Shown here piece by piece: positions 1 through 64,000 of a stretch of 64,000 nucleotides of DNA. The DNA lies in the NCBI GenBank assembly GCA_022824185.1, contig JAJEAU010000003.1, positions 1 through 64,000 on the forward strand, written 5' to 3'. Numbering within the stretch: the stretch's first letter is position 1; every line of letters begins with the position of its first letter. The notes beneath the pieces are model-generated. The model was not told where the DNA came from. It did no database searches and worked only from the letters and a program-made list of their open reading frames with translations. The DNA comes from Dehalococcoidia bacterium (GTDB lineage Bacteria > Chloroflexota > Dehalococcoidia > Lucifugimonadales > Lucifugimonadaceae). The translations under genes were made by a program, and so were the position numbers.

Positions 1-599
1 GCGGTGCTTGGGGACACCGTTCGGAGTTCGCCGTTTTCCTTCGATTCACCCTCGCGGGCTCCTCTCGCGCTGTAGCCTCGCTCTTGTGATGGGCAAGAGT
101 AGACGTCCGTCGGCTCCACGTGCGGTCTCCCGGCCCTTGGCAGCGCACACCCGTAAGGGGAATGCGTGCTGGCTCGAATGGCGACGCAGGACTGATGCGT
201 CGCGCTCCGGGAACTGGGCCTCCCACGCTTCGGCACGGACCCTCGCGGTCTTGCAACGGACTTCCGATCCGTTGAGGGACGCCACCAGAGGATGCAAAGA
301 CGCCGCGACTCGATACGGCTTGTGGCCGTTTCTTTTATGTCGACTGTTGCCGTCATTTCCTCACGTATTCTCCCTGTGACCGTTTGGGTCGGGGGTCTGC
401 ACACGTCTGCGCAGCACTGTATTGATCCGTCGATCTGTTGTTTATATTACTACGGGTGTTTCCGTTGTCAAGTGTGTTTTGGATTTTTGTATGAACTAGG
501 AAGGGAAGGAAGGGTTAGGAGGGAAGGAAGGGTTGTGGTTGTTTAGGGGGGGCTGCTGGGTTGGGGAGATTGATGGAGGAGCCTTTCTGTGGCCCCTCC

Positions 600-660
600 C
601 TTTTGCCCCCGGTTGCCCTCACCCTAGCCCTCTCCCGCCGAGCGGGAGAGGGGACACGTC
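600..660. repeat. Dispersed palindromic (REP/MITE-like) repeat
   Basis: ccctcaccctagccctctcccgccgagcgggagagggg; inverted related copy near 59020-59100. Confidence 0.6.
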
Positions 661-745
661 CATAGTGGGGATGTGTGCGTGGTGGATGGGGGTTTTGAGT
701 GGGGGTTTTGGGGGAGTGGGATTGCTGGAGGGTACACTGGGTTTT

Positions 746-1009
746 ATGACTACTGCTGGGGCGCAAGTTGGTGTTTGCAATGTTCCTAATCGGACGATTT
801 TCGAGGGGGACAATCTTGATGTGATGCGAGGGATGAATGATGGGTGTGTGGATTTGATCTATCTGGATCCGCCTTTCAATTCGAATCGGGATTATGCGGC
901 GCCTATTGGGAGCGAGGCGGCGGGGGCGGCGTTCAAGGACACTTGGGATTTGACGGATGTGGATGAGGCTTGGCGCAGTGTTTCGAGCAGTAGGAATGTA
1001 GGCAGTTAA
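746..1009 (+). pseudogene. N-terminal fragment of site-specific DNA methyltransferase
   Basis: MTTAGAQVGVCNVPNRTIFEGDNLDVMRGMNDGCVDLIYLDPPFNSNRDYAAPIGSEA; DPPF motif; homology-like sequence stops after DVDEAW. Confidence 0.75.
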
Positions 1010-1026
1010 CTCACGCGCGAGAGATC

Positions 1027-1338
1027 ATGGCGATACGGTACAGAGGCCGGTTGATAAAGGCTGACCCGAATGACCCGCGCGAATGGTGGGTCTACCGAGT
1101 CGGGGCAAAGGGGATCCCCGTTCTCTACATCGGCATATCTACCGACCCGATCAGGCGTTTCAAGTCGCACAAGAACCGATTCAGGGATGCCCCACAACCG
1201 TTATCGTTAAGCGTGGATACGGGACCGTTGCAACATGTAGAGGCGCGGAGGTTGGAAATCGACTTGCACATCGAACACCCTCATGCACGTACGACGAGGA
1301 CGGTGTCAGAGTTTCTCAACACGCGTGGTGCCCATTGA
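1027..1338 (+). CDS. GIY-YIG nuclease-like protein
   Basis: WWVYRVGAKGIPVLYIGISTDPIRRFKSHKNRF resembles the GIY-YIG core. Confidence 0.6.
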   Translation: MAIRYRGRLIKADPNDPREWWVYRVGAKGIPVLYIGISTDPIRRFKSHKNRFRDAPQPLSLSVDTGPLQHVEARRLEIDLHIEHPHARTTRTVSEFLNTRGAH

Positions 1339-1339
1339 A

Positions 1340-1542
1340 ACCGAACACGGATGGAACTGCAATGGGTGTGGGACGCATTTCTTGCCGCAGCATCTGACGG
1401 TGGACCACGTTATTGCGCGGTCGAAGGGTGGGACTGATCATCTTGAGAATTTGCAGCTGCTTTGTGGGCATTGCAACTCGTAGAAGGGGGATCGGCCGAT
1501 GGAGTATTTGAGGGCCAAACTCTCTAGGGAATACCAACCGTG
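1340..1542 (+). pseudogene. C-terminal HNH fragment (methyltransferase-HNH fusion) with in-frame TAG
   Basis: CNGCGTHFLPQHLTVDHVIARSKGGTDHLENLQLLCGHCNS*KGDRPMEYLRAKLSREYQP*. Confidence 0.7.
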
Positions 1543-1605
1543 AAGGACGCAACATGAGGTTATTTCGTCGAAAAAAAACACACCGAACTCTGGCCAGGTA
1601 CACCT

Positions 1606-1995
1606 TTGGGTGTTCTGTTCCCTGACGGATCGCTTCGGATCGACAAGAATCCAAACACAGAATACGGGATCATCATAAGCAACAAATTCAAACAGGTTTT
1701 TCGCATGATGCCACCGTTGTCGGTTTCAGTGTGGGGTCAGGAAAAGGAAATTGGCTCGCAACCCACCCCAACTGGCAAACACATGTGGGTCATGACGGGC
1801 GACCCTAGCGAGCGACCTAGCGAAGAAGAATTCCAACAAGCATGTGAACTCGCTTATCTCGACGCGACCAACCGCGCGCTTGAAAAATCGAATAAACGAA
1901 GATGGACTGTTTGGTCGATAGCTATCGGGGGTTCAATCTTAGTTGCCCTACTGAATTTTGCGAAATTTCTAGACGTGTTACGTGGTTGGTGGTGA
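1606..1995 (+). CDS. Hypothetical protein with C-terminal TM segment
   Basis: Open ORF; hydrophobic WSIAIGGSILVALLNFAKFL near C-terminus; TTG start. Confidence 0.4.
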   Translation: MGVLFPDGSLRIDKNPNTEYGIIISNKFKQVFRMMPPLSVSVWGQEKEIGSQPTPTGKHMWVMTGDPSERPSEEEFQQACELAYLDATNRALEKSNKRRWTVWSIAIGGSILVALLNFAKFLDVLRGWW

Positions 1996-2319
1996 CAATC
2001 AAGCATCAAGTGCTGGCGGTGGGTTGCATCGTTGCGCGGTTGGTTAGGGAGTGTAGGTGATTTTGCTTTAGTGAGCAAACGCGCTAATTTGCTATTCAGA
2101 CCTTACGAAACGCAACCAATGTTGCGCCGATTTTCACCGTCAACGTTTCAACGCTACATGCAGTGAATCAAACTTTCTGACGACGAACTTCAAAGTAAGT
2201 TTGACGTAACCTCGGAGTTCGCCATCAGTGACATTTTCAGTGTCGAGGCTGGGATTAGTGTCGTGTTGGAATCTGTTGGGAACTATTGACGATACTCCCC
2301 GAGGAGAGTACACCTAGAC

Positions 2320-2751
2320 TCAGTTGATGTCTCCATTACTCTGACCGTTGAGCAGATCGTCTCCACGTTTTCCTAGCAGGCGATTCGCCAGACCTACAGC
2401 TGGATAACTCAAAGCACCCGCAATCATAGTTGCAAGTCCAACCGGCCATTGACCGGGCACGAGCCAGCCTCCAATGGCAATCGATGAAAGCGCGATAATC
2501 AGTCTCGATATCTGGAACATCAATTGAAGCCTTTAGACGTGCTTCAGACCATCAGCTTCCATCTTTCTCCTATGCTCCGAGTCAGCTTCCCATTGCCGCA
2601 TGATCCGTTCGGCAGTGCCAGGAGCTTCGCGGTCATATTCCCCCAGCACTCTAGGATGAGGCAAAGGCCCTTGGGTATACTCGACTCGTAGTTCCCCTTG
2701 TATCGTTTGGGGTGGCGAATCGTCTTCCTGCGGTGAGATTTCATTCATCAT
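2320..2751 (-). pseudogene. DUF2335-like membrane protein interrupted by in-frame TAA
   Basis: ORFs 2533-2751 (GPLPHPRVLGEYDREAPGTAERIMRQWEADSEHRRKME) and 2320-2523 (TM region) share a frame, separated by TAA at 2533-2535. Confidence 0.55.
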
Positions 2752-3247
2752 GCATCAGCCGCATCTGACTGTTTATGAGCAACTTCGTCTCAGTGGGGAA
2801 GGTTTCATAAGTCTGTTCGATCACACATCCTAAGGTCTGCCCCAAATCCACCCAATCGGCCCGCCACCCATCTTCTATGACGACATGCGCCGGTTCGTCA
2901 ATCCGAAATGCCTGGAGAAATTCATCAGGTTCCCAAGTCTCAATCTCTAAGCTAGAAATCAACGCATCGAACATTCGTCGATTATTCAACAGACGCATGG
3001 CAGGAACGACAGATTCCCGTGAACCACACTCGCATTGTTCGTGAGATGGGTCGCCAGAATACACCAAGGCTGTGTCGTCCGTTCTGTTGTCAGTGCGTTG
3101 AGGAACCTTGGTAACTGCCATGCTGTCTCCTTCTGTTCGTGATTTCTCCGTGATTGGGCTGTCCTGAAAACCCGAGATTATCCATGATTCTATCGTCTGT
3201 ATAAAAGGTTGAGTGTAGTGTGGCACACGAATAGTCACCAATCGCAT
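2741..3247 (-). CDS. Hypothetical protein
   Basis: 168-aa ORF. Confidence 0.35.
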   Translation of the reverse strand: MRLVTIRVPHYTQPFIQTIESWIISGFQDSPITEKSRTEGDSMAVTKVPQRTDNRTDDTALVYSGDPSHEQCECGSRESVVPAMRLLNNRRMFDALISSLEIETWEPDEFLQAFRIDEPAHVVIEDGWRADWVDLGQTLGCVIEQTYETFPTETKLLINSQMRLMHDE

Positions 3248-3254
3248 CTTTGTC

Positions 3255-3405
3255 CTGAGTGCGAGAAAGACGGTAGTTTGGCAAAGGATTCGTCAAGGGA
3301 TAGGTGAGGTGGGAGGTCGGATTGGGCGATGTCCCAGACGATTTCATTGTCGACTTGGGAGTAACAGTATATGAGGATGTTGCGAAAGGTGGTTCCGTCT
3401 AGCGG
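3255..3405 (-). pseudogene. HepT-like HEPN remnant (C-terminal part)
   Basis: Minus-strand reading LDGTTFRNILIYCYSQVDNEIVWDIAQSDLPPHL resembles HepT C-terminus; RX4H His replaced by Tyr. Confidence 0.55.
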
Positions 3406-3462
3406 CGGTCCTCCTCCTGCCCCCTCCTGAAAGAGAGGGAGGAAGTGAACGGTCGTCGCGCA

Positions 3463-3828
3463 CTAGCTCAACGCCAATACCCGCTGCACGAAATCGTGCA
3501 CTAGCGGACGGTCGGACTCGCGTTCCCAGTCTTCCATGGAGTCGTGGTAGAAGTGTCGGTGGAACTTTTCCGCGGCTAAGAATAGGTGTTCGATGGAGGG
3601 GTCTTCGGCTTCTGCGGACAATTTGATGGCGGCGTTCTTCAGCGATCGATGGCTCTCGTGGGGCCATTCTCGTTCTTGCGCGGCGGCCATTACGGCGTGA
3701 GCGGCGGCGCCCCACAGCTTTGCCGCACCTTGCAAGATGTCGCCGCGTTCGAACTCCTCGTCGGAAGCCGCGAGGAAATCTTGCGCTACTTGGCGGTGCT
3801 CTCAGGGTGACATTGTGGTGGTTGCCAT
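3463..3828 (-). pseudogene. HEPN-like small protein, paralog of 53355-53720, with TGA at codon 9
   Basis: From ATG at 3828 reads MATTTMSP*EHRQVAQDFLAASDEEFE...; intact copy has MATTTMSPREHRQVALDFLAASDEEFE; long shared C-terminus. Confidence 0.65.
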
Positions 3829-4125
3829 GTTTTGAGGACTCCGGTTTTGATTTTAGTGTGTTGGGGGATGGTGATTGGAGAGTGGTGGTTTTCGTTTTTG
3901 GGTTGGTGGTGGTTGGTGGGGACCCGCCTCGGCGGGCATACCCCGCTGTCCGTTAGTGGCGGTTTTGGGCTCCCGCGCCCCTTTCTCTCCCGTTGACTGG
4001 TGCTTTGGGCTGCGTGAAAGGGGCTGTTGGGCCTTCGGCCCTGCCCGCGTCAACCCTCGGCTTCCTGCTCTCCCAGGAATGGGTGGGAATGCCTTATCCT
4101 TTGACGAGGTTTCAGGAGGCTACCG

Positions 4126-4884
4126 ATGAACGACCAAGAGCGATATCTGTTTGATCTGAAGGGCTACCTTGCTGTGCCCGATGCGTTGTCTCAGGAGCAG
4201 GTCGGCAGGCTCAACGGCGTGCTTGATGAGCATATCGCCGACGAGTGCCCGCCGGACATGCGGACGCATCGGTTTGGTCCGGTGCTGGAGTGGGGGAAGG
4301 AGTATCGGGATTTGATTGATAATCCGTCGATCACTCCGTATCTTAGCGAGTTGCTGGGTGAGGATTTCCGGCTGGACCATGTCTATCTGGATGTGATCAG
4401 GTCGGGGAAGGGGCCGATCGGGACACGGTTGCATGGCGGGGCTGTGCCGTTCAATCCGACGCACTACTTCCGATATGAGGGCGGGCAGATGCACAACGGG
4501 CTGTCGGTGGTGGCCTATAACCTGAAGGACGTGGGGCCGATGGACGGCGGTTTCGGGTGCGTGCCGGGGTCGCACAAGAGCAACTATGCGTTCCCGAGTG
4601 AGTGGATAGAGATGGATGAGCCGGGTCCGCTGGTCGAGCGAGTGACGGGGCCTGCGGGGACGGCGATTATTTTTACGGAGGCGTTGACGCATGGGACGCT
4701 GCCGTGGGCGGGTCCGGATGAGCGTCGGACGATCTTCTTCAAGTACAGTCCGCATCCGATTTCGTGGTCGGCGCAGTATCTCGATGCGGACGACTATCCG
4801 GGGTTGACGGATGCGCAGCGGGGGATATTGGAGGGTCCGAATGCGCGTTATCGGGGTAGGGGACGGGGGATGGGGGGGATGTGA
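4126..4884 (+). CDS. Phytanoyl-CoA dioxygenase (PhyH) family protein
   Basis: LKGYLAVPDALSQEQVGRLN..., LHGGAVPFN, GCVPGSHKSNY. Confidence 0.8.
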   Translation: MNDQERYLFDLKGYLAVPDALSQEQVGRLNGVLDEHIADECPPDMRTHRFGPVLEWGKEYRDLIDNPSITPYLSELLGEDFRLDHVYLDVIRSGKGPIGTRLHGGAVPFNPTHYFRYEGGQMHNGLSVVAYNLKDVGPMDGGFGCVPGSHKSNYAFPSEWIEMDEPGPLVERVTGPAGTAIIFTEALTHGTLPWAGPDERRTIFFKYSPHPISWSAQYLDADDYPGLTDAQRGILEGPNARYRGRGRGMGGM

Positions 4885-4898
4885 GTGGGGGTGTTTGG

Positions 4899-5240
4899 TT
4901 AGTCTGAATTGAGGAGGGTGTTGACTTCGTTGAGGAGGGTTGGGAGTTTGTGTTGAATGATTTCCCAGACTTCTCGGTTTCGGATTTCTGGGTATCGGTG
5001 GACTAGGATGATGCGGAAGCCGATGATGTCTCTGTAATCAGATATCTGTGAGGCGATGCCTGGGTGGTGCGTTTCCAGTCTGGTCATGGCCTCGCCGATG
5101 ATGATGAACAGGCGCTCGACCAGCAGAGACACTGTCCAATCCGCGTTGTACTCGTCGAATGTAATCTCGGCGGTTAATACGTTTATGCGCTGAGCGGCTT
5201 GTCGGATATCCCACAAGTAGCTGTTGGGATCATGCCTCAA
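4899..5240 (-). CDS. HepT-like HEPN domain toxin
   Basis: RIILVHRY matches RX4HXY; followed by EVWEIIQHKLPTLLNEV. Confidence 0.8.
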   Translation of the reverse strand: MRHDPNSYLWDIRQAAQRINVLTAEITFDEYNADWTVSLLVERLFIIIGEAMTRLETHHPGIASQISDYRDIIGFRIILVHRYPEIRNREVWEIIQHKLPTLLNEVNTLLNSD

Positions 5241-5538
5241 AGATCGGTTCCCTCGTGTTCTCCACGGAACTCCGGAAGTAAGGGTTTTCGATATTGGAGA
5301 GGATCACGAGATCGACTGAACGGTCGAAAAGGGACTCTAATGCTTGGTTCAGGTCTCTGCGGGTTTGGAAGAGCAGCATATCGTCAGACTCGTCGAACTC
5401 GACTAGGAAGTCGATGTCGCTTTTTTCAGGGTTGAAGTCGCCGACGGCAGCGGAGCCGAAGAGTTCCAGGCGCTTGACGTGGTGGCGTCGGCAGATTTCG
5501 GCTAGTTCGTCGGAGTGGTTTGTGATTAGGGGGATCAT
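5230..5538 (-). CDS. MNT-family nucleotidyltransferase (MntA-like antitoxin)
   Basis: LELFGSAAVGDFNPEKSDIDFLVEF (GSX10DXD); overlaps HepT-like gene. Confidence 0.85.
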   Translation of the reverse strand: MIPLITNHSDELAEICRRHHVKRLELFGSAAVGDFNPEKSDIDFLVEFDESDDMLLFQTRRDLNQALESLFDRSVDLVILSNIENPYFRSSVENTREPIFEA

Positions 5539-5613
5539 TGGAGATTGGGTTTAAGGATAGCGTAGGGAGGGGATGGGTATAGACCGCGAGGATGTGGTGG
5601 TGGTCGGATTGGA

Positions 5614-6387
5614 TCAGGTGGTTTTTTCGGCGATGACTATCATGCGGCGGGTGTTGACGGTGTAGGGTTCGGATTGGAAGTTGCCGTAGGTGGTTTGGAG
5701 GGTTAGGCCTGCGGTGGCTAGCATTTTGGTTAGTTCGGTTAGGGTGTAGAGGCGCATGTGGAGGTCGGAGAGTTGGTTGCGGGTGCCGTCGGGGAGGAGT
5801 TCGGTGTAGGTTAGGTGGTTGGTGGAGGTGGCTAGGTCTAGTTGTCGGCGTTCTAGGACTATTCGGCCGTCTTGGTGTTGGTGCCAGTCGAACTCTTCGT
5901 TGTTGATGATCACCCACTCGCGGTTTAGGAGGTCCATTAGGAGCTTGCCGCCGGGTTTGAGGACTTTGTGGATCTGGTGGAGGACTTGCTGGTCGTCGTT
6001 TTCGGATTCGAGGTAGCCGAAAGAGGAGAACATGTTGATTACGGCGTCGAATTGGTTCGACATGGCGTTGGGGAGGTTGCGCATGTCGGCTTGGTGGAGG
6101 GAGAGGGGGATGTCTGATTCGTCGGCTGTGGATTGGGCGATGGTCAGCATTTCTTGGCTTAGGTCGATGCCGGTTACTTTGAGGCCGGTTTTGGCTAGGG
6201 CTATGCTGTGGCGGCCTTGTCCGCAGCAGAGGTCTAGGATGTGGTGGTGCGGTTGGATGCCGAGGGCGTGGATGGCGAATTGGGTTTCGAGGTCGGTGCG
6301 GTCTTGCTGGAGGGTGTGACCGTAGATGCGGAGATAGTCGCGTTTGAAGAATTGGGTGTACCAGGGGGTGTCGCTCGTTTGAGTCAT
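5614..6387 (-). CDS. SAM-dependent methyltransferase
   Basis: ILDLCCGQGRHSIALAKTGLKVTGIDLSQEML; start at MTQTSDTPWY. Confidence 0.85.
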   Translation of the reverse strand: MTQTSDTPWYTQFFKRDYLRIYGHTLQQDRTDLETQFAIHALGIQPHHHILDLCCGQGRHSIALAKTGLKVTGIDLSQEMLTIAQSTADESDIPLSLHQADMRNLPNAMSNQFDAVINMFSSFGYLESENDDQQVLHQIHKVLKPGGKLLMDLLNREWVIINNEEFDWHQHQDGRIVLERRQLDLATSTNHLTYTELLPDGTRNQLSDLHMRLYTLTELTKMLATAGLTLQTTYGNFQSEPYTVNTRRMIVIAEKTT

Positions 6388-7061
6388 AGTGGTTTGGCGT
6401 ATGCGGTGTTGTCGGGGATGGCTGCTTCTAGGAATGCTTCGTGGCGTTCGCGGCATTTGTTGCAGTTGGCGCAATGGATGATTGCATTGCCGTCTGCGGA
6501 AATGGGGTTGGCGCAGGTGAGGGTTAGGTGGAGGGGGAGGGTTGTGGCGTTGGTGGCTAGGATGTCTTCTTTGTGGAGGTTTCGCATGGGGGCTTCGACG
6601 GTTAGGGGGTGGTCGAGGCCGGTTGCGTTGGAGTTGGCTATGGATTGGAAGAACTCGGGTGTGGCGTCTGGGAATGGGTTGCCGGCTAGGGAGCCGATTA
6701 CGATGCGGTGGACGTCGTTGAGTGAGCACCAGATGGCGGCGAGGGTGATTAGGATGATGTTGCGACCGGGGATGTAGACGGTTTCGTCGGGTTCTTCGTA
6801 GCCGGGGACTGTTTCGCCTGACATCGTCCAGTGTCCGGTGCCGTATAGGGGTTGGACGGGGAGTTGGAGAGTGGTTATGGGTCTGATGTTGGGGTTGTTG
6901 ACGGCGTCGATGAAGTTTTGGAGCATCTGCTTTTCGGCCCATTCCCAGGGGATGCCGGTCTCGACGTATATGGGATGGGCGATGCCCTGTTCGGCGACGT
7001 TTGCGAGGAGGATGCAACTGTCCATGCCGCCGCTGGCTAAGACCGCGGTAGGAGGGTTCAC
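6384..7061 (-). CDS. queC: 7-cyano-7-deazaguanine synthase
   Basis: GTG start; VLASGGMDSC PP-loop, YIPGRNI, Cys-rich C-terminus (CANCNKCRERHEAF). Confidence 0.8.
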   Translation of the reverse strand: MNPPTAVLASGGMDSCILLANVAEQGIAHPIYVETGIPWEWAEKQMLQNFIDAVNNPNIRPITTLQLPVQPLYGTGHWTMSGETVPGYEEPDETVYIPGRNIILITLAAIWCSLNDVHRIVIGSLAGNPFPDATPEFFQSIANSNATGLDHPLTVEAPMRNLHKEDILATNATTLPLHLTLTCANPISADGNAIIHCANCNKCRERHEAFLEAAIPDNTAYAKPL

Positions 7062-7486
7062 GACACGTCGTGCCCGTTCGAATCTGCGCGGTAGGTGGCG
7101 TAGGAGTTGGGAGTCTCCCATAGGCGGATCTCGGTGATGGTGAGATCGTCTGAGGAGGTCATGTCGTGGATGTGGGCGGCGATGTTCTCGGCGGTGGGGT
7201 TGCGGTCGATGACGTAGTGGGCTTCGCCGAGTTCGGAGAGGACGGCGACTAAGGGATCGTCTCGGTGGAGGATCATGCGGTGGTCGAGGTTGTCGTCGAT
7301 CCAGGTCTTGACGATGTCTTTGACGTCGGAGAAGTCGACTACCATGCCTCGGTGGTCGGTCTCGTCGCTCTCGATGTCGACCTCGAGGCGACCGTTGTGG
7401 CCGTGGAGGTGACGGCACTCTCCTTCGTAGTTTAGGAGCCGGTGGCCGTAGCAGAAGTCGATGGATCGGGTGACTTTGTAGGGCAT
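7058..7486 (-). CDS. queD: 6-carboxytetrahydropterin synthase family protein
   Basis: FCYGHRLLNYEGECRHLHGHNGRLEV; NPTAENIAAHI. Confidence 0.88.
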   Translation of the reverse strand: MPYKVTRSIDFCYGHRLLNYEGECRHLHGHNGRLEVDIESDETDHRGMVVDFSDVKDIVKTWIDDNLDHRMILHRDDPLVAVLSELGEAHYVIDRNPTAENIAAHIHDMTSSDDLTITEIRLWETPNSYATYRADSNGHDVS

Positions 7487-7489
7487 GTG

Positions 7490-8248
7490 TTAGACGCCTC
7501 TGATGTGTCTGCCTGAGTCGACGCGGATGATTTCGCCGGTGATGGAGGAGGTTCTGAGCATGGATGAGATTATCTCCGCGATGTCTTCGACCGACGATTC
7601 TTGCTGGAGCGGAGCTTTGGCGGCGATTGCGGCGTCCCAATCTGCCTGAGTTATTTCGGGGGGACGCATTGTCGGACCGGGGGCGACACAGTTTACCCTG
7701 ACGCCGAAGCCTGCCACCTCGGCCGCGAGACCTCGTGTCATGAAGTGGATCGCTGCTTTGGCGGACAGGTAGGGGAGGTAGTCGTTGTACGGCGTCTCCT
7801 CCGCAGCCCAATCGCCGAAGAGGATGATGTGTCCGCGGTTTGGACCTTCGTTCTTGCGCATCTGCCGCGCGGCGTGGATGCCTAGAAGATATGAGCCTTT
7901 GGCAGTCGCCATTGCGCGGTCCCATGATTCGCTGTCGAGGGAATCGAACGGGGCGTATGGGTAATCGGAGGCCAAGTTGATGACGTAGTCGAGACGACCG
8001 AGAGCGTCGACGGTTTCGAGGACGGCGCGTTTTGCCTGATTCTCGTCGCTTAAGTCTGCTTGGATGAGGGCGGTCTGGACGTTAGAGATGGAGTCGGCGA
8101 GTTCCTGCGCTTCGGCGGCCGATGAGCGGTACGCGATTGCGATGTTGATGCCGTCTTCGGCGAGGCGGTGTGCGACTGTCTGCCCGACTCGTTTGGCACC
8201 GACAATGAGGGCGTTGTTGATATTCGGGGGGTTTTCGGACTGGGACAT
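7490..8248 (-). CDS. SDR family oxidoreductase
   Basis: ALIVGAKRVGQTVAHRLAEDG; YLPYLSAKAAIHFMTRGLAAEVAGFGVRVNCVAPG. Confidence 0.85.
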   Translation of the reverse strand: MSQSENPPNINNALIVGAKRVGQTVAHRLAEDGINIAIAYRSSAAEAQELADSISNVQTALIQADLSDENQAKRAVLETVDALGRLDYVINLASDYPYAPFDSLDSESWDRAMATAKGSYLLGIHAARQMRKNEGPNRGHIILFGDWAAEETPYNDYLPYLSAKAAIHFMTRGLAAEVAGFGVRVNCVAPGPTMRPPEITQADWDAAIAAKAPLQQESSVEDIAEIISSMLRTSSITGEIIRVDSGRHIRGV

Positions 8249-8493
8249 GGAAGGTTTTAGATGATCTAACGCGCTTTCGCGTCCTCGGCGACTGCGGTAG
8301 CGGTACCGTCTGCGTCGGTTGCTTCCGACGTGGTGAACGTTAACACAGGCGAGATGCCTAGGTGTTACAGTATCCAAACCGACGGACTGAATAGAATCTC
8401 ACTAGAGGCAGAACCAGATTGGAGGTACGTGTTGATTGCCAGACTTTCATCGGTGGGTTTTGTGCAACGGGATGAGGAAACGGTAGGGATTTA

Positions 8494-8724
8494 GTGGCAC
8501 AGAATGTAGCGTCAACACCGACAGGCGAATTGACTTCGCCTAAATTCGAGAGATTGCTTGAACAGTTCGCCACATCGCGGGCCTTGTACAAGGCAGAACT
8601 CGACCTATTGTTCGACAAAAAAGCCCCCATTCCTGACGTTGAATCAGTCAAGGACAGATGGGAACCTGAGCTTAGTTTGCTTTACACTCAACTCGTCGAA
8701 GAATTAAAACGAATCGAGGGTTGA
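8494..8724 (+). CDS. Hypothetical protein
   Basis: Small ORF overlapping next ORF. Confidence 0.35.
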   Translation: MAQNVASTPTGELTSPKFERLLEQFATSRALYKAELDLLFDKKAPIPDVESVKDRWEPELSLLYTQLVEELKRIEG

Positions 8725-8945
8725 TCTTGCGGGATGCCATAGAGAAACGGACTGCCGACCGGATCGAGGAGAAGCTAGCTGGCGTCTATGTCAAGCAAAG
8801 CGACCTACGGAGCTTGTCTGTCGATTGGATGGACGACCGCTACGTCAAGAAGGACGATCTGTTCAAGCAGTGGTGGATGGTGACGAGTTGGGGAGTGTTG
8901 ATGATCTTGGCACTGGCCAACTTGCTCCTGCGATTTATAACTTAG
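8721..8945 (+). CDS. Hypothetical protein with C-terminal TM helix
   Basis: TTG start; WWMVTSWGVLMILALANLLLRFIT. Confidence 0.35.
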   Translation: MILRDAIEKRTADRIEEKLAGVYVKQSDLRSLSVDWMDDRYVKKDDLFKQWWMVTSWGVLMILALANLLLRFIT

Positions 8946-9019
8946 CCTGTTTACTGTAGCATCGCGGATTGGCCAGCGTGCTTGATCCCAATCGTGACAC
9001 GGTTTAGGGGTGACTGAAA

Positions 9020-9607
9020 TTGACTTTGAGAATCGAGCATGCCGTTTTGGTCGCTCCGGTGCTTGTCTTAGTCATAATCTTGGTTGGCGGTGTGGCGTTG
9101 TTGAACCTTCGGCAATCTGATTCGAGGGACCCTGAGATCGGGTTGACTGGTGTGGCTGAGTTGAAGTCTCCTACGGGCGAAGTCGTGGGCAGCGTCGATT
9201 TCCTGCAGACCTCGCTTGGCGTGCTGATAATGGCTGAGGTGAGAGGGCTGCCACCGGGTGGTCACGCGCTCTATGTCCATGAGGTCGGCAGATGCGATCC
9301 CGATTTTGATGCGGCTGGCGACCATTTCAATCCGGACGATTCGGATCATGGTTTCATCCATGCCGCGTGGCGGGGACGGGGATCTGGAGGACACGGCGGC
9401 GATCTGCCCAACATCTATGCCGCGTCGGATGGTCACGCTCGGGCTGATTTCCTCACCGATGGATTCACATTGGACCAAGGGTTGCGCCACTCCGTGTTCG
9501 ACAGCGACGGTTCCGCCATCATCGTTCACGAACATCCAGATGCCTATGGGGAAGAGGAGACGGACACGGGCAACCGGTTGGTCTGCGGTGTCATCAAGCG
9601 AACCTAG
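9020..9607 (+). CDS. sodC: Cu/Zn superoxide dismutase-like protein, membrane-anchored
   Basis: N-terminal hydrophobic segment; GGHALYVHEVGRCDPDFDAAGDHFNPD, HGGDLPNI, IIVHEHPDAY, DTGNRLVCGVI. Confidence 0.8.
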   Translation: MTLRIEHAVLVAPVLVLVIILVGGVALLNLRQSDSRDPEIGLTGVAELKSPTGEVVGSVDFLQTSLGVLIMAEVRGLPPGGHALYVHEVGRCDPDFDAAGDHFNPDDSDHGFIHAAWRGRGSGGHGGDLPNIYAASDGHARADFLTDGFTLDQGLRHSVFDSDGSAIIVHEHPDAYGEEETDTGNRLVCGVIKRT

Positions 9608-9665
9608 CTAGGTTTCGCTGCGGAATCTAGAGGGGACACAGGGATGCCCATCACTGGCGTCGACG

Positions 9666-9680
9666 ATGGTGGAGGGGACA
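9666..9680. repeat. Candidate attL: near-copy of tRNA-Ser 3' end
   Basis: atggtggaggggaca vs atggcggaggggaca at 38284-38298 (14/15). Confidence 0.5.
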
Positions 9681-9840
9681 TCCGCTGAAATTGGCGAATT
9701 TCAAACCTAAACGGCGTTTGTTGAGGAGGGAGTTATCACTTCGGTTATCACACAACGTCGACAGGTTCAGGCACGGGCTCCGATCATTCGAAGCTCTGGA
9801 AAACAGGACGGGACCAGCCCGCGGATTCACAGTCGAATAT
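9681..9840 (+). repeat. Diverged direct repeat, island-end copy
   Basis: tccgctgaaattggcgaa...atcacttcggttatcacacaacgtcgacaggttc resembles 32995-33155. Confidence 0.55.
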
Positions 9841-10420
9841 CAAACTCCGAGATAGGTGCCGATCACCTCTCGCATACGCACCATCGTAAATTGCGTTCTC
9901 ACCTAGGTGACGACAACGACAACCATCCCATTGTCTGCCTCCAATTGCTGGTCGCGCCCCGCGTCACTTCGAGACCTTTCAATCGTGACACGTTTCAATC
10001 GTGACACGACACTTGCGACGAGGGCGCTACACCGAATGAAACGTGCGGGTTCGTTACCCGACGCGGCGGCAAGCCGGCGATGCAGCGCCACGCGTCAGTC
10101 GGTCCGCGTTTAATCTCGGACGGCGGCACTAAGGACACTACCCAGCTAAGCGCAGCAGTACCGTCTCGCAGTCTCAGTCTCCGCATTGTTCGTTCGACTG
10201 CATTTGTGGAGAAATCCGATGCTCTGGAGAATAACCGTCAAAGTGTTGTCTCGCAACACGTCGCACACGAGGATGATTTCAGACACCGCGGGTGATCGGA
10301 CGCCAGGATTGACGCAGTTCAGATCGGGATCATTTGGTAGAACGGCGAGTGGGGGCAACCACAGCTATGAAGTTCCTGAGTGTTTGGATATACCCAAAGG
10401 TAGGTCGCGGCGTCATTGAT

Positions 10421-10735
10421 CTACCTCGCCGTGTCGTGTTCTCTCCAGTCGGGTACATGTGCGCTCAGCAGCGCCTTGAAAAGTTTGCCGTGGTTCGGCA
10501 CACGCAGATGAAGCAGTTCATGGGCGATGACTAAATCTTGGAAGCCCGTATCTTGGTCGGCCAGATCGTCGGACAACGTGATGATGCCAGAAATCGAGCA
10601 GGACCCCCATTTTCGTGTCATTTGGCGAACTCGAACGCGCGGCATGGGCACGTTGAGAACACGCGCCCAATGTTCCACACGCTCGCGGACTGCGTCGCGT
10701 CGGTTTTCAGTCTTCACCATCGATGTCCCGATCAA
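10421..10735 (-). CDS. YgjP-like/M48-type metal-dependent hydrolase
   Basis: [37 protein letters not shown]; overlaps hsdR end. Confidence 0.75.
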
Positions 10736-13703
10736 ACAAGATCTCTATTATTCGGTCCACAGTTCGCGCCCGTTCGTCGCCGTCCATTCTCATAAGCGGG
10801 AGGTAGAGTGCCATTCTGAGCTGCCTCTCTTCATCTCTGTTGACCGCTGCATTTGGGAATCGGCCAAAAACCGCCTCGACTTCGTGGGCCAAAACGATTG
10901 GACTGATCCCGGCGGAATCGAGCGTTTGGCTGTCTTTCAACGACCAAAACACGCTGAACGCGCGCGGCGTGAGATCGCTTTCCTTCGCGGCTTCCAAGGC
11001 CGCTTCCTTCTCTCCGACGAGGGCGGCCAGCATCTCCATCGCCTGAATCCCCGACGTCTTGAGATCGCCGATGTCGCTCAAGATTTGCTCGGCGCGATCC
11101 TTTAACGGCCTCAGCACAGGTTCATGATCAGACCTTTCTCGCTGAAAGCTGCGAACGAAGTTGAAAACCTTCGGTTCTGGAGGGCCGGGTTTGCGGCGGA
11201 GCCTTTCCAAGGTACGCGTGTCGAACGTCAATGATTGCGTCGCATCACCCAAGGCATTCATGATCACGGACTCCTCGACGAGCCGCCTAGTTTTCTTCGC
11301 GAGGTCGGGATCGAAATAGGGAGGGACGGAGAAGGCTTCGCGAACCACCGCATACAGTTCTGCGAGTCGCTTGAGAGTATCGAGATGATCACGCAGTTCG
11401 GCCGTAGGAGAGAGTATCTCCCACAACGCCTCGATCTCCTTGAACGCGGTGAAAAAGGCTTGACGCTCGTCTGGGTCCAAGAAATGCTGATACACGACCT
11501 GTTCCAAGTCCGCGTCCGCGTCTCGCCCGTCAACGCCGAACGGCTCCCCGTCATCGGCGATAATGACCGCAGATCCGTCATTCGTTCCGTATTTGAGATA
11601 TCTTCTTCGCGCCTGCTCCAGTTTCTTTTTTAGTTCATCCATCAGGACATCGAGACCCTCGATCGCGCCGTTGACATCGGAGGAATCGAACTGCAACGCT
11701 TTCTTCAACTCGCGCAGAACGCCGACGAAATCTACGACGAGGCCGATCGGTTTTCCGATTCCCTCCGAGTCGACGTAAGGCCGATTCACGCGTGCTATCG
11801 CCTGAAGCAACACGTGGTCCCGCATCGGTTTGTCCAGATACATGCAGTAGAGCAGCGGAGCATCGAACCCGGTCAGCAGCTTATCGGTGACGATCAGGAT
11901 CTTTGGTTCCCCATCAGCCTTCTTAAACATCAAGCGCGCATCCGCCTCTTCTTCAGGAGTGATCTGAAAGTCGGCAACGAGACGACGCTTTACGATGTCG
12001 TCTGGATTCTCGGTGTAGACCGGCACGGACCACTCTGGTGGAAGATGCTTGTCGAGCGCGCGTTTGTACTTGGCACATGCCTCACGATTGACGGCGACTA
12101 GAAACGCCTTGTACCCAAGCGGTTCGACGTTGTCTCTGAAGTGCTTAGCCACGAACTCGGCGACCTTTTCAACGCGATCGTCTGCGGACAGGAACGTGCG
12201 GAGGTCGACAGCGCGGTCGAGAACCCTGTTCAACTCGTCGATGTCGGTGACGCCTTCACTGTCCGCCAGTTCGAAGAACTCTTTGTCCAGTTGTTCGACG
12301 GGGACCGTCAGGTCGCTCGGGGCCATCGTGTGGCGGATCGGCAAGGTCGTCTCGTCTTCGATCGACTCGGCGATGGTGTATTTGTCGAGGTATCCCAACT
12401 CATCGTCCGTGCCGAAGATCTTGAACGTGCCTTCGCCGTGCTCGGTTCTGGCGATTGGCGTGCCGGTGAAGCCGATGATGGTGGCGTTGGGCAGCGCGCC
12501 CATGAGATACGTTCCCAGATCCTTGGCGACGGAGCGGTGCGCTTCATCGATGAAGACGTAGATGTTGTCGCAAGTGTTGGCGTCCTTCTCGATGCCCTCG
12601 AATTTGTGGATCATGGAGATGATCAAGCCTCGACGGCCGCTCTGCAGCAGGTCGCGAAGCTTCGCACGAGAGTCGGCGCGTGCAACTGGGATGTCCTGCT
12701 GGTGCATCTCTCCCAGCAACCTGTCCACCCATCCGTGCAGCTGTCCTTCCAACTCGGTTCGATCCACGACGACAATGACTGTAGCGGCGCCAAAATCCGC
12801 CTTGCGCTCCAAAATCAGACGTGCGGACGTGAGCAGGGTGAATGTCTTTCCGGACCCCTGCGTATGCCAAATCAATCCTCGCTGCTTGTTGGGTTCCGAA
12901 CAGCGCCGGATAATCTGTTCGACGGCGCGGCGCTGGTGTTGCCTTAGGACCGACTTCCGCATCTCGTCGTCTTCTACATAGAACAGAATCCAGTCACGCA
13001 AAATCCGTAGAAAGTCGGTCGGCTCGAAAAACGACTGAACAGCGAAGCGATAGCTCTCGTCTTGTCTTTCCTTCCAACGCGCCATGAACCGACGCGAGAT
13101 GTTCCACGTCACGCCGTACCAGTAGTCGAAAATGTGAGTCACGTTGAAGAGCTGCGCCATTCCCGTCAGTTCCGGCGTCTCGATCTCGTAGCGCCGCAGC
13201 TGGGTGACTCCGCGCTCTATGGCGTCGGCATCCTTGGGGTTCTTATGCTCGACGATGGCGACCGGCACGCCGTTCACCAAGAACATCACATCGGCGCGGT
13301 TGCCCTTGCGAGCCGGTGGTTTGAGCGTCCACTCCCAAGTGACATGGAACGAACTGTTGCTCGGATTTTCGAAGTCGACGAGTTGGACTCGTCGATACCG
13401 TTTCGCTTCGTCATCGAACCATTGCCGCTCCCCGCGCAACCATGCCAATGCCTGACGGTTGCCTTCGATGGTTGCCGGCAAAGCTTCGAGGTTTTCGATC
13501 ACGGAGCGAATGGCATCGTCCGTCATCCATGGGTTGAACTTGCCTAGCGCAGCCTCAAGTTCATCGCGGAACATCAGCCCTGATACGCTGCCGCGCTTCG
13601 CGGTCGCATCTGCCGGAGCGATCGGCTTCCAACCGATCTCCGCGGCGTGGCGAACCAAAGGAAATTGAACCGTCGATGCCTCTTTTATGGTTGATTCAGT
13701 CAT
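10707..13703 (-). CDS. hsdR: Type I restriction endonuclease subunit R
   Basis: [44 protein letters not shown]. Confidence 0.95.
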
Positions 13704-13737
13704 GGCTGGTCTTCGATGCGAGGGTGGTAACTTGGTT

Positions 13738-13830
13738 GATCTCGCCCCTATCTCGCCTCTATCGCGCCTCTATCTCGCACCTATCTCGCACCATCACGCA
13801 TCTATCTCGCACCATCCGCACGTTTCCAGC
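13738..13830 (-). repeat. Degenerate ~11-12 bp tandem repeat between two genes of the RM operon
   Basis: Minus strand: GGTGCGAGATAGATGCGTGATGGTGCGAGATAGGTGCGAGATAGAGGCGCGATAGAGGCGAGATAGGGGCGAGATC. Confidence 0.7.
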
Positions 13831-15214
13831 GAGTCAACGGTCCGCGAGCCGTGGATACGATCAGTCCGCTGTTTCTCAACTCTTCCAGAGTCGTTCGCAC
13901 TTGTCGCTCGCTGACACCAGACCCCAAGCGCGCATGAATCTCGCGGCGCGTCAATCCGTCCTCAGCGTTGTCCAAGAGCGCGACTGTCATCTCCCGCCTT
14001 GCTTCAGGCCCGTTCATGTCGCCGGTTACAGGCTGGGCAACGAATTGGCCGGGCCGGAACCGCACGGTGACAGATCCTCCAGCATCGTCAATCTCGGGTG
14101 TCGGAAGCCCGGCTCCCTCTGCCAGATCCACCATCCTAAGCGTTCCGCTTCCCCACTCCTCAATAATCCCGCGCCGATAGAAGGTGCGGGCGATCAATGG
14201 ATTCCACGGACGAGACTCGTGCGGCGCGAACAACAATTCCGGAGTCAAACCGAAGTGCAACGAACCGGAAGACGTTACTTCCAGCCGATCATCGTATACC
14301 GCTATACCGATAGAGCCGCCACCTATCGAGTAGTCACGATGACACAGCGCGTTCGCGATCGCCTCACGCGTCGCCAACGGCGGATACAACGGCTCGTCGA
14401 TTCGCTCGAAACGGTCCTGCTCGAACCGTCCGGCAATGGGGAGCGTGTCGCGAAGGAATTTCTCGGCGTCCCCGAAAAGGGTGAAGGCATTGCCGTTGAA
14501 CTGCCGATTATCTAGAAACTCCATCCGGTCAGTTCCTCGGAATCGGGCGACGCGCAGCAGACACTGCGGCATGTCAAGTTCTAGGCGTTGAGGATCGCCA
14601 AAGAGAACGACCGCCGCTCGCAGCAACACATCGTCTCGCAGCAAACCGAGACCACGCAGCATGTCAGATGGGTCACGGCTCAACGGCTCCTCGAGACGCC
14701 CGCGCCGGACCGCCTCGGCTACGGTGCGTTGAATCTCTGCCGTGTCGAGATCTGCGAGAGTCCAGCCAGCGGCAGGCTGGTTCTCCCAACGCTGCTCGCT
14801 GTGCATCCGCTCGAACAACATTCGGTTGTACTCGTCGGCAGACATCGCCAAAGTCGTGTTGCCTATGCGACGGTACGCGGCACCACGATAGGTGTACGGC
14901 CTAGATGCACCTTGGCCAGTGCCTACGACTATGACTTCACGGTCCTCATCCACGCGGACGCGTTCGATGCTTGGAAACGCTGGAGGGTCGATGCGCCGAA
15001 ACTCAGCGCTCAAGTCCTCGATGGTCCGCTCGCCGACCTCCTGACCTACCACGCTCCCATCATCCTTCACACCGAACAGAACCTGCCCACCACCCTGGTT
15101 CAGGAAGGCACACAACGTCATCGCCGCTTTGCGGCGAGCACCAGTCGTCTCCTTGAACTCCAATGTCTCGGACTCGCCGGAGGCGGCAAGGGTTGTGATT
15201 TGTTCCGTAGTCAT
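13802..15214 (-). CDS. AlbA_2/Schlafen-like ATP-binding protein with C-terminal winged helix
   Basis: ESETLEFKETTGARRKAAMTLCAFLNQGGGQVLFGVKDDG; ALCHRDYSIGGGSIGIAVYDDRLEVTSSG. Confidence 0.88.
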   Translation of the reverse strand: MTTEQITTLAASGESETLEFKETTGARRKAAMTLCAFLNQGGGQVLFGVKDDGSVVGQEVGERTIEDLSAEFRRIDPPAFPSIERVRVDEDREVIVVGTGQGASRPYTYRGAAYRRIGNTTLAMSADEYNRMLFERMHSEQRWENQPAAGWTLADLDTAEIQRTVAEAVRRGRLEEPLSRDPSDMLRGLGLLRDDVLLRAAVVLFGDPQRLELDMPQCLLRVARFRGTDRMEFLDNRQFNGNAFTLFGDAEKFLRDTLPIAGRFEQDRFERIDEPLYPPLATREAIANALCHRDYSIGGGSIGIAVYDDRLEVTSSGSLHFGLTPELLFAPHESRPWNPLIARTFYRRGIIEEWGSGTLRMVDLAEGAGLPTPEIDDAGGSVTVRFRPGQFVAQPVTGDMNGPEARREMTVALLDNAEDGLTRREIHARLGSGVSERQVRTTLEELRNSGLIVSTARGPLTRWKRADGAR

Positions 15215-15248
15215 CTCCTAGTGTTTGACCTTTAGACCTCGTTTCTCA

Positions 15249-15704
15249 CTAAAACATCATCTTGATGCTGCCGAGAATAGTGCCATCATTGGCAGGATGA
15301 TCGGCGCCGTAGAATTCGACTGTGAAACCTAGTTTTTCGTAGAAATGCTTTAGTTTGTCGAAGTGATCTCGGTCTTGCCTGCTCAGGTCTCCGCCAACAC
15401 CCGAGTGTCCCCGTCGTCGACATTCTTCGACTATTTGCCTAACGAGCATAGACCCCACACCTCGGTTTTCCATGTGGTCGCTGACTTGCAGGTCGACGAT
15501 GTGAGCAATCGGCAAATGTACTCGAGTTTCGAGATCGGGAAACTCTACTTCTCGTATTCGTACGGTCGCCTTGCCAATCCCAAAACCATGTCGCGACTCG
15601 GTGTGCCACGACACCTGCGTTACCGACTCGGCGACAGATACATCCCAAGTCACCCCGCGTCTGTCTCGCCATGGAAATTGCCTGAAAACGTCGCCAATTA
15701 TCAT
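15249..15704 (-). CDS. GNAT family acetyltransferase
   Basis: MENRGVGSMLVRQIVEECRRRGHSGV; FYEKLGFTVEFYG. Confidence 0.75.
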   Translation of the reverse strand: MIIGDVFRQFPWRDRRGVTWDVSVAESVTQVSWHTESRHGFGIGKATVRIREVEFPDLETRVHLPIAHIVDLQVSDHMENRGVGSMLVRQIVEECRRRGHSGVGGDLSRQDRDHFDKLKHFYEKLGFTVEFYGADHPANDGTILGSIKMMF

Positions 15705-15802
15705 GTATGTCCCTCTCTATTTGCTTTCGTTGATCTGTGCCTATTTCGACTCAACCAGATAAGTACCTGTTTTGTCGGTTTTCCGGTAGGGCTTGGAACA
15801 CA

Positions 15803-16372
15803 TTATTGGGAACCAGGCGTATGTGCAGGTTTAAATAGCCTCATCCTCGTTTCTTCCAGCTTGTCTTTCAGCAAATGTGCGAGCGACCTCAGGAACTCGG
15901 TTTGATAAACCGAGATCTCTCTTTCACCACTCTCCATCGAGTATCTGTTGCTGATGAAAGGTATGCGCCAATCCACGAATGCTTCTTTGGTCATATGCAA
16001 TCGGTTGAGCGAGTCAACGGTTTCTTCGCTCAGCCCGTTGTAGAGCGCAAGTAAGTCGTGGGTAATGGGAACGCTATCTGAGGGGTGGTCCAACGCCCAA
16101 AGCGACTTGACGCCGATTTCAAACGAATAACTGCTTATCACGGCTTTGACATTGGTGAGCGTGACCTCTTCGTCCTTACCTCGCGTCTGCAAGCCGTCTA
16201 CACGTTCCTGAAGGCCGTCCAATAGGTCACAGTACACCTCGATCTCATCTATGGCACGATGCGAGCGCCAATGTTCGTTGCCGAACAAGAATCTCTCAAT
16301 CGGGATAGCACCGACTGGCGTCGGATGGTCATTTCGAGGCGATTGCGCCGATGAATCCTGTTTCTGCTTCAT
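15803..16372 (-). CDS. Hypothetical, predicted mostly helical protein within type I RM operon
   Basis: 189-aa ORF overlapping hsdS by 4 nt. Confidence 0.55.
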   Translation of the reverse strand: MKQKQDSSAQSPRNDHPTPVGAIPIERFLFGNEHWRSHRAIDEIEVYCDLLDGLQERVDGLQTRGKDEEVTLTNVKAVISSYSFEIGVKSLWALDHPSDSVPITHDLLALYNGLSEETVDSLNRLHMTKEAFVDWRIPFISNRYSMESGEREISVYQTEFLRSLAHLLKDKLEETRMRLFKPAHTPGSQ

Positions 16373-17634
16373 GGCTGCTTGTCCATGGTCTCCGGTTTGG
16401 CCAGCTCATCCACCCCCATCTCCTCCGTCATCAACGCATGCAACAAAGCCTTGAACAACTCTCCCAACACAGCACGCTTCCGACGATGCAGGTCAATCTT
16501 GCGGTCGATGGCGTCAAGTGTGGCGATGATTTCACGTTGCTCATTGAAGTTCGGAACCGGAATCTTGAACGTCCGAAGCTTCCCTGCGCTGATATTGGAT
16601 TGTCCAACCGCTCGGCTGGCCAGTTGCTTCAATCTCGATTGGGCATCATCCCAATTCAGATAGTGATTTAGGAACCGAGGATCAAGACGCGTTCCATTGA
16701 CTAAAACCCGCACAAGGTAGGAGGCGAAAACCGCGTCGGTCGTCGTCTCTACAATCGCTGTTCGTCCTACTAGTTCGTAACTGTTAGTTCGATTGAAGAG
16801 GATGTCACCGGGATGGACTCGATAGACCCCAGCCGTTTCTTCATCGATGTTGACGTACTGCAAGTCACGCATGACCACTTTCCCATCCTGCTGACAGTTC
16901 ATCCGTAATATCGGATAGCGGCCAGACTTTTCGCCTCGCACTGAGAGCCCATACTGCAACTGATGAGCGAGGTCACCGATTGGCACCACTTCCCAACCCT
17001 CCGGCATCAACCCGATCTCCGTCTCCTTCTGCGCCTCCCCGCGCACACCATGAGTGAACAGCATCTTCATGGCGGCGCGTTTCAACTCTTGGGCGACCGC
17101 GATGATCTGTTCCTGAATTCTTATCGCATCGCGTACCTGGCCGAGAACCGCGTTTACTGCTTGTTGCTCACTCAACGGGGGACGAGGAACCTGCAACTCT
17201 GAAAGCCTGTTACGCGACAGGTTAGGGATGGTGGTTTTGTTACCGGCGCCCTCGAAGATTCCGAGTTGTGTGAAAGCGGACTGGAGGAAAAACACATAAA
17301 AGCGGGGCTCGATGTCGGAGACGATTGGCCGTAGCCGATGTAGATGGTTCTGAAACGACATAATCTCGATTTCGCCGTTCCAAATGGCAGCACGTCCTAT
17401 CTCCCCGCCTTCGCAAACTAGCAAGTCCCCCTGTCTGAGTGATTTAGTAGACAGTTCATGATCCGACATCGACATCTCATCTACGGTCGTCAAATCAATC
17501 TCGTCCCAGAGAACGTTGGATGTCCGCAGAAACGGTGTCTTGGAAGGGCCGTTACGCGCGGCCGCGTTCATTGTTTTACCTGCGCCTAGTTCAAACAGTT
17601 CCCCAATGGGGTGCCATGTCCACGCGTTGCTCAT
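16369..17634 (-). CDS. hsdS: Type I restriction specificity subunit
   Basis: Two target-recognition/conserved halves ([41 protein letters not shown]). Confidence 0.92.
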
Positions 17635-19508
17635 CCCAGTTTCACCAACATCTTCGCTAGCGAAGCATCGACATCGAGCGCCTCATCCTCAAGACGCTGA
17701 ATCTCAGCAATGATTTCTGTAATCGGACGCTGAACCGCAGTGTCAGTTTGCCCCACCCACCGACTCGGACTAAGGTTGTAATCAGCCTCTCGCGCCTGTT
17801 CGCGGGTGATGACCGCTAGCTCGCCCTCGACCGGTTCGCCCTTGAGGAACACGTCGGCAATAGGTTTTATCTCCTCATCCGGGATGTAGTTCTTTGGACG
17901 TCCCTTGCGGACGCGTCGACTGGCGTTTAGCAGCACGATCTTGTCCTTGCGAGTCGCCGGTTTGCGTTTCGAGAGCACGACGATGATGCCGGCGGCGCTC
18001 GTGTTGTAGAAGAGGTTGTCCGGTAGCAGAATCACTCCTTCGACAAGGTCGTTCTCCACGAACCACTTTCGGATGTTGCGCTCGCGGTCCTCGTTTTTGC
18101 TGCCGGATCCGCGCGTCACGGCACCGGTGTCGAGCACCACCGCGGCGCGTCCGCGATCGCTCATGCACGCCAGCGTGTGCTGGAGCCATGCCCAATCGCC
18201 TCTTCCGGTCGTGACCCCGCCCGCGGTGCGGAAACGGTCGAACTGGTCGTTGGCGAAGATGTCGGGATTGAACGGCTGGTTCCACATCGGATTCGCGACC
18301 ACGATGTCGTATGTGTCGATGCCGCCCGTCGCCGTCTTGAACTTGGGATTGATCATCGTGTCGCCGCGCTCGATTTTCACATCCATGTCGTGGATGATGG
18401 CGTTCATGTGCGCCACGGCGTAGCTGTCGGCCTGCAGTTCCTGACCGTAGAGTTTCAAAGGGATAGGGCTCAATGGATCGAGATCTCGGGCGACGAGTTG
18501 AAGCTTGATGAGCAGCCCTGCCGAACCGCACGCGTAGTCATGGCACGTCTCCCCCGGACGCGGGCGCATCAGATTCGCCATCAGATATCCCACTTCAGTA
18601 GGCGTGAAGAACTCTCCCGCGCTCTGACCCGAACCCTCCGCGAATTTTCGCAGCAAGTACTCGTAGGCACGTCCGAGGAAATCCGGTTGGACATCTGCGA
18701 GCCCCAGCCGGTATCTCGGATCGGAGAAGGTCTCAACCACCTCGGCGAGTTTCGACGGGTTGATGTCGCGCTCGCCGTTGCGTTCGGTTGCGAAGTCCAC
18801 AACGTCGATTACGCCCGACAGCGAAGGGTTCTGCCGTACAACCGCGCGCACAGCAGTCGTCAAGTGCTCTCCGATGTCGCGCGGTTGGGTGCTTCGGCCA
18901 CTGTCATCGCGTGGCCACTCGTAATCAACACGTCCGCTGATGATCCCCCAGCGCGCCACAGGCGGCAAGTAGAAACGCAGCACCCGATGGTCCGACTCGG
19001 CAATCTGCTGCGCTGCCTCGCGATCCTCGTACACCTCCGTGAGTCGATCGATCTCATCGTCGAACACGTCCGAAAGACGTTTGAGGAATAGAAGCGGCAG
19101 CAGATAGTCCTTGAACTTCGCCGCGTCTTTCTCGCCACGTATAGAACACGCCGCGCCCCAAAGCATCTGCTCCATCTCCTGCATGTCCATAGGCCCTGAA
19201 GCGGATTTAGTTGCCTGCCGTCCTCGGGACCGCCTGCGAGTCACGCTGGCAGCAGACGCCGCTTCGTCCACGGCCGGCGCGGCCGTGTCGATGCCAACCT
19301 CGGCAGCCAGCGCGGCGATGGCCGTCCGAGCTGCCTTCTGGGGCATCGTCACCCCACCCTCCCATCGGTTCACCGTCGCGAACGAGACGCCTAGCCGCTC
19401 CGCGAGCTGCTCTTGTGTCAGGTCTAGCTTGGCGCGGATAGCTTGGAGAGTTGGGGAGATTGTCTGTTGGTTCGTTGTATCTATCATGGTTAGGGTCTCA
19501 GATTCCAC
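17631..19508 (-). CDS. hsdM: Type I DNA methyltransferase with N-terminal XRE-type HTH
   Basis: [65 protein letters not shown]. Confidence 0.92.
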
Positions 19509-19512
19509 ATGG

Positions 19513-20238
19513 TCAGTCAGAGAGCCACTGAGCGTATGACTGGACGTCGATCATCGGCACGGTGCCGCTAAACTGAAGCTGCGAGATTAATTTGAACAGG
19601 AAGGCGGTTGCAGGTTTACCCCCTGCGTAAGTCTTGTACGACCCGTTCTCTTCGTCGAACGTGAAATAACCGTGGACCGCAACACAACCAAGGTCGAGAT
19701 GGTCATCACCCCGTCCATCACCAAGGGCCGTATGCAAAGACTCGCCGAGGGCAGGTTGCCAATCACTCTCCAAGGTCAACAGACCTCCTAGTATCGGAAT
19801 AAGCGGCTTTGGTGGATAGGTTCCACCGGCATGAGGGATCGGTAGGCTGGTCCGGTCAAGCCGACGCACACTTGCCACCTTCTCGCGTGCATATTTGACA
19901 TGCTGGGCATTAAGCGTCTGCTTTGCTTCAAACGCAGCGTATACGCTTTCCGCAGGGATGATGGTCTGCGCTTCGTAGCGGAAGATGAAGGGCGAGTACT
20001 GACGGTCGTAAACGACTACGTCGATTTGATCGCTGAACGCTCCGGTGCAATCTACGACATGGGCTTTGGCCGCTCGGTAACGTTTGGGCAGGTACGTGTC
20101 GAAAAGGTCCAACCAGACACCCTCGCTAGCGTCTCCCTTGGTACCTGGGTGTGCGAAACTCTTCCGAGCGGTTTCCAAGCGTCGCTGGATGTCGTCATGC
20201 AATCCGGCGAGGAGTTGCTTCAACGACCACTCGTTCAT
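19513..20238 (-). CDS. nucC: CBASS effector endonuclease NucC
   Basis: [42 protein letters not shown]...; PD-(D/E)XK elements [10 protein letters not shown] and AAFEAKQ; ATGA overlap with upstream ATPase. Confidence 0.9.
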
Positions 20239-21173
20239 GCAGCACCATCCCGGAAGGGTGCTGTAGGAGTCATTTCTTGAGTTATCTTCAGCGCGCGTTC
20301 GGCGTCTACGGGACCGTCGGGGTACGCGTCGAGCACAATTGCAGGTATAAGCCTCTGAGTGAGATCCGAGAACGTAAAGCCGGATTCCCCATGCTGACGC
20401 GGCCCGGTTGCAGCGACAATAGCAGCGACCTGAGTTTGCGAAAATCCCAAATCGCGGAGGTGTGGCGACAACACAGCCACGCGCTGCTCGCTGCTCGGCC
20501 GGCGGAATGTGAGGATATCTGCTGCACGGCGTTGCACGGCCGGGTCCAATGCTCCAAGCCGGTTCGTGCACATGATCACGGCTGCCGGGAGCTTGCGGTT
20601 GGCAAGGCGGTCTACCCCTCGGATGAAGGCATTCACACCGGCGCGGTCTTCGTGATGCATCTGGGCCGCTTCTCGCGATTGAGCGATGGCATCGGCTTCG
20701 TCTACCAGCAGGAGTACCGCTCCGCGTGATGAACCGTCAATGTCTCTGCGCTCCAAAGCCTCCTCCTCGACGTGATCGAAAGCGGCGGACAACAATTGGG
20801 TCATTTCGCCGACACGTCCTTGCCCACGAGTTGAGAGGCTCATTGGGAACAACATGATTTTGACACCCTCCCGACGAGCCACCTCGTCGCCGATGGTCTC
20901 TGCGAGCTCAGTTTTCCCGGAGCCGACGTCGCCTGCGAGCACAACTAGAGGCGGTCTTCGCAAAACTGTGTCGAGCACTCCGATGGCTCTTGGATGGTGT
21001 TCGTTGACCCAGGTGTTCAGACCGGATGGATTGATTAGCAGGCCGAGCATCTTGGCCAAACGGGTTTTATGGTTTTCCAACCCGACGAGGCGGTGAAGTC
21101 GCTCACGCGCTTCAACATCGGGCAGGGCGATACGTCGATCAAACAACTGGTCTATGGCAGGCGTCGTCGTCAT
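20235..21173 (-). CDS. cap6: TRIP13/Pch2-like AAA+ ATPase (CBASS Cap6)
   Basis: LAGDVGSGKTELAETIGDE Walker A; AVLLLVDEADAIAQSRE Walker B; next to HORMA gene. Confidence 0.85.
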   Translation of the reverse strand: MTTTPAIDQLFDRRIALPDVEARERLHRLVGLENHKTRLAKMLGLLINPSGLNTWVNEHHPRAIGVLDTVLRRPPLVVLAGDVGSGKTELAETIGDEVARREGVKIMLFPMSLSTRGQGRVGEMTQLLSAAFDHVEEEALERRDIDGSSRGAVLLLVDEADAIAQSREAAQMHHEDRAGVNAFIRGVDRLANRKLPAAVIMCTNRLGALDPAVQRRAADILTFRRPSSEQRVAVLSPHLRDLGFSQTQVAAIVAATGPRQHGESGFTFSDLTQRLIPAIVLDAYPDGPVDAERALKITQEMTPTAPFRDGAA

Positions 21174-21688
21174 CGGTAGCTCCTCAAGCTGGCACGATCG
21201 AGGGCACGGCCACCCGACGAGTAGGTAAGGTCTGTGTTCCAGTAGCCGTTGATGCCGGGTTCTGCTCCCGTAGTTCTTCGGAAGGGCAACCGCCTTTCGA
21301 TTTCCTTCTGACGCTGCCAGGTCAACTGATTCCACGCAGGGTTGTGGGTTAAGTAGCTGTGGAAGGAAGCCCCAACTGTCCGGGCACCGGGCCGAACCCG
21401 ACCTGGATCATCATCGTTGGCTGTCGCACCGAATAGGTCTCGGGCAGTGTAAAACAGCGTCGGCTCGATCCAGGAGCCGTTCCGCCTAAAACCGTAGGCC
21501 ACGGTATCAAGGACTCCTTCCTTGAGGAACTCAACGACTTCCAATTCAAAGGCGTTGATCCAACTGTCCGACGGCTCGTCGTAGAACCTTTGCATCCGCT
21601 TGAGATCGGTGGCGACCTTGGCCGCCATATGCCTAGCGTGCGTCCGAGTGAAACTTTGCGTGTCGGTAACCGTATAGCTGTAACTCAT
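21170..21688 (-). CDS. cap7: Bacterial HORMA-domain protein (CBASS Cap7)
   Basis: MSYSYTVTDTQSFTRTHARHMAAKVATDLKRMQRFY...; position between CD-NTase and TRIP13-like gene. Confidence 0.82.
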   Translation of the reverse strand: MSYSYTVTDTQSFTRTHARHMAAKVATDLKRMQRFYDEPSDSWINAFELEVVEFLKEGVLDTVAYGFRRNGSWIEPTLFYTARDLFGATANDDDPGRVRPGARTVGASFHSYLTHNPAWNQLTWQRQKEIERRLPFRRTTGAEPGINGYWNTDLTYSSGGRALDRASLRSYR

Positions 21689-21695
21689 ATTCTCC

Positions 21696-22661
21696 TCACG
21701 CTTGGAACGAAGAGCCAAACACCCTTCGCCAGTAGTAGACGGTCTCTTGCTTGGTCGGTGCAGCGAGGGCTGCGTCAATAGCGTCACCCGCGTCCAGGGC
21801 GGCTTCTACAATCGCATCAGCCTCCGCCTTCGTGTACAGACCGGCAACGTTGTTCTCCGCATTCACCGGGTCGACTATCTGCACATGATCGGAGAACCGT
21901 CTAACCGCCGAAGGGTGGTAATAGTCGTTGAAGACGATCTTCTCTCGCATGTCGGTCCGGGCGACGTAGGTAAAGAAGTGTTGGAGCGCTTCGGGGTAGT
22001 CGGAGAAATCAACTCCTTGGTCACCAAGATGTGAGAGGATCATCTCGATCATGAAGGACTTGAACCGGAAGCCCGGCTGCTCATCCTTGATGCCGCCCGC
22101 CCAGAACTTCACCAGTCGAATCACCTGAGCAAGATGTTGCTCATGCGCATTTTTGCGTTTCCGAATGAACTCTAGGTGAAGGGGGATGCTGGTCTTCAGG
22201 AAGGAGCCATCGTCTTGGCTGACAAGCCTCCCGTACCACTGCGGGTCCTCGTCGTAGAGAATCGGCACCACATCAACGTCGAGTCCAGTTCCACGAAATG
22301 AAACCGTGACGCTATAGGTTTGAGGTTTTACCTGGTCAGGACTGAAGTTCGGGAAGGCTTTTCGGAGACGTTCAGCCAGGTATTCAAGCAACTCGGCGAC
22401 ATCTTCGGGCGTGTCAGCCCCGCCGATGTAGCAAGCCAGATCGATGTCATTCAGGGACCGCAGTGCAGTTCCCTTCGCAAGACTGCCTGATAGCAGCATC
22501 TTCCTGAGAGTGAAGTTGGGATTCTCGCTCAGGTATCCATCGAGTTTTTCACGGAGCCGTCGGGCTTGTGCACGATATTGACTGGCTCTGTCTCGCGGAA
22601 GATTAACCCGTTCTTGGGCGAACCTCGCGATATCGTTATGATCAACGTGCTTTCTCGCCAT
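21696..22661 (-). CDS. cdnC: CD-NTase (cyclic oligonucleotide synthase)
   Basis: LLSGSLAKGTALRSLNDIDLACYIGG and GLDVDVVPILYD catalytic acids; symbol inferred from operon type. Confidence 0.87.
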   Translation of the reverse strand: MARKHVDHNDIARFAQERVNLPRDRASQYRAQARRLREKLDGYLSENPNFTLRKMLLSGSLAKGTALRSLNDIDLACYIGGADTPEDVAELLEYLAERLRKAFPNFSPDQVKPQTYSVTVSFRGTGLDVDVVPILYDEDPQWYGRLVSQDDGSFLKTSIPLHLEFIRKRKNAHEQHLAQVIRLVKFWAGGIKDEQPGFRFKSFMIEMILSHLGDQGVDFSDYPEALQHFFTYVARTDMREKIVFNDYYHPSAVRRFSDHVQIVDPVNAENNVAGLYTKAEADAIVEAALDAGDAIDAALAAPTKQETVYYWRRVFGSSFQA

Positions 22662-23429
22662 AAACCTCACCTCGCGCGACGGGCGATCTCTTCGACTCCA
22701 TGAGAGAGCACGCTTTGCGCGCCAGTCTTCCGGCATCTGGAGATGTCCTTCAGATATGTTATGTCTGCAATAATTGCAGTATAACATTCAGTCTTTTTCG
22801 AAGCCGACAACTGAGTACAGCCTTTCGAGTGAGAGGGCCCAAAAGGTAGCTGTATTCACGTAGTCTCAACGGTCAACGGAAACCGCGATGTAACGGTTCT
22901 TGAGTTCGGCAGTCTGTCATTAGGTCCGTACTTCGAACCCGAGACCCCGACGGATTGCTGTGACCTCACCCGCTAACTGCGTGCGTATCAGCAGCGGCTC
23001 AGTGTCATGGACGTGTACAGGGGTTCCTGTTTTGTTGAAGATTTGCTTCGACGCCGCAGATTTGTGAAACGATCCGCCGAGCGCCGAAGATGTCCATGAC
23101 CTGCGACTGAGAAGCTGCTGCTCTTCAACCCCGTAGATGCGAAGGGTAGGTAGAACGCCTTGGAGGATCTGGAGTGGCGTGTGTTCGCGGTGGAGGAAGG
23201 AGTGGGCATGCGGTTAGACGGTGAAGATACGCAGTTCGGTGATGTCGTTCCGGCGAGGACTTCGTTGGCATGCCCCGTTGCCCGCGGGAGCGGATGTAGA
23301 ACCCATACAAATGTCGGTGAAGTTCGTTCAACAAACACACAATCGACCTTTGCGCACTGATTTCGTCAAGTAATCCCGATTTCAATCACACGGCGTCCTG
23401 CGACGGCCGTCAAAAACGCCGAAAACGGC

Positions 23430-24482
23430 TCAAACCCCTCGACGAATGCTGTCAATCAATGTTTGGACATGGCGCTCGGGTTCACCATCACCGTCGCGGA
23501 TGCGGATCATCCGAACAAGATCATCATTGCTCAAAGGTACGACCATCTTCTGCGAGTGTAACCATTGGTCGATAACAGCGTAATTGCCTACTCCCCTTGA
23601 AACACCATTCCTCGCGATCAAAAACCCGAAGAGGCCCAGGCCTTTCTCTTTCATATAAGCTGCCAACTGCCATACAGAAGTGTTTGAAACGGGTCCGCCG
23701 TTATTCTTCATCTCCGCAACAAGATATTCTGCGGCTTACCTTTCCCTCATCCGAGCCCAGAAACCGCGTTCAGCATGGTTGGCCATGATCACATCGCGTC
23801 TTTGAGACCTGTTTACAGTATAGGTCTGTGCGGCTGGGGATTCCAATTCGGGGCAGAATAGGTATTCCAATATGTCGCAGCACACACGTTCGTAGTCTGC
23901 GTAGTGTTCACGTCCCCCCGGCACCTCAGACAAAGCAGCAATCAGCAAGCGAGCTCGATCCGTCAACCCCGTATCGGTGAAATCAATTGACAACGTTTCC
24001 CAAAAACGCGTTTTCAAATCCTCTATGCTGCGCAAAGACCGGACGACAATCCTAGTACCTTCCAGAACGTCTTTGGCACCGTTGGTCAAATCTCCTGGTG
24101 TGATGTAAAGATAGTACGTTTCATACCGTCCATCTTCGGCGTCGATGGTAGTGAACCTGTGTCGTATTCCTTCGGCGTCTGACCTCGTGACCACTGGTTT
24201 TTGAGACACTTCGACAATAGCCCTGCGATCCGGAGTGCCCGGGTGTTTTCCCCGTTCCAACACGATGCCGTCGTATCCGATGCCGTTAATGAATCCGCTG
24301 CCAATGATTTCTCGGCTTTCGTTCGCCTTTTTGAGTGAGGCCAAGAGTTCTTGAACGATTGACTGTTCGGTGTATCGCATTTGCTGAATTCCTCGCATTT
24401 GCGGTTTAGCGTGCAGAAGCAGCGCCAAGTCCGACCCATCTTTTCCCGTAGTAGTTCGATGCCGGAACACTTCGGTTTGCAC
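23430..24482 (-). pseudogene. Restriction-endonuclease-like protein split by in-frame TAA
   Basis: ...RRDVIMANHAERGFWARMRER*AAEYLVAEMKNNGGPVSNTSVWQLAAYMKEKGLGLFGFLIARNG; both ORFs in one frame, TAA at 23736-23738; E-X-K-type motif (AEMK). Confidence 0.65.
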
Positions 24483-25017
24483 CGAGATTTTAACCTGGTC
24501 ATGACGATGACATCAAGAGGGTCACATCTCTCGAACTTGAGCCGAACACTAGACCGTAGCATCGGTGAGCATGACGTTTATCATCGGAAAGTTACTCGCG
24601 ACGCTGGCTACCGTCTCAAGGACGGCAGTTCGACCTCTGTCCGCGTCGGACGGGACCGTCTCAGCGCCAGCAGTTCGTAGCTGAGACGGACTGCGGGATG
24701 TATCATTTGTCGGTTATGATCCAAATCGCACAAACAGCGAACGACGCGGCGTCGCGGCACTTTGACGACACGATAACTCGCGGTTATTTTGGGCTGTCCA
24801 CAGTTCGCCTCTCGGTGTTCTCGATGCTTGTGAAAGTTTGATTGAAGATCCATGCGAAGGTAAGCAAGTGAAGGTCAGATGGTCGATCCAAATGATTCTC
24901 GGCAACGCAACCACGCCGGTCTCAATCGCTTGCGTATGACGATCGAGTGGATGGGCCCAGTGATCCGCATTTTCGCCGAGTCTTGCGGGTGAATGCGGTT
25001 TTTACTGGGACAATTCG

Positions 25018-25938
25018 TTGATGCGGTCATTCTCGGATCGGCATGGAACCAGTAGTTTGTTTAAGATTGCCAATTCGAATTTGGGCTTGCGCCTCGCTTC
25101 GGAAAACCAGGAATCGGTTGAAGTAATTGAACCAACTCTGATTGCAGAAAACGATTACCTGCGCTCGCGATTGATTCGACACTTGGTGCAAACAAATGAA
25201 CCAGTCGAAGAAAACCCTTCGACTGATGTTATTCCTAAGACTGTCATCCAATTCTGGCACGATGCGAACGATATTCCTGCAGATGTTCAAGAATGTCTTG
25301 ACAGCTGGCGACCACTTGAAACGCAGGGGTTCCAGCGCCTCTTGTTTGACGACATCGAAGCCAGGAGATTCATTGACAGACATTATGGCCGCGGATTTGC
25401 GGATGCTTACGATCAGTGCCTACATCCGGCAGTGCGTTGTGATTACTTCCGTCTTTGTTACATGGTCAAATTCGGCGGGTTTTACGTGGATGCCGACGAG
25501 TTCTTTCAAGGCAGTGACTGGGAACCGTCTTTCTGGGATGGTCGGCTCAAGATTCAACCGATGTGTTACGACACTTCGACCTCAAATATGGTTCCGGACA
25601 CGGTTTTCACCAAGAATGGCAGCGATTCGGAACACTGGATCTTCTACGTCAACAACAACCCACTCGTATCGCCTCCGAATCACCCTGTTACACGGTTGGC
25701 CCTAGGGCGCTCTACCCGGATCCTTTTGGGGCCTAAAGAGAAACCACACGACGTACAGTCAACGACCGGGCCGGGCAACCTTACCGCCAGTTTAGTCGAA
25801 CACGCGATCTCCTTGGAGATCGAGGGCCGCGAACCGGATTTTTCGTTCCTTTACGCATGGGATGCCGTGTCCGTTAGTCAATGGCCCCTGAGTTATAGAA
25901 ACGACGAACGAAACTGGAGACTGTGGGATCCGGTATGA
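25018..25938 (+). CDS. OCH1/GT32-like glycosyltransferase (DXD)
   Basis: IPKTVIQFWHDANDIPADVQECLDSW; AVRCDYFRLCYMVKFGGFYVDADEFF. Confidence 0.82.
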   Translation: MMRSFSDRHGTSSLFKIANSNLGLRLASENQESVEVIEPTLIAENDYLRSRLIRHLVQTNEPVEENPSTDVIPKTVIQFWHDANDIPADVQECLDSWRPLETQGFQRLLFDDIEARRFIDRHYGRGFADAYDQCLHPAVRCDYFRLCYMVKFGGFYVDADEFFQGSDWEPSFWDGRLKIQPMCYDTSTSNMVPDTVFTKNGSDSEHWIFYVNNNPLVSPPNHPVTRLALGRSTRILLGPKEKPHDVQSTTGPGNLTASLVEHAISLEIEGREPDFSFLYAWDAVSVSQWPLSYRNDERNWRLWDPV

Positions 25939-26045
25939 CGGATTTTCGGCGTGGACCGCCGGAATCGCGCCGTGTTAGTCCGAACCGGCCTACCGATACC
26001 AATGCCGCTAGTTCAAAATTTATCGACTAACAACGGGAAAACCCT

Positions 26046-28307
26046 TTGAACATCGCTACGTACCCGCAGATTTTCTCCCGGCTAAGGCAATGGGTGATGC
26101 TTTGCTCGAGGCGTCTCGAAATGTCTGCTAGGTCTGAATCATTTGCGGATGGGGAACTTGGCAACGCTATTCAGCGAATATACGTAATTAACTTGGATCG
26201 GCAACCTAGCCGATGGCATCAGATGAGTCGAGAACTCGGTCGTCTACGCGACCATTCTGGGCAGCCGTTATCAGCGATCAGCAGACGCTTCTCTGCTGTG
26301 GATGCGAGATTCCTCTTGGATTCTCCATGCACCGAGTTAGTTCATCCCGAATATACGTTGGCAGACCAACTTTTCGTTCAACCCGAACCACGACTGGATG
26401 GTTCCTTGAATCCTCGGGATCGGACAATCAAGATGACTAGGCCCGAGGTAGCAGTTGCACTCTCGCACATCGAGGTTTGGAAATTGATAGCGGACGGTGA
26501 TCCGCAGTACACCCTTGTGTTGGAAGATGATGTCTTTTTTCGGAGAGGTTTCGCCGCAACCTTGGACGATGCTTGGAACGAACTAATGGGTCTAACCAAA
26601 CACGCCCCTCCGGTAGATTTGGTGTATCTGTCATACGACGATGCAGGCAGAAAAACTCCCAGAAAACCTTTTTCCGAATTGCTGTTTATGCCCTTGACCG
26701 GACTTTGGCAATTGTCAGGGTACGTGTTGTCAAAGCAATGCGCGCGGAAGCTACTTGATCTGTTGCCTGTACGGGGTCCAGTAGACCTTTGGATGAACCA
26801 TCAATTCAATAGACTCACTGTATTCGCTACGCGCGAGCCCATCATCGAGCAGAGGCATGACGTACCATCGTCCAATTCATATTCTGTGTTACCCATCCTT
26901 TCTGAGGTCGGGGTTATAACGCGTGAAAAACCCTTGCTCGTCAAGAATTCTGCTTTGAAGCGACCGGTATTCGCATTCGGAGATGAAGGCTCCGGGTTGA
27001 CATCACTCGCAAGTGCATTGTCAATTCTAGGATACAGATGCTGTAGCGACTTTGATGGACTTCCAGAACGCGAGCATGCCGATTTGTTTGGAAAAAAACG
27101 AAGCAGGATTTTCGATGCATACGTCAACGTTGGTGCGCTCAATCCGCACGCTCTCATTCAACTAGCAAAGCTGTATCCCAAAGCTCGGTTCATCCTCACG
27201 GCTAAGGGCTTGAACCCAGCAGCAGCATCGAGCCGCGATTCGCTCGAAGCTTCGAACGCCCTAATCGAAGGCCGACTAACGCCGACACCCCTACCGTCGC
27301 AACTCTCGAAGTTAGTGCCTGGCAATGTGTTGGAGCTCCCAGACGATCATAATGACAAATGGGAATTGTTGTGTCGTTTACTGGATTGCGAATATCCTGC
27401 CCATGTATTTCCTGAGTGCGAGGATCGGGGTCAGCGCCGACTCGCCGATGGTTTCCATGCGTACGGTGGAGATCGGTCAAATCGTGTCAAATGGCTCAAA
27501 AAAGATGCGTCTCCATGGATTGTTCCCGAGAATGACCGCCCCGGATTGCGAGTTGACGGCTCTACCGATACCGAGCAAGGCGATTCAAATCGCTCGCTGA
27601 TTGTGGAAGAATTCGAAGATTTGGACGCGAAGCATTGGCTGCTAAGAGATGACACTTTTCCAAGTAACCTTGCACTATTCAAGCCCCAAAATTTCGAGGT
27701 AAAACCAGGTGACGTTGGACAACTAACGCTACGCAAAGAGAGAACGTCTGTGCGTCTGTATACTTCGGCGTCAATTGCAACTAGACACCGATATCGATAC
27801 GGTCGTTTCGGAGTCGAAGTGAAACCTACGAATACGTCTGGGCTGGTCACCGGAGTATTCTTGCATCGAAATGCACCTCGCCAGGAAATTGACCTCGAGT
27901 TCCTTGGCAGAGACACTACGAAATTGCTCGCCAATGTGTACTTTAATCCTGGAGACGAAGGGACGAAACTTGAATACGGGTATCGAGGCGCTCCGGCTTT
28001 GATCGACCTAGGTTTCGATGCTTCGTTAGATTTTCATCAATACGAAATAGAATGGCATCAGGACGTCATTCGTTGGCGAGTCGATGGAAGAATTGTGCAT
28101 GAACGCTTGGTTTGGGGTCCCACGCCTATACCTCATCTGCCGATGCAATTCAATGTCAACCTGTGGCATTCCAGATCGAAGGAATTCGCCGGTAAATTGG
28201 TCAACGTTGAGCTGCCCGCCCATAGCTATATCAAAAGTTGCAGCGTTATTGCGGCTGCGACACCAACTACAGCCCGTCAATTTGCAACGAGTTCCCGCGG
28301 GCCATGA
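26046..28307 (+). CDS. Fusion: GT25 glycosyltransferase - sulfotransferase-like domain - GH16 domain
   Basis: IQRIYVINLDRQPSRWHQM..., VALSHIEVWKLIADGDPQYTLVLEDDVFF (GT25); VFAFGDEGSGLTSLASALSILGYRC...PKARFILTAKG (sulfotransferase-like); RQEIDLEFLGRDTTKLLANVYFN...QYEIEWHQDVIRWRVDGR (GH16). Confidence 0.75.
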   Translation: MNIATYPQIFSRLRQWVMLCSRRLEMSARSESFADGELGNAIQRIYVINLDRQPSRWHQMSRELGRLRDHSGQPLSAISRRFSAVDARFLLDSPCTELVHPEYTLADQLFVQPEPRLDGSLNPRDRTIKMTRPEVAVALSHIEVWKLIADGDPQYTLVLEDDVFFRRGFAATLDDAWNELMGLTKHAPPVDLVYLSYDDAGRKTPRKPFSELLFMPLTGLWQLSGYVLSKQCARKLLDLLPVRGPVDLWMNHQFNRLTVFATREPIIEQRHDVPSSNSYSVLPILSEVGVITREKPLLVKNSALKRPVFAFGDEGSGLTSLASALSILGYRCCSDFDGLPEREHADLFGKKRSRIFDAYVNVGALNPHALIQLAKLYPKARFILTAKGLNPAAASSRDSLEASNALIEGRLTPTPLPSQLSKLVPGNVLELPDDHNDKWELLCRLLDCEYPAHVFPECEDRGQRRLADGFHAYGGDRSNRVKWLKKDASPWIVPENDRPGLRVDGSTDTEQGDSNRSLIVEEFEDLDAKHWLLRDDTFPSNLALFKPQNFEVKPGDVGQLTLRKERTSVRLYTSASIATRHRYRYGRFGVEVKPTNTSGLVTGVFLHRNAPRQEIDLEFLGRDTTKLLANVYFNPGDEGTKLEYGYRGAPALIDLGFDASLDFHQYEIEWHQDVIRWRVDGRIVHERLVWGPTPIPHLPMQFNVNLWHSRSKEFAGKLVNVELPAHSYIKSCSVIAAATPTTARQFATSSRGP

Positions 28308-28615
28308 ACACCAGCTTCACCGACCGATGCGGCCCGATCCGCCACGAGCTGCCAGATGTTTATCGAAACTCGCAGACCGGGTCGTCGATCTTGCTCTAGC
28401 GAAACATCGAAAAACACAGGATGTCCCGACTACGGTCGCTTTATCGGTGTCTCGCGGCGGCTAGTTTCCCAATTGTTGCGACACTCGGATGCCAAGTTGG
28501 TGGGGCATGGCGATCAACGCGACAATTCGTCGGCCAAATTCAATGGTCACAAACGTGAAGGACTATCGGTTATCGAAGCGCAAAATCAGGAAATCCCGAT
28601 TGTTGGAGGAACAGC

Positions 28616-29454
28616 ATGCCGATCCCTGAATCGATCCTCACCAAATGGAGCCATCATCGAACCGACGCGGCCTCCATTCAGGCGCACGAATCCATCCGAG
28701 CAGGTTTAGCGCATACGACTGGCTTTAAGAGGCGAATTATGAGATTTTTCTCCAGGGCTCCTATAAGAACAACACGAATCTGCGCCGGGACAGTGACGTG
28801 GACGTTGTGGTTAAGTTGAACTCCAAACTCAGGCCTCGCGTGGTCGCCCTCGCCGGCGAACAGTTGGAGGAAAACGATTCTCATAAAGTCGCCTATGGTC
28901 GTTGGCAATCATTCCGGCGCCACGCCCTTAATGCAATGAGAGCCAGATTCAGGGATAACGTGTCGGCATGCCGTAAGACATTGAAGATTGCGAAGGGCGA
29001 GACACAGGCGGACGCAGACCTCGTAGTCACGCTGAGTTTTAGAGAGGGCATCGGTTGTTGTCTTCCTGACAAGAGGCGTTGGGTGGTGAGCTATCCGCAC
29101 CAGCATCATCAACGTGGGTTGAACAAGGAACAGACCACGAACCGCCGGTTCAAACGAGTGATCCGGATGTTCAAGACTGCCAGAAACCACGCAGTAGACG
29201 AAGTTCTGATCGGCAGATACGTCGCGCCCTCATACTTCATCGAGTGTCTGCTCTTCAACGTTCCCGACGAACTGTTCTCAAGGAGACTCGAATCTACCTT
29301 CGCCGACGTCCTCGATTGGTTGAAGACTGCGAAGCTAGAGGACTTCCTGTGTCAGAATGGACGGGTGGCGATGATCGGCAACCAGCGGGAACAATGGACC
29401 ATCGCTAAGTCCCGAGCATTCGTCAAGTCTATGCAGCGACTTTGGTACATGTGA
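28616..29454 (+). pseudogene. CD-NTase/SMODS-type nucleotidyltransferase with frameshift
   Basis: MPIPESILTKWSHHRTDAASIQAHESIRAGL in one frame; YEIFLQGSYKNNTNLRRDSDVDVVVKLNS...NKEQTTNRRFKRVIRMFKTAR...YVAPSYFIECLLFNVP in another. Confidence 0.75.
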
Positions 29455-29599
29455 GGGTGATCGACCACTGATCCATCTGTCACAGGCGGTCTTCGCAATG
29501 GTGGAAGGACACAGCGATCTCTAATACGAGCAATCTCAAGCAAGTCGCACCTGGATCCTGGTGCATCCGTCGATGCGGCGGACAGGGGGAAGATTTTAA

Positions 29600-30949
29600 T
29601 TGGCGGAGAAGCGAAATACTTCCAAACCTCGCCAACCACAGACCCGACCGCTGGAAGATCTCCTGAACTCGGGCCAATCCACGCTTTATGGACAAGTCTG
29701 CTGGTCGATAGCCAACCGTGGCACCGAACGTCCAAGAGAAGGTCAACTCGTAGATTTGAATGGCGTTGTCAGAGGCGTGTTCGGTGAGGCCGTGAGTTGG
29801 CGCCTCACAAATGCGAGCGTCGAGAACATCGAGCGGTGCATCGGTTTGAGGACCTGCGGCGAAGCCGTGGCGTTGTTCGAAGAAGCGGTTCAGACGGAAC
29901 CCGCATCTTCAGGAGAATGTCCGCTCGGGCACGGAGAACAGGCTATGGCGTACATGATGTACGGCGAGGATCCAACGGAGCCTTGTCCGCGGTGCGGGGA
30001 AATCCCTAAATTCTCGGACGCGGGCATGAGCTTGAATTTTGAACAGGACGGCCCCGTCAAAGGTGTGGACGGTGAAGAGTATTCGCTCTGTCCCGAATGC
30101 GGGGAGGACACGTTGGAGCTTCAAGGCCCGGGAATAGCCGAATGGGGTTGGAAAATTGCCTGCTTGAGCTGCGATTGGGAGATCAAACACGCCGAACGAC
30201 TCGACATCACCCAGTACTGCGGTCTCATGGAAGAGGTCAGATCCCGTTTGGATTCGATCAGTCGGTTGATGGAACTGCCCGGCATCACGGTTCGAGACCG
30301 CTTGGAGTCGGTCAGCTTGCAGTTGCGGATGGTACTCGAATTGATTGTTTTCGGTTCGCTCGTGGCCAACAAGGATATTTGGCGCAGATCCAAAAAGGAA
30401 TTGCAGAGCTCTCAGGACATCGGCAGGAAGCTCAGGGAACTGGACCGCCTTCATCCCAACTTCTTCCCTGTGCCCTTGGATTCGAAGCCCAGCGACGGAT
30501 GCCAGGAGCCGGCGGCTAGGACCGACGGGTTTCTCAGCAAAGGCAGGCTGATAAAGGTCTACGGCGTTCTGGGGAACATCCTTCACGCGGAGAATCCGAT
30601 GGGCAAGGAGACGGATCACCGGTACTTCCTGGAGGCGGTCCCAGGTTGGGTTTCGGAGGTCGTCAACCTTTTGGGATGCCACAAGGTGCACCTCTACCAC
30701 CGTTCGCAGGAGTTCTATTGGATCAAAATGTTCGGCGATATCGACGGTGAGTTGTCGTGGATTCGCTTCAAGACTGACGCCGCGGGCAAGACGAAATGTT
30801 CGTGGCCGGACTGTGTTGCCTCGAGCGCGAGGCTTTACTGCGAATACCTTCAGCGACCATGGCGGGAATGCAGATTGCAGGAACTGGAACCGGAACAGAC
30901 GCGCGCGAAGAAAATAGCTGCCATGTTCGAAAGTTCCGTGGACGGTTGA
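29600..30949 (+). CDS. Zinc-ribbon protein of unknown function with helical C-terminal region
   Basis: CPRCGEIPKF, CPECGEDTLEL, CLSCDWEI; LRMVLELIVFGSLVANKDIWRRSKKELQ. Confidence 0.7.
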   Translation: MAEKRNTSKPRQPQTRPLEDLLNSGQSTLYGQVCWSIANRGTERPREGQLVDLNGVVRGVFGEAVSWRLTNASVENIERCIGLRTCGEAVALFEEAVQTEPASSGECPLGHGEQAMAYMMYGEDPTEPCPRCGEIPKFSDAGMSLNFEQDGPVKGVDGEEYSLCPECGEDTLELQGPGIAEWGWKIACLSCDWEIKHAERLDITQYCGLMEEVRSRLDSISRLMELPGITVRDRLESVSLQLRMVLELIVFGSLVANKDIWRRSKKELQSSQDIGRKLRELDRLHPNFFPVPLDSKPSDGCQEPAARTDGFLSKGRLIKVYGVLGNILHAENPMGKETDHRYFLEAVPGWVSEVVNLLGCHKVHLYHRSQEFYWIKMFGDIDGELSWIRFKTDAAGKTKCSWPDCVASSARLYCEYLQRPWRECRLQELEPEQTRAKKIAAMFESSVDG

Positions 30950-31102
30950 AGTATCGTCGCCGCCAATCGCATGAATGGTTGATCTACAGGTCACATTTGA
31001 AGCGTTGGTCTCTGATTTAAAGACTGTGTGATCGCCAGGTCCCGATCTGCGCTGAAAGTTGCCTCAGGGAAAAACATTCCTGAGCACTGACTTTGATCCG
31101 TG

Positions 31103-32110
31103 TCAAATCGACTCAGGAAGCCTCAAGCTCTCTAGCGACGACCGACATAATCCCTGGCGTCGATTATTGCGGTCCTGCCCCGTGCGCTTTTGATCCGACG
31201 GCGCATTGTCATAGGGAAAGATATTTTCGTTGTCCAGAAGCATGACCTGATCGGCGACCGCCCCGATTACACCGTCGACATCGTCGGCCAATTCGTTCAC
31301 TTCCTTCTTCGTGATCTTCACGGATTGCCCCTTGAATTTCCCGTTCCGGTGAACCAAGGCGTGCCTGACTCTGATCGCACGGTGGATCGGTCCCAGCTGA
31401 TCTGGGAACGTGACGTCCAAGGTTTCGCTGTACATGTTTCGCACCGCGGCCAGACGATGCCACACGAAATCTTCGAGATATTTCAGCGCGGTTTCGGACA
31501 TTTTGTCCACTGAATCGTAGACCTCCGACAAGGTGATCTTTCGTTTCTTAAACTCGGGCGTCGTCGCAATGAACCGTCGCATGAATCGCTCATCGTTGAC
31601 AACCGACGAGATGAACGCGTCGGACAGATAGGTTTCAATAATCGTGATCAGATTGACGAACAGCATCCCGTAAAATGCGTGCCGGTTGGCTTCAGGAACT
31701 TCGAGGTTCAACATCTCTCGGTTTGTAGCCATCGCCCGATCATACTCGTCGAAATGTTGCGTGATTCCGTCATAATCGGAATATCGATCGCTGCTTTCGT
31801 CCGCCCAGTCGACTTGCGCAGCCCAATCAAGGACTTCGTCGGATAGTTCGTTGGCCAAGGATTCGATGACACCTTCGGCGACGCAGTCGCCAAATTTGGC
31901 ATGCAGCTCCTCGTGAGCGTCGTATGGGCCGCCGTCGAGCCAGATGTAACCGCCCTCGCTGGAGATGTAAGGCATCGAGTTGGCGGGGTCTTCAAAATTG
32001 TCCAAAAACCACCTGCGCATGAATTTGACCTGCTGCGCAGCATCCATCTCTACCAGATCCTCCTTGAGCATTTGGACCTCTCCAATGGTTTCTTCATCAG
32101 TCGGGTTCAC
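31103..32110 (-). CDS. HEPN-like protein (candidate RNase)
   Basis: IRVRHALVHRNGKFKG contains R-X4-H; helical context. Confidence 0.6.
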   Translation of the reverse strand: MNPTDEETIGEVQMLKEDLVEMDAAQQVKFMRRWFLDNFEDPANSMPYISSEGGYIWLDGGPYDAHEELHAKFGDCVAEGVIESLANELSDEVLDWAAQVDWADESSDRYSDYDGITQHFDEYDRAMATNREMLNLEVPEANRHAFYGMLFVNLITIIETYLSDAFISSVVNDERFMRRFIATTPEFKKRKITLSEVYDSVDKMSETALKYLEDFVWHRLAAVRNMYSETLDVTFPDQLGPIHRAIRVRHALVHRNGKFKGQSVKITKKEVNELADDVDGVIGAVADQVMLLDNENIFPYDNAPSDQKRTGQDRNNRRQGLCRSSLESLRLPESI

Positions 32111-32344
32111 TTCGCAACCTCCATCCCCAGTTTCCGGGTTAACTGGTTACAACATTAGCGGATTGACTCGAATCTCAGAGTAACTGCTCCCCGGGCTCAA
32201 TTCCATAATCCTGGCGGGGCACCAAATTCGTATCTAATGGTCACGACCTAATCGTGGCTCCGGATGTCGTCGCCCACCTGCCGCGCGAACACACGACGAC
32301 ATACCGACGGTTCACGTCCCGTTAATCTCGATGGCGACAAGCGC

Positions 32345-32713
32345 TTATGGAGGTTGCCGCATGAGATCAATCATTGCAGTCCCGTCCCCACCAGCGTTGG
32401 CTCCACCGTTACGGAGATTGTCCCATACACCAGACCGCCGGCCAGCAACCCGGCAGTGAACGCATGGTTTGGGTATTCGGTGATTCTGAGCGCTTGACGG
32501 TTTCGGTTTCGAACGAGGACAAACCGTCTTGGTCACTGCACCCAGAAGAGGCGCTCCGAACGTCCAACCGAACAACACCAAGTATTTTGCCGTAGCATCG
32601 TCGCTCAACGCCGCCCACCCGAGACTCCAAGTCAAGAATTGAACTGAAATCCCCAGAAACGATGCGACGATGACCGTGGCGATCACCGCCAACAAAATCG
32701 CGATTGCCCACAT
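32345..32713 (-). CDS. Small membrane protein
   Basis: IAILLAVIATVIVASFLGISVQFLTW. Confidence 0.35.
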   Translation of the reverse strand: MWAIAILLAVIATVIVASFLGISVQFLTWSLGWAALSDDATAKYLVLFGWTFGAPLLGAVTKTVCPRSKPKPSSAQNHRIPKPCVHCRVAGRRSGVWDNLRNGGANAGGDGTAMIDLMRQPP

Positions 32714-32994
32714 TCAGTGCCGTGGCCGTCGCGGATCTTCCCTATAATGCTGGTTTCAATCCTATGATTTGCTGCAACGATTGCAGAAGTCCGTAGTTAT
32801 GGAAGGTGCACGATTTAGCCGAAACACGGTGTCTGCAATTAACCAGCATGTCGCGCATCGAAAGTCACTCCACTTACCCTCGCTTAGCCTCGTTTTGCGC
32901 TGGCGGTCATTCGTCGCTCGATATGCGAATCGCCGACCATCTATATTGTCCTCTCGTTTCGACGAACCCGAACGTCACATGATAATCCGAGAGC

Positions 32995-33155
32995 ATCCGC
33001 TGAAACTGGCGAAAATCAACCCGAAACGTAGTTCGTTGGAGTGGGGGGGGGGGTATCACTTCGGTTACCACACAGCGCCGACAGGTTCGACGAACGGGCT
33101 CTAATCTATATACGCTCTAGCAATAGGACGGAACCTGCCTGCAGATTTCACAACG
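32995..33155 (+). repeat. Diverged direct repeat, internal copy
   Basis: tccgctgaaactggcgaa...tatcacttcggttaccacacagcgccgacaggttc; cf. 9681-9840. Confidence 0.55.
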
Positions 33156-34555
33156 GAAAAAAGATACGGCCATTGTTGCAGATCGTTTCTTACTCTCGCT
33201 TCATTGTGATTTGCATTCGTTCGGAATGACGGCATCGTCAGCAACAGTCTTCAACTACCCGGCGGGGCCACTCCAATGACTGGAAAGGGTCAACGGATCC
33301 TGGATGGTAGACGAGGCCCCAGTTGTAACCATTTTTGAAGTCTTCACATATGTTTTCCCAGATCCTTTCGTAGTCACCCCCATCAGTTGGGACCTCTCAA
33401 CACAAACCACCCACCTTCGAGCGCTGGCGGATTCCGTCTTGACTTTCATGTTCGAAGGCAACATGCAGGTCATTAAGCTTTTGCAGAAAACCTCCGCCAA
33501 CAACAGTAACAGACCCGTTCTCATCCTTTACTGCCCGCCAAAAGGAATTCAAACTGTGAATCATTGCCGTTATAGCGATCCGACTTGAAATTCAAACCCG
33601 CCAAATTCCGATTAGCATGTGCGCGTTCTGAACGGCATGAACCCGATCAGATCCTACCGTCAAGGACCGACCTGCCATTGGGGTGGCTCCGACTGTTGCA
33701 GCGGTTCGACGGACGGCCCGTCCTACAATAAAGTTGGCGTTATGCCCTTATCACCTAGGTTTTGTGCCGCACCACTTGGGCGCAACTTAGTGCAATAGGT
33801 CACTAAGTCAACGCCGTTCCCATTTGCCAACCCACACCGCGTACCGCAGAACCAGGGGCGCATACGGCTCGGCAAATGTGAACACCGATCCATCCCGGTA
33901 AAGACTGCAACCACCGGAACCTGGTCACCCCGCTCGCGCAGCCGTTTTTATGTTGTGCCCAAACCAAAGAACCCCATAGCCTTAGATACAGGTTCAATGT
34001 TTAGTCGCGTCGTGATGTTGGGGGCGATCTTCGACGAACATTCCGATTTGCCATTATCCTTACCCGGAATTAGCTTGCCGGTATCCTCGACTCCTAGCAA
34101 CGGCAAACTCTGGCATTCGCAATCCGATGACTGATGCTATCAAAACTATCGTCGTCCTAGGATTGCGTCCGAGTAGTTTCCGAGTTTCCATTCGCGTTCG
34201 CCTTCGGGATCGTGTGCGTATGCTCCTTGGCATCCAAAGCGACGGGCCAAGACGCAGCGATTCACTGCGTTGACAGGAATGCATTAACTCTTGTAGCGAG
34301 GGCGTTTGCTGTCTGTGGACTAGCATTGCAAATGAATCCGAAATCAAGGCTCGGTCGAAATGGAAGCGAGAATCAAACATGTTCCCCAATGCAGTCGAGT
34401 TCTCGTTGCCGCTTACCATGTCCCACCGAACATCAGATGGCCGATCACACTGCGAAAGGGGTCGAGATCAGCAGGTCACGAGCGTACCGCGCCTCGGATG
34501 GATCGACGTGTTGCAAGCAGTGGAGCTAGTTTGCACTCGCCGATCCAAACCGTCA

Positions 34556-35041
34556 TCAGTGAGTGCGCGACAGTCGAGCCTCTGCCCTTTGATCCATCCA
34601 CTCGTATACTTCGTGGCTCAACCAGCCGACGCAACGGCTATTGGATCCGCCCAGCTTGATCGGAGCGGGAAACTCGCCCTCGTCGACCCAGCGCAGAATC
34701 GTGGATCTCGACACACCGACGATCGCCAGAACCTCCGGCAATCTCAGGATTCTCTTATCTGTCAAAGCGGCAGGCATTTCAGCCCCCTGTTTTCGATCGG
34801 CGGGTGATCGCCCTTCGGGACTCGGCACCCTCGCCGCATCGTTGTTCAGTTGTCTGGCGGCATCGTTGCGCTCTCCGCCCCGAGATGCCTGTTGCGCTCT
34901 GTGATTCCGAGTCTTACGGCTGACGCGCCAGTTGTCAAGCGGATTTGGCGCGATTTGCAGAACGCGTGGATTTTGATCCGAATCGCGCGAATTGAAAACA
35001 CTCCGTTGCGACAGCGATGTCACGTTCCCTGATTCCGTCAC
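34556..35041 (-). CDS. AlpA-family (HTH_17) regulator/excisionase
   Basis: RILRLPEVLAIVGVSRSTILRWVDEGEFPAPIKLGGSNSRCVGWLSHEVYEWM; true start likely MPAALTDKR. Confidence 0.8.
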   Translation of the reverse strand: MTESGNVTSLSQRSVFNSRDSDQNPRVLQIAPNPLDNWRVSRKTRNHRAQQASRGGERNDAARQLNNDAARVPSPEGRSPADRKQGAEMPAALTDKRILRLPEVLAIVGVSRSTILRWVDEGEFPAPIKLGGSNSRCVGWLSHEVYEWMDQRAEARLSRTH

Positions 35042-36961
35042 TCAGAATGGGTGATCTTCGTCTCGTTCCATGAGATGCCATCAAATGTCGTCTAGTTCCA
35101 TGTGCAAACGCTGGACGCACCGAGGAGGATAGCAGGCACGGGTCCTGCGCATGGTGGTACGACGGAGGGTGAGACACGGATTCAAACCGTTCGAATCGGG
35201 ACCGAGAACAATTTCAGGCCCGCGAAATCGTACCTTGCAGGTGATGTCGGCTGGAAAAACTACCCCCCCGCGTCGAATCTCATGTCCTCGTCAATTTCTC
35301 GTCCGGGCGCCCTAGTGAATGGATCCCCGCACTGGGTCACGGCTGGTTACCCGGTTGGAAGTTGCGGGGGATTGCGATCACAATCCGAAATGTTTGGGAC
35401 TAGCGAGTTGCCTGTGATTTGTTGAAAGACATTTGAACTTCTCAAATCCTCGGGTAAGTCCTTTGATCCCGGCGTGGCCACGTTGCATTCGAATCCGGGT
35501 TCGGTGCCCAACTGTCTTAAACCGGATCCGAGGACCGCGCGGTCGGACAACCTCATCCATGGAATGTACCGTCCCAGACTCGTCCCTCTCGGCAAGCCAT
35601 CGACGACTCGAAGTCGTCTTCGAGGCTGCGATCGTCAATTTCGTCGCTCTTCCCGACGCGGGCCGCCCAGCGGCCGATCGATGACCGGATTTGGTCGCGC
35701 GGCGACTGGAAAAACGCAGCAGACGCGCCTGGGCTCGCATGCGCGGGCGCGGGCGGGTACGCGCGAGGAGGAATTTACAGCATTCCCACTTCTCAGCCAG
35801 TCGCGGCGTCGGGCATCGCGTCAGATCGCCCGCCAATCGTGTAGCGGCGATGCCGTCGCCGATCAGACTCGGAAAGACTAAACAAGGCATCATCCGATGT
35901 CTCTGCAGGCGAATGGTCTCGAACGCAAACTGCTCGAGTCGACGGACCTGTGGCTTCAGTTGTGTTCGGGACGATGGACAGCAGCACGGCGAAACTGTGC
36001 CAGATTATCGGGATCGATCGGCGCGTTGGTTGAAGCGGCTCCATCAACCACGATCCGGAATGCACAAAGCGACAGCCCAACCGGCTTGTTCAACTCCAAC
36101 GAAGTCAAGTCGCTGTCAAGTCGGCTCCGATAGTGCTGTCTCATCCATGGAGTTGCATGCCCCGAGACCCCTCGGGCTGCCGTTGCGCCTCACCCTCTGA
36201 GAACTGATGAAACTATGTGACACAACTTGCGGCATCGGGTTTTGGATCATGCCGATCAACTCGAAACTTCCAAGTTCCGATTTGGCTGGACAAGTGGGCG
36301 ACGACCCTGACCCACCAGTACCTTTAACGTTCCACCTGAGAAAGGGAACTCCGGCCAAGTCAAACAAGATCCTCTGGCCATCTTCCCTCATCTCGCCCTC
36401 ACCGATACGTCCTTAGGAGGGAAGTTGCGAGATTACGAACGATCGAGCCTGATATCCAGTCGGTTGCCGTGGCACTCTTGCCGAGAGGCTAGACGATTCA
36501 AGCCTCTGGCTCCCTCAGATTCGGCATGCCCGCGATACGAGGTCTTCGAGGAAACACAGTCGCGTCGTCTCGGTCTCGACTACGAATGAGATTCTTGGGT
36601 GCCAGATTCCATGTTGCCGGCGTCTCATCCCAACGCGGCGAGCGCGGCAAATACGAACCCTCGAATCCGCTGCAGCTTGTATCCATCGATTGCGGACGCG
36701 GATTCTGTACCGTCGATGGTCGTCGGGGCAGGAGGAGAACACTTCGAAAGCGGAAGATGCCGAACGCCGAGAGGTGTACACGCCCTGAGAAGGGTCACTC
36801 GTTTCGAAATTCGATAACGTCAGCTCGAACTTGGAAGGCGTACATGGCGAAGCTGAAGTGATAATCATTTGACCAATCGCGAGATCCAAAGCCATGAATA
36901 AGAAATTGTGGCTCCGCAGACAGTATCGAGCAGCGTTTCTACCCATGAAATGAGGATTCAG

Positions 36962-38131
36962 CTAGTCGTTCAGATAAGCGGACCAATCCTGCATGACTTT
37001 CCGCCTCTGCCGGAAAAGGTCACTGCGGAAATACGCCCCTTCGACACCTCTTACTGTGTGCGCCAACGCAGCCTCCGCGATCTCCCTTGGTTTCCCCGTC
37101 TCGGCACACCAGTCCCGAAAAGAGCTTCTGAAGCCGTGCGGAACCGCGTCGACTCCCAACTCCCTCAGAAGCTTGCTCATCGTCGAATCGGACAGCGCGC
37201 GTTCAGTTGGCGATGGGAACACGAGGCCGGAACCGCCGTACTTGAACTCGGCGTCGCTCAGCACCCTTAGAGCCATGTCGCTCAATGGGACGCGGTGTTC
37301 GCGGGACGCCTTCATCCGACTCGGCGGGATTGTCCAAGTTTGGGCGTCCAGATCGAACTCGTCCCAAACTGCCGCCCGGACCTCGCCGGATCGCGTCGCG
37401 GTCAGAACCATCAACTCGAAACACAGCTTGGTGGCAGGCCACGCCTTTTCGCTTTCCCGGACGCGTTCGATCGCGCCTCGAACCTCCGAATGATGCAATG
37501 CCCTTTGGCGACGCCGAGTGCCGGAGTTTTTGGGCAGCACGGCGTTGAGCGCTTCGCCCGCGGGATTGTCTCTCCTGAACCCTGCAGCCACCGACCAGTC
37601 CATGATCGCCGAGATGCGCTGCTTCACCCGGCGCGCCGTCTCCGGTTTCTCGTGCCAGATAGGCGTCAGCACCTTCAACACGTCCGATGTCTTGATTTCG
37701 GACACTTCCAGCCGTCCTAGCCGCGGCACGACATAATCGCGCAGACTCGCGCGCCACTGCCCCGCGCTCTTGCCACCGTCTCGCCAGCTCCCAGACTTGA
37801 GTTCGATCACAGAATCTGCCGCATCGACGAAAGTGGGTACGGCTGGTGTGGCGCGGTCAGCGCGTGGGTCTCCTCCTTCCACGACCGTTCGTGCGTTTTT
37901 GAGCGCCGCGGATCGAGCGCTCGCAAGGCTTACAACAGGATACGCACCCAACCCCACATTGGTCCGGCGTCCGCGGATCCACAGACGCTGCGACCACGAT
38001 TTGACAACCCCGCCATCAACGCGCGGCTTAACCAGCAGACTCAGACCGTGGCCGCCGCGACCATCGCCGTATCGACCAGGCTCGTTGATCGATTTGACAA
38101 AAGCAGCGGATAGACGCTTAGGACGTTCCAT
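36962..38131 (-). CDS. int: P4-type tyrosine recombinase/integrase
   Basis: LTATRSGEVRAAVWDEFDLDAQTWTIP...HGFRSSFRDWCAETGKPREIAEAALAHTV...AYFRSDLFRQRRKVMQDWSAYL. Confidence 0.92.
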   Translation of the reverse strand: MERPKRLSAAFVKSINEPGRYGDGRGGHGLSLLVKPRVDGGVVKSWSQRLWIRGRRTNVGLGAYPVVSLASARSAALKNARTVVEGGDPRADRATPAVPTFVDAADSVIELKSGSWRDGGKSAGQWRASLRDYVVPRLGRLEVSEIKTSDVLKVLTPIWHEKPETARRVKQRISAIMDWSVAAGFRRDNPAGEALNAVLPKNSGTRRRQRALHHSEVRGAIERVRESEKAWPATKLCFELMVLTATRSGEVRAAVWDEFDLDAQTWTIPPSRMKASREHRVPLSDMALRVLSDAEFKYGGSGLVFPSPTERALSDSTMSKLLRELGVDAVPHGFRSSFRDWCAETGKPREIAEAALAHTVRGVEGAYFRSDLFRQRRKVMQDWSAYLND

Positions 38132-38284
38132 GGATTAATGTTATCACACTCGTTATCACAACATAAACTTAGTGTTGTGAGATTTCGTGATGTTTCATGA
38201 CGTACCACAACTCGATGAATAAACTATATCTCAGGGCATTGTGGTGATTGCCGACACTTCTTACACCCACATGAAACCAAGGTA

Positions 38285-38374
38285 TGGCGGAGGGGACAGG
38301 ATTCGAACCTGCGGTCACCGTTAGGTGACACTGGTTTTCAAAACCAGCGCATTAAACCGCTCTGCCACCCCTCC
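38285..38374 (-). tRNA. tRNA-Ser (anticodon TGA), CCA encoded
   Basis: GGAGGGGTGGCAGAGCGGTTTAATGCGCTGGTTTTGAAAACCAG...GGTTCGAATCCTGTCCCCTCCGCCA. Confidence 0.95.
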
Positions 38375-38498
38375 GTATGCGACGTGTCAGGGTCCAATGG
38401 TCTAGTTTCGATTCTAAACGTGGGGTTTTATGAACTAGGATGTCAAGGATTAGGAAGGATGGGAAGGATGTTTAGTATGCCGATCCCTTTTCTTACCA

Positions 38499-39530
38499 TT
38501 GGGGATTGTGAACGCTTCTGAAGAGCAGGATTTGTTGACCGAAGGTCGGCGTCGGCGGTCTTTGTTGGGCGCGCTGATAAGTGGGATGCGGCCATTGCAG
38601 GCACCGAAGAACGGCTTGGTGTTGGTGCCGCTGGTCTTTTCGGTAAACATCTGGTTCGCGGTGGACGATTTTGGGGGGATGCTGGAGATCGTGATGCGAG
38701 CGGTCGGTGCGGCGGTGGCGTTCACGTTGTTGTCGGGCGCGGTCTACATGGTGAACGATCTTGCGGATGTCGAGCGGGATCGGGTGCACCCGGTTAAGAG
38801 GAATCGAGCGATCGCTTCGGGCGATCTACCAGTGATGGCGGCGGTGATTTCGGCGGTGGTATTCGTCTTGTTGGCGGCGGCGATTTCGGTCTTGATCTCC
38901 GTTCCTCTGCTGTTGGTTTCGTTGGGATACCTGGTATTGAACCTCGTCTATACCTTCAAACTGAAGCACGTCGCGATATTGGATGTGATGTCCGTTGCGG
39001 CTGGGTTCGTGTTGCGGGCATACGCCGGATACGTGGCGATCGGCGGCCCAGTCCCCGGCTTCGAAAACGGAGTGCCCGGCGTAGACATCGACGTCTCGCC
39101 GTGGTTCTACATAATGACGGCGCTGGGTTCGTTGCTGATCGCGTTGGGCAAGCGCCGCGCCGAATTGACCACCGCAGGCGAAGCGGCATCGAAGCAGCGG
39201 GGCATACTCGGCGAATACACCCGCGAGTTCATCGATGCGCTGATCATGAGCACCGCCACGCTCGCGATCTTCACTTACGCCCTCTACGCCATCGACCTCG
39301 GCGACACCGGGGCAAACGTCCCTGCCGACAACACGATGATGGTGACTATACCGTTCGTTGCCTACGGTATCTACCGATATCTCTATCTGCTCTACGTGAA
39401 AGGCGAAGGCGAAGCACCGGAGATTGTCCTGCTCCGAGACCGCCCGTCCCTGATCAACGGCTTCTTGTGGCTGGCCGTCGCATCAACGATACTGTTGGTA
39501 CATACCATCGGGACCGCGAATGGCGGTTGA
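38499..39530 (+). CDS. UbiA-family prenyltransferase, DPPR synthase-like
   Basis: MRPLQAPKNGLVLVPL; YMVNDLADVERDRVHPVKRNRAIASGDL; multiple TMs. Confidence 0.85.
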   Translation: MGIVNASEEQDLLTEGRRRRSLLGALISGMRPLQAPKNGLVLVPLVFSVNIWFAVDDFGGMLEIVMRAVGAAVAFTLLSGAVYMVNDLADVERDRVHPVKRNRAIASGDLPVMAAVISAVVFVLLAAAISVLISVPLLLVSLGYLVLNLVYTFKLKHVAILDVMSVAAGFVLRAYAGYVAIGGPVPGFENGVPGVDIDVSPWFYIMTALGSLLIALGKRRAELTTAGEAASKQRGILGEYTREFIDALIMSTATLAIFTYALYAIDLGDTGANVPADNTMMVTIPFVAYGIYRYLYLLYVKGEGEAPEIVLLRDRPSLINGFLWLAVASTILLVHTIGTANGG

Positions 39531-39569
39531 AACTGACGCTGACCTGCGCCGAATCCAGGAGACAAGGCA

Positions 39570-39869
39570 ATGACCAAACTGAATGATGCCGAAGTTGCGG
39601 ATCTATTGTCTGCATTGACGGACTGGGAGTTGGACGAAGCGTCGGGAGCGATAGTGCGGAATCTCGAGTTTCCGACTTTCGAGGATGCGATCCAGTTCGT
39701 CAATCGAGTGGCGATGGACGCGGATGATCACGATCATCACCCGGATATCGATATCAGGTACCGGCGCATCAGGATCGCATTGATCTCCCACGACGTAGGC
39801 GGATTGACCAAGCGCGACAGCAGGATGGCGCGGCTGGTTGACGAGCAGGTGAAGCGGTCTGGGATTTAG
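39570..39869 (+). CDS. Pterin-4a-carbinolamine dehydratase
   Basis: LTDWELDEASGAIVRNLEFPTFEDAIQFVNRVAMDADDHDHHPDIDIRY. Confidence 0.9.
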   Translation: MTKLNDAEVADLLSALTDWELDEASGAIVRNLEFPTFEDAIQFVNRVAMDADDHDHHPDIDIRYRRIRIALISHDVGGLTKRDSRMARLVDEQVKRSGI

Positions 39870-39918
39870 GGTGCATTAAAGTCGGCCGCCTAACCGACCA
39901 AAGAGAGACATTACGCAA

Positions 39919-40902
39919 GTGTCGGGTTTGACCAAACAGCAACTCGAACATTTTGAACACTTCGGGTTCGTAACGGCTGAACAGGTCCTCGATCCCGAAA
40001 CCGTCATCGACCCCGTAATCGATGAATACGCCGGCGTCCTCGAAAACCTCGCCGACAAGTTGCTCGCCGAAGGCAAGATCACCTCGAGATACGAGAATCT
40101 GGATTTCGGCGATCGGGTTACACAGATCTACGCCGAATCGAGTGAGGTGCACAACAAATACTTCGACTTCACGCTGTCGACTGCGAATGTCACCCACGAC
40201 ACGCCGTTCTGGGTAGGCCCAGCCGTCTTCAACGCTTTGACGGCACCCAGCCTCCTCGACGCGGTGGAGTCTTTGATCGGCCCCTAAATCTATTCGAACC
40301 CCGTGCAGCACGTCCGGATCAAAGTGCCCGAAAAGGATGCTCCGCGAGACGATGAGGGAAATGTGATCTACGGTGCTGCCCCTTGGCATCAGGACGCAGG
40401 GGTCGTGAACCCGGAAGCGGATGAAACGGATATCGTCACGGTGTGGTTTCCGCTGATGGACACCGATGAGGAGAACGGCTGTCTGCAGGTCGTGCCGGGA
40501 TCGCATCGCGGCGAGGATATGCTGACCCACTGTCCCGGCGGGAAGGATGTGCAGGGCAATTTGTTAATTCCAGAGAGCGAATTCGAGGTCGGAAAGGCCG
40601 CGGCTGTGCCGTTGAAGAAGGGTGATGCGATGTTCTTCTCGAAATACACGGTGCATTCGTCGTTCCCGAACAATAGCGATCGGATACGGTGGAGTTTCGA
40701 TCTGCGTTACCACCCCGTAGGACAGCCGACGGGACGGTCGTTCTTGCCGGGATTTGTGGCGCGCAGTCGAAGCAATCCCGAGTCGGAGCTGCGAGATGCG
40801 GCGAAGTGGCGTGAGATGTGGGAGGATGCCCGCGCCGCATTGGCAGAGAGCAACGAACCGATCTTCTACCGATGGGACGGCAGCGAGGCGGTGTGTGCTT
40901 GA
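39919..40902 (+). pseudogene. PhyH family dioxygenase, copy 1, premature TAA
   Basis: ESLIGP*IYSNPVQHVRIKVPE; other copies have GPEIYSNP or GPEVYSNP. Confidence 0.88.
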
Positions 40903-41000
40903 TCTAGGGGGTTTTGGAGGGTGAGGAGTTTAAGGATGGCGGTTGTTGGCGTTATGATTCGTGGCCAGAGAACTGTAACGATGTATGGAGCCGTCGCATC

Positions 41001-41984
41001 ATGCCTGGAATGACTAAGGAGCAACTCGACCGTTTCGAGCACTATGGGTTCGTGACTGCCGAGCAGGTCATCGATCCCGATGGCGTTATCGATCCGGTCA
41101 TGGAGGAGTATGCGGGTGTGTTGGACGCTTTGGCCGATGAGTTGTACGTGGACGGGAAGATAAGTTCGAGGTACGACGATCTTGAGTTCGGGGATCGGGT
41201 GACGCAGATCTACGAGGAGTCGGACGAGGTTTATAACGGATACTTCGACTTTTCTCTGCCACAGGGAGGAATCAAGGAGGACACACCGTTTTGGGCTGGC
41301 CCGGCTGTCTTCGATGCGCTGACCGCTCCGGGACTGCTCGATGCGGTCGAGTCGTTTATCGGGCCAGAAATCTATTCCAACCCCGTGCAGCATGTTCGGA
41401 TCAAGGTGCCGGAGGATCGAGCGCCGCGCGACGAGGTGGGTCGGGTCAAATTTGGCGTGACGCCTTGGCATCAGGACGCGGGTGTGGTGAACCCCGATGC
41501 AGATGAATCGGACATCTTGACAGTCTGGTTCCCTTTGATGGACGCCGACGAGGAGAACGGTTGTCTGCAGGTCGTACCCGGCTCGCACCGGTCGGATCTG
41601 ATGACTCACTGTCCGGGATTGAAGAGTTCGTCGCCTTCTGGTTTGCAGATACCAGAGTCGGAGTTTGAGGTAGGCAAAGCTCAAGCGGTGCCGTTGAAGA
41701 AGGGCGATGTGCTGTTCATGACGAAATTCACCGTCCATTCCTCGCTGCCAAATAACAGCGACCGCATCAGGTGGAGTTTCGACTTGCGGTACAACCCGAT
41801 TGGTCAGTCGACAGGACGGACGAGTTTCCCGGGGTTTGTGGCGAGAAGTCGAAGTCATCCGGACAGCGAACTGCACGATCCGGTCGTGTGGAACGAGATG
41901 TGGACCGCGGCGCGGGATTCTCTGGCGAAAGGCGAAGAACCGGCGTTTAACCGTTGGGATGGGTCTGATCCGGTCTGCGCTTGA
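41001..41984 (+). CDS. PhyH family dioxygenase, copy 2
   Basis: TPWHQDAGVVNPDADES HxD motif; WSFDLRYNP. Confidence 0.88.
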   Translation: MPGMTKEQLDRFEHYGFVTAEQVIDPDGVIDPVMEEYAGVLDALADELYVDGKISSRYDDLEFGDRVTQIYEESDEVYNGYFDFSLPQGGIKEDTPFWAGPAVFDALTAPGLLDAVESFIGPEIYSNPVQHVRIKVPEDRAPRDEVGRVKFGVTPWHQDAGVVNPDADESDILTVWFPLMDADEENGCLQVVPGSHRSDLMTHCPGLKSSSPSGLQIPESEFEVGKAQAVPLKKGDVLFMTKFTVHSSLPNNSDRIRWSFDLRYNPIGQSTGRTSFPGFVARSRSHPDSELHDPVVWNEMWTAARDSLAKGEEPAFNRWDGSDPVCA

Positions 41985-42083
41985 ACTAGGAGGATAAGGA
42001 AGGGGAAGGTAGTTAAGTGAGGCGATGGTTGGCGTTATCATTCTTACCTAAGATTCTGCAACGACGGATGGAGCCACCAAATC

Positions 42084-43067
42084 ATGTCTGGGATGACAAA
42101 GGAACAACTCGAACATTTCGAGCATTTTGGGTTTGTAACTGCTGAGCAAGTATTGGATCCTGAAGGGGTAATCGACCCGGTCATCGAGGAATATGCAGGG
42201 GTGCTGGATAGTCTGGCGGATGAGCTCTACGAGGAGGGGAAGATCAGCTCCAAATACGAGGATTTGGAGTTCGGTGAGCGGGTCACGCAAATCTACGCCG
42301 AGTCGGACGAGGTCTACAACGGCTATTTCGACTTTTCACTGCCTCAGGGCGGGATAACAGAGGACACTCCATTCTGGGCCGGTCCGGCGGTTTTCAACGC
42401 GTTGACCGCGCCGAGTCTATTGGATGCGGTCGAGTCGTTTATCGGACCAGAGGTCTACTCGAATCCGGTGCAACACGTGCGCATCAAGGTGCCGGAGAGT
42501 CGAGCGCCTCGGGATGAGAAGGGGCATGTGAAGTTCGGGATCACGCCGTGGCACCAAGATCAAGGCGTGGTGAATCCTGATGCGGACGAGACACAGATGT
42601 TGACGGTGTGGTTCCCGCTGATGGATGCCGACGTAGAGAACGGATGCCTGTCCGTAGTGCCGGGTTCGCATAAGAACGATCTGTTGACGCACTGTCCGGG
42701 TTTCGACAACGGGTTGCAGTCGGGACTGCAGATCCCGGAATCGGAGTTCGAGGTCGGCAAGGCTCAGGCCGTGCCGCTCAAAAAGGGCGACGCGCTGTTC
42801 ATGACCAAATTCACCGTGCACTCCTCGCTCCCGAACAACAGCGACCGAATCCGCTGGAGCTTCGACCTTCGATACAACCCGACCGGGCAGTCTACAGGTC
42901 GGACCAGCTTTCCAGGTTTCGTCGCTCGCAGCAAGAGCAACCCTGACAGCGAATTGCACGACCCGGCGATCTGGAATGAGCTATGGACCGATGCCAGAGA
43001 TTCACTGGCCAAAGGCAATCAACCGTCGTTCAACCGATGGGATGGTAGCGAACCCGCCTGCGCATAG
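42084..43067 (+). CDS. PhyH family dioxygenase, copy 3
   Basis: TPWHQDQGVVNPDADET; same length as copies 1, 2 and 4. Confidence 0.88.
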   Translation: MSGMTKEQLEHFEHFGFVTAEQVLDPEGVIDPVIEEYAGVLDSLADELYEEGKISSKYEDLEFGERVTQIYAESDEVYNGYFDFSLPQGGITEDTPFWAGPAVFNALTAPSLLDAVESFIGPEVYSNPVQHVRIKVPESRAPRDEKGHVKFGITPWHQDQGVVNPDADETQMLTVWFPLMDADVENGCLSVVPGSHKNDLLTHCPGFDNGLQSGLQIPESEFEVGKAQAVPLKKGDALFMTKFTVHSSLPNNSDRIRWSFDLRYNPTGQSTGRTSFPGFVARSKSNPDSELHDPAIWNELWTDARDSLAKGNQPSFNRWDGSEPACA

Positions 43068-43078
43068 GAGGGCAAATC

Positions 43079-44062
43079 ATGCCTGCAATGACCAATGAAC
43101 AGCTCGAGCACTTCGAGTATTTCGGGTTTGTGACGGCAGAGGGCGTGATTGACCCCGAGAGGGTGATCGACCCGGTCGTCGACGAGTATGCGGGGGTGTT
43201 GGACACTCTGGCGGACGAGCTTTACGAACAAGGGAAGATCAGCTCACGGCACGACGATCTGGAGTTCGGGGAGCGGATGGTTCAGGTCTATGAGGAGTCG
43301 GATGAGATCCATCAGCAGTATTTCGACTTCTCACTGCCGCAAAAAGGGGTCACGGAAGACACGCCGTTCTGGGCGGGTCCGGCGGTATTCAATGCCATGA
43401 CGTCGCCCGATCTGCTCGACGCAGTCGAGTCGTTCATAGGGCCAGAGATCTACTCGAACCCCGTCCAGCACATCCGCATAAAGATCCCCGAGAGCCGTTC
43501 GCCACGCGATCACCTCGGTCGGGTCAAGTTCGGCGTTACCCCATGGCATCAGGACATGGGAGTCGTCACGCCCGACGCGGACGATTCGTTCATACTCACG
43601 GTCTGGTATCCGCTAATGGACGCGAACGAAGAGAACGGTTGCTTGCAGGTCATTCCGGGATCGCACCGCGACGAGGAATTGTTGCTGCATTGCCCGGGCG
43701 GCAAGAAGGTGCTCGGCAGTTTGCACGTGCCGGAGAGCGAGTTCGAGGTAGGGAAAGCCGTGCCGGTGCCGCTCAAAAAGGGCGACGCCCTCTTCATGAC
43801 GAAGTACACGATCCATTCATCGTTGCCAAACATAAGTGATCGTGTCCGATTCAGCATGGATCTGAGGTACAACCCGGTCGGACAGTCTACAGGTCGGACC
43901 AGCTTCCCAGGTTTCGTGGCCAGGAGCCGCAGCAATCCGGAGAATGAGCTGCGTGATCCGGCAACCTGGAACCAGATGTGGACCGAAACTCGGGACAGAT
44001 TGGCAGTAAACGACGACGCTTGGTTCAACCGCTGGGACGGAACAGATCCGCTCTGCGCGTGA
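43079..44062 (+). CDS. PhyH family dioxygenase, copy 4
   Basis: TPWHQDMGVVTPDADDS; collinear with other copies. Confidence 0.88.
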   Translation: MPAMTNEQLEHFEYFGFVTAEGVIDPERVIDPVVDEYAGVLDTLADELYEQGKISSRHDDLEFGERMVQVYEESDEIHQQYFDFSLPQKGVTEDTPFWAGPAVFNAMTSPDLLDAVESFIGPEIYSNPVQHIRIKIPESRSPRDHLGRVKFGVTPWHQDMGVVTPDADDSFILTVWYPLMDANEENGCLQVIPGSHRDEELLLHCPGGKKVLGSLHVPESEFEVGKAVPVPLKKGDALFMTKYTIHSSLPNISDRVRFSMDLRYNPVGQSTGRTSFPGFVARSRSNPENELRDPATWNQMWTETRDRLAVNDDAWFNRWDGTDPLCA

Positions 44063-44087
44063 ACGTTGAACTCGTCGCGTCATCGAC

Positions 44088-45035
44088 CTAGGAGTCCGGC
44101 AATACAGTGGTGAGCGAAAGCGTGTAAGTGCCGGTGTTGCCTTCGCTGGCGTGGGGAGTCCCGATCTCCACATAAAGCGTGCCGCTGAAGAAATAGTCCT
44201 CGATCGAAGTGAGCGGGTCGGCTACGACGTAGGTGTTTAAATCGCCGTCCTCTCGCCAGATGTGCCAGATGCCAACTCCGGACGGGGCATCCAAGACGTC
44301 GAAGCGGTACCACCCACCTTCCGGGAATTCAACGCGGATGACATCCCTGTCGTCAAGCGATTCGACACCCGGATGCGGGCGGAGGCCGTCTGCATTGGGC
44401 CGGTCGATTACGATCCAGTCCCACCGAGTTAATCTCTCATCGCCCGGCGCGACATCGGAATCGATTGTAGCGGTTGCGGAACCTCCAGGGCGAAGGATTG
44501 CGTCTGAAACGGTCCGATAGTCGTCGGCGTGGTCGTCGGCCCTAATCGAGATGGTGTAACCGCCTGTGCCGGTCCGATCTTGGGCACCTGCCCCTACCGC
44601 GATGTAGTGGATACCGCCTTCTTCAGGGGTGAACGATGCCCTTGCGGAATTCGGCAGGATGCCACCTCCATCTTTTTCGCCCACGAGTTGGGTGTGTTCC
44701 TCGTCGAGGATTTCGAGGATGCTGGGATCGACGAGATGACCATGCGCCAAGGCGGGGTGATCATCAGATGGGTGGTCGTCGTGCCGCGTCAACGCGATCG
44801 TGGGTTTGAGTTCCACTATGTAGTTTTGCCCAGCGGAAGCGGTGAAGCTGTACCAATCGGTGCCGGCATCTTCTTCAGTGAGCTCTCCGTTGATGGCGTG
44901 TTCAACGCCGACCGACAACGGAGCGGCGTCGACGACCTCATGGGAATGCCCGTATGTCGGGGCAGGTGCGGTAGCGAACACCACGACGAACGCAACCAGC
45001 GAAATCAAAGCGAAGGGGAGATTGCGGATGCTCAT
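44088..45035 (-). CDS. Secreted PPC-like beta-domain protein
   Basis: N-terminal signal sequence; DWYSFTASAGQNYIVEL and GGWYRFDVLDAPSGVGIWHIW. Confidence 0.55.
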   Translation of the reverse strand: MSIRNLPFALISLVAFVVVFATAPAPTYGHSHEVVDAAPLSVGVEHAINGELTEEDAGTDWYSFTASAGQNYIVELKPTIALTRHDDHPSDDHPALAHGHLVDPSILEILDEEHTQLVGEKDGGGILPNSARASFTPEEGGIHYIAVGAGAQDRTGTGGYTISIRADDHADDYRTVSDAILRPGGSATATIDSDVAPGDERLTRWDWIVIDRPNADGLRPHPGVESLDDRDVIRVEFPEGGWYRFDVLDAPSGVGIWHIWREDGDLNTYVVADPLTSIEDYFFSGTLYVEIGTPHASEGNTGTYTLSLTTVLPDS

Positions 45036-45136
45036 TGCGAACCTCCTGAAACTGAGTTGGAGAAATAAGAAAACGGCGTTGCCGATTTATACGTACAACG
45101 AAAAGCGCCGACGTTAGGATGCGTCGCAGGGCGATC

Positions 45137-45682
45137 TCAAACGTTGAAACGCATGATGTGGCGACGAATGCCTACCATCCCCGCTTCTTCAAACCCCAGA
45201 CGTTCGAACGTGCCGATGCGTCCCATGTAGCTGTAACTCGGAGAGTCGTAATCGACGGGATAGGCTTCGACCATCTTGGCACCGTTGGCTTTCGCATAGT
45301 CGATTGCGGCTTCGATGAGAGGGGTTGTCAAGCCGTCCCGTCGGTGATCGGTTCGGATGAAGAAGCAGGCGATGGACCAGACGTCTTCGATATCATCGCC
45401 GTCGGAAACGTATTTCGCGCCGCGCAAGTTCTTGTACGTCGCCATGGGAGCGATCGAGCACCATCCAACGGGCTCGCCGTCAACGTAAGCGAGGACGCCG
45501 ATTGGCGTACCGCCGGAGACGTAGTTTGAGATGGCGTGTTTCTTGGTGGCGTTGTCGGTCTTCCCGTACTGCGGTTCCATAGGCCGATTAACCATGCACC
45601 AACAGAATTTGGGCCCGCCACGACCTTCGAAGAGTTGGACGAAGTCGGGGTAGGTGTCGATGGTAACGGGGAGGAACCTCAT
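45137..45682 (-). CDS. GNAT family acetyltransferase
   Basis: GEPVGWCSIAPMATYKNL...IACFFIRTDHRRDGLTTPLIEAAIDYAKANGA. Confidence 0.75.
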   Translation of the reverse strand: MRFLPVTIDTYPDFVQLFEGRGGPKFCWCMVNRPMEPQYGKTDNATKKHAISNYVSGGTPIGVLAYVDGEPVGWCSIAPMATYKNLRGAKYVSDGDDIEDVWSIACFFIRTDHRRDGLTTPLIEAAIDYAKANGAKMVEAYPVDYDSPSYSYMGRIGTFERLGFEEAGMVGIRRHIMRFNV

Positions 45683-46623
45683 CTGGACCGCAGGTCGGAA
45701 ACAACCTTCGTCACCGCCGCACCGTACAGGAAAATGAACGACGCGACATAAGCCCACAACATCAGAACGATGACGGAGGTGATCGGTCCGTAGATGTTGG
45801 CTTGGTTGGTGTCGTGGCTGTTGAACCAGAAGAAAACGTGTTTGCCGCTTTCGAAGAGGATGATGGCTACGATGGCACCGAAGAATGCGTCTCGCAGTTG
45901 CACTCGGGTGTTCGGGATTCGGTAGTAGATGATGGTGAAGATTATGGTGGTCAATACGGCGGGTATTACTGTCGCGAAGGCGCCGAGGGTTATCGTTGCG
46001 GCGGTAGACAGACCATGGGACACGACCGCCGATTCTTGGCTCAGTTGGATGAGGGCGCGGATGACGCCGGCCAGTCCGATTGTGAGCATAAATAGGGCGA
46101 CGACGAAGGTGGCGAGGCTGACGCTTTTGATGGTGACTTGGACGACTTGGGTGTTGCGGATGTCGAAGACGCGGTTCACAGATCGGGTGGTGGCGGCGAA
46201 GAGTCGATTGGCACCGAGCATGAGGTTCATGACGGCGAGGATACCGATGGTGAGGGAGCCGCCGAGGAGGTTGTTAATGGCGTCGTCGATTAGACCTTGG
46301 GACGCAGGGAATAGATAGTGGAGGGCTTCGCCGATGACGTCGACTACGCCATCAGATGGACCGACAAGGATGAGGATCATGGCCATGAGGGCGACCATGG
46401 GGAGTTGCGAGAGGACGGTGAAGAACGCAAGCGATGCGGCGAGGTCGGTGCCGCCCGCGTAGAGGAGTTGGCGGAACGCTTTGTAGAAGAGTTTGACTAG
46501 GAATGTCGCTTTGTTGTCGGGGACCCTATCCGCGAGCGTCTTCAGTCGCTCCGATGTTCGGTCTTTGAGTTGGGATGAAATGGACACGCTTAAGTTTGTG
46601 GTTCGTTTTCTGATAGATTGCAT
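45679..46623 (-). CDS. YihY/BrkB family membrane protein
   Basis: YAGGTDLAASLAFFTVLSQLPMVALMAM; six or so TM segments. Confidence 0.85.
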   Translation of the reverse strand: MQSIRKRTTNLSVSISSQLKDRTSERLKTLADRVPDNKATFLVKLFYKAFRQLLYAGGTDLAASLAFFTVLSQLPMVALMAMILILVGPSDGVVDVIGEALHYLFPASQGLIDDAINNLLGGSLTIGILAVMNLMLGANRLFAATTRSVNRVFDIRNTQVVQVTIKSVSLATFVVALFMLTIGLAGVIRALIQLSQESAVVSHGLSTAATITLGAFATVIPAVLTTIIFTIIYYRIPNTRVQLRDAFFGAIVAIILFESGKHVFFWFNSHDTNQANIYGPITSVIVLMLWAYVASFIFLYGAAVTKVVSDLRSR

Positions 46624-46761
46624 TTAACTGATACCTGAGGGTAAGCGGATTCGGTTTTGCGAATTGGAATAAGTTGGCGGTCAAATGAGAATGCGCCGCA
46701 TCGGGGATCCGGTGCGGCGCATTTGGTTGGCTGTTGCCTTTCCGGTTAGGAACGGACTTGC

Positions 46762-48393
46762 TTAGAAGTCCATTCCGCCGCCGGGTGGCATACCGCCGCC
46801 GCCGGGCATGGGAGGCTCGGGCTGCTCGGTAATCAGAGCGGCCGTGGTGAGGATCATGCCTGCGACAGAAACGGCGTTCTCAACGGCTGAGCGGGTGACC
46901 TTCGCCGGGTCGACGATGCCCATGGACATCATGTCGCCGTACTCGTTGGTCATGGCGTTGAAGCCGAAGTTGAGGTCGTCGGATCCGGCGACGCGGTCAA
47001 GGATGACAGCGCCTTCGAAACCGCAGTTGCCAGCGATGATGCGGATCGGCTCTCGAAGTGACTTCGAGAGGATCTGCACGCCGGTCTGCTCGTCTTCGTC
47101 TTCAAACTGGATGGTGTCGAGCTTGTCCGCGGCACGGATCAGGACTGAACCGCCACCGGGTACGATACCTTCTTCAACAGCCGCACGAGTCGCTTCCAGA
47201 GCGTCTTCGACACGTTGCTTCTTCTCCTTCATCTCGATCTCGGTTGCCGCGCCGACACGAAGGATGGCCACGCCGCCCGATAGCTTGGCGAGTCGCTCTT
47301 GTAGCTTCTCGCGGTCGTAATCGGAGGTCGTGTCCTCGATCTGAGCTTGAATTTCGGTCATTCGACCGCGGATCTCGGCCTGGTCGCCGGCGCCGCCCAC
47401 GAAGGTCGTGTCGTCTTTCTTGACAACGACCTGTTTACACCTGCCAAGGTCTTCGAGGGTGGTGGAGTCGAGCTTGCGCCCGATCTCGTCGGAGATCACG
47501 GTGCCACCGGTAAGGATGGCGATGTCCTGGAGCATTGCCTTGCGGCGGTCGCCAAAGCCGGGAGCCTTGACCGCGACGCAGTTGAGGGTGCCGCGGAGCT
47601 TGTTGACGACGAGTGTGGCGAGGGCTTCGCCTTCGACGTCTTCAGCGATGACGAGGATGTTCTTGCTGGTCTGGAGCACCTTCTCGAGAAGCGGGAGCAG
47701 GTCGGAGACCGCCGAGATCTTCTGGGAGGTGATCAAGATGTACGGGTCGTCAAGAACCGCTTCCTGGCGGTCGGGGTTCGTGACCATGTACGGCGAGAGA
47801 AAACCTCGGTCGATCTGCATGCCTTCGACGAAGTCGGTCTCGTACGAAAGCGACTTTGACTCGTCGACGGTGATGACGCCGTCCTTGCCGACTTTCTCCA
47901 TCACTTGCGCGATCAGCGTGCCCATCTCGTCGTCGTGCGAAGAGAGAACGGCCACGTTGGCGATCTGCGAAGAGCTGTCTACAGGGGTGGACTGGCTCTT
48001 GATCGACTCTCGGATCGTGGCCATAGCCTTTTCCATGCCACGCTTGATGGCCATGGGGTCGGCACCGGCTGCCACGTTCTTGAAGCCTTCGGCAACGATG
48101 GCCTGAGCGAGAACGGTGGAGGTGGTGGTACCGTCACCGGCGTCGTCGTTGGTCTTCTTGGACGCTTCCTTGAGAAGCTGGGCGCCCATGTTCTCGAAGG
48201 GATCCTCGAGGTCGACTTCCTTGGCGATGGTCACGCCGTCGGAGTTGACCTGCGGAGGGCCGAACTTCTTGTCGACGATGACGTTCTGACCGCGCGGGCC
48301 GAGGGTCTTCTTAACGGTGTTCGCGAGGATGTCGATCCCTTCCTTCAACTTGGAACGGGCCTCCTCTTCGAACAGCAAATCTTTTGCTGGCAT
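46762..48393 (-). CDS. groEL: Chaperonin GroEL
   Basis: [37 protein letters not shown]-terminal GGM-rich tail. Confidence 0.98.
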
Positions 48394-48475
48394 TGGCTAT
48401 TTGTCTCCTTTTCGTGTCGTCAAGGCTTGTGGCCATTGGCGACGAATTGCGTAATTTAGTCGGTGATTGTCGGTG

Positions 48476-48772
48476 TTATCCGACGATGGCGAGGATGTCA
48501 GACTCCCGAAGAATGAGATACTCGGTCCCGTTCTGGGAATACTCGGTTCCTGCGTACTTCGAGTAGATGACGCTGTCGCCGACGTTGACAGACATGTCAA
48601 TGGTTGCGCCTTCGTCCGTCACTCGACCGGGTCCGACGGCCACGATGGCACCCTGCTGGGGCTTCTCTTTCGCGGTGTCGGGGATGATGATTCCGCCTGG
48701 GCTGGTCGACTGCTCTTCGTCCGCCGGTTCGACGACGACACGATCGCTCAGTGGCTTCAAGTTAACCGTCAC
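48476..48772 (-). CDS. groES: Co-chaperonin GroES
   Basis: [46 protein letters not shown]. Confidence 0.97.
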
Positions 48773-48856
48773 TTGGGGGTTTCCTCCTTGTCGATAATTG
48801 GTTTAATCTTCGTGGTCGGGACTTTTCGGCACCCGATCCCACGTCTACGATTTTCG

Positions 48857-48883
48857 TTAGCAGTCAGCATGGCCGACTGCCAA
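48857..48883. promoter_or_regulatory. CIRCE-like inverted repeat upstream of groES (candidate HrcA site)
   Basis: TTAGCAGTC-N9-GACTGCCAA; canonical TTAGCACTC-N9-GAGTGCTAA. Confidence 0.7.
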
Positions 48884-49023
48884 ACTCAATTATATTTGCG
48901 GATTTCGCATCCGCAAGAGAAAAGTTGATTCGGGTTGAATCATGGTCTGCTTTCAACCCCATCCCGCACCGAGGCGAGAAACCAACGTCCCACCCAACGT
49001 CGGGTTAGCATCTGGAAGCAGAT

Positions 49024-49569
49024 ATGACCCCAGAGATGTGGATAATCGCCGCCGCCCGAGTTGCCGGCTCTTTGCCGGTGATTCGCTGGGCATTCGCCGG
49101 CGCGATCTTGGCGATCCTGGTCGACTTCTCCGACCTGTTCATGATGAACCTGATCACCTTGGGCGGCGTCAACAACTATCAGGCCTTCGACAAGTGGGTC
49201 GATCAGGTCTACATGCTGGCGTTCCTATGGGTAGCCGTGCGGCAGTGGGACGGCCCGGGACGGACGGTTTCGATCTGGCTATTCGGTCTCCGATTGATCG
49301 GCTTCGTCACGTTCGAATTAGTCCAAGACAGATGGGTCCTGATGCTCTTCCCAAACGTCTTCGAGTTCTGGTTCGTAGCCATCGCCGCCCAACTCCACTG
49401 GTGGCCGCAGTATGAATGGACGCGGTGGCGAATCGTCGGCTGGCTGGCAGTCTGCACCGCGTTGAAGCTGACTCAGGAGTACATCCTCCACGTCTGGCAG
49501 GTATTAGACAACTACACCGCAGTCGGCGTCGTAGAGGCGTGGTGGAGTTTCCTGACGGGGTTGTTCTGA
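49024..49569 (+). CDS. Integral membrane protein of unknown function
   Basis: Several hydrophobic segments. Confidence 0.5.
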   Translation: MTPEMWIIAAARVAGSLPVIRWAFAGAILAILVDFSDLFMMNLITLGGVNNYQAFDKWVDQVYMLAFLWVAVRQWDGPGRTVSIWLFGLRLIGFVTFELVQDRWVLMLFPNVFEFWFVAIAAQLHWWPQYEWTRWRIVGWLAVCTALKLTQEYILHVWQVLDNYTAVGVVEAWWSFLTGLF

Positions 49570-49731
49570 ACTAGGAACCCGGCGACTGAGGTTGCCAAGA
49601 ATCAATCAGTCCGGCGCCGTCAAATCCCCAATATCCATCAGCACAAGGTCGTTGTGTGCGACGGTGGCACGATACGAGGCTTTGAGGTTGGTCCAAAGAT
49701 CTCCAACGGTGTGTCCGATTAGTTATCCCAT

Positions 49732-51144
49732 TCAATCCCCGTCGTAAGAATCAGGCATAAGTACAAATTCGGGATATGCCTCGATGCCTAACTCCCCAGC
49801 GTCTTGACCGAGTTCTTCAACATCGCGTGTGACACGTATGCCGAGCGGACTGAGCGCAAGAGCCTTCCAAATCACCCACGAAATCGCAAAAACGAACACG
49901 CCGACCGCCAGAACACCGACGAGCTGAGTAACAAAGTCACCACCAGCAACGATGCAGACTGCGAGCGTGCCCCAGATCCCTGCGATAAGGTGCGCCGGAA
50001 TAGCCCCAACAACGTCGTCGAGCTTGACCTTCTCAAGCAGTTTCATGCCCAAGGTGCAGAGGATGCCGCCGACGGCTCCTATGATGATGGCCCAGTAATG
50101 TTCGGTGATGTCGGGACCCGCTGTGATCGACACCAAGCCCGCGATCGCCCCATTCAATCCGACGATCAGATCGATGCGTCCAAAGATGAACCTCGAAACC
50201 GCCAACGACACGACGACACCCGCGGCCGCCGCGAGGTTGGTGTTGACCAAGATGTTGCTCATCGCCACCACATCGGCGGCCGAACCCAGTTTGAGCTGAG
50301 ACCCGCCGTTGAACCCGAACCAGCCGAGCCAGAGGATCAGCACACCCAGAGTGACGATCAAGACGTTCGAAGGAGGTGTCGGACGGGCCTCGCCATTTGC
50401 TCGGAACTTGCCGAGCCGCGGCCCTGCGATCATCACGCCTGCCAACGCCGCCCAACCGCCGGTGCTGTGCACAATCGTCGAACCCGCGAAGTCCTGGAAC
50501 CCCATCTCCGCCAGCCATCCGCCGCCCCAAGTCCACGCTCCCACAATCGGGTAAATCGCAGCCGTGAGCGCAAACGTGAAGATGAAGAACGGCACCAATC
50601 GGACCCGTTCAGCAAGCGCCCCGGAAACGATCGACGCAGTCGTCGCCACAAACACCATCTGGAAGAACCAGTCGGACATCGTGGCATGACCCTGATCCAC
50701 AACCGCTCCTAATGCGGCGTCATCCCCATCGAGAAGCGCCAACTCATCCGACGATGGACCGTACATCAGCGTGAAAGAGCCGATGAAATCGACGACATCG
50801 ACATACATCAGGTTGTATCCGATGAAGAAAAACGCCAGCCCCGCGATCGAATACAGCCCGATGTTCTTGAGGCAAATCATCGACGCGTTCTTAGTCCGCA
50901 CCGAACCCGACACCAGCATCGTGAACCCCGCACACATCCACATCACGAGAGCACCCCACACCAGAAAAGCGAAGGTGTTAAGCACGAAGTCGGTCTCGCT
51001 CAAGCTCTCGGAGAACTGGACCGTCGGCTCCCCAACGAAAACCGCCGGAATGACCAAGAATCCGCCATAGTAGAGCGGCGAGACACGCCACGGGCGGAAT
51101 TCACGAATAGATCGAGCAATCGGCCTCAAATCAGCGAATTTCAT
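49732..51144 (-). CDS. amt: Ammonium transporter
   Basis: DWFFQMVFVATTASIVSGALAERV; AGSTIVHSTGGWAALAG; GWFGFNGGSQL. Confidence 0.92.
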   Translation of the reverse strand: MKFADLRPIARSIREFRPWRVSPLYYGGFLVIPAVFVGEPTVQFSESLSETDFVLNTFAFLVWGALVMWMCAGFTMLVSGSVRTKNASMICLKNIGLYSIAGLAFFFIGYNLMYVDVVDFIGSFTLMYGPSSDELALLDGDDAALGAVVDQGHATMSDWFFQMVFVATTASIVSGALAERVRLVPFFIFTFALTAAIYPIVGAWTWGGGWLAEMGFQDFAGSTIVHSTGGWAALAGVMIAGPRLGKFRANGEARPTPPSNVLIVTLGVLILWLGWFGFNGGSQLKLGSAADVVAMSNILVNTNLAAAAGVVVSLAVSRFIFGRIDLIVGLNGAIAGLVSITAGPDITEHYWAIIIGAVGGILCTLGMKLLEKVKLDDVVGAIPAHLIAGIWGTLAVCIVAGGDFVTQLVGVLAVGVFVFAISWVIWKALALSPLGIRVTRDVEELGQDAGELGIEAYPEFVLMPDSYDGD

Positions 51145-51281
51145 CGCGTATGATCCTCCAATCTGCAAAATTCGCAACACCAAGGTGCCACACTGCGAAA
51201 ATCGCCACGACATACCGTTGTGAGACAGTATTTCAGAAATCAACCGAACGCGCGGAAACCACGCCCGCCCAACTTCCCCGC

Positions 51282-53198
51282 TTAAGGCTGCGGCAACTCT
51301 CGCGCCGGCGCAGTATGGTCAAGCCACACCCGAAGGAAGATGCTGCCGGGATATTTGGGAGGTTTGAGGTCGTGGACCCAGGGGTGAGTACGGTAATGGA
51401 CAGTCGTGGGCTCGACCTCTACAGGTATGACGAGCGCTTGTTCGGCTACGTATTCCTCGATCTTCAAGTAGAGTTCGTGACGTCTAACCGCGTCGCGCTC
51501 GGTGGCGGCTTCGGCAAGCATGTCGTCGAGTTGCTCGAATTCTGGCGCACGATTGATTTTGCCGAATGGTGCGGTTAACGATCGAAGGATGGTGATGGGG
51601 TCGGGATAGGCAGGTGGCACGTTGTAAATCCGCATATGGAATCTGTTATTGTGCCGGCCATCGAAATCGTCGAGAACCGTGACACCGAAGTCGTCTCCTC
51701 CGACTTCGAGATTAAGCGCCTCCGCCCATGCGACAAATGACGGATGGTCCGCGTATATGCTCCACCACCCGAATGACTGCAAGACCCTGACATCCCATGC
51801 ATCTTCTCTGTCTGCATACTTCGATGCCGCCAACTCTGAATCAGCCAATTCGGCGTCGTAACGGATGAACTCGGCGGTCGGTTCTAGCGTCGTCAACTCC
51901 TCGGTTATCAGACGTGCGTCTTTGGCGGCAAATCCGTGGAACGGCGTCAATAGCGAAAGCGCAGCCGCCGCACGCCTGAAATGGATGTCGTCGAACGGCG
52001 GCGCGGCCGCGTTGAGAACGACAAAGATGTAACTAGAAGGGAAGATAGCCACGTCTTCCAGCGCGCCGTCAACCTCAATGCCTTCTTCAGGTACCACCTC
52101 GGCTTCGGCCCCTTCTAGATCTTCAATATCTTCGACCAAGTAATAGTTGGTTAACTCCTCGAAGTCGGTCGCCTCCTCAACGAATGCCAGCGGATCGATT
52201 CCGATCACCCCTGTATACCCGTCCTCGGTTGTTTCCGTTTCTTTGGTGTCGGTCCGGTACCAAACACCATCGAGATACGCAGGTTCACCCCAATAGTGCG
52301 GGTTTCGTGCGATGGCGCAGCGATCGGATACAGATTGATCCTTCAAATCGACAAGTTTGAAAGGTCCCATTCCAACTGGCAAATTCTCGGGTGTCCACCT
52401 CCCCACGTCAGATATCGATATTCCGGAGTTGTAATACTCGATCGGCCAAAGCTCAACATTCTCCCGCTTCAACACCGATGCAACAGGATCCGCAAGCAGA
52501 GCCGGCAAATCCGCACGGGGTTTGGTGAGTCCGATCGTTAGAGTCCGATCGTCAACCGCCACTATACCCGTCAGTTCTTCGCTCTCACCAACTATTACAG
52601 CATCAGCGCCTTCAATCAAGCCGAACACATCCCGCGCTCGACTTCCTGCTTCCGACTTGCTGAGCGATCGTTCCCAACTCCATTTGAAATCGCCGCTCGT
52701 CAACGGGCTGCCGTCGCTGAATTTCAAATCGTTGCGCAGGATGAACTCATACTCCAAGCCGTCAAGACTCACGTTGTAAGAATCGGCCAACTCCAACTCG
52801 AACGGAGATGATGGATCATCGACGATCCGCGTCAGACCAGCGTGGATCTCAGTGACTAACGGCGTGTGGTTCAGCGACGAATACTCCGAAGCGAAATCTA
52901 TCGCAGGGTCAGGACTCTGACACCACAACGATGGCACCGCCAACACCCCACCCCGTCGCGGACCGGTCGGATTGAGCGGCTCGACAAACCTCTCGCCCTC
53001 AACAGTCGGCGGCGGAGAATCTACGATCTCGATACCTTCCATCAGGGGCGATGAGGTAGGCTCCGATGTAGGCGTAGGTTCGACTTGTGGGGTATCGGAA
53101 GTGCAAGCCCATGAGAGGACTGGGACAACGAAACTGACGACAGCCAAAAGTAATGTCAATCGCGTCAACGCCTCACGCCTATTCAGGTGCATCATCAT
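51282..53198 (-). CDS. ABC transporter substrate-binding protein, family 5
   Basis: Lipoprotein-like N-terminus; YEFILRNDLKFSDGSPLTSGDFKWSWER. Confidence 0.8.
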   Translation of the reverse strand: MMMHLNRREALTRLTLLLAVVSFVVPVLSWACTSDTPQVEPTPTSEPTSSPLMEGIEIVDSPPPTVEGERFVEPLNPTGPRRGGVLAVPSLWCQSPDPAIDFASEYSSLNHTPLVTEIHAGLTRIVDDPSSPFELELADSYNVSLDGLEYEFILRNDLKFSDGSPLTSGDFKWSWERSLSKSEAGSRARDVFGLIEGADAVIVGESEELTGIVAVDDRTLTIGLTKPRADLPALLADPVASVLKRENVELWPIEYYNSGISISDVGRWTPENLPVGMGPFKLVDLKDQSVSDRCAIARNPHYWGEPAYLDGVWYRTDTKETETTEDGYTGVIGIDPLAFVEEATDFEELTNYYLVEDIEDLEGAEAEVVPEEGIEVDGALEDVAIFPSSYIFVVLNAAAPPFDDIHFRRAAAALSLLTPFHGFAAKDARLITEELTTLEPTAEFIRYDAELADSELAASKYADREDAWDVRVLQSFGWWSIYADHPSFVAWAEALNLEVGGDDFGVTVLDDFDGRHNNRFHMRIYNVPPAYPDPITILRSLTAPFGKINRAPEFEQLDDMLAEAATERDAVRRHELYLKIEEYVAEQALVIPVEVEPTTVHYRTHPWVHDLKPPKYPGSIFLRVWLDHTAPARELPQP

Positions 53199-53354
53199 GT
53201 TTGTAAACTCCCGATCGGGATGTAGCGATATATCGAAGCCATACCTGTTGCATTACGAATCGAGTGGGCTATTCGGTTTCTTTAATCGATGATTATCTGG
53301 TAGTCGGTGATCTTTTCGGCAACGATTTGATTGCCATTGCCTAGCAATCCCACC

Positions 53355-53720
53355 CTAACCCAAATCCAACACCCGCCGCACAAAATCATGCACTAGCGGA
53401 CGATCGGAGTCGCGCTCCCAATCTTCCATCGAGTCGTGGTAAAAGTGTCGGTGGAACTTCTCAGCGACTCCGAAATTCGAGCGGATGAGCGGATCGTCGT
53501 GTTCCTCCGCGAGACGCACAACTGCGTTCTTGAGCGAACGATGACTCTCATGCGGCCATTCCCGCTCCTGCGCCGCCCCCATTACGGCATGAGCCGCCGC
53601 TCCCCACAACTTCTCTGCACCCTGCAACACACCACCGCCCTCGAACTCCTCGTCGGAAGCCGCGAGGAAATCTAGCGCGACCTGTCGATGCTCTCTGGGT
53701 GACATTGTGGTGGTAGCCAT
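53355..53720 (-). CDS. HEPN-like small protein (intact paralog of 3463-3828)
   Basis: MATTTMSPREHRQVALDFLAASDEEFEGGGVLQGAEKLWGAAAHAVM... Confidence 0.65.
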   Translation of the reverse strand: MATTTMSPREHRQVALDFLAASDEEFEGGGVLQGAEKLWGAAAHAVMGAAQEREWPHESHRSLKNAVVRLAEEHDDPLIRSNFGVAEKFHRHFYHDSMEDWERDSDRPLVHDFVRRVLDLG

Positions 53721-53773
53721 GCGTCAAAAGCCTCCAGTGGCGATTCTAACCCGGGTCGCGTGCCGGTCAGCAG

Positions 53774-54115
53774 TTAGGGCTGTTCAACGAGGATGGTGAC
53801 TTCGTTGATTAGGGCCGGGATGTTGTTCTGGACGATGTCCCAGATTGTGTGATTGGCTATGTTGTCGTACTCGTGGGCAATTCGGTTTCTCAAACCGATG
53901 ATTGTCTGGTAGCCAGTGATCTTTTCGGCGACAGATCGGTCGTCATTGGCGAGTCTTCTGGTCGCTTCGCCAATGATTTCGAATTGGCGTTCGACTGCGG
54001 AACGCAACATCTCGTCTTCTTCGTATTGGTCGAAAGAAATCTCAGCGGTGTTTTCGATGATGAGATTTGCCGCAACCAGGATGTCTGAGAGATGGGCCCT
54101 GATTTCAGGTCTCAT
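53774..54115 (-). CDS. HepT-like HEPN toxin
   Basis: GLRNRIAHEYDNIANHTIWDIVQNNIPALINEV; RX4HXY. Confidence 0.85.
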   Translation of the reverse strand: MRPEIRAHLSDILVAANLIIENTAEISFDQYEEDEMLRSAVERQFEIIGEATRRLANDDRSVAEKITGYQTIIGLRNRIAHEYDNIANHTIWDIVQNNIPALINEVTILVEQP

Positions 54116-54791
54116 AAATCGGTTCTCGGGTCTGATCCACCTCGTCTCGGAAGTAAGGATTTTGGATGGCGGAGTCGTCGACTAGGTCTACGGATCGTCC
54201 GAACAAGGCTTGGAGTTCTTCGGTTAGTTGGGATCGGGTTTCAAACCTTTGGCCCACCGGGGAGTCGTCGAACCGGACAAGGAAATCGATGTCGCTCTCG
54301 TCAGGGTGAAAGTCGCCGTTGACTGCGGAGCCGAAGACATCTAATCGCTTCACGTGGTGGCGTCTGCAAAGGTTGGCGATCTGTCGCTTGCGGTTGGCTA
54401 CTAACGGGATGATTTCTCGAGGCTGTGATTTTGTGTGTGCGGGCTCGTCATCGGATTCCTGTTTGAGTACGGCGGTCGCTTCCTCGAGTAACTTGGGCAA
54501 TTTGTCTTGAACGAATTCCCAGACCTCGCGTTCTTCCACGATGTCATAAGGTTCCAGCGTTTTGCCCCAGCCGAGGGTACAGCCGTAGCCTCCGATGCGT
54601 CTGGCAGCAGGGTCGTCGTCAGCTACCAAGCTCGCCAACGCGCCGCCGATCTTATTGATCTGGCGTTCGACGGCGGACTTCAAGATCCGATCGGTGACAT
54701 AGTCACTAAAAACCTTGCCCTCGGTGAACCGCAAGGTGGCCCGGGCGGCTTTTTCGACCTCCCAGACGTGCATTTTGTAGTTGCGGGGCAT
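54105..54791 (-). CDS. Fusion of degenerate HEPN domain with MNT nucleotidyltransferase
   Basis: N-terminus ...YGCTLGWGKTLEPYDIVEEREVWEFVQDKLPKLLEEA lacks RX4H; C-terminus LDVFGSAVNGDFHPDESDIDFLVRF. Confidence 0.82.
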   Translation of the reverse strand: MPRNYKMHVWEVEKAARATLRFTEGKVFSDYVTDRILKSAVERQINKIGGALASLVADDDPAARRIGGYGCTLGWGKTLEPYDIVEEREVWEFVQDKLPKLLEEATAVLKQESDDEPAHTKSQPREIIPLVANRKRQIANLCRRHHVKRLDVFGSAVNGDFHPDESDIDFLVRFDDSPVGQRFETRSQLTEELQALFGRSVDLVDDSAIQNPYFRDEVDQTREPIYET

Positions 54792-54913
54792 GGATGGTAT
54801 CCCAAGGCTGATCGCTTAAGTGTTGAGTGATCGTAATGGGAGTGGATGATTGTGGTTTTTTAGGATAGCGCACCAACAATCAGGGCCGACGATGCATTAG
54901 ACGCTCCCCCCCC

Positions 54914-56122
54914 TCAAACATCCAACTCCCGTCGCGCTTCCTCAACACTCATAATCCCAGCCCCCACCAACGTCGACAACCGAGCCGCCCTCTCCGACTG
55001 CGACTCCTGAATCGCCTCGACATCCGACAGGTTGAACCGAGCATGCAACTCGCCCGGGAACTCCGAGAAGTGCGGTGCCAGCCGGTGGTTGATCCCATCC
55101 TCCAGCATCTTCAACTCGGGGATGATCGTGTTGCGCCACAAGAACTGCTCCATCGTGCGAACATTCGCCAGCGTCGCGTCTTCGAACTCCGATAGAAATA
55201 CCTTGGGAACCCCGAAGGCACGCGACACCTCCTCGACCGACCAACGCAACGCAGTAAGGAACTCCGCCGGCGACTGATGCGCTCCCAACCGCTTCATGTC
55301 CATGCCGGAACCCAGGAATATCGGCTTCGACGCCCTGTCCGGGTCGGACAGTCGCGCGTCCCATTGGTCCATCAACTGGTCTATCTCCGCCCGGTCAAAC
55401 GCCGACTCGAAGGTCACAACAACGTCGGATGGCAACGACGAGTTGACGTAGAACCGACGATTGAAGCCCAAAGCCTCGGACCCCATGTCCACCGCCGCAC
55501 GCGCAGGTGTCATCGACGAGAATCCCGCCAGACTCTGCATCGGGTTGAACCGACGGAACCACAGCATCTCCTCAGGAAGATACGCCACGCGCCCATCCGC
55601 AGACTCGTGGACGAATCCCCGAACGTCGCGATCGTCGTCACCTCACACTACCCGCACTTCCGTCGGACGTATCGGCCACATCTCGTACGGCACTCCGTCG
55701 CCGTCCCGACTCAGACCCACGAATGCCGATCCCCAAAGCGATAGCCGACCCTCGATAGACCTCAACATCTGACCTCCGTCCCAAGTATCGTTGGGGCGGT
55801 CCAGCAAACGCTGCATCGGATGATCAACACCCACCAGCTCCGGTTCGGCATCCGGCGTCCGTCGCCGCCATACCTCCAACGGCGGACGACTGATCGCCTC
55901 AGCGAGGACCCTCACCGCCGCGTGAACCGCGCTCGAGCTCGCATAGTAGTCCTCATGATTCGTCGCCGACCAGTCGATGCCGCCTCCCGTTACAAGCGGT
56001 ATCGAGAGCCAGTCGTTCAGTCGACGAGACGAATAGCCCCGTCGCCGGTACTCCTCAATCTCGCCGCCATCGCGCCGCCGCCAAAACGGCATACTCACGG
56101 CGCGTCCAATCTCCTTCAACAT
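54914..56122 (-). pseudogene. Phage portal protein interrupted by in-frame TGA
   Basis: ORFs 55643-56122 (SSAVHAAVRVLAEAISRPPLEVWRR) and 54914-55588 (LRWSVEEVSRAFGVPKVFL) in same frame, TGA at 55643-55645. Confidence 0.8.
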
Positions 56123-56201
56123 TGTTCAATTCCTTCCGTGTCTACTCGCCACTTCGTGCGAGTTCCCTTTCACTTTCGACGCGAGAGAGGTGTGCTTTCG
56201 G

Positions 56202-56474
56202 TCACACCCCCGCTATCGAACTCAGCGCGAAACCAACGATCGCCAAGACCTCGCCGCCAACCAGCACCATCAACCATCGGATGTTGATCTCGATGCCTCG
56301 GAGCCGGGCGTCATGGTCTTCCTCGACCGTCCGTCGCAGACGCTTGACCTGATCGAGCAGATCCTTGTCTTCGCCTTCTGCTGAGCGGCCCCGAACCCCT
56401 TTGCGGTGCTTCTTGCGGCCAAAACCAGCCAGATCCTCAAGATCCATCTCCAGCAATACTTCGCGTGGATCCAT
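56202..56474 (-). CDS. Small hypothetical phage-module protein with C-terminal TM
   Basis: WLMVLVGGEVLAIVGFALSSIAGV. Confidence 0.4.
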   Translation of the reverse strand: MDPREVLLEMDLEDLAGFGRKKHRKGVRGRSAEGEDKDLLDQVKRLRRTVEEDHDARLRGIEINIRWLMVLVGGEVLAIVGFALSSIAGV

Positions 56475-56501
56475 ATGTCGTAAACCTCCGTCCCCGTCAT
56501 C

Positions 56502-57353
56502 TCAGATCGACAACCGCCGGTATGGGCCAAGCAGTTGCTGCACGTCGTTCGACGGGTCATAAATGGAACGTGACGCGCCGGCGGCAACATCGTCCGACCT
56601 CGCCACTCCGTCACGACGACGCCATCGATCTACCGCCGTCAGCAACGTCGACTCGACAACCTCCGCCGGAAACTGCAACGCCTTGAGCAGCGACCCATCG
56701 AGGTGCTCCGCGGCAACCGTACCGTTGATCCCGCGCTCCACCGTAACCACCGACGCACCCACAGACCGAATGAACATCTGCTCGTCATCCACGAAGATCG
56801 TCTGACCGGCCAACATGTGCCGAGCGTCGTCCACCTTTATCGACCTCGAAGCCTTGGTGACCGACGTGCCGCTGTCGTCGGTATACCCGTCAAGCGACAC
56901 GGTGTGAGAACGATATCCCCACCTGCCAGTCACCTTGACCGCCGCTCGTCCCAGCGGAAAGCACGCACCGCTGCGCCTGCTTTTGATGCGAATCACCCGG
57001 TGCGGAACGCCATGCTGAGACGTCGGATCGCTGTCCAACGGATACAGGATCATATCGGTCAACCCGCGCGTCTTCTCATACGCGCCGTCCCTATCGTGAT
57101 CCTCCGCCAACTCCGTGATCTCGATCAGATCGTCGACATGAACCGCCAACCGCTCCCGCACGTCATACCGCTTCGATTCAGTGCTCACGTAGAAGTTCCG
57201 GTTGCAGTAGCCATCGACCACCCGGCTGGCCACATCCAACAGATGCCACAGAACAACGTCGTGCGTCGTGTCCGTGATCCCAAGCCGACGCTTCAAATCC
57301 GTCGGCGTCGCATACAGATTCAGCACCCCAACAGGCGCTTCCATATCTGCCAT
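56502..57353 (-). CDS. Phage head-tail connector (gp6-like)-related protein
   Basis: YATPTDLKRRLGITDTTHDVVLWHLLDVASRVVDGYCNRNF; position next to capsid. Confidence 0.6.
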   Translation of the reverse strand: MADMEAPVGVLNLYATPTDLKRRLGITDTTHDVVLWHLLDVASRVVDGYCNRNFYVSTESKRYDVRERLAVHVDDLIEITELAEDHDRDGAYEKTRGLTDMILYPLDSDPTSQHGVPHRVIRIKSRRSGACFPLGRAAVKVTGRWGYRSHTVSLDGYTDDSGTSVTKASRSIKVDDARHMLAGQTIFVDDEQMFIRSVGASVVTVERGINGTVAAEHLDGSLLKALQFPAEVVESTLLTAVDRWRRRDGVARSDDVAAGASRSIYDPSNDVQQLLGPYRRLSI

Positions 57354-57420
57354 TTCTAAATTTCTCCTTTACCTAATGGCGACCCTCACGGTCGCCTACC
57401 GTCGCTAAGTGCGAGACCGG

Positions 57421-57530
57421 GAAGGCTCCCCTCTCCCCTCGTTCCTACCTCCCCCTTTCAAAGGGGGAGATTAAGAGGGGGTTCCGGGTGAGGGTGACCG
57501 AGGGGACAAAAGGGCGGGGCACCGCAGATG
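57421..57530. repeat. Dispersed intergenic repeat
   Basis: cctccccctttcaaagggggaga...gggtgagggtgaccgaggggacaaaagggcggggcacc; closely matches 59025-59090. Confidence 0.65.
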
Positions 57531-57621
57531 CATACCAACCCAGATCTGCTTCCTACCTTGCTAACCTTCGCTTTGCAAGGAAATCAACAGGTCGCTTCCT
57601 CGATCACCCCCTCACCCCATC

Positions 57622-58925
57622 TCACGTGTGCGAGATGTTGTAGACCAGCGCCGTGTGCGTCGCACTCGTCCTGGCTCCGGTCCGCTCCGCGAAGCCCAAT
57701 CGCAGACTCACAACCATCACGTTCTGACGCTTCTGGATGTCACGTTGCGTCTCGATCATCAGGCTCCGACGGAAACCCACGCGCCACTGGCTCGTGTTCA
57801 CCGCCAAGATCCGACCACGGTCAGTGGTATTCCCGCCATCCGTGACCTTCCCGTCCGCCTCAGCCAGACGCATCTGGCCGCTCACGATCAACGGATGACC
57901 GTAGATCGAACCGAGCTGACCATTCAGAATCGTCGCATTCGGACCCAGCTTGTCGACCGTCTCCACCGACGAAAGCCCCAGGCTCGAAGTGAACGTCGCG
58001 AAATCGGTGATGAACACCGTCTCCGACTGACTCGTCCCATACTTCCCGAGCTTCTTCAACAGGTTCAGATACGCGGAAGCCGCAACTGTGTTCGCTTGCG
58101 ATATCCCCTGAGCCGTGTTGTCGATCAGCGGGAGATGAATCAGCCCGTCGAAACCGATCAAGAAGTGCGCCATGCCCGCAGTCGATGTCGTCAACGTGGC
58201 ACCATCCGCATTGATGTTGTTCTGCGTCGTCTTGTCGGCATTCAGCAGAACGTCATCAATCACCTCCGACGCGTTCCGAATCAACGTCCGCCGAACCTCC
58301 GGCAGCACCGCAAACACCGCATCTTCATCCAGCGTCAGCGACCACGGAACCTCCGCAACCAGCTCATGCGCCGTCAAAGTCTGCTTCGCAGTCTTCGGAG
58401 TGCTCGCCGTCCCGGCCGTGTTCTCCGCCCCGGGATACCAGTTCACATCACCAAGCTGCAGAGGGATGTCAACCGGATTCGTCGGCATGAGATCCGATTG
58501 AACAGGCTCGCCACACGCGTCTCATGGTGCACATCGTCCCAAAGCCGAGTAGCAATCCCCGTCGGCACGATCTCATCGCCCTTACCCGCGGTGGTGCTGT
58601 CCATCGCAGTCTTCAGGCGGATGTCCCAATCGCGGACCGACTCCGGACCAACCTGCGACTCCGCAGCGCGCTGAACGCTCCACATGATCGCCAGATCCAG
58701 CTGATCGCAACCAGCATAAGGACCCGACTTCACCACACCGGCGTCGCCCGATCCATCCAACAGACCCGACCGGCGATACTCCTGCTGCTCCTTCGTCAGC
58801 GCTTCTATCGCCTTCCTTAGCCGAACACGCTCATCGTGCACCGGCTCAACATGTTCCTTCACGAACGTCGAAACGTCCGCCAGCTCCTTCTTAAGAAGCA
58901 CCATTTCTCTAGTTGTCTCAGGCAT
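57622..58925 (-). pseudogene. HK97-type major capsid protein with frameshift
   Basis: 58443-58925 ends ...VASLFNRI then shifts; collinear continuation MPTNPVDIPLQLGDVNWYPGAEN in 57622-58488; about 1 nt missing near 58490. Confidence 0.78.
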
Positions 58926-59019
58926 CTAAGCCTTCTCCTTTTCTCTGTTAAGTTTTCTCTTCGGCTTTCAGGCTGGCTAGCCCAGAACCATCCAGCCAAA
59001 CGTTGTTGGTGCGGTAGGA

Positions 59020-59100
59020 ATCCCCTCTCCCGCTCGGCGGGAGAGGGTCAGGGTGAGGGTGACCGGGGGGACAAAAGGGCGGGGAACCCCAAACATCCAC
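59020..59100. repeat. Dispersed palindromic repeat
   Basis: cccctctcccgctcggcgggagagggtcagggtgagggtgaccggggggacaaaagggcgggg; related to 57421-57530 and 600-660. Confidence 0.7.
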
Positions 59101-59144
59101 CAACCGATCCTCCAACCCCATACCAACCCTCAACCGACCTCAAC

Positions 59145-59855
59145 TCACAACTCACCCATCCCAACAACCGCGCCCCACAGTCGCCTAGTCACCTCACGCA
59201 TCTCCAAGAACTCCGTCACACTCGTTTTAGCCTCATCTGCACCACTTCGAGCCAACGCACTTGAATGCATCGGCACCGGCACAGCGCTGATCTCCAACAA
59301 TTCTTGACGTTTGTACAGGTAGCCACGCCGACCATTCGACGCCTGCCGCATCTCCGTAACCAACGGGATGAAACCTACCGATACTCCTCTCATGAAACCC
59401 TCGGAGTACAGCTCCGCAACCTGCCCCGCAAACGCCGTAGGAGCGAACTCCACCTGCGCTTTCAGAGCACCACCTTCAACCCAGACACGAGAAGCCTTCC
59501 CTATCGGCGGCAACGACCTGTCGTGCGCCCACAGAAAAACCGGATTCCGACGGAACCCATCAAGCTCCCAACCGCCCGGATCGATCACATCCCCTTTGCG
59601 ATCCTCACTTCCAACCGCCGCCGTGATCACCAGACTCCGACGCCTCCCGCCGTCGTCCGCATCACCATCACACCCCTCTTCACCCCGCACAACACCCCCA
59701 TCCTCACCACTCACATCCGACACCCCAGCACCGAACCACTTGACGACCACCTCGCCAACCTGTTCCGGCTTCTCAGCCACATCCGCAGCATCCCTGCCAA
59801 CGAAATCGCTCACGCGCATCATCTCTGCTTCTGCTCCTCTACATCGCCGCCTCAA
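59145..59855 (-). CDS. HK97-family prohead protease
   Basis: AAVGSEDRKGDVIDPGGW...FLWAHDRSLPPIGKA...YSEGFMRGVSVGFIPL...ELLEISAVPVPMHSSAL. Confidence 0.85.
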   Translation of the reverse strand: MRRRCRGAEAEMMRVSDFVGRDAADVAEKPEQVGEVVVKWFGAGVSDVSGEDGGVVRGEEGCDGDADDGGRRRSLVITAAVGSEDRKGDVIDPGGWELDGFRRNPVFLWAHDRSLPPIGKASRVWVEGGALKAQVEFAPTAFAGQVAELYSEGFMRGVSVGFIPLVTEMRQASNGRRGYLYKRQELLEISAVPVPMHSSALARSGADEAKTSVTEFLEMREVTRRLWGAVVGMGEL

Positions 59856-60217
59856 CGAAGCAGCACTACAGTCACAATCGTTCTAATAGCAATCATGCAC
59901 TAATAAATGCCAAGAGTCAAGCGAATCATGTCACAAAAATATCAACATACGATTAGTAACCATATTCTCCCATATACCTTGCGAATATCGTCACCACAAT
60001 CCTGCAAACAAGAGCCAACCCGCCGATCCCACCCTCAAAACCACGCCTTCAACACACCCGCACAACACCATCCTCACCGCAAAAACTCCAGACTCCGATC
60101 GCCAAAACGACCAAAAACACCCCACACCCTTCAAATCCCAACCCCCTAGTAAAATCAATCCCGTAACCCAATATGTGACGCTCTCAACTCGGAGCCTCCC
60201 CAAGGAGCCAGCCGCCA

Positions 60218-60538
60218 ATGATGAACCGAAACATGCTTCGCCAAGCCCAAGCGATGCAGAAAAAGATCCAAGAGGTCCAAGAAGAGATCGCACAGGCAAC
60301 AACCGAAGCATCCGCCGGAGGAGGCGCTGTCAAAGCCACCGTCATCGGCGGAACACAAATCGAGTCCATCGAAATCAACCCCGAAGCCTTCGACCACATC
60401 GACCCCGACGACCTCGAAATGATCCAAGACATGGTCACAGCCGCAACAAACCAAGCAATAGAACAATCCCAAGAACTAGCGGCCCAAAAAATGCAATCGA
60501 TTACAGGCGGACTGAATATTCCGGGCCTCAGCTTCTAA
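60218..60538 (+). CDS. ybaB: YbaB/EbfC family nucleoid-associated protein
   Basis: MQKKIQEVQEEIAQATTEASAGGGAVKATVIGGTQIESIEINPE. Confidence 0.92.
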   Translation: MMNRNMLRQAQAMQKKIQEVQEEIAQATTEASAGGGAVKATVIGGTQIESIEINPEAFDHIDPDDLEMIQDMVTAATNQAIEQSQELAAQKMQSITGGLNIPGLSF

Positions 60539-60568
60539 AACAACCCCGTAACCTGCCAATCATTCATC

Positions 60569-62860
60569 TCAATTGCGTGATGATCCAACAGAATGATCTA
60601 TTACCATCCGTGAATCGACCGGCCTTTCAACGGATCTGACTTCCGGCTCTTGTGTTGCTTCTGATAGAACTTCAACCGGTTCCTCAGGCTGAGGCTCCTC
60701 AAGCTCTTGTTGAGGCCGCGATAAGACTCGCGTCCAAAGCGAGCGCATCTGCCTCTTCCATCCCATCCAGACGAGGTAAAACCGCCGTCTGTATCGCGCT
60801 GAGAATATGGCAAGCAGCGCGATCGTTATCAACACGACCAAGATCAACAGCGATGCGATGATCGATATGGTGACCAGCAAGGTTATCAGCCAAGATGTGT
60901 CAGAAGATTCAGACGAGACACCTTGATCGACCGGCAAGCCGTCGCCGGCATCAGTATCGACAGGTCCCTCCTGATCAGGCCCTTGCCCTGCCGGATTGGT
61001 CATCACAACCGCCTCGTCCTCTGAAGGATTAGGTATATCCGGTAAAGATGTGGGCTTAGCGGTCGCCGTTGCCGAAGGAGTAGGCGTGTTTAGCGTCACG
61101 AGCGCAGGCGTGGGAATGACAACAACGGTCGGCGTGGCGGCAATCATGACGACAACCGGAGTAGGGCTTTCCGCTACCTCTTCCTCGACGACGCCTGCTA
61201 GCTCCACTCTCTCGGGAACGGCAGTAGGTGAAGGATCCGCGACGACAGGCGACACCACGACTGCTATCGGGTCTACATGGATAGCCGCGGTGTAACTGAT
61301 CTCTCTGCCGTCCAGGCATTTGGCCTTGATCGTCAACGCCGGAGTACCCGGTTCGATTGCGGTGATTTGCCACGTTGTTTGTCCCGCGGACCCGTGCACT
61401 GGCTCTCCGATCGCCAAACTGCCACTGTGCAACATAAGGCTCCAACCAGATGTCCCTGAAAGACTCGCAGTCAGTACGGAGGTCTCTCCCACTCGTATCA
61501 CCGTATGGGCAAAATCGAGATAAACACCGCAAAATACAGCTGTAGTTGTCGGCGTGGCAACAGCAAACCCGGATTGTTGGTCCAACCCGCTAATTTGCGT
61601 CGGACTGGGCGCTTGCGTCGGCGTCGCAGTAGAAACCGCCGTAGGCGTGTCAGTGGCAACCTTCGTAGGACTCGCAGTCGGAGTAGGAGAGGCGGTGGAA
61701 ACATCGTTAGGAAGCACGATCTGCGTAGCAATCGCCACCTCTGAAGGGATCGCCGTCGGCGTCGCTGTAGCTACCATTCGCGACGGGGTTGATGTTGGCA
61801 AAACGGGAATCCGTGCCCAAGGATTAGACACTGGCGTAAAGGTTGCGGTCGGAGTCCTCTCTCTACGGACCGGATCTGGGGAATCCGGCACCACCACTCC
61901 GGGCTCGGACGATACTAAAATCGATGTCGGAGTAGGAGTCGGAGTAGGCGTGGGCGACGGATCCGGATTATTGATGTCTTCTGTATTTGCAGTATTCTCC
62001 GTATTCAAAGTTGGCGTATTCGTCGGCGTGTGAGTAGCCGTCGCCGTTGGCGTATTGGTGGGTGTAGGTGTCGATGTGAATGTTGGTGCAACCGTAGGCG
62101 TATGAGTAGGCGTGAACGTAGGCGTGTGCGTGGCCGTAGGCGTATTGGTGGGTGTAGGTGTCGATGTGAATGTTGGTGTAACCGTAGGCGTATGAGTAGG
62201 CGTGGGCGTCGCTGTTGGCTCCTTACATAAGGCTCGCTCGGATGTGTGGTACACACTTACTATTGCTCTCCCTTGACCAATCGAATAATTTTGGCTATAA
62301 TTCACCCCTAAGGTGAAATTCGGTCTAGCTCCAATGTCATATGTGTAGTCTCTAGAGCTCCAATTGCTGCCATCCGAGTTAGGCCTTATTGTTGTGACTG
62401 AGAACCTAACTGAATCATTACCTGCCCTAATCGTACGTGAAATGTCGTCAAGTGACACGACCGCATAGTTCCTGCCTACTCCCATTCGTACTGCCAGATC
62501 GCTTGTCAACACTCTGTTGGCTTTCAGCGTGAACCAAGCGGCTTGACCTCCCACTACACAAGGCGTGTCGGCGGTGATCGAAATAGATAGATGCCCGCCG
62601 TCCTGCGCGCCCGCGGAATGTTGGATGAGCAACAGGTGCATCGACGCAACAAGCACCAGAACCACTAGCCCCACCCCGATCCTAGTGCCGCTGTTCATGG
62701 ATATGATGATTCTTGCCACGAAGTGATAAATTTCCATGCTCCCAACGCCGGGAGCACTAGCGGGACTCAAAAACTTCCTGCACTTGATTTGAGCACTCTC
62801 ATTAGTCCATTTTGCTCTCATTAGTCCATTTTGCTGAAACTGATCAAGTAAAATCCACAT
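60569..62860 (-). CDS. Secreted/surface protein with Thr-Pro-rich repeats and C-terminal TM
   Basis: Signal-like N-terminus; [31 protein letters not shown]-terminal [31 protein letters not shown] followed by basic residues. Confidence 0.75.
62051..62205. repeat. 90-bp in-frame tandem repeat (about 1.7 copies)
   Basis: cgtattggtgggtgtaggtgtcgatgtgaatgttggtg(c/t)aaccgtaggcgtatgagtaggcgtg at 62051 and 62141. Confidence 0.75.
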
Positions 62861-62971
62861 GTTTACCGCGCATCAACCCCGATTCCGTAGGCGAAGACCA
62901 CACCTCAAGCCTCCCTTGGCTACTCAATCACCCGCAAATACTCCAACCTAGCCACCATTACAATCTCCCCC

Positions 62972-63649
62972 ATGGCCGCCTTTCGCCCCGACCCTCCCCG
63001 TCCCATAACCCCCGTCGCACCTCCTTCCGACACCCCGCATGGCGTCGCCGCACCCGTCGCACGCGTCATCGAGGCATTCCGACGCCTCCCAGGCATCGGA
63101 CCCAAATCCGCCCAGCGCCTCGCATACCACCTCATCCGCATGTCCGAAGCCGAGGCCGAGGAACTCGCCGACGCCATCAACGGCATCAAACAACGCATCA
63201 CCCTCTGCCAGATCTGCGCCGACATCACCGAGTTGCCAACCTGCCACATCTGCCAAAACCCCAACCGAGACCGCACCACAATCTGCGTCGTCGAAGAACC
63301 CCTAGACGTCACCGCCCTCGAGCGCACCCGAGCCTACAACGGCCTCTACCACGTCCTCCACGGCGCCATCTCCCCAACATCAGGCATCGCAGCCTCCGAC
63401 CTAAAAATCAAAGAGCTCCTCCAACGCCTCCAAAACCAGCAAACCAACGATCAAGTCACCGAAGTCATCGTAGCCACCAACACAAACCTAGACGGCGAAG
63501 CCACCGCCATGTATCTCCAACGAGCAATATCCCCCGCCGGCATCAAAGTAACCCGCCTAGCCCGAGGCCTACCCTCCGGAACCGACATCGAATACGCCGA
63601 CGACGCAACCCTAGCCCACTCCCTACAATCCCGCGCCGAAATCGAATAG
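62972..63649 (+). CDS. recR: Recombination protein RecR
   Basis: FRRLPGIGPKSAQRLAYHL; CQICADITELPTCHIC zinc finger; ICVVEEPLDVTALE Toprim; GEATAMYL; RLARGLPSGTDIEYADDATL. Confidence 0.96.
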   Translation: MAAFRPDPPRPITPVAPPSDTPHGVAAPVARVIEAFRRLPGIGPKSAQRLAYHLIRMSEAEAEELADAINGIKQRITLCQICADITELPTCHICQNPNRDRTTICVVEEPLDVTALERTRAYNGLYHVLHGAISPTSGIAASDLKIKELLQRLQNQQTNDQVTEVIVATNTNLDGEATAMYLQRAISPAGIKVTRLARGLPSGTDIEYADDATLAHSLQSRAEIE

Positions 63650-63839
63650 GCTTTTCCCGCCGTCAGGAGCAACCGCGGGAACAGGCTTCAAACCTGCCCT
63701 GTGAGCATGGGAAACCCACGACGACGTCCCCTCGAAACAGATCCACAACCAATATTGAAAAATAAAATTAGAACCACGGCGACACACTACCGTCGCCGAA
63801 CAATCAACTAGTTGAACCTAACAAAAGGAGACCGAAAGT

Positions 63840-64000
63840 TTGACTGGAAGAAACGACGACAACCGCGCAAACCAGATGAATCACAACAACGATGCATACT
63901 GGTCCGCACGTGGTTACGAAGAACGCCCCGAAGATTGGGAAGAAGCGTCTGACCCGGCAAACGCCGACGCAGGCGCCGGTTCCGACGGCGGGCCATTGTC
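63840..64000 (+). CDS. Partial hypothetical ORF running off window end (TTG start)
   Basis: aaaggag upstream; LTGRNDDNRANQMNHNNDAYWSARGYEERPEDWEEASDPAN... Confidence 0.4.
   Translation, partial: MTGRNDDNRANQMNHNNDAYWSARGYEERPEDWEEASDPANADAGAGSDGGPL

Follow-up and report, generated by a model that had tools for sequence, protein, structure and literature searches.

A mobile cassette built around a GT25–sulfotransferase-like–GH16 fusion protein in bacterial defence islands and its possible role in protection against phages

Introduction

Parts of the locus described here have known relatives. GH16 licheninases, of the Bacillus BglS type and including ExoK, share a fold and the catalytic strand EIDxE(F/I/L), and GT25 glycosyltransferases, whether of bacterial lipopolysaccharide or of the viral and procollagen type, share the Pfam family PF01755, an EDD motif and a fold. 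The Sulfotransfer_4 family and the oxamniquine-activating sulfotransferases of schistosomes combine a strand-loop-helix with the motifs YPxAKxIxT and WxxLC, and the O-carbamoyltransferases NodU, TobZ and GdmN carry Carbam_trans_N and C domains. The anti-phage systems of P2 and P4 prophages and islands are small, compact, mobile cassettes located in hotspots and defence islands (Rousset et al., 2022; PMC9122126).

Within the window, by which we mean the whole 64,000-nucleotide stretch of a Dehalococcoidia contig (JAJEAU010000003.1) that was analysed, a single open reading frame unites features of the first three families. Its N-terminal part has the family assignment, EDD motif and fold of GT25 enzymes, its C-terminal part has the fold and catalytic strand of licheninases, and its middle part aligns with sulfotransferases over the strand-loop-helix and both motifs. 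It nevertheless departs from each of them: the GT25 is one part of a three-module protein; the GH16 sits behind the GT25 and a P-loop module, without a secretion signal; and the middle module has a shortened core and lacks both the conserved PAPS-binding basic residue and the 3'-PB arginine. An optional partner of the fusion has the domains of the NodU, TobZ and GdmN enzymes; unlike these it is embedded in a mobile glycosyltransferase cassette, and it is absent from the window. As a whole, the cassette resembles the P2 and P4 systems in mobility, compactness and location and differs from them in using proteins that no system known to PADLOC 2.0 employs.

Results

The fusion gene, present once in the host genome, comprises 753 uninterrupted codons, and its TTG start agrees with the conserved 'MN' start of its relatives. 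The initial annotation had read it as a GT25-like, a sulfotransferase-like and a GH16-like module joined in one polypeptide, quoting the motifs INLDRQPSRW, LEDDV and EIDLEF, all of which are found in the reading frame. Continuity of the frame and the existence elsewhere of full-length relatives with identical domain order confirm that it is real. An assembly artefact, named at the time as grounds for abandoning that reading, is excluded together with a chance fusion by the recurrence of the same architecture in many independent, unrelated assemblies.

All three Pfam domains exceed their curated cut-offs: PF01755 over residues 43-249 (E 3.7e-17; 63.3 bits against a cut-off of 24), PF17784 (Sulfotransfer_4) weakly over residues 316-388 (E 4.2e-6; 27.2 bits against 22.8) and PF00722 over residues 547-717 (E 1.7e-28; 99.7 bits against 22). 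In the PDB the N-terminus matches procollagen galactosyltransferase 1 (E 3.1e-5) and the C-terminus lichenases (E 3.5e-19). The NCBIfam models nearest to the GH16 part are BglS (E 3e-31) and ExoK (E 8.9e-22), both matches falling far under the equivalog cut-offs. An AlphaFold2 model of the whole fusion reached moderate quality (mean pLDDT 66, pTM 0.43), and therefore only its GT25 and GH16 matches were used; the former resembles viral GT25 proteins and the latter lichenases (TM about 0.85 of target), so that both assignments hold by profile and by fold. Across an alignment of 24 fusion proteins, GT25 residues E160, D161 and D162 and GH16 residues E614, D616 and E618 never vary. Both modules keep their active-site motifs. 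The GH16 domain has no signal peptide, a simple hydropathy scan predicted no transmembrane segment in the cassette proteins, and most relatives of the fusion possess a positively charged, amphipathic N-terminal stretch.

A phage contig (L032, 9163-10705) encodes a GT25 that stands alone, sharing 34% identity with that of the fusion and lacking the other two modules; a further glycosyltransferase-like ORF lies beside it, and a tail-like protein containing long GTSGTAGTS repeats is encoded upstream. A comparison of the GT32-like protein of this contig with the one in the cassette gave no support for homology between the two.

A search with a profile of the middle region recovers sulfotransferases of solved structure (E about 0.001), the alignment coinciding at the P-loop, YPxAKxIxT and WxxLC, which makes a sulfotransferase ancestry credible. 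The earlier assignment therefore stands as a statement of ancestry, backed by PF17784 and the profile match. The PAPS loop reads PRTGT in solved sulfotransferases versus PGSGL in the fusion, the basic residue being replaced, usually by glycine; at the 5'-PSB position 315, glycine occurs in 18 of 24 relatives and lysine in one, leaving 23 without the basic residue. Three relatives (L017, L018 and L039) have lost the glycine-rich P-loop. No arginine of a 3'-PB site is present at positions 386-388 in any of the 24, and no conserved column, arginine or serine included, follows the YPxAKxIxT strand in the 24-sequence alignment. YPxAKxIxT and WxxLC are separated by about 31-62 residues in those relatives where both are reliably located by pattern, versus about 90 in the solved sulfotransferase 5tiz as aligned to the profile, and part of the core that sulfotransferases possess is missing. 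Structure prediction, which had been proposed as a check, bore out the GT25 and GH16 folds in the model of the whole fusion; a separate model of the middle region returned a P-loop core whose best matches are weak and mix kinases with sulfotransferases (TM 0.3-0.4). Judged by its sequence, the module appears homologous to sulfotransferases but degenerate. Sulfation is unlikely, because the PAPS-binding basic residues and part of the core are missing, and as a sulfotransferase the module is probably not catalytic.

A GT32-like gene upstream of the fusion, already noted in the initial annotation, has a PF04488 match above the cut-off and a conserved DxD motif (Table 1). It lies directly upstream at 24 of 25 loci, that is, at all 24 with upstream sequence, since the contig of the one exception ends 112 bp upstream of the fusion. 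Among plasmid records, the fusion occurs in nine, and these same nine are the only ones in which a GT32-like gene spans 80% or more of the query. Distances for the two genes are strongly correlated (Mantel r 0.84; 0 of 10,000 permutations). The GT32-like gene co-evolves with the fusion, their histories being in agreement. A carbamoyltransferase related to NodU, TobZ and GdmN, with GdmN and TobZ as its PDB relatives, accompanies them at 15 of 25 loci, placed divergently, upstream or downstream in several different gene orders; the ten loci without it include one truncated contig. None occurs at the cassette in the window, and none was found in the host genome, which is about 91% complete. Across the compared loci the cassette has no conserved polymerase, flippase, exporter or membrane gene alongside it. 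No exporter or polymerase adjoins the fusion, which argues against an ordinary role in polysaccharide biosynthesis. What the earlier reading of a single gene overlooked is that the fusion belongs to a mobile cassette of two to three genes, conserved and situated in defence islands.

Two partner genes are disrupted on individual plasmids. The GT32-like gene is split into two ORFs on an Aliarcobacter plasmid (L015, 11068-11917) and uninterrupted on three related plasmids, and an IS4-type transposase breaks the carbamoyltransferase gene of Rhizorhabdus wittichii plasmid pSWIT02 (L016, 14157-16718).

In the window the cassette is flanked on one side by a type I restriction-modification locus and a complete type III CBASS operon and on the other by an integrase and a tRNA-Ser (Table 1). 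The integrase and tRNA-Ser probably mark the right end of the island; a search for a direct-repeat att site flanking the tRNA-Ser island found none.

Table 1. Coordinates of the cassette, its modules and the surrounding island in the window
Feature	Position	Strand	Details and evidence
Type I restriction-modification locus	10707..19508	-	HsdR 10707-13703, HsdS 16369-17634, HsdM 17631-19508
AlbA/Schlafen-like protein, between type I RM subunits	13802-15214	-	
Type III CBASS operon, complete	19513-22787	-	NucC, TRIP13, HORMA, CD-NTase
CBASS NucC effector	19513..20571	-	PADLOC E 1.3e-109
CBASS TRIP13	20235..21335	-	PADLOC E 5.9e-131
CBASS HORMA	21170..21787	-	PADLOC E 7.4e-79
CBASS CD-NTase (oligonucleotide cyclase)	21696..22787	-	PADLOC Cyclase E 4.8e-142
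GT32-like glycosyltransferase, DxD	25018..25938	+	ATG at 25021; PF04488 E 3.7e-5, above cut-off
GT25 - sulfotransferase-like - GH16 fusion	26046..28307	+	753 aa, TTG start; Pfam and full-length relatives
GT25 module	26166..26915	+	residues about 41-290; PF01755, residue counts, viral GT25 fold matches
GT25 EDD motif E160-D162	26523-26531	+	invariant 24/24
Degenerate sulfotransferase-like P-loop module	26958..27395	+	residues about 305-450; PF17784, profile match, missing PAPS motifs, weak fold match
Linker, poorly conserved and low-confidence	27396..27590	+	residues about 451-515; mean column identity 0.40; pLDDT mostly <50
GH16 lichenase-like module	27591..28250	+	residues about 516-735; PF00722, PDB lichenases
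GH16 predicted catalytic motif E614-x-D616-x-E618	27885-27899	+	invariant 24/24
Tyrosine integrase	36962..38131	-	Pfam integrase; adjoins tRNA-Ser
tRNA-Ser	38285-38374		ARAGORN

Further reading frames in the window attracted attention, the first two by eye. A nucleotidyltransferase-like protein (GSYKNNTNLRRDSDVDVVV) may be encoded at 28580-29454 (+), its start seemingly in another frame; taken alone, 28798-29454 (+) has no Pfam match. Possible phage portal and head-tail connector-like ORFs at 54914-57353 (-) are perhaps a prophage remnant. Two tandem, closely similar paralogues of 327 aa occupy 42084-44062 (+); related repeats in the DNA occur close by as well as in sister genomes.

Full-length relatives of the fusion, located by tblastn and profile searches, are 38-62% identical to it, have the same domain order and occur in unrelated phyla, for instance in Cryosericum, Acidobacteria and alphaproteobacteria. 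Plasmids, conjugative ones included, bear them in Klebsiella, Citrobacter, Aliarcobacter, Rhizorhabdus, Sphingobium and Rhizobium, and they are found in IMG/VR contigs; 50,697 phage records yielded no match to the fusion. Only 4 of 5,426 E. coli genomes encode it. Of 393 genomes from the host's class, 6 have the cassette, as do a few more of the same phylum, and it is absent from 59 relatives examined. The E. coli copy, which has two genes (L019/L020), is located inside an integrative element that also encodes a T4SS, ArdC and an ABC-three-component system of Lamassu type. Three further carriers are prophages (L029, L030 and L031). Those of L029 and L031 contain phage terminase genes. In L030 the cassette lies just past the portal gene of a prophage resembling P2, in which portal, terminase, scaffold and capsid were identified, on the portal side where an anti-phage hotspot between gpA and gpQ has been placed (Rousset et al., 2022; PMC9122126). 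In the tree of the fusion, phyla are mixed: a copy from a Citrobacter plasmid clusters with those of Rhizorhabdus and of a P2-like prophage, and the window's own phylum is represented in separate clades, one of them beside a Rhizobium plasmid. The distribution is sporadic and reflects horizontal transfer, the fusion and its GT32-like partner moving jointly among unrelated bacteria via plasmids, prophages and defence islands.

The neighbourhood was contrasted with control stretches of the same genomes. At seven loci of the window's own phylum, all neighbouring ORFs of at least 150 aa, called mechanically, were taken by one content-blind rule (68 ORFs), and every second ORF from control stretches of the same seven genomes served for comparison (76 ORFs). 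With a PADLOC threshold of E 1e-15 or better, the neighbours matched 161 families and the controls 10, figures that do not count independent genes since PADLOC families are redundant. The neighbours include CBASS, type I restriction-modification, HmaB/HmaC, AbiEi/AbiEii and a PifA-like candidate; the control ORFs that matched are mostly methyltransferases and ATPase-like candidates. Elsewhere the neighbours were picked by hand, and among them PADLOC recognized Gabija, Druantia, Lamassu, Shedu, Shango, AbiD and AbiEii, among others; counts outside the phylum are therefore biased by selection. Half of the scanned loci (11/22) have a neighbour matching a dedicated defence protein at E 1e-60 or better; matches are weaker at six, consist of a DNA methyltransferase alone at one (L030) and are absent among the genes tested at four (L002, L004, L035 and L036). 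The cassette's own three proteins match no model in PADLOC 2.0. The cassette lies in defence islands and mobile-element hotspots more than controls do. Its structure, the conserved GT25, GT32-like and GH16 motifs, its mobility and its context in defence islands and a prophage hotspot are established.

Discussion

The fusion forms the larger gene in a mobile cassette of cytosolic glyco-enzymes that most likely shields the element or cell carrying it from competing phages or rival elements, by defence or superinfection exclusion, a reading to which we give slightly better than an even chance. The cassette is perhaps a new anti-phage or superinfection-exclusion system. We infer its protective function, acceptor, product and order of steps as follows. 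The GT32-like enzyme and the GT25 module would attach sugars sequentially to an acceptor common to most bacteria, which might be lipid-, nucleotide- or protein-linked, and the GH16 module would then trim or transfer the resulting glycan. The carbamoyltransferase, where present, would cap a sugar hydroxyl, and the degenerate sulfotransferase-like module may act as a scaffold or ligand sensor. That intracellular glycan chemistry of this kind, with a glycan built, remodelled and capped in turn, itself blocks phage propagation in very different bacteria is a more specific claim, which we put forward only tentatively. Mobile elements bear many non-defence cargoes, so the defence neighbours of the cassette may reflect shared hot spots only; it also counts against a defensive role that sets of glycosyltransferases and carbamoyltransferases are typical of surface-glycan and secondary-metabolite pathways. 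A literature search, to which most subscription papers and preprints were inaccessible, found no described defence system of GT25, GH16 and carbamoyltransferase.

The chief competing reading is that a surface glycan is modified and phage adsorption lost, a form of lysogenic conversion in which an envelope glycan altered at the membrane's inner face would mask phage receptors or change antigenicity, as in serotype conversion and unlike immunity inside the cell. Carriage by prophages and the charged, amphipathic N-terminal stretch are consistent with it, as are the facts that GT25 is the family of lipopolysaccharide-core glycosyltransferases and that surface sugars and Nod factors are modified by carbamoyl groups. 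Yet the host phyla are distant and their envelopes differ, the cassette has no conserved flippase, polymerase, export or membrane gene, and the GH16 domain, of a type that is normally extracellular, is here without a signal peptide; we regard such conversion as unlikely, if well short of negligible. The lichenase-like GH16 module would also suit neutral, hitchhiking cargo with a metabolic role in glucan, for example in making or remodelling a storage beta-glucan. This is improbable given that the linkage to the GT32-like gene is kept across phyla, that active-site residues are retained and that defence families are far commoner among neighbours than among controls.

The kinship of the carbamoyltransferase with GdmN, TobZ and the novobiocin enzymes recalls instead a small diffusible glycoside or antibiotic-like product, a carbamoylated oligosaccharide directed against competitors. 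The enzyme is missing from 10 of 25 loci (one a truncated contig), however, and was not found in the host genome, and genes for export, resistance or scaffold building are absent, which leaves a diffusible product quite improbable. As for the original proposal that one enzyme makes, sulfates and cleaves the same polysaccharide, its three Pfam domains do lie above cut-off, but the sulfation step lost its support with the absent or unconserved sulfotransferase motifs and missing core stretch. Export machinery is lacking as well, and we consider this activity very improbable.

If the favoured reading of phage protection is true, the cassette would represent a defence system built wholly of glycan-active enzymes, a chemistry that, to our knowledge, none of the established intracellular immune systems uses. 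Even if it achieved surface conversion only, the action of one cassette across such differing cell envelopes would be surprising. The fusion of a synthesizing and a hydrolysing enzyme in the cytosol would make the acceptor a tractable question, and the copies in E. coli, Klebsiella and Citrobacter render the cassette testable with standard strains and phages.
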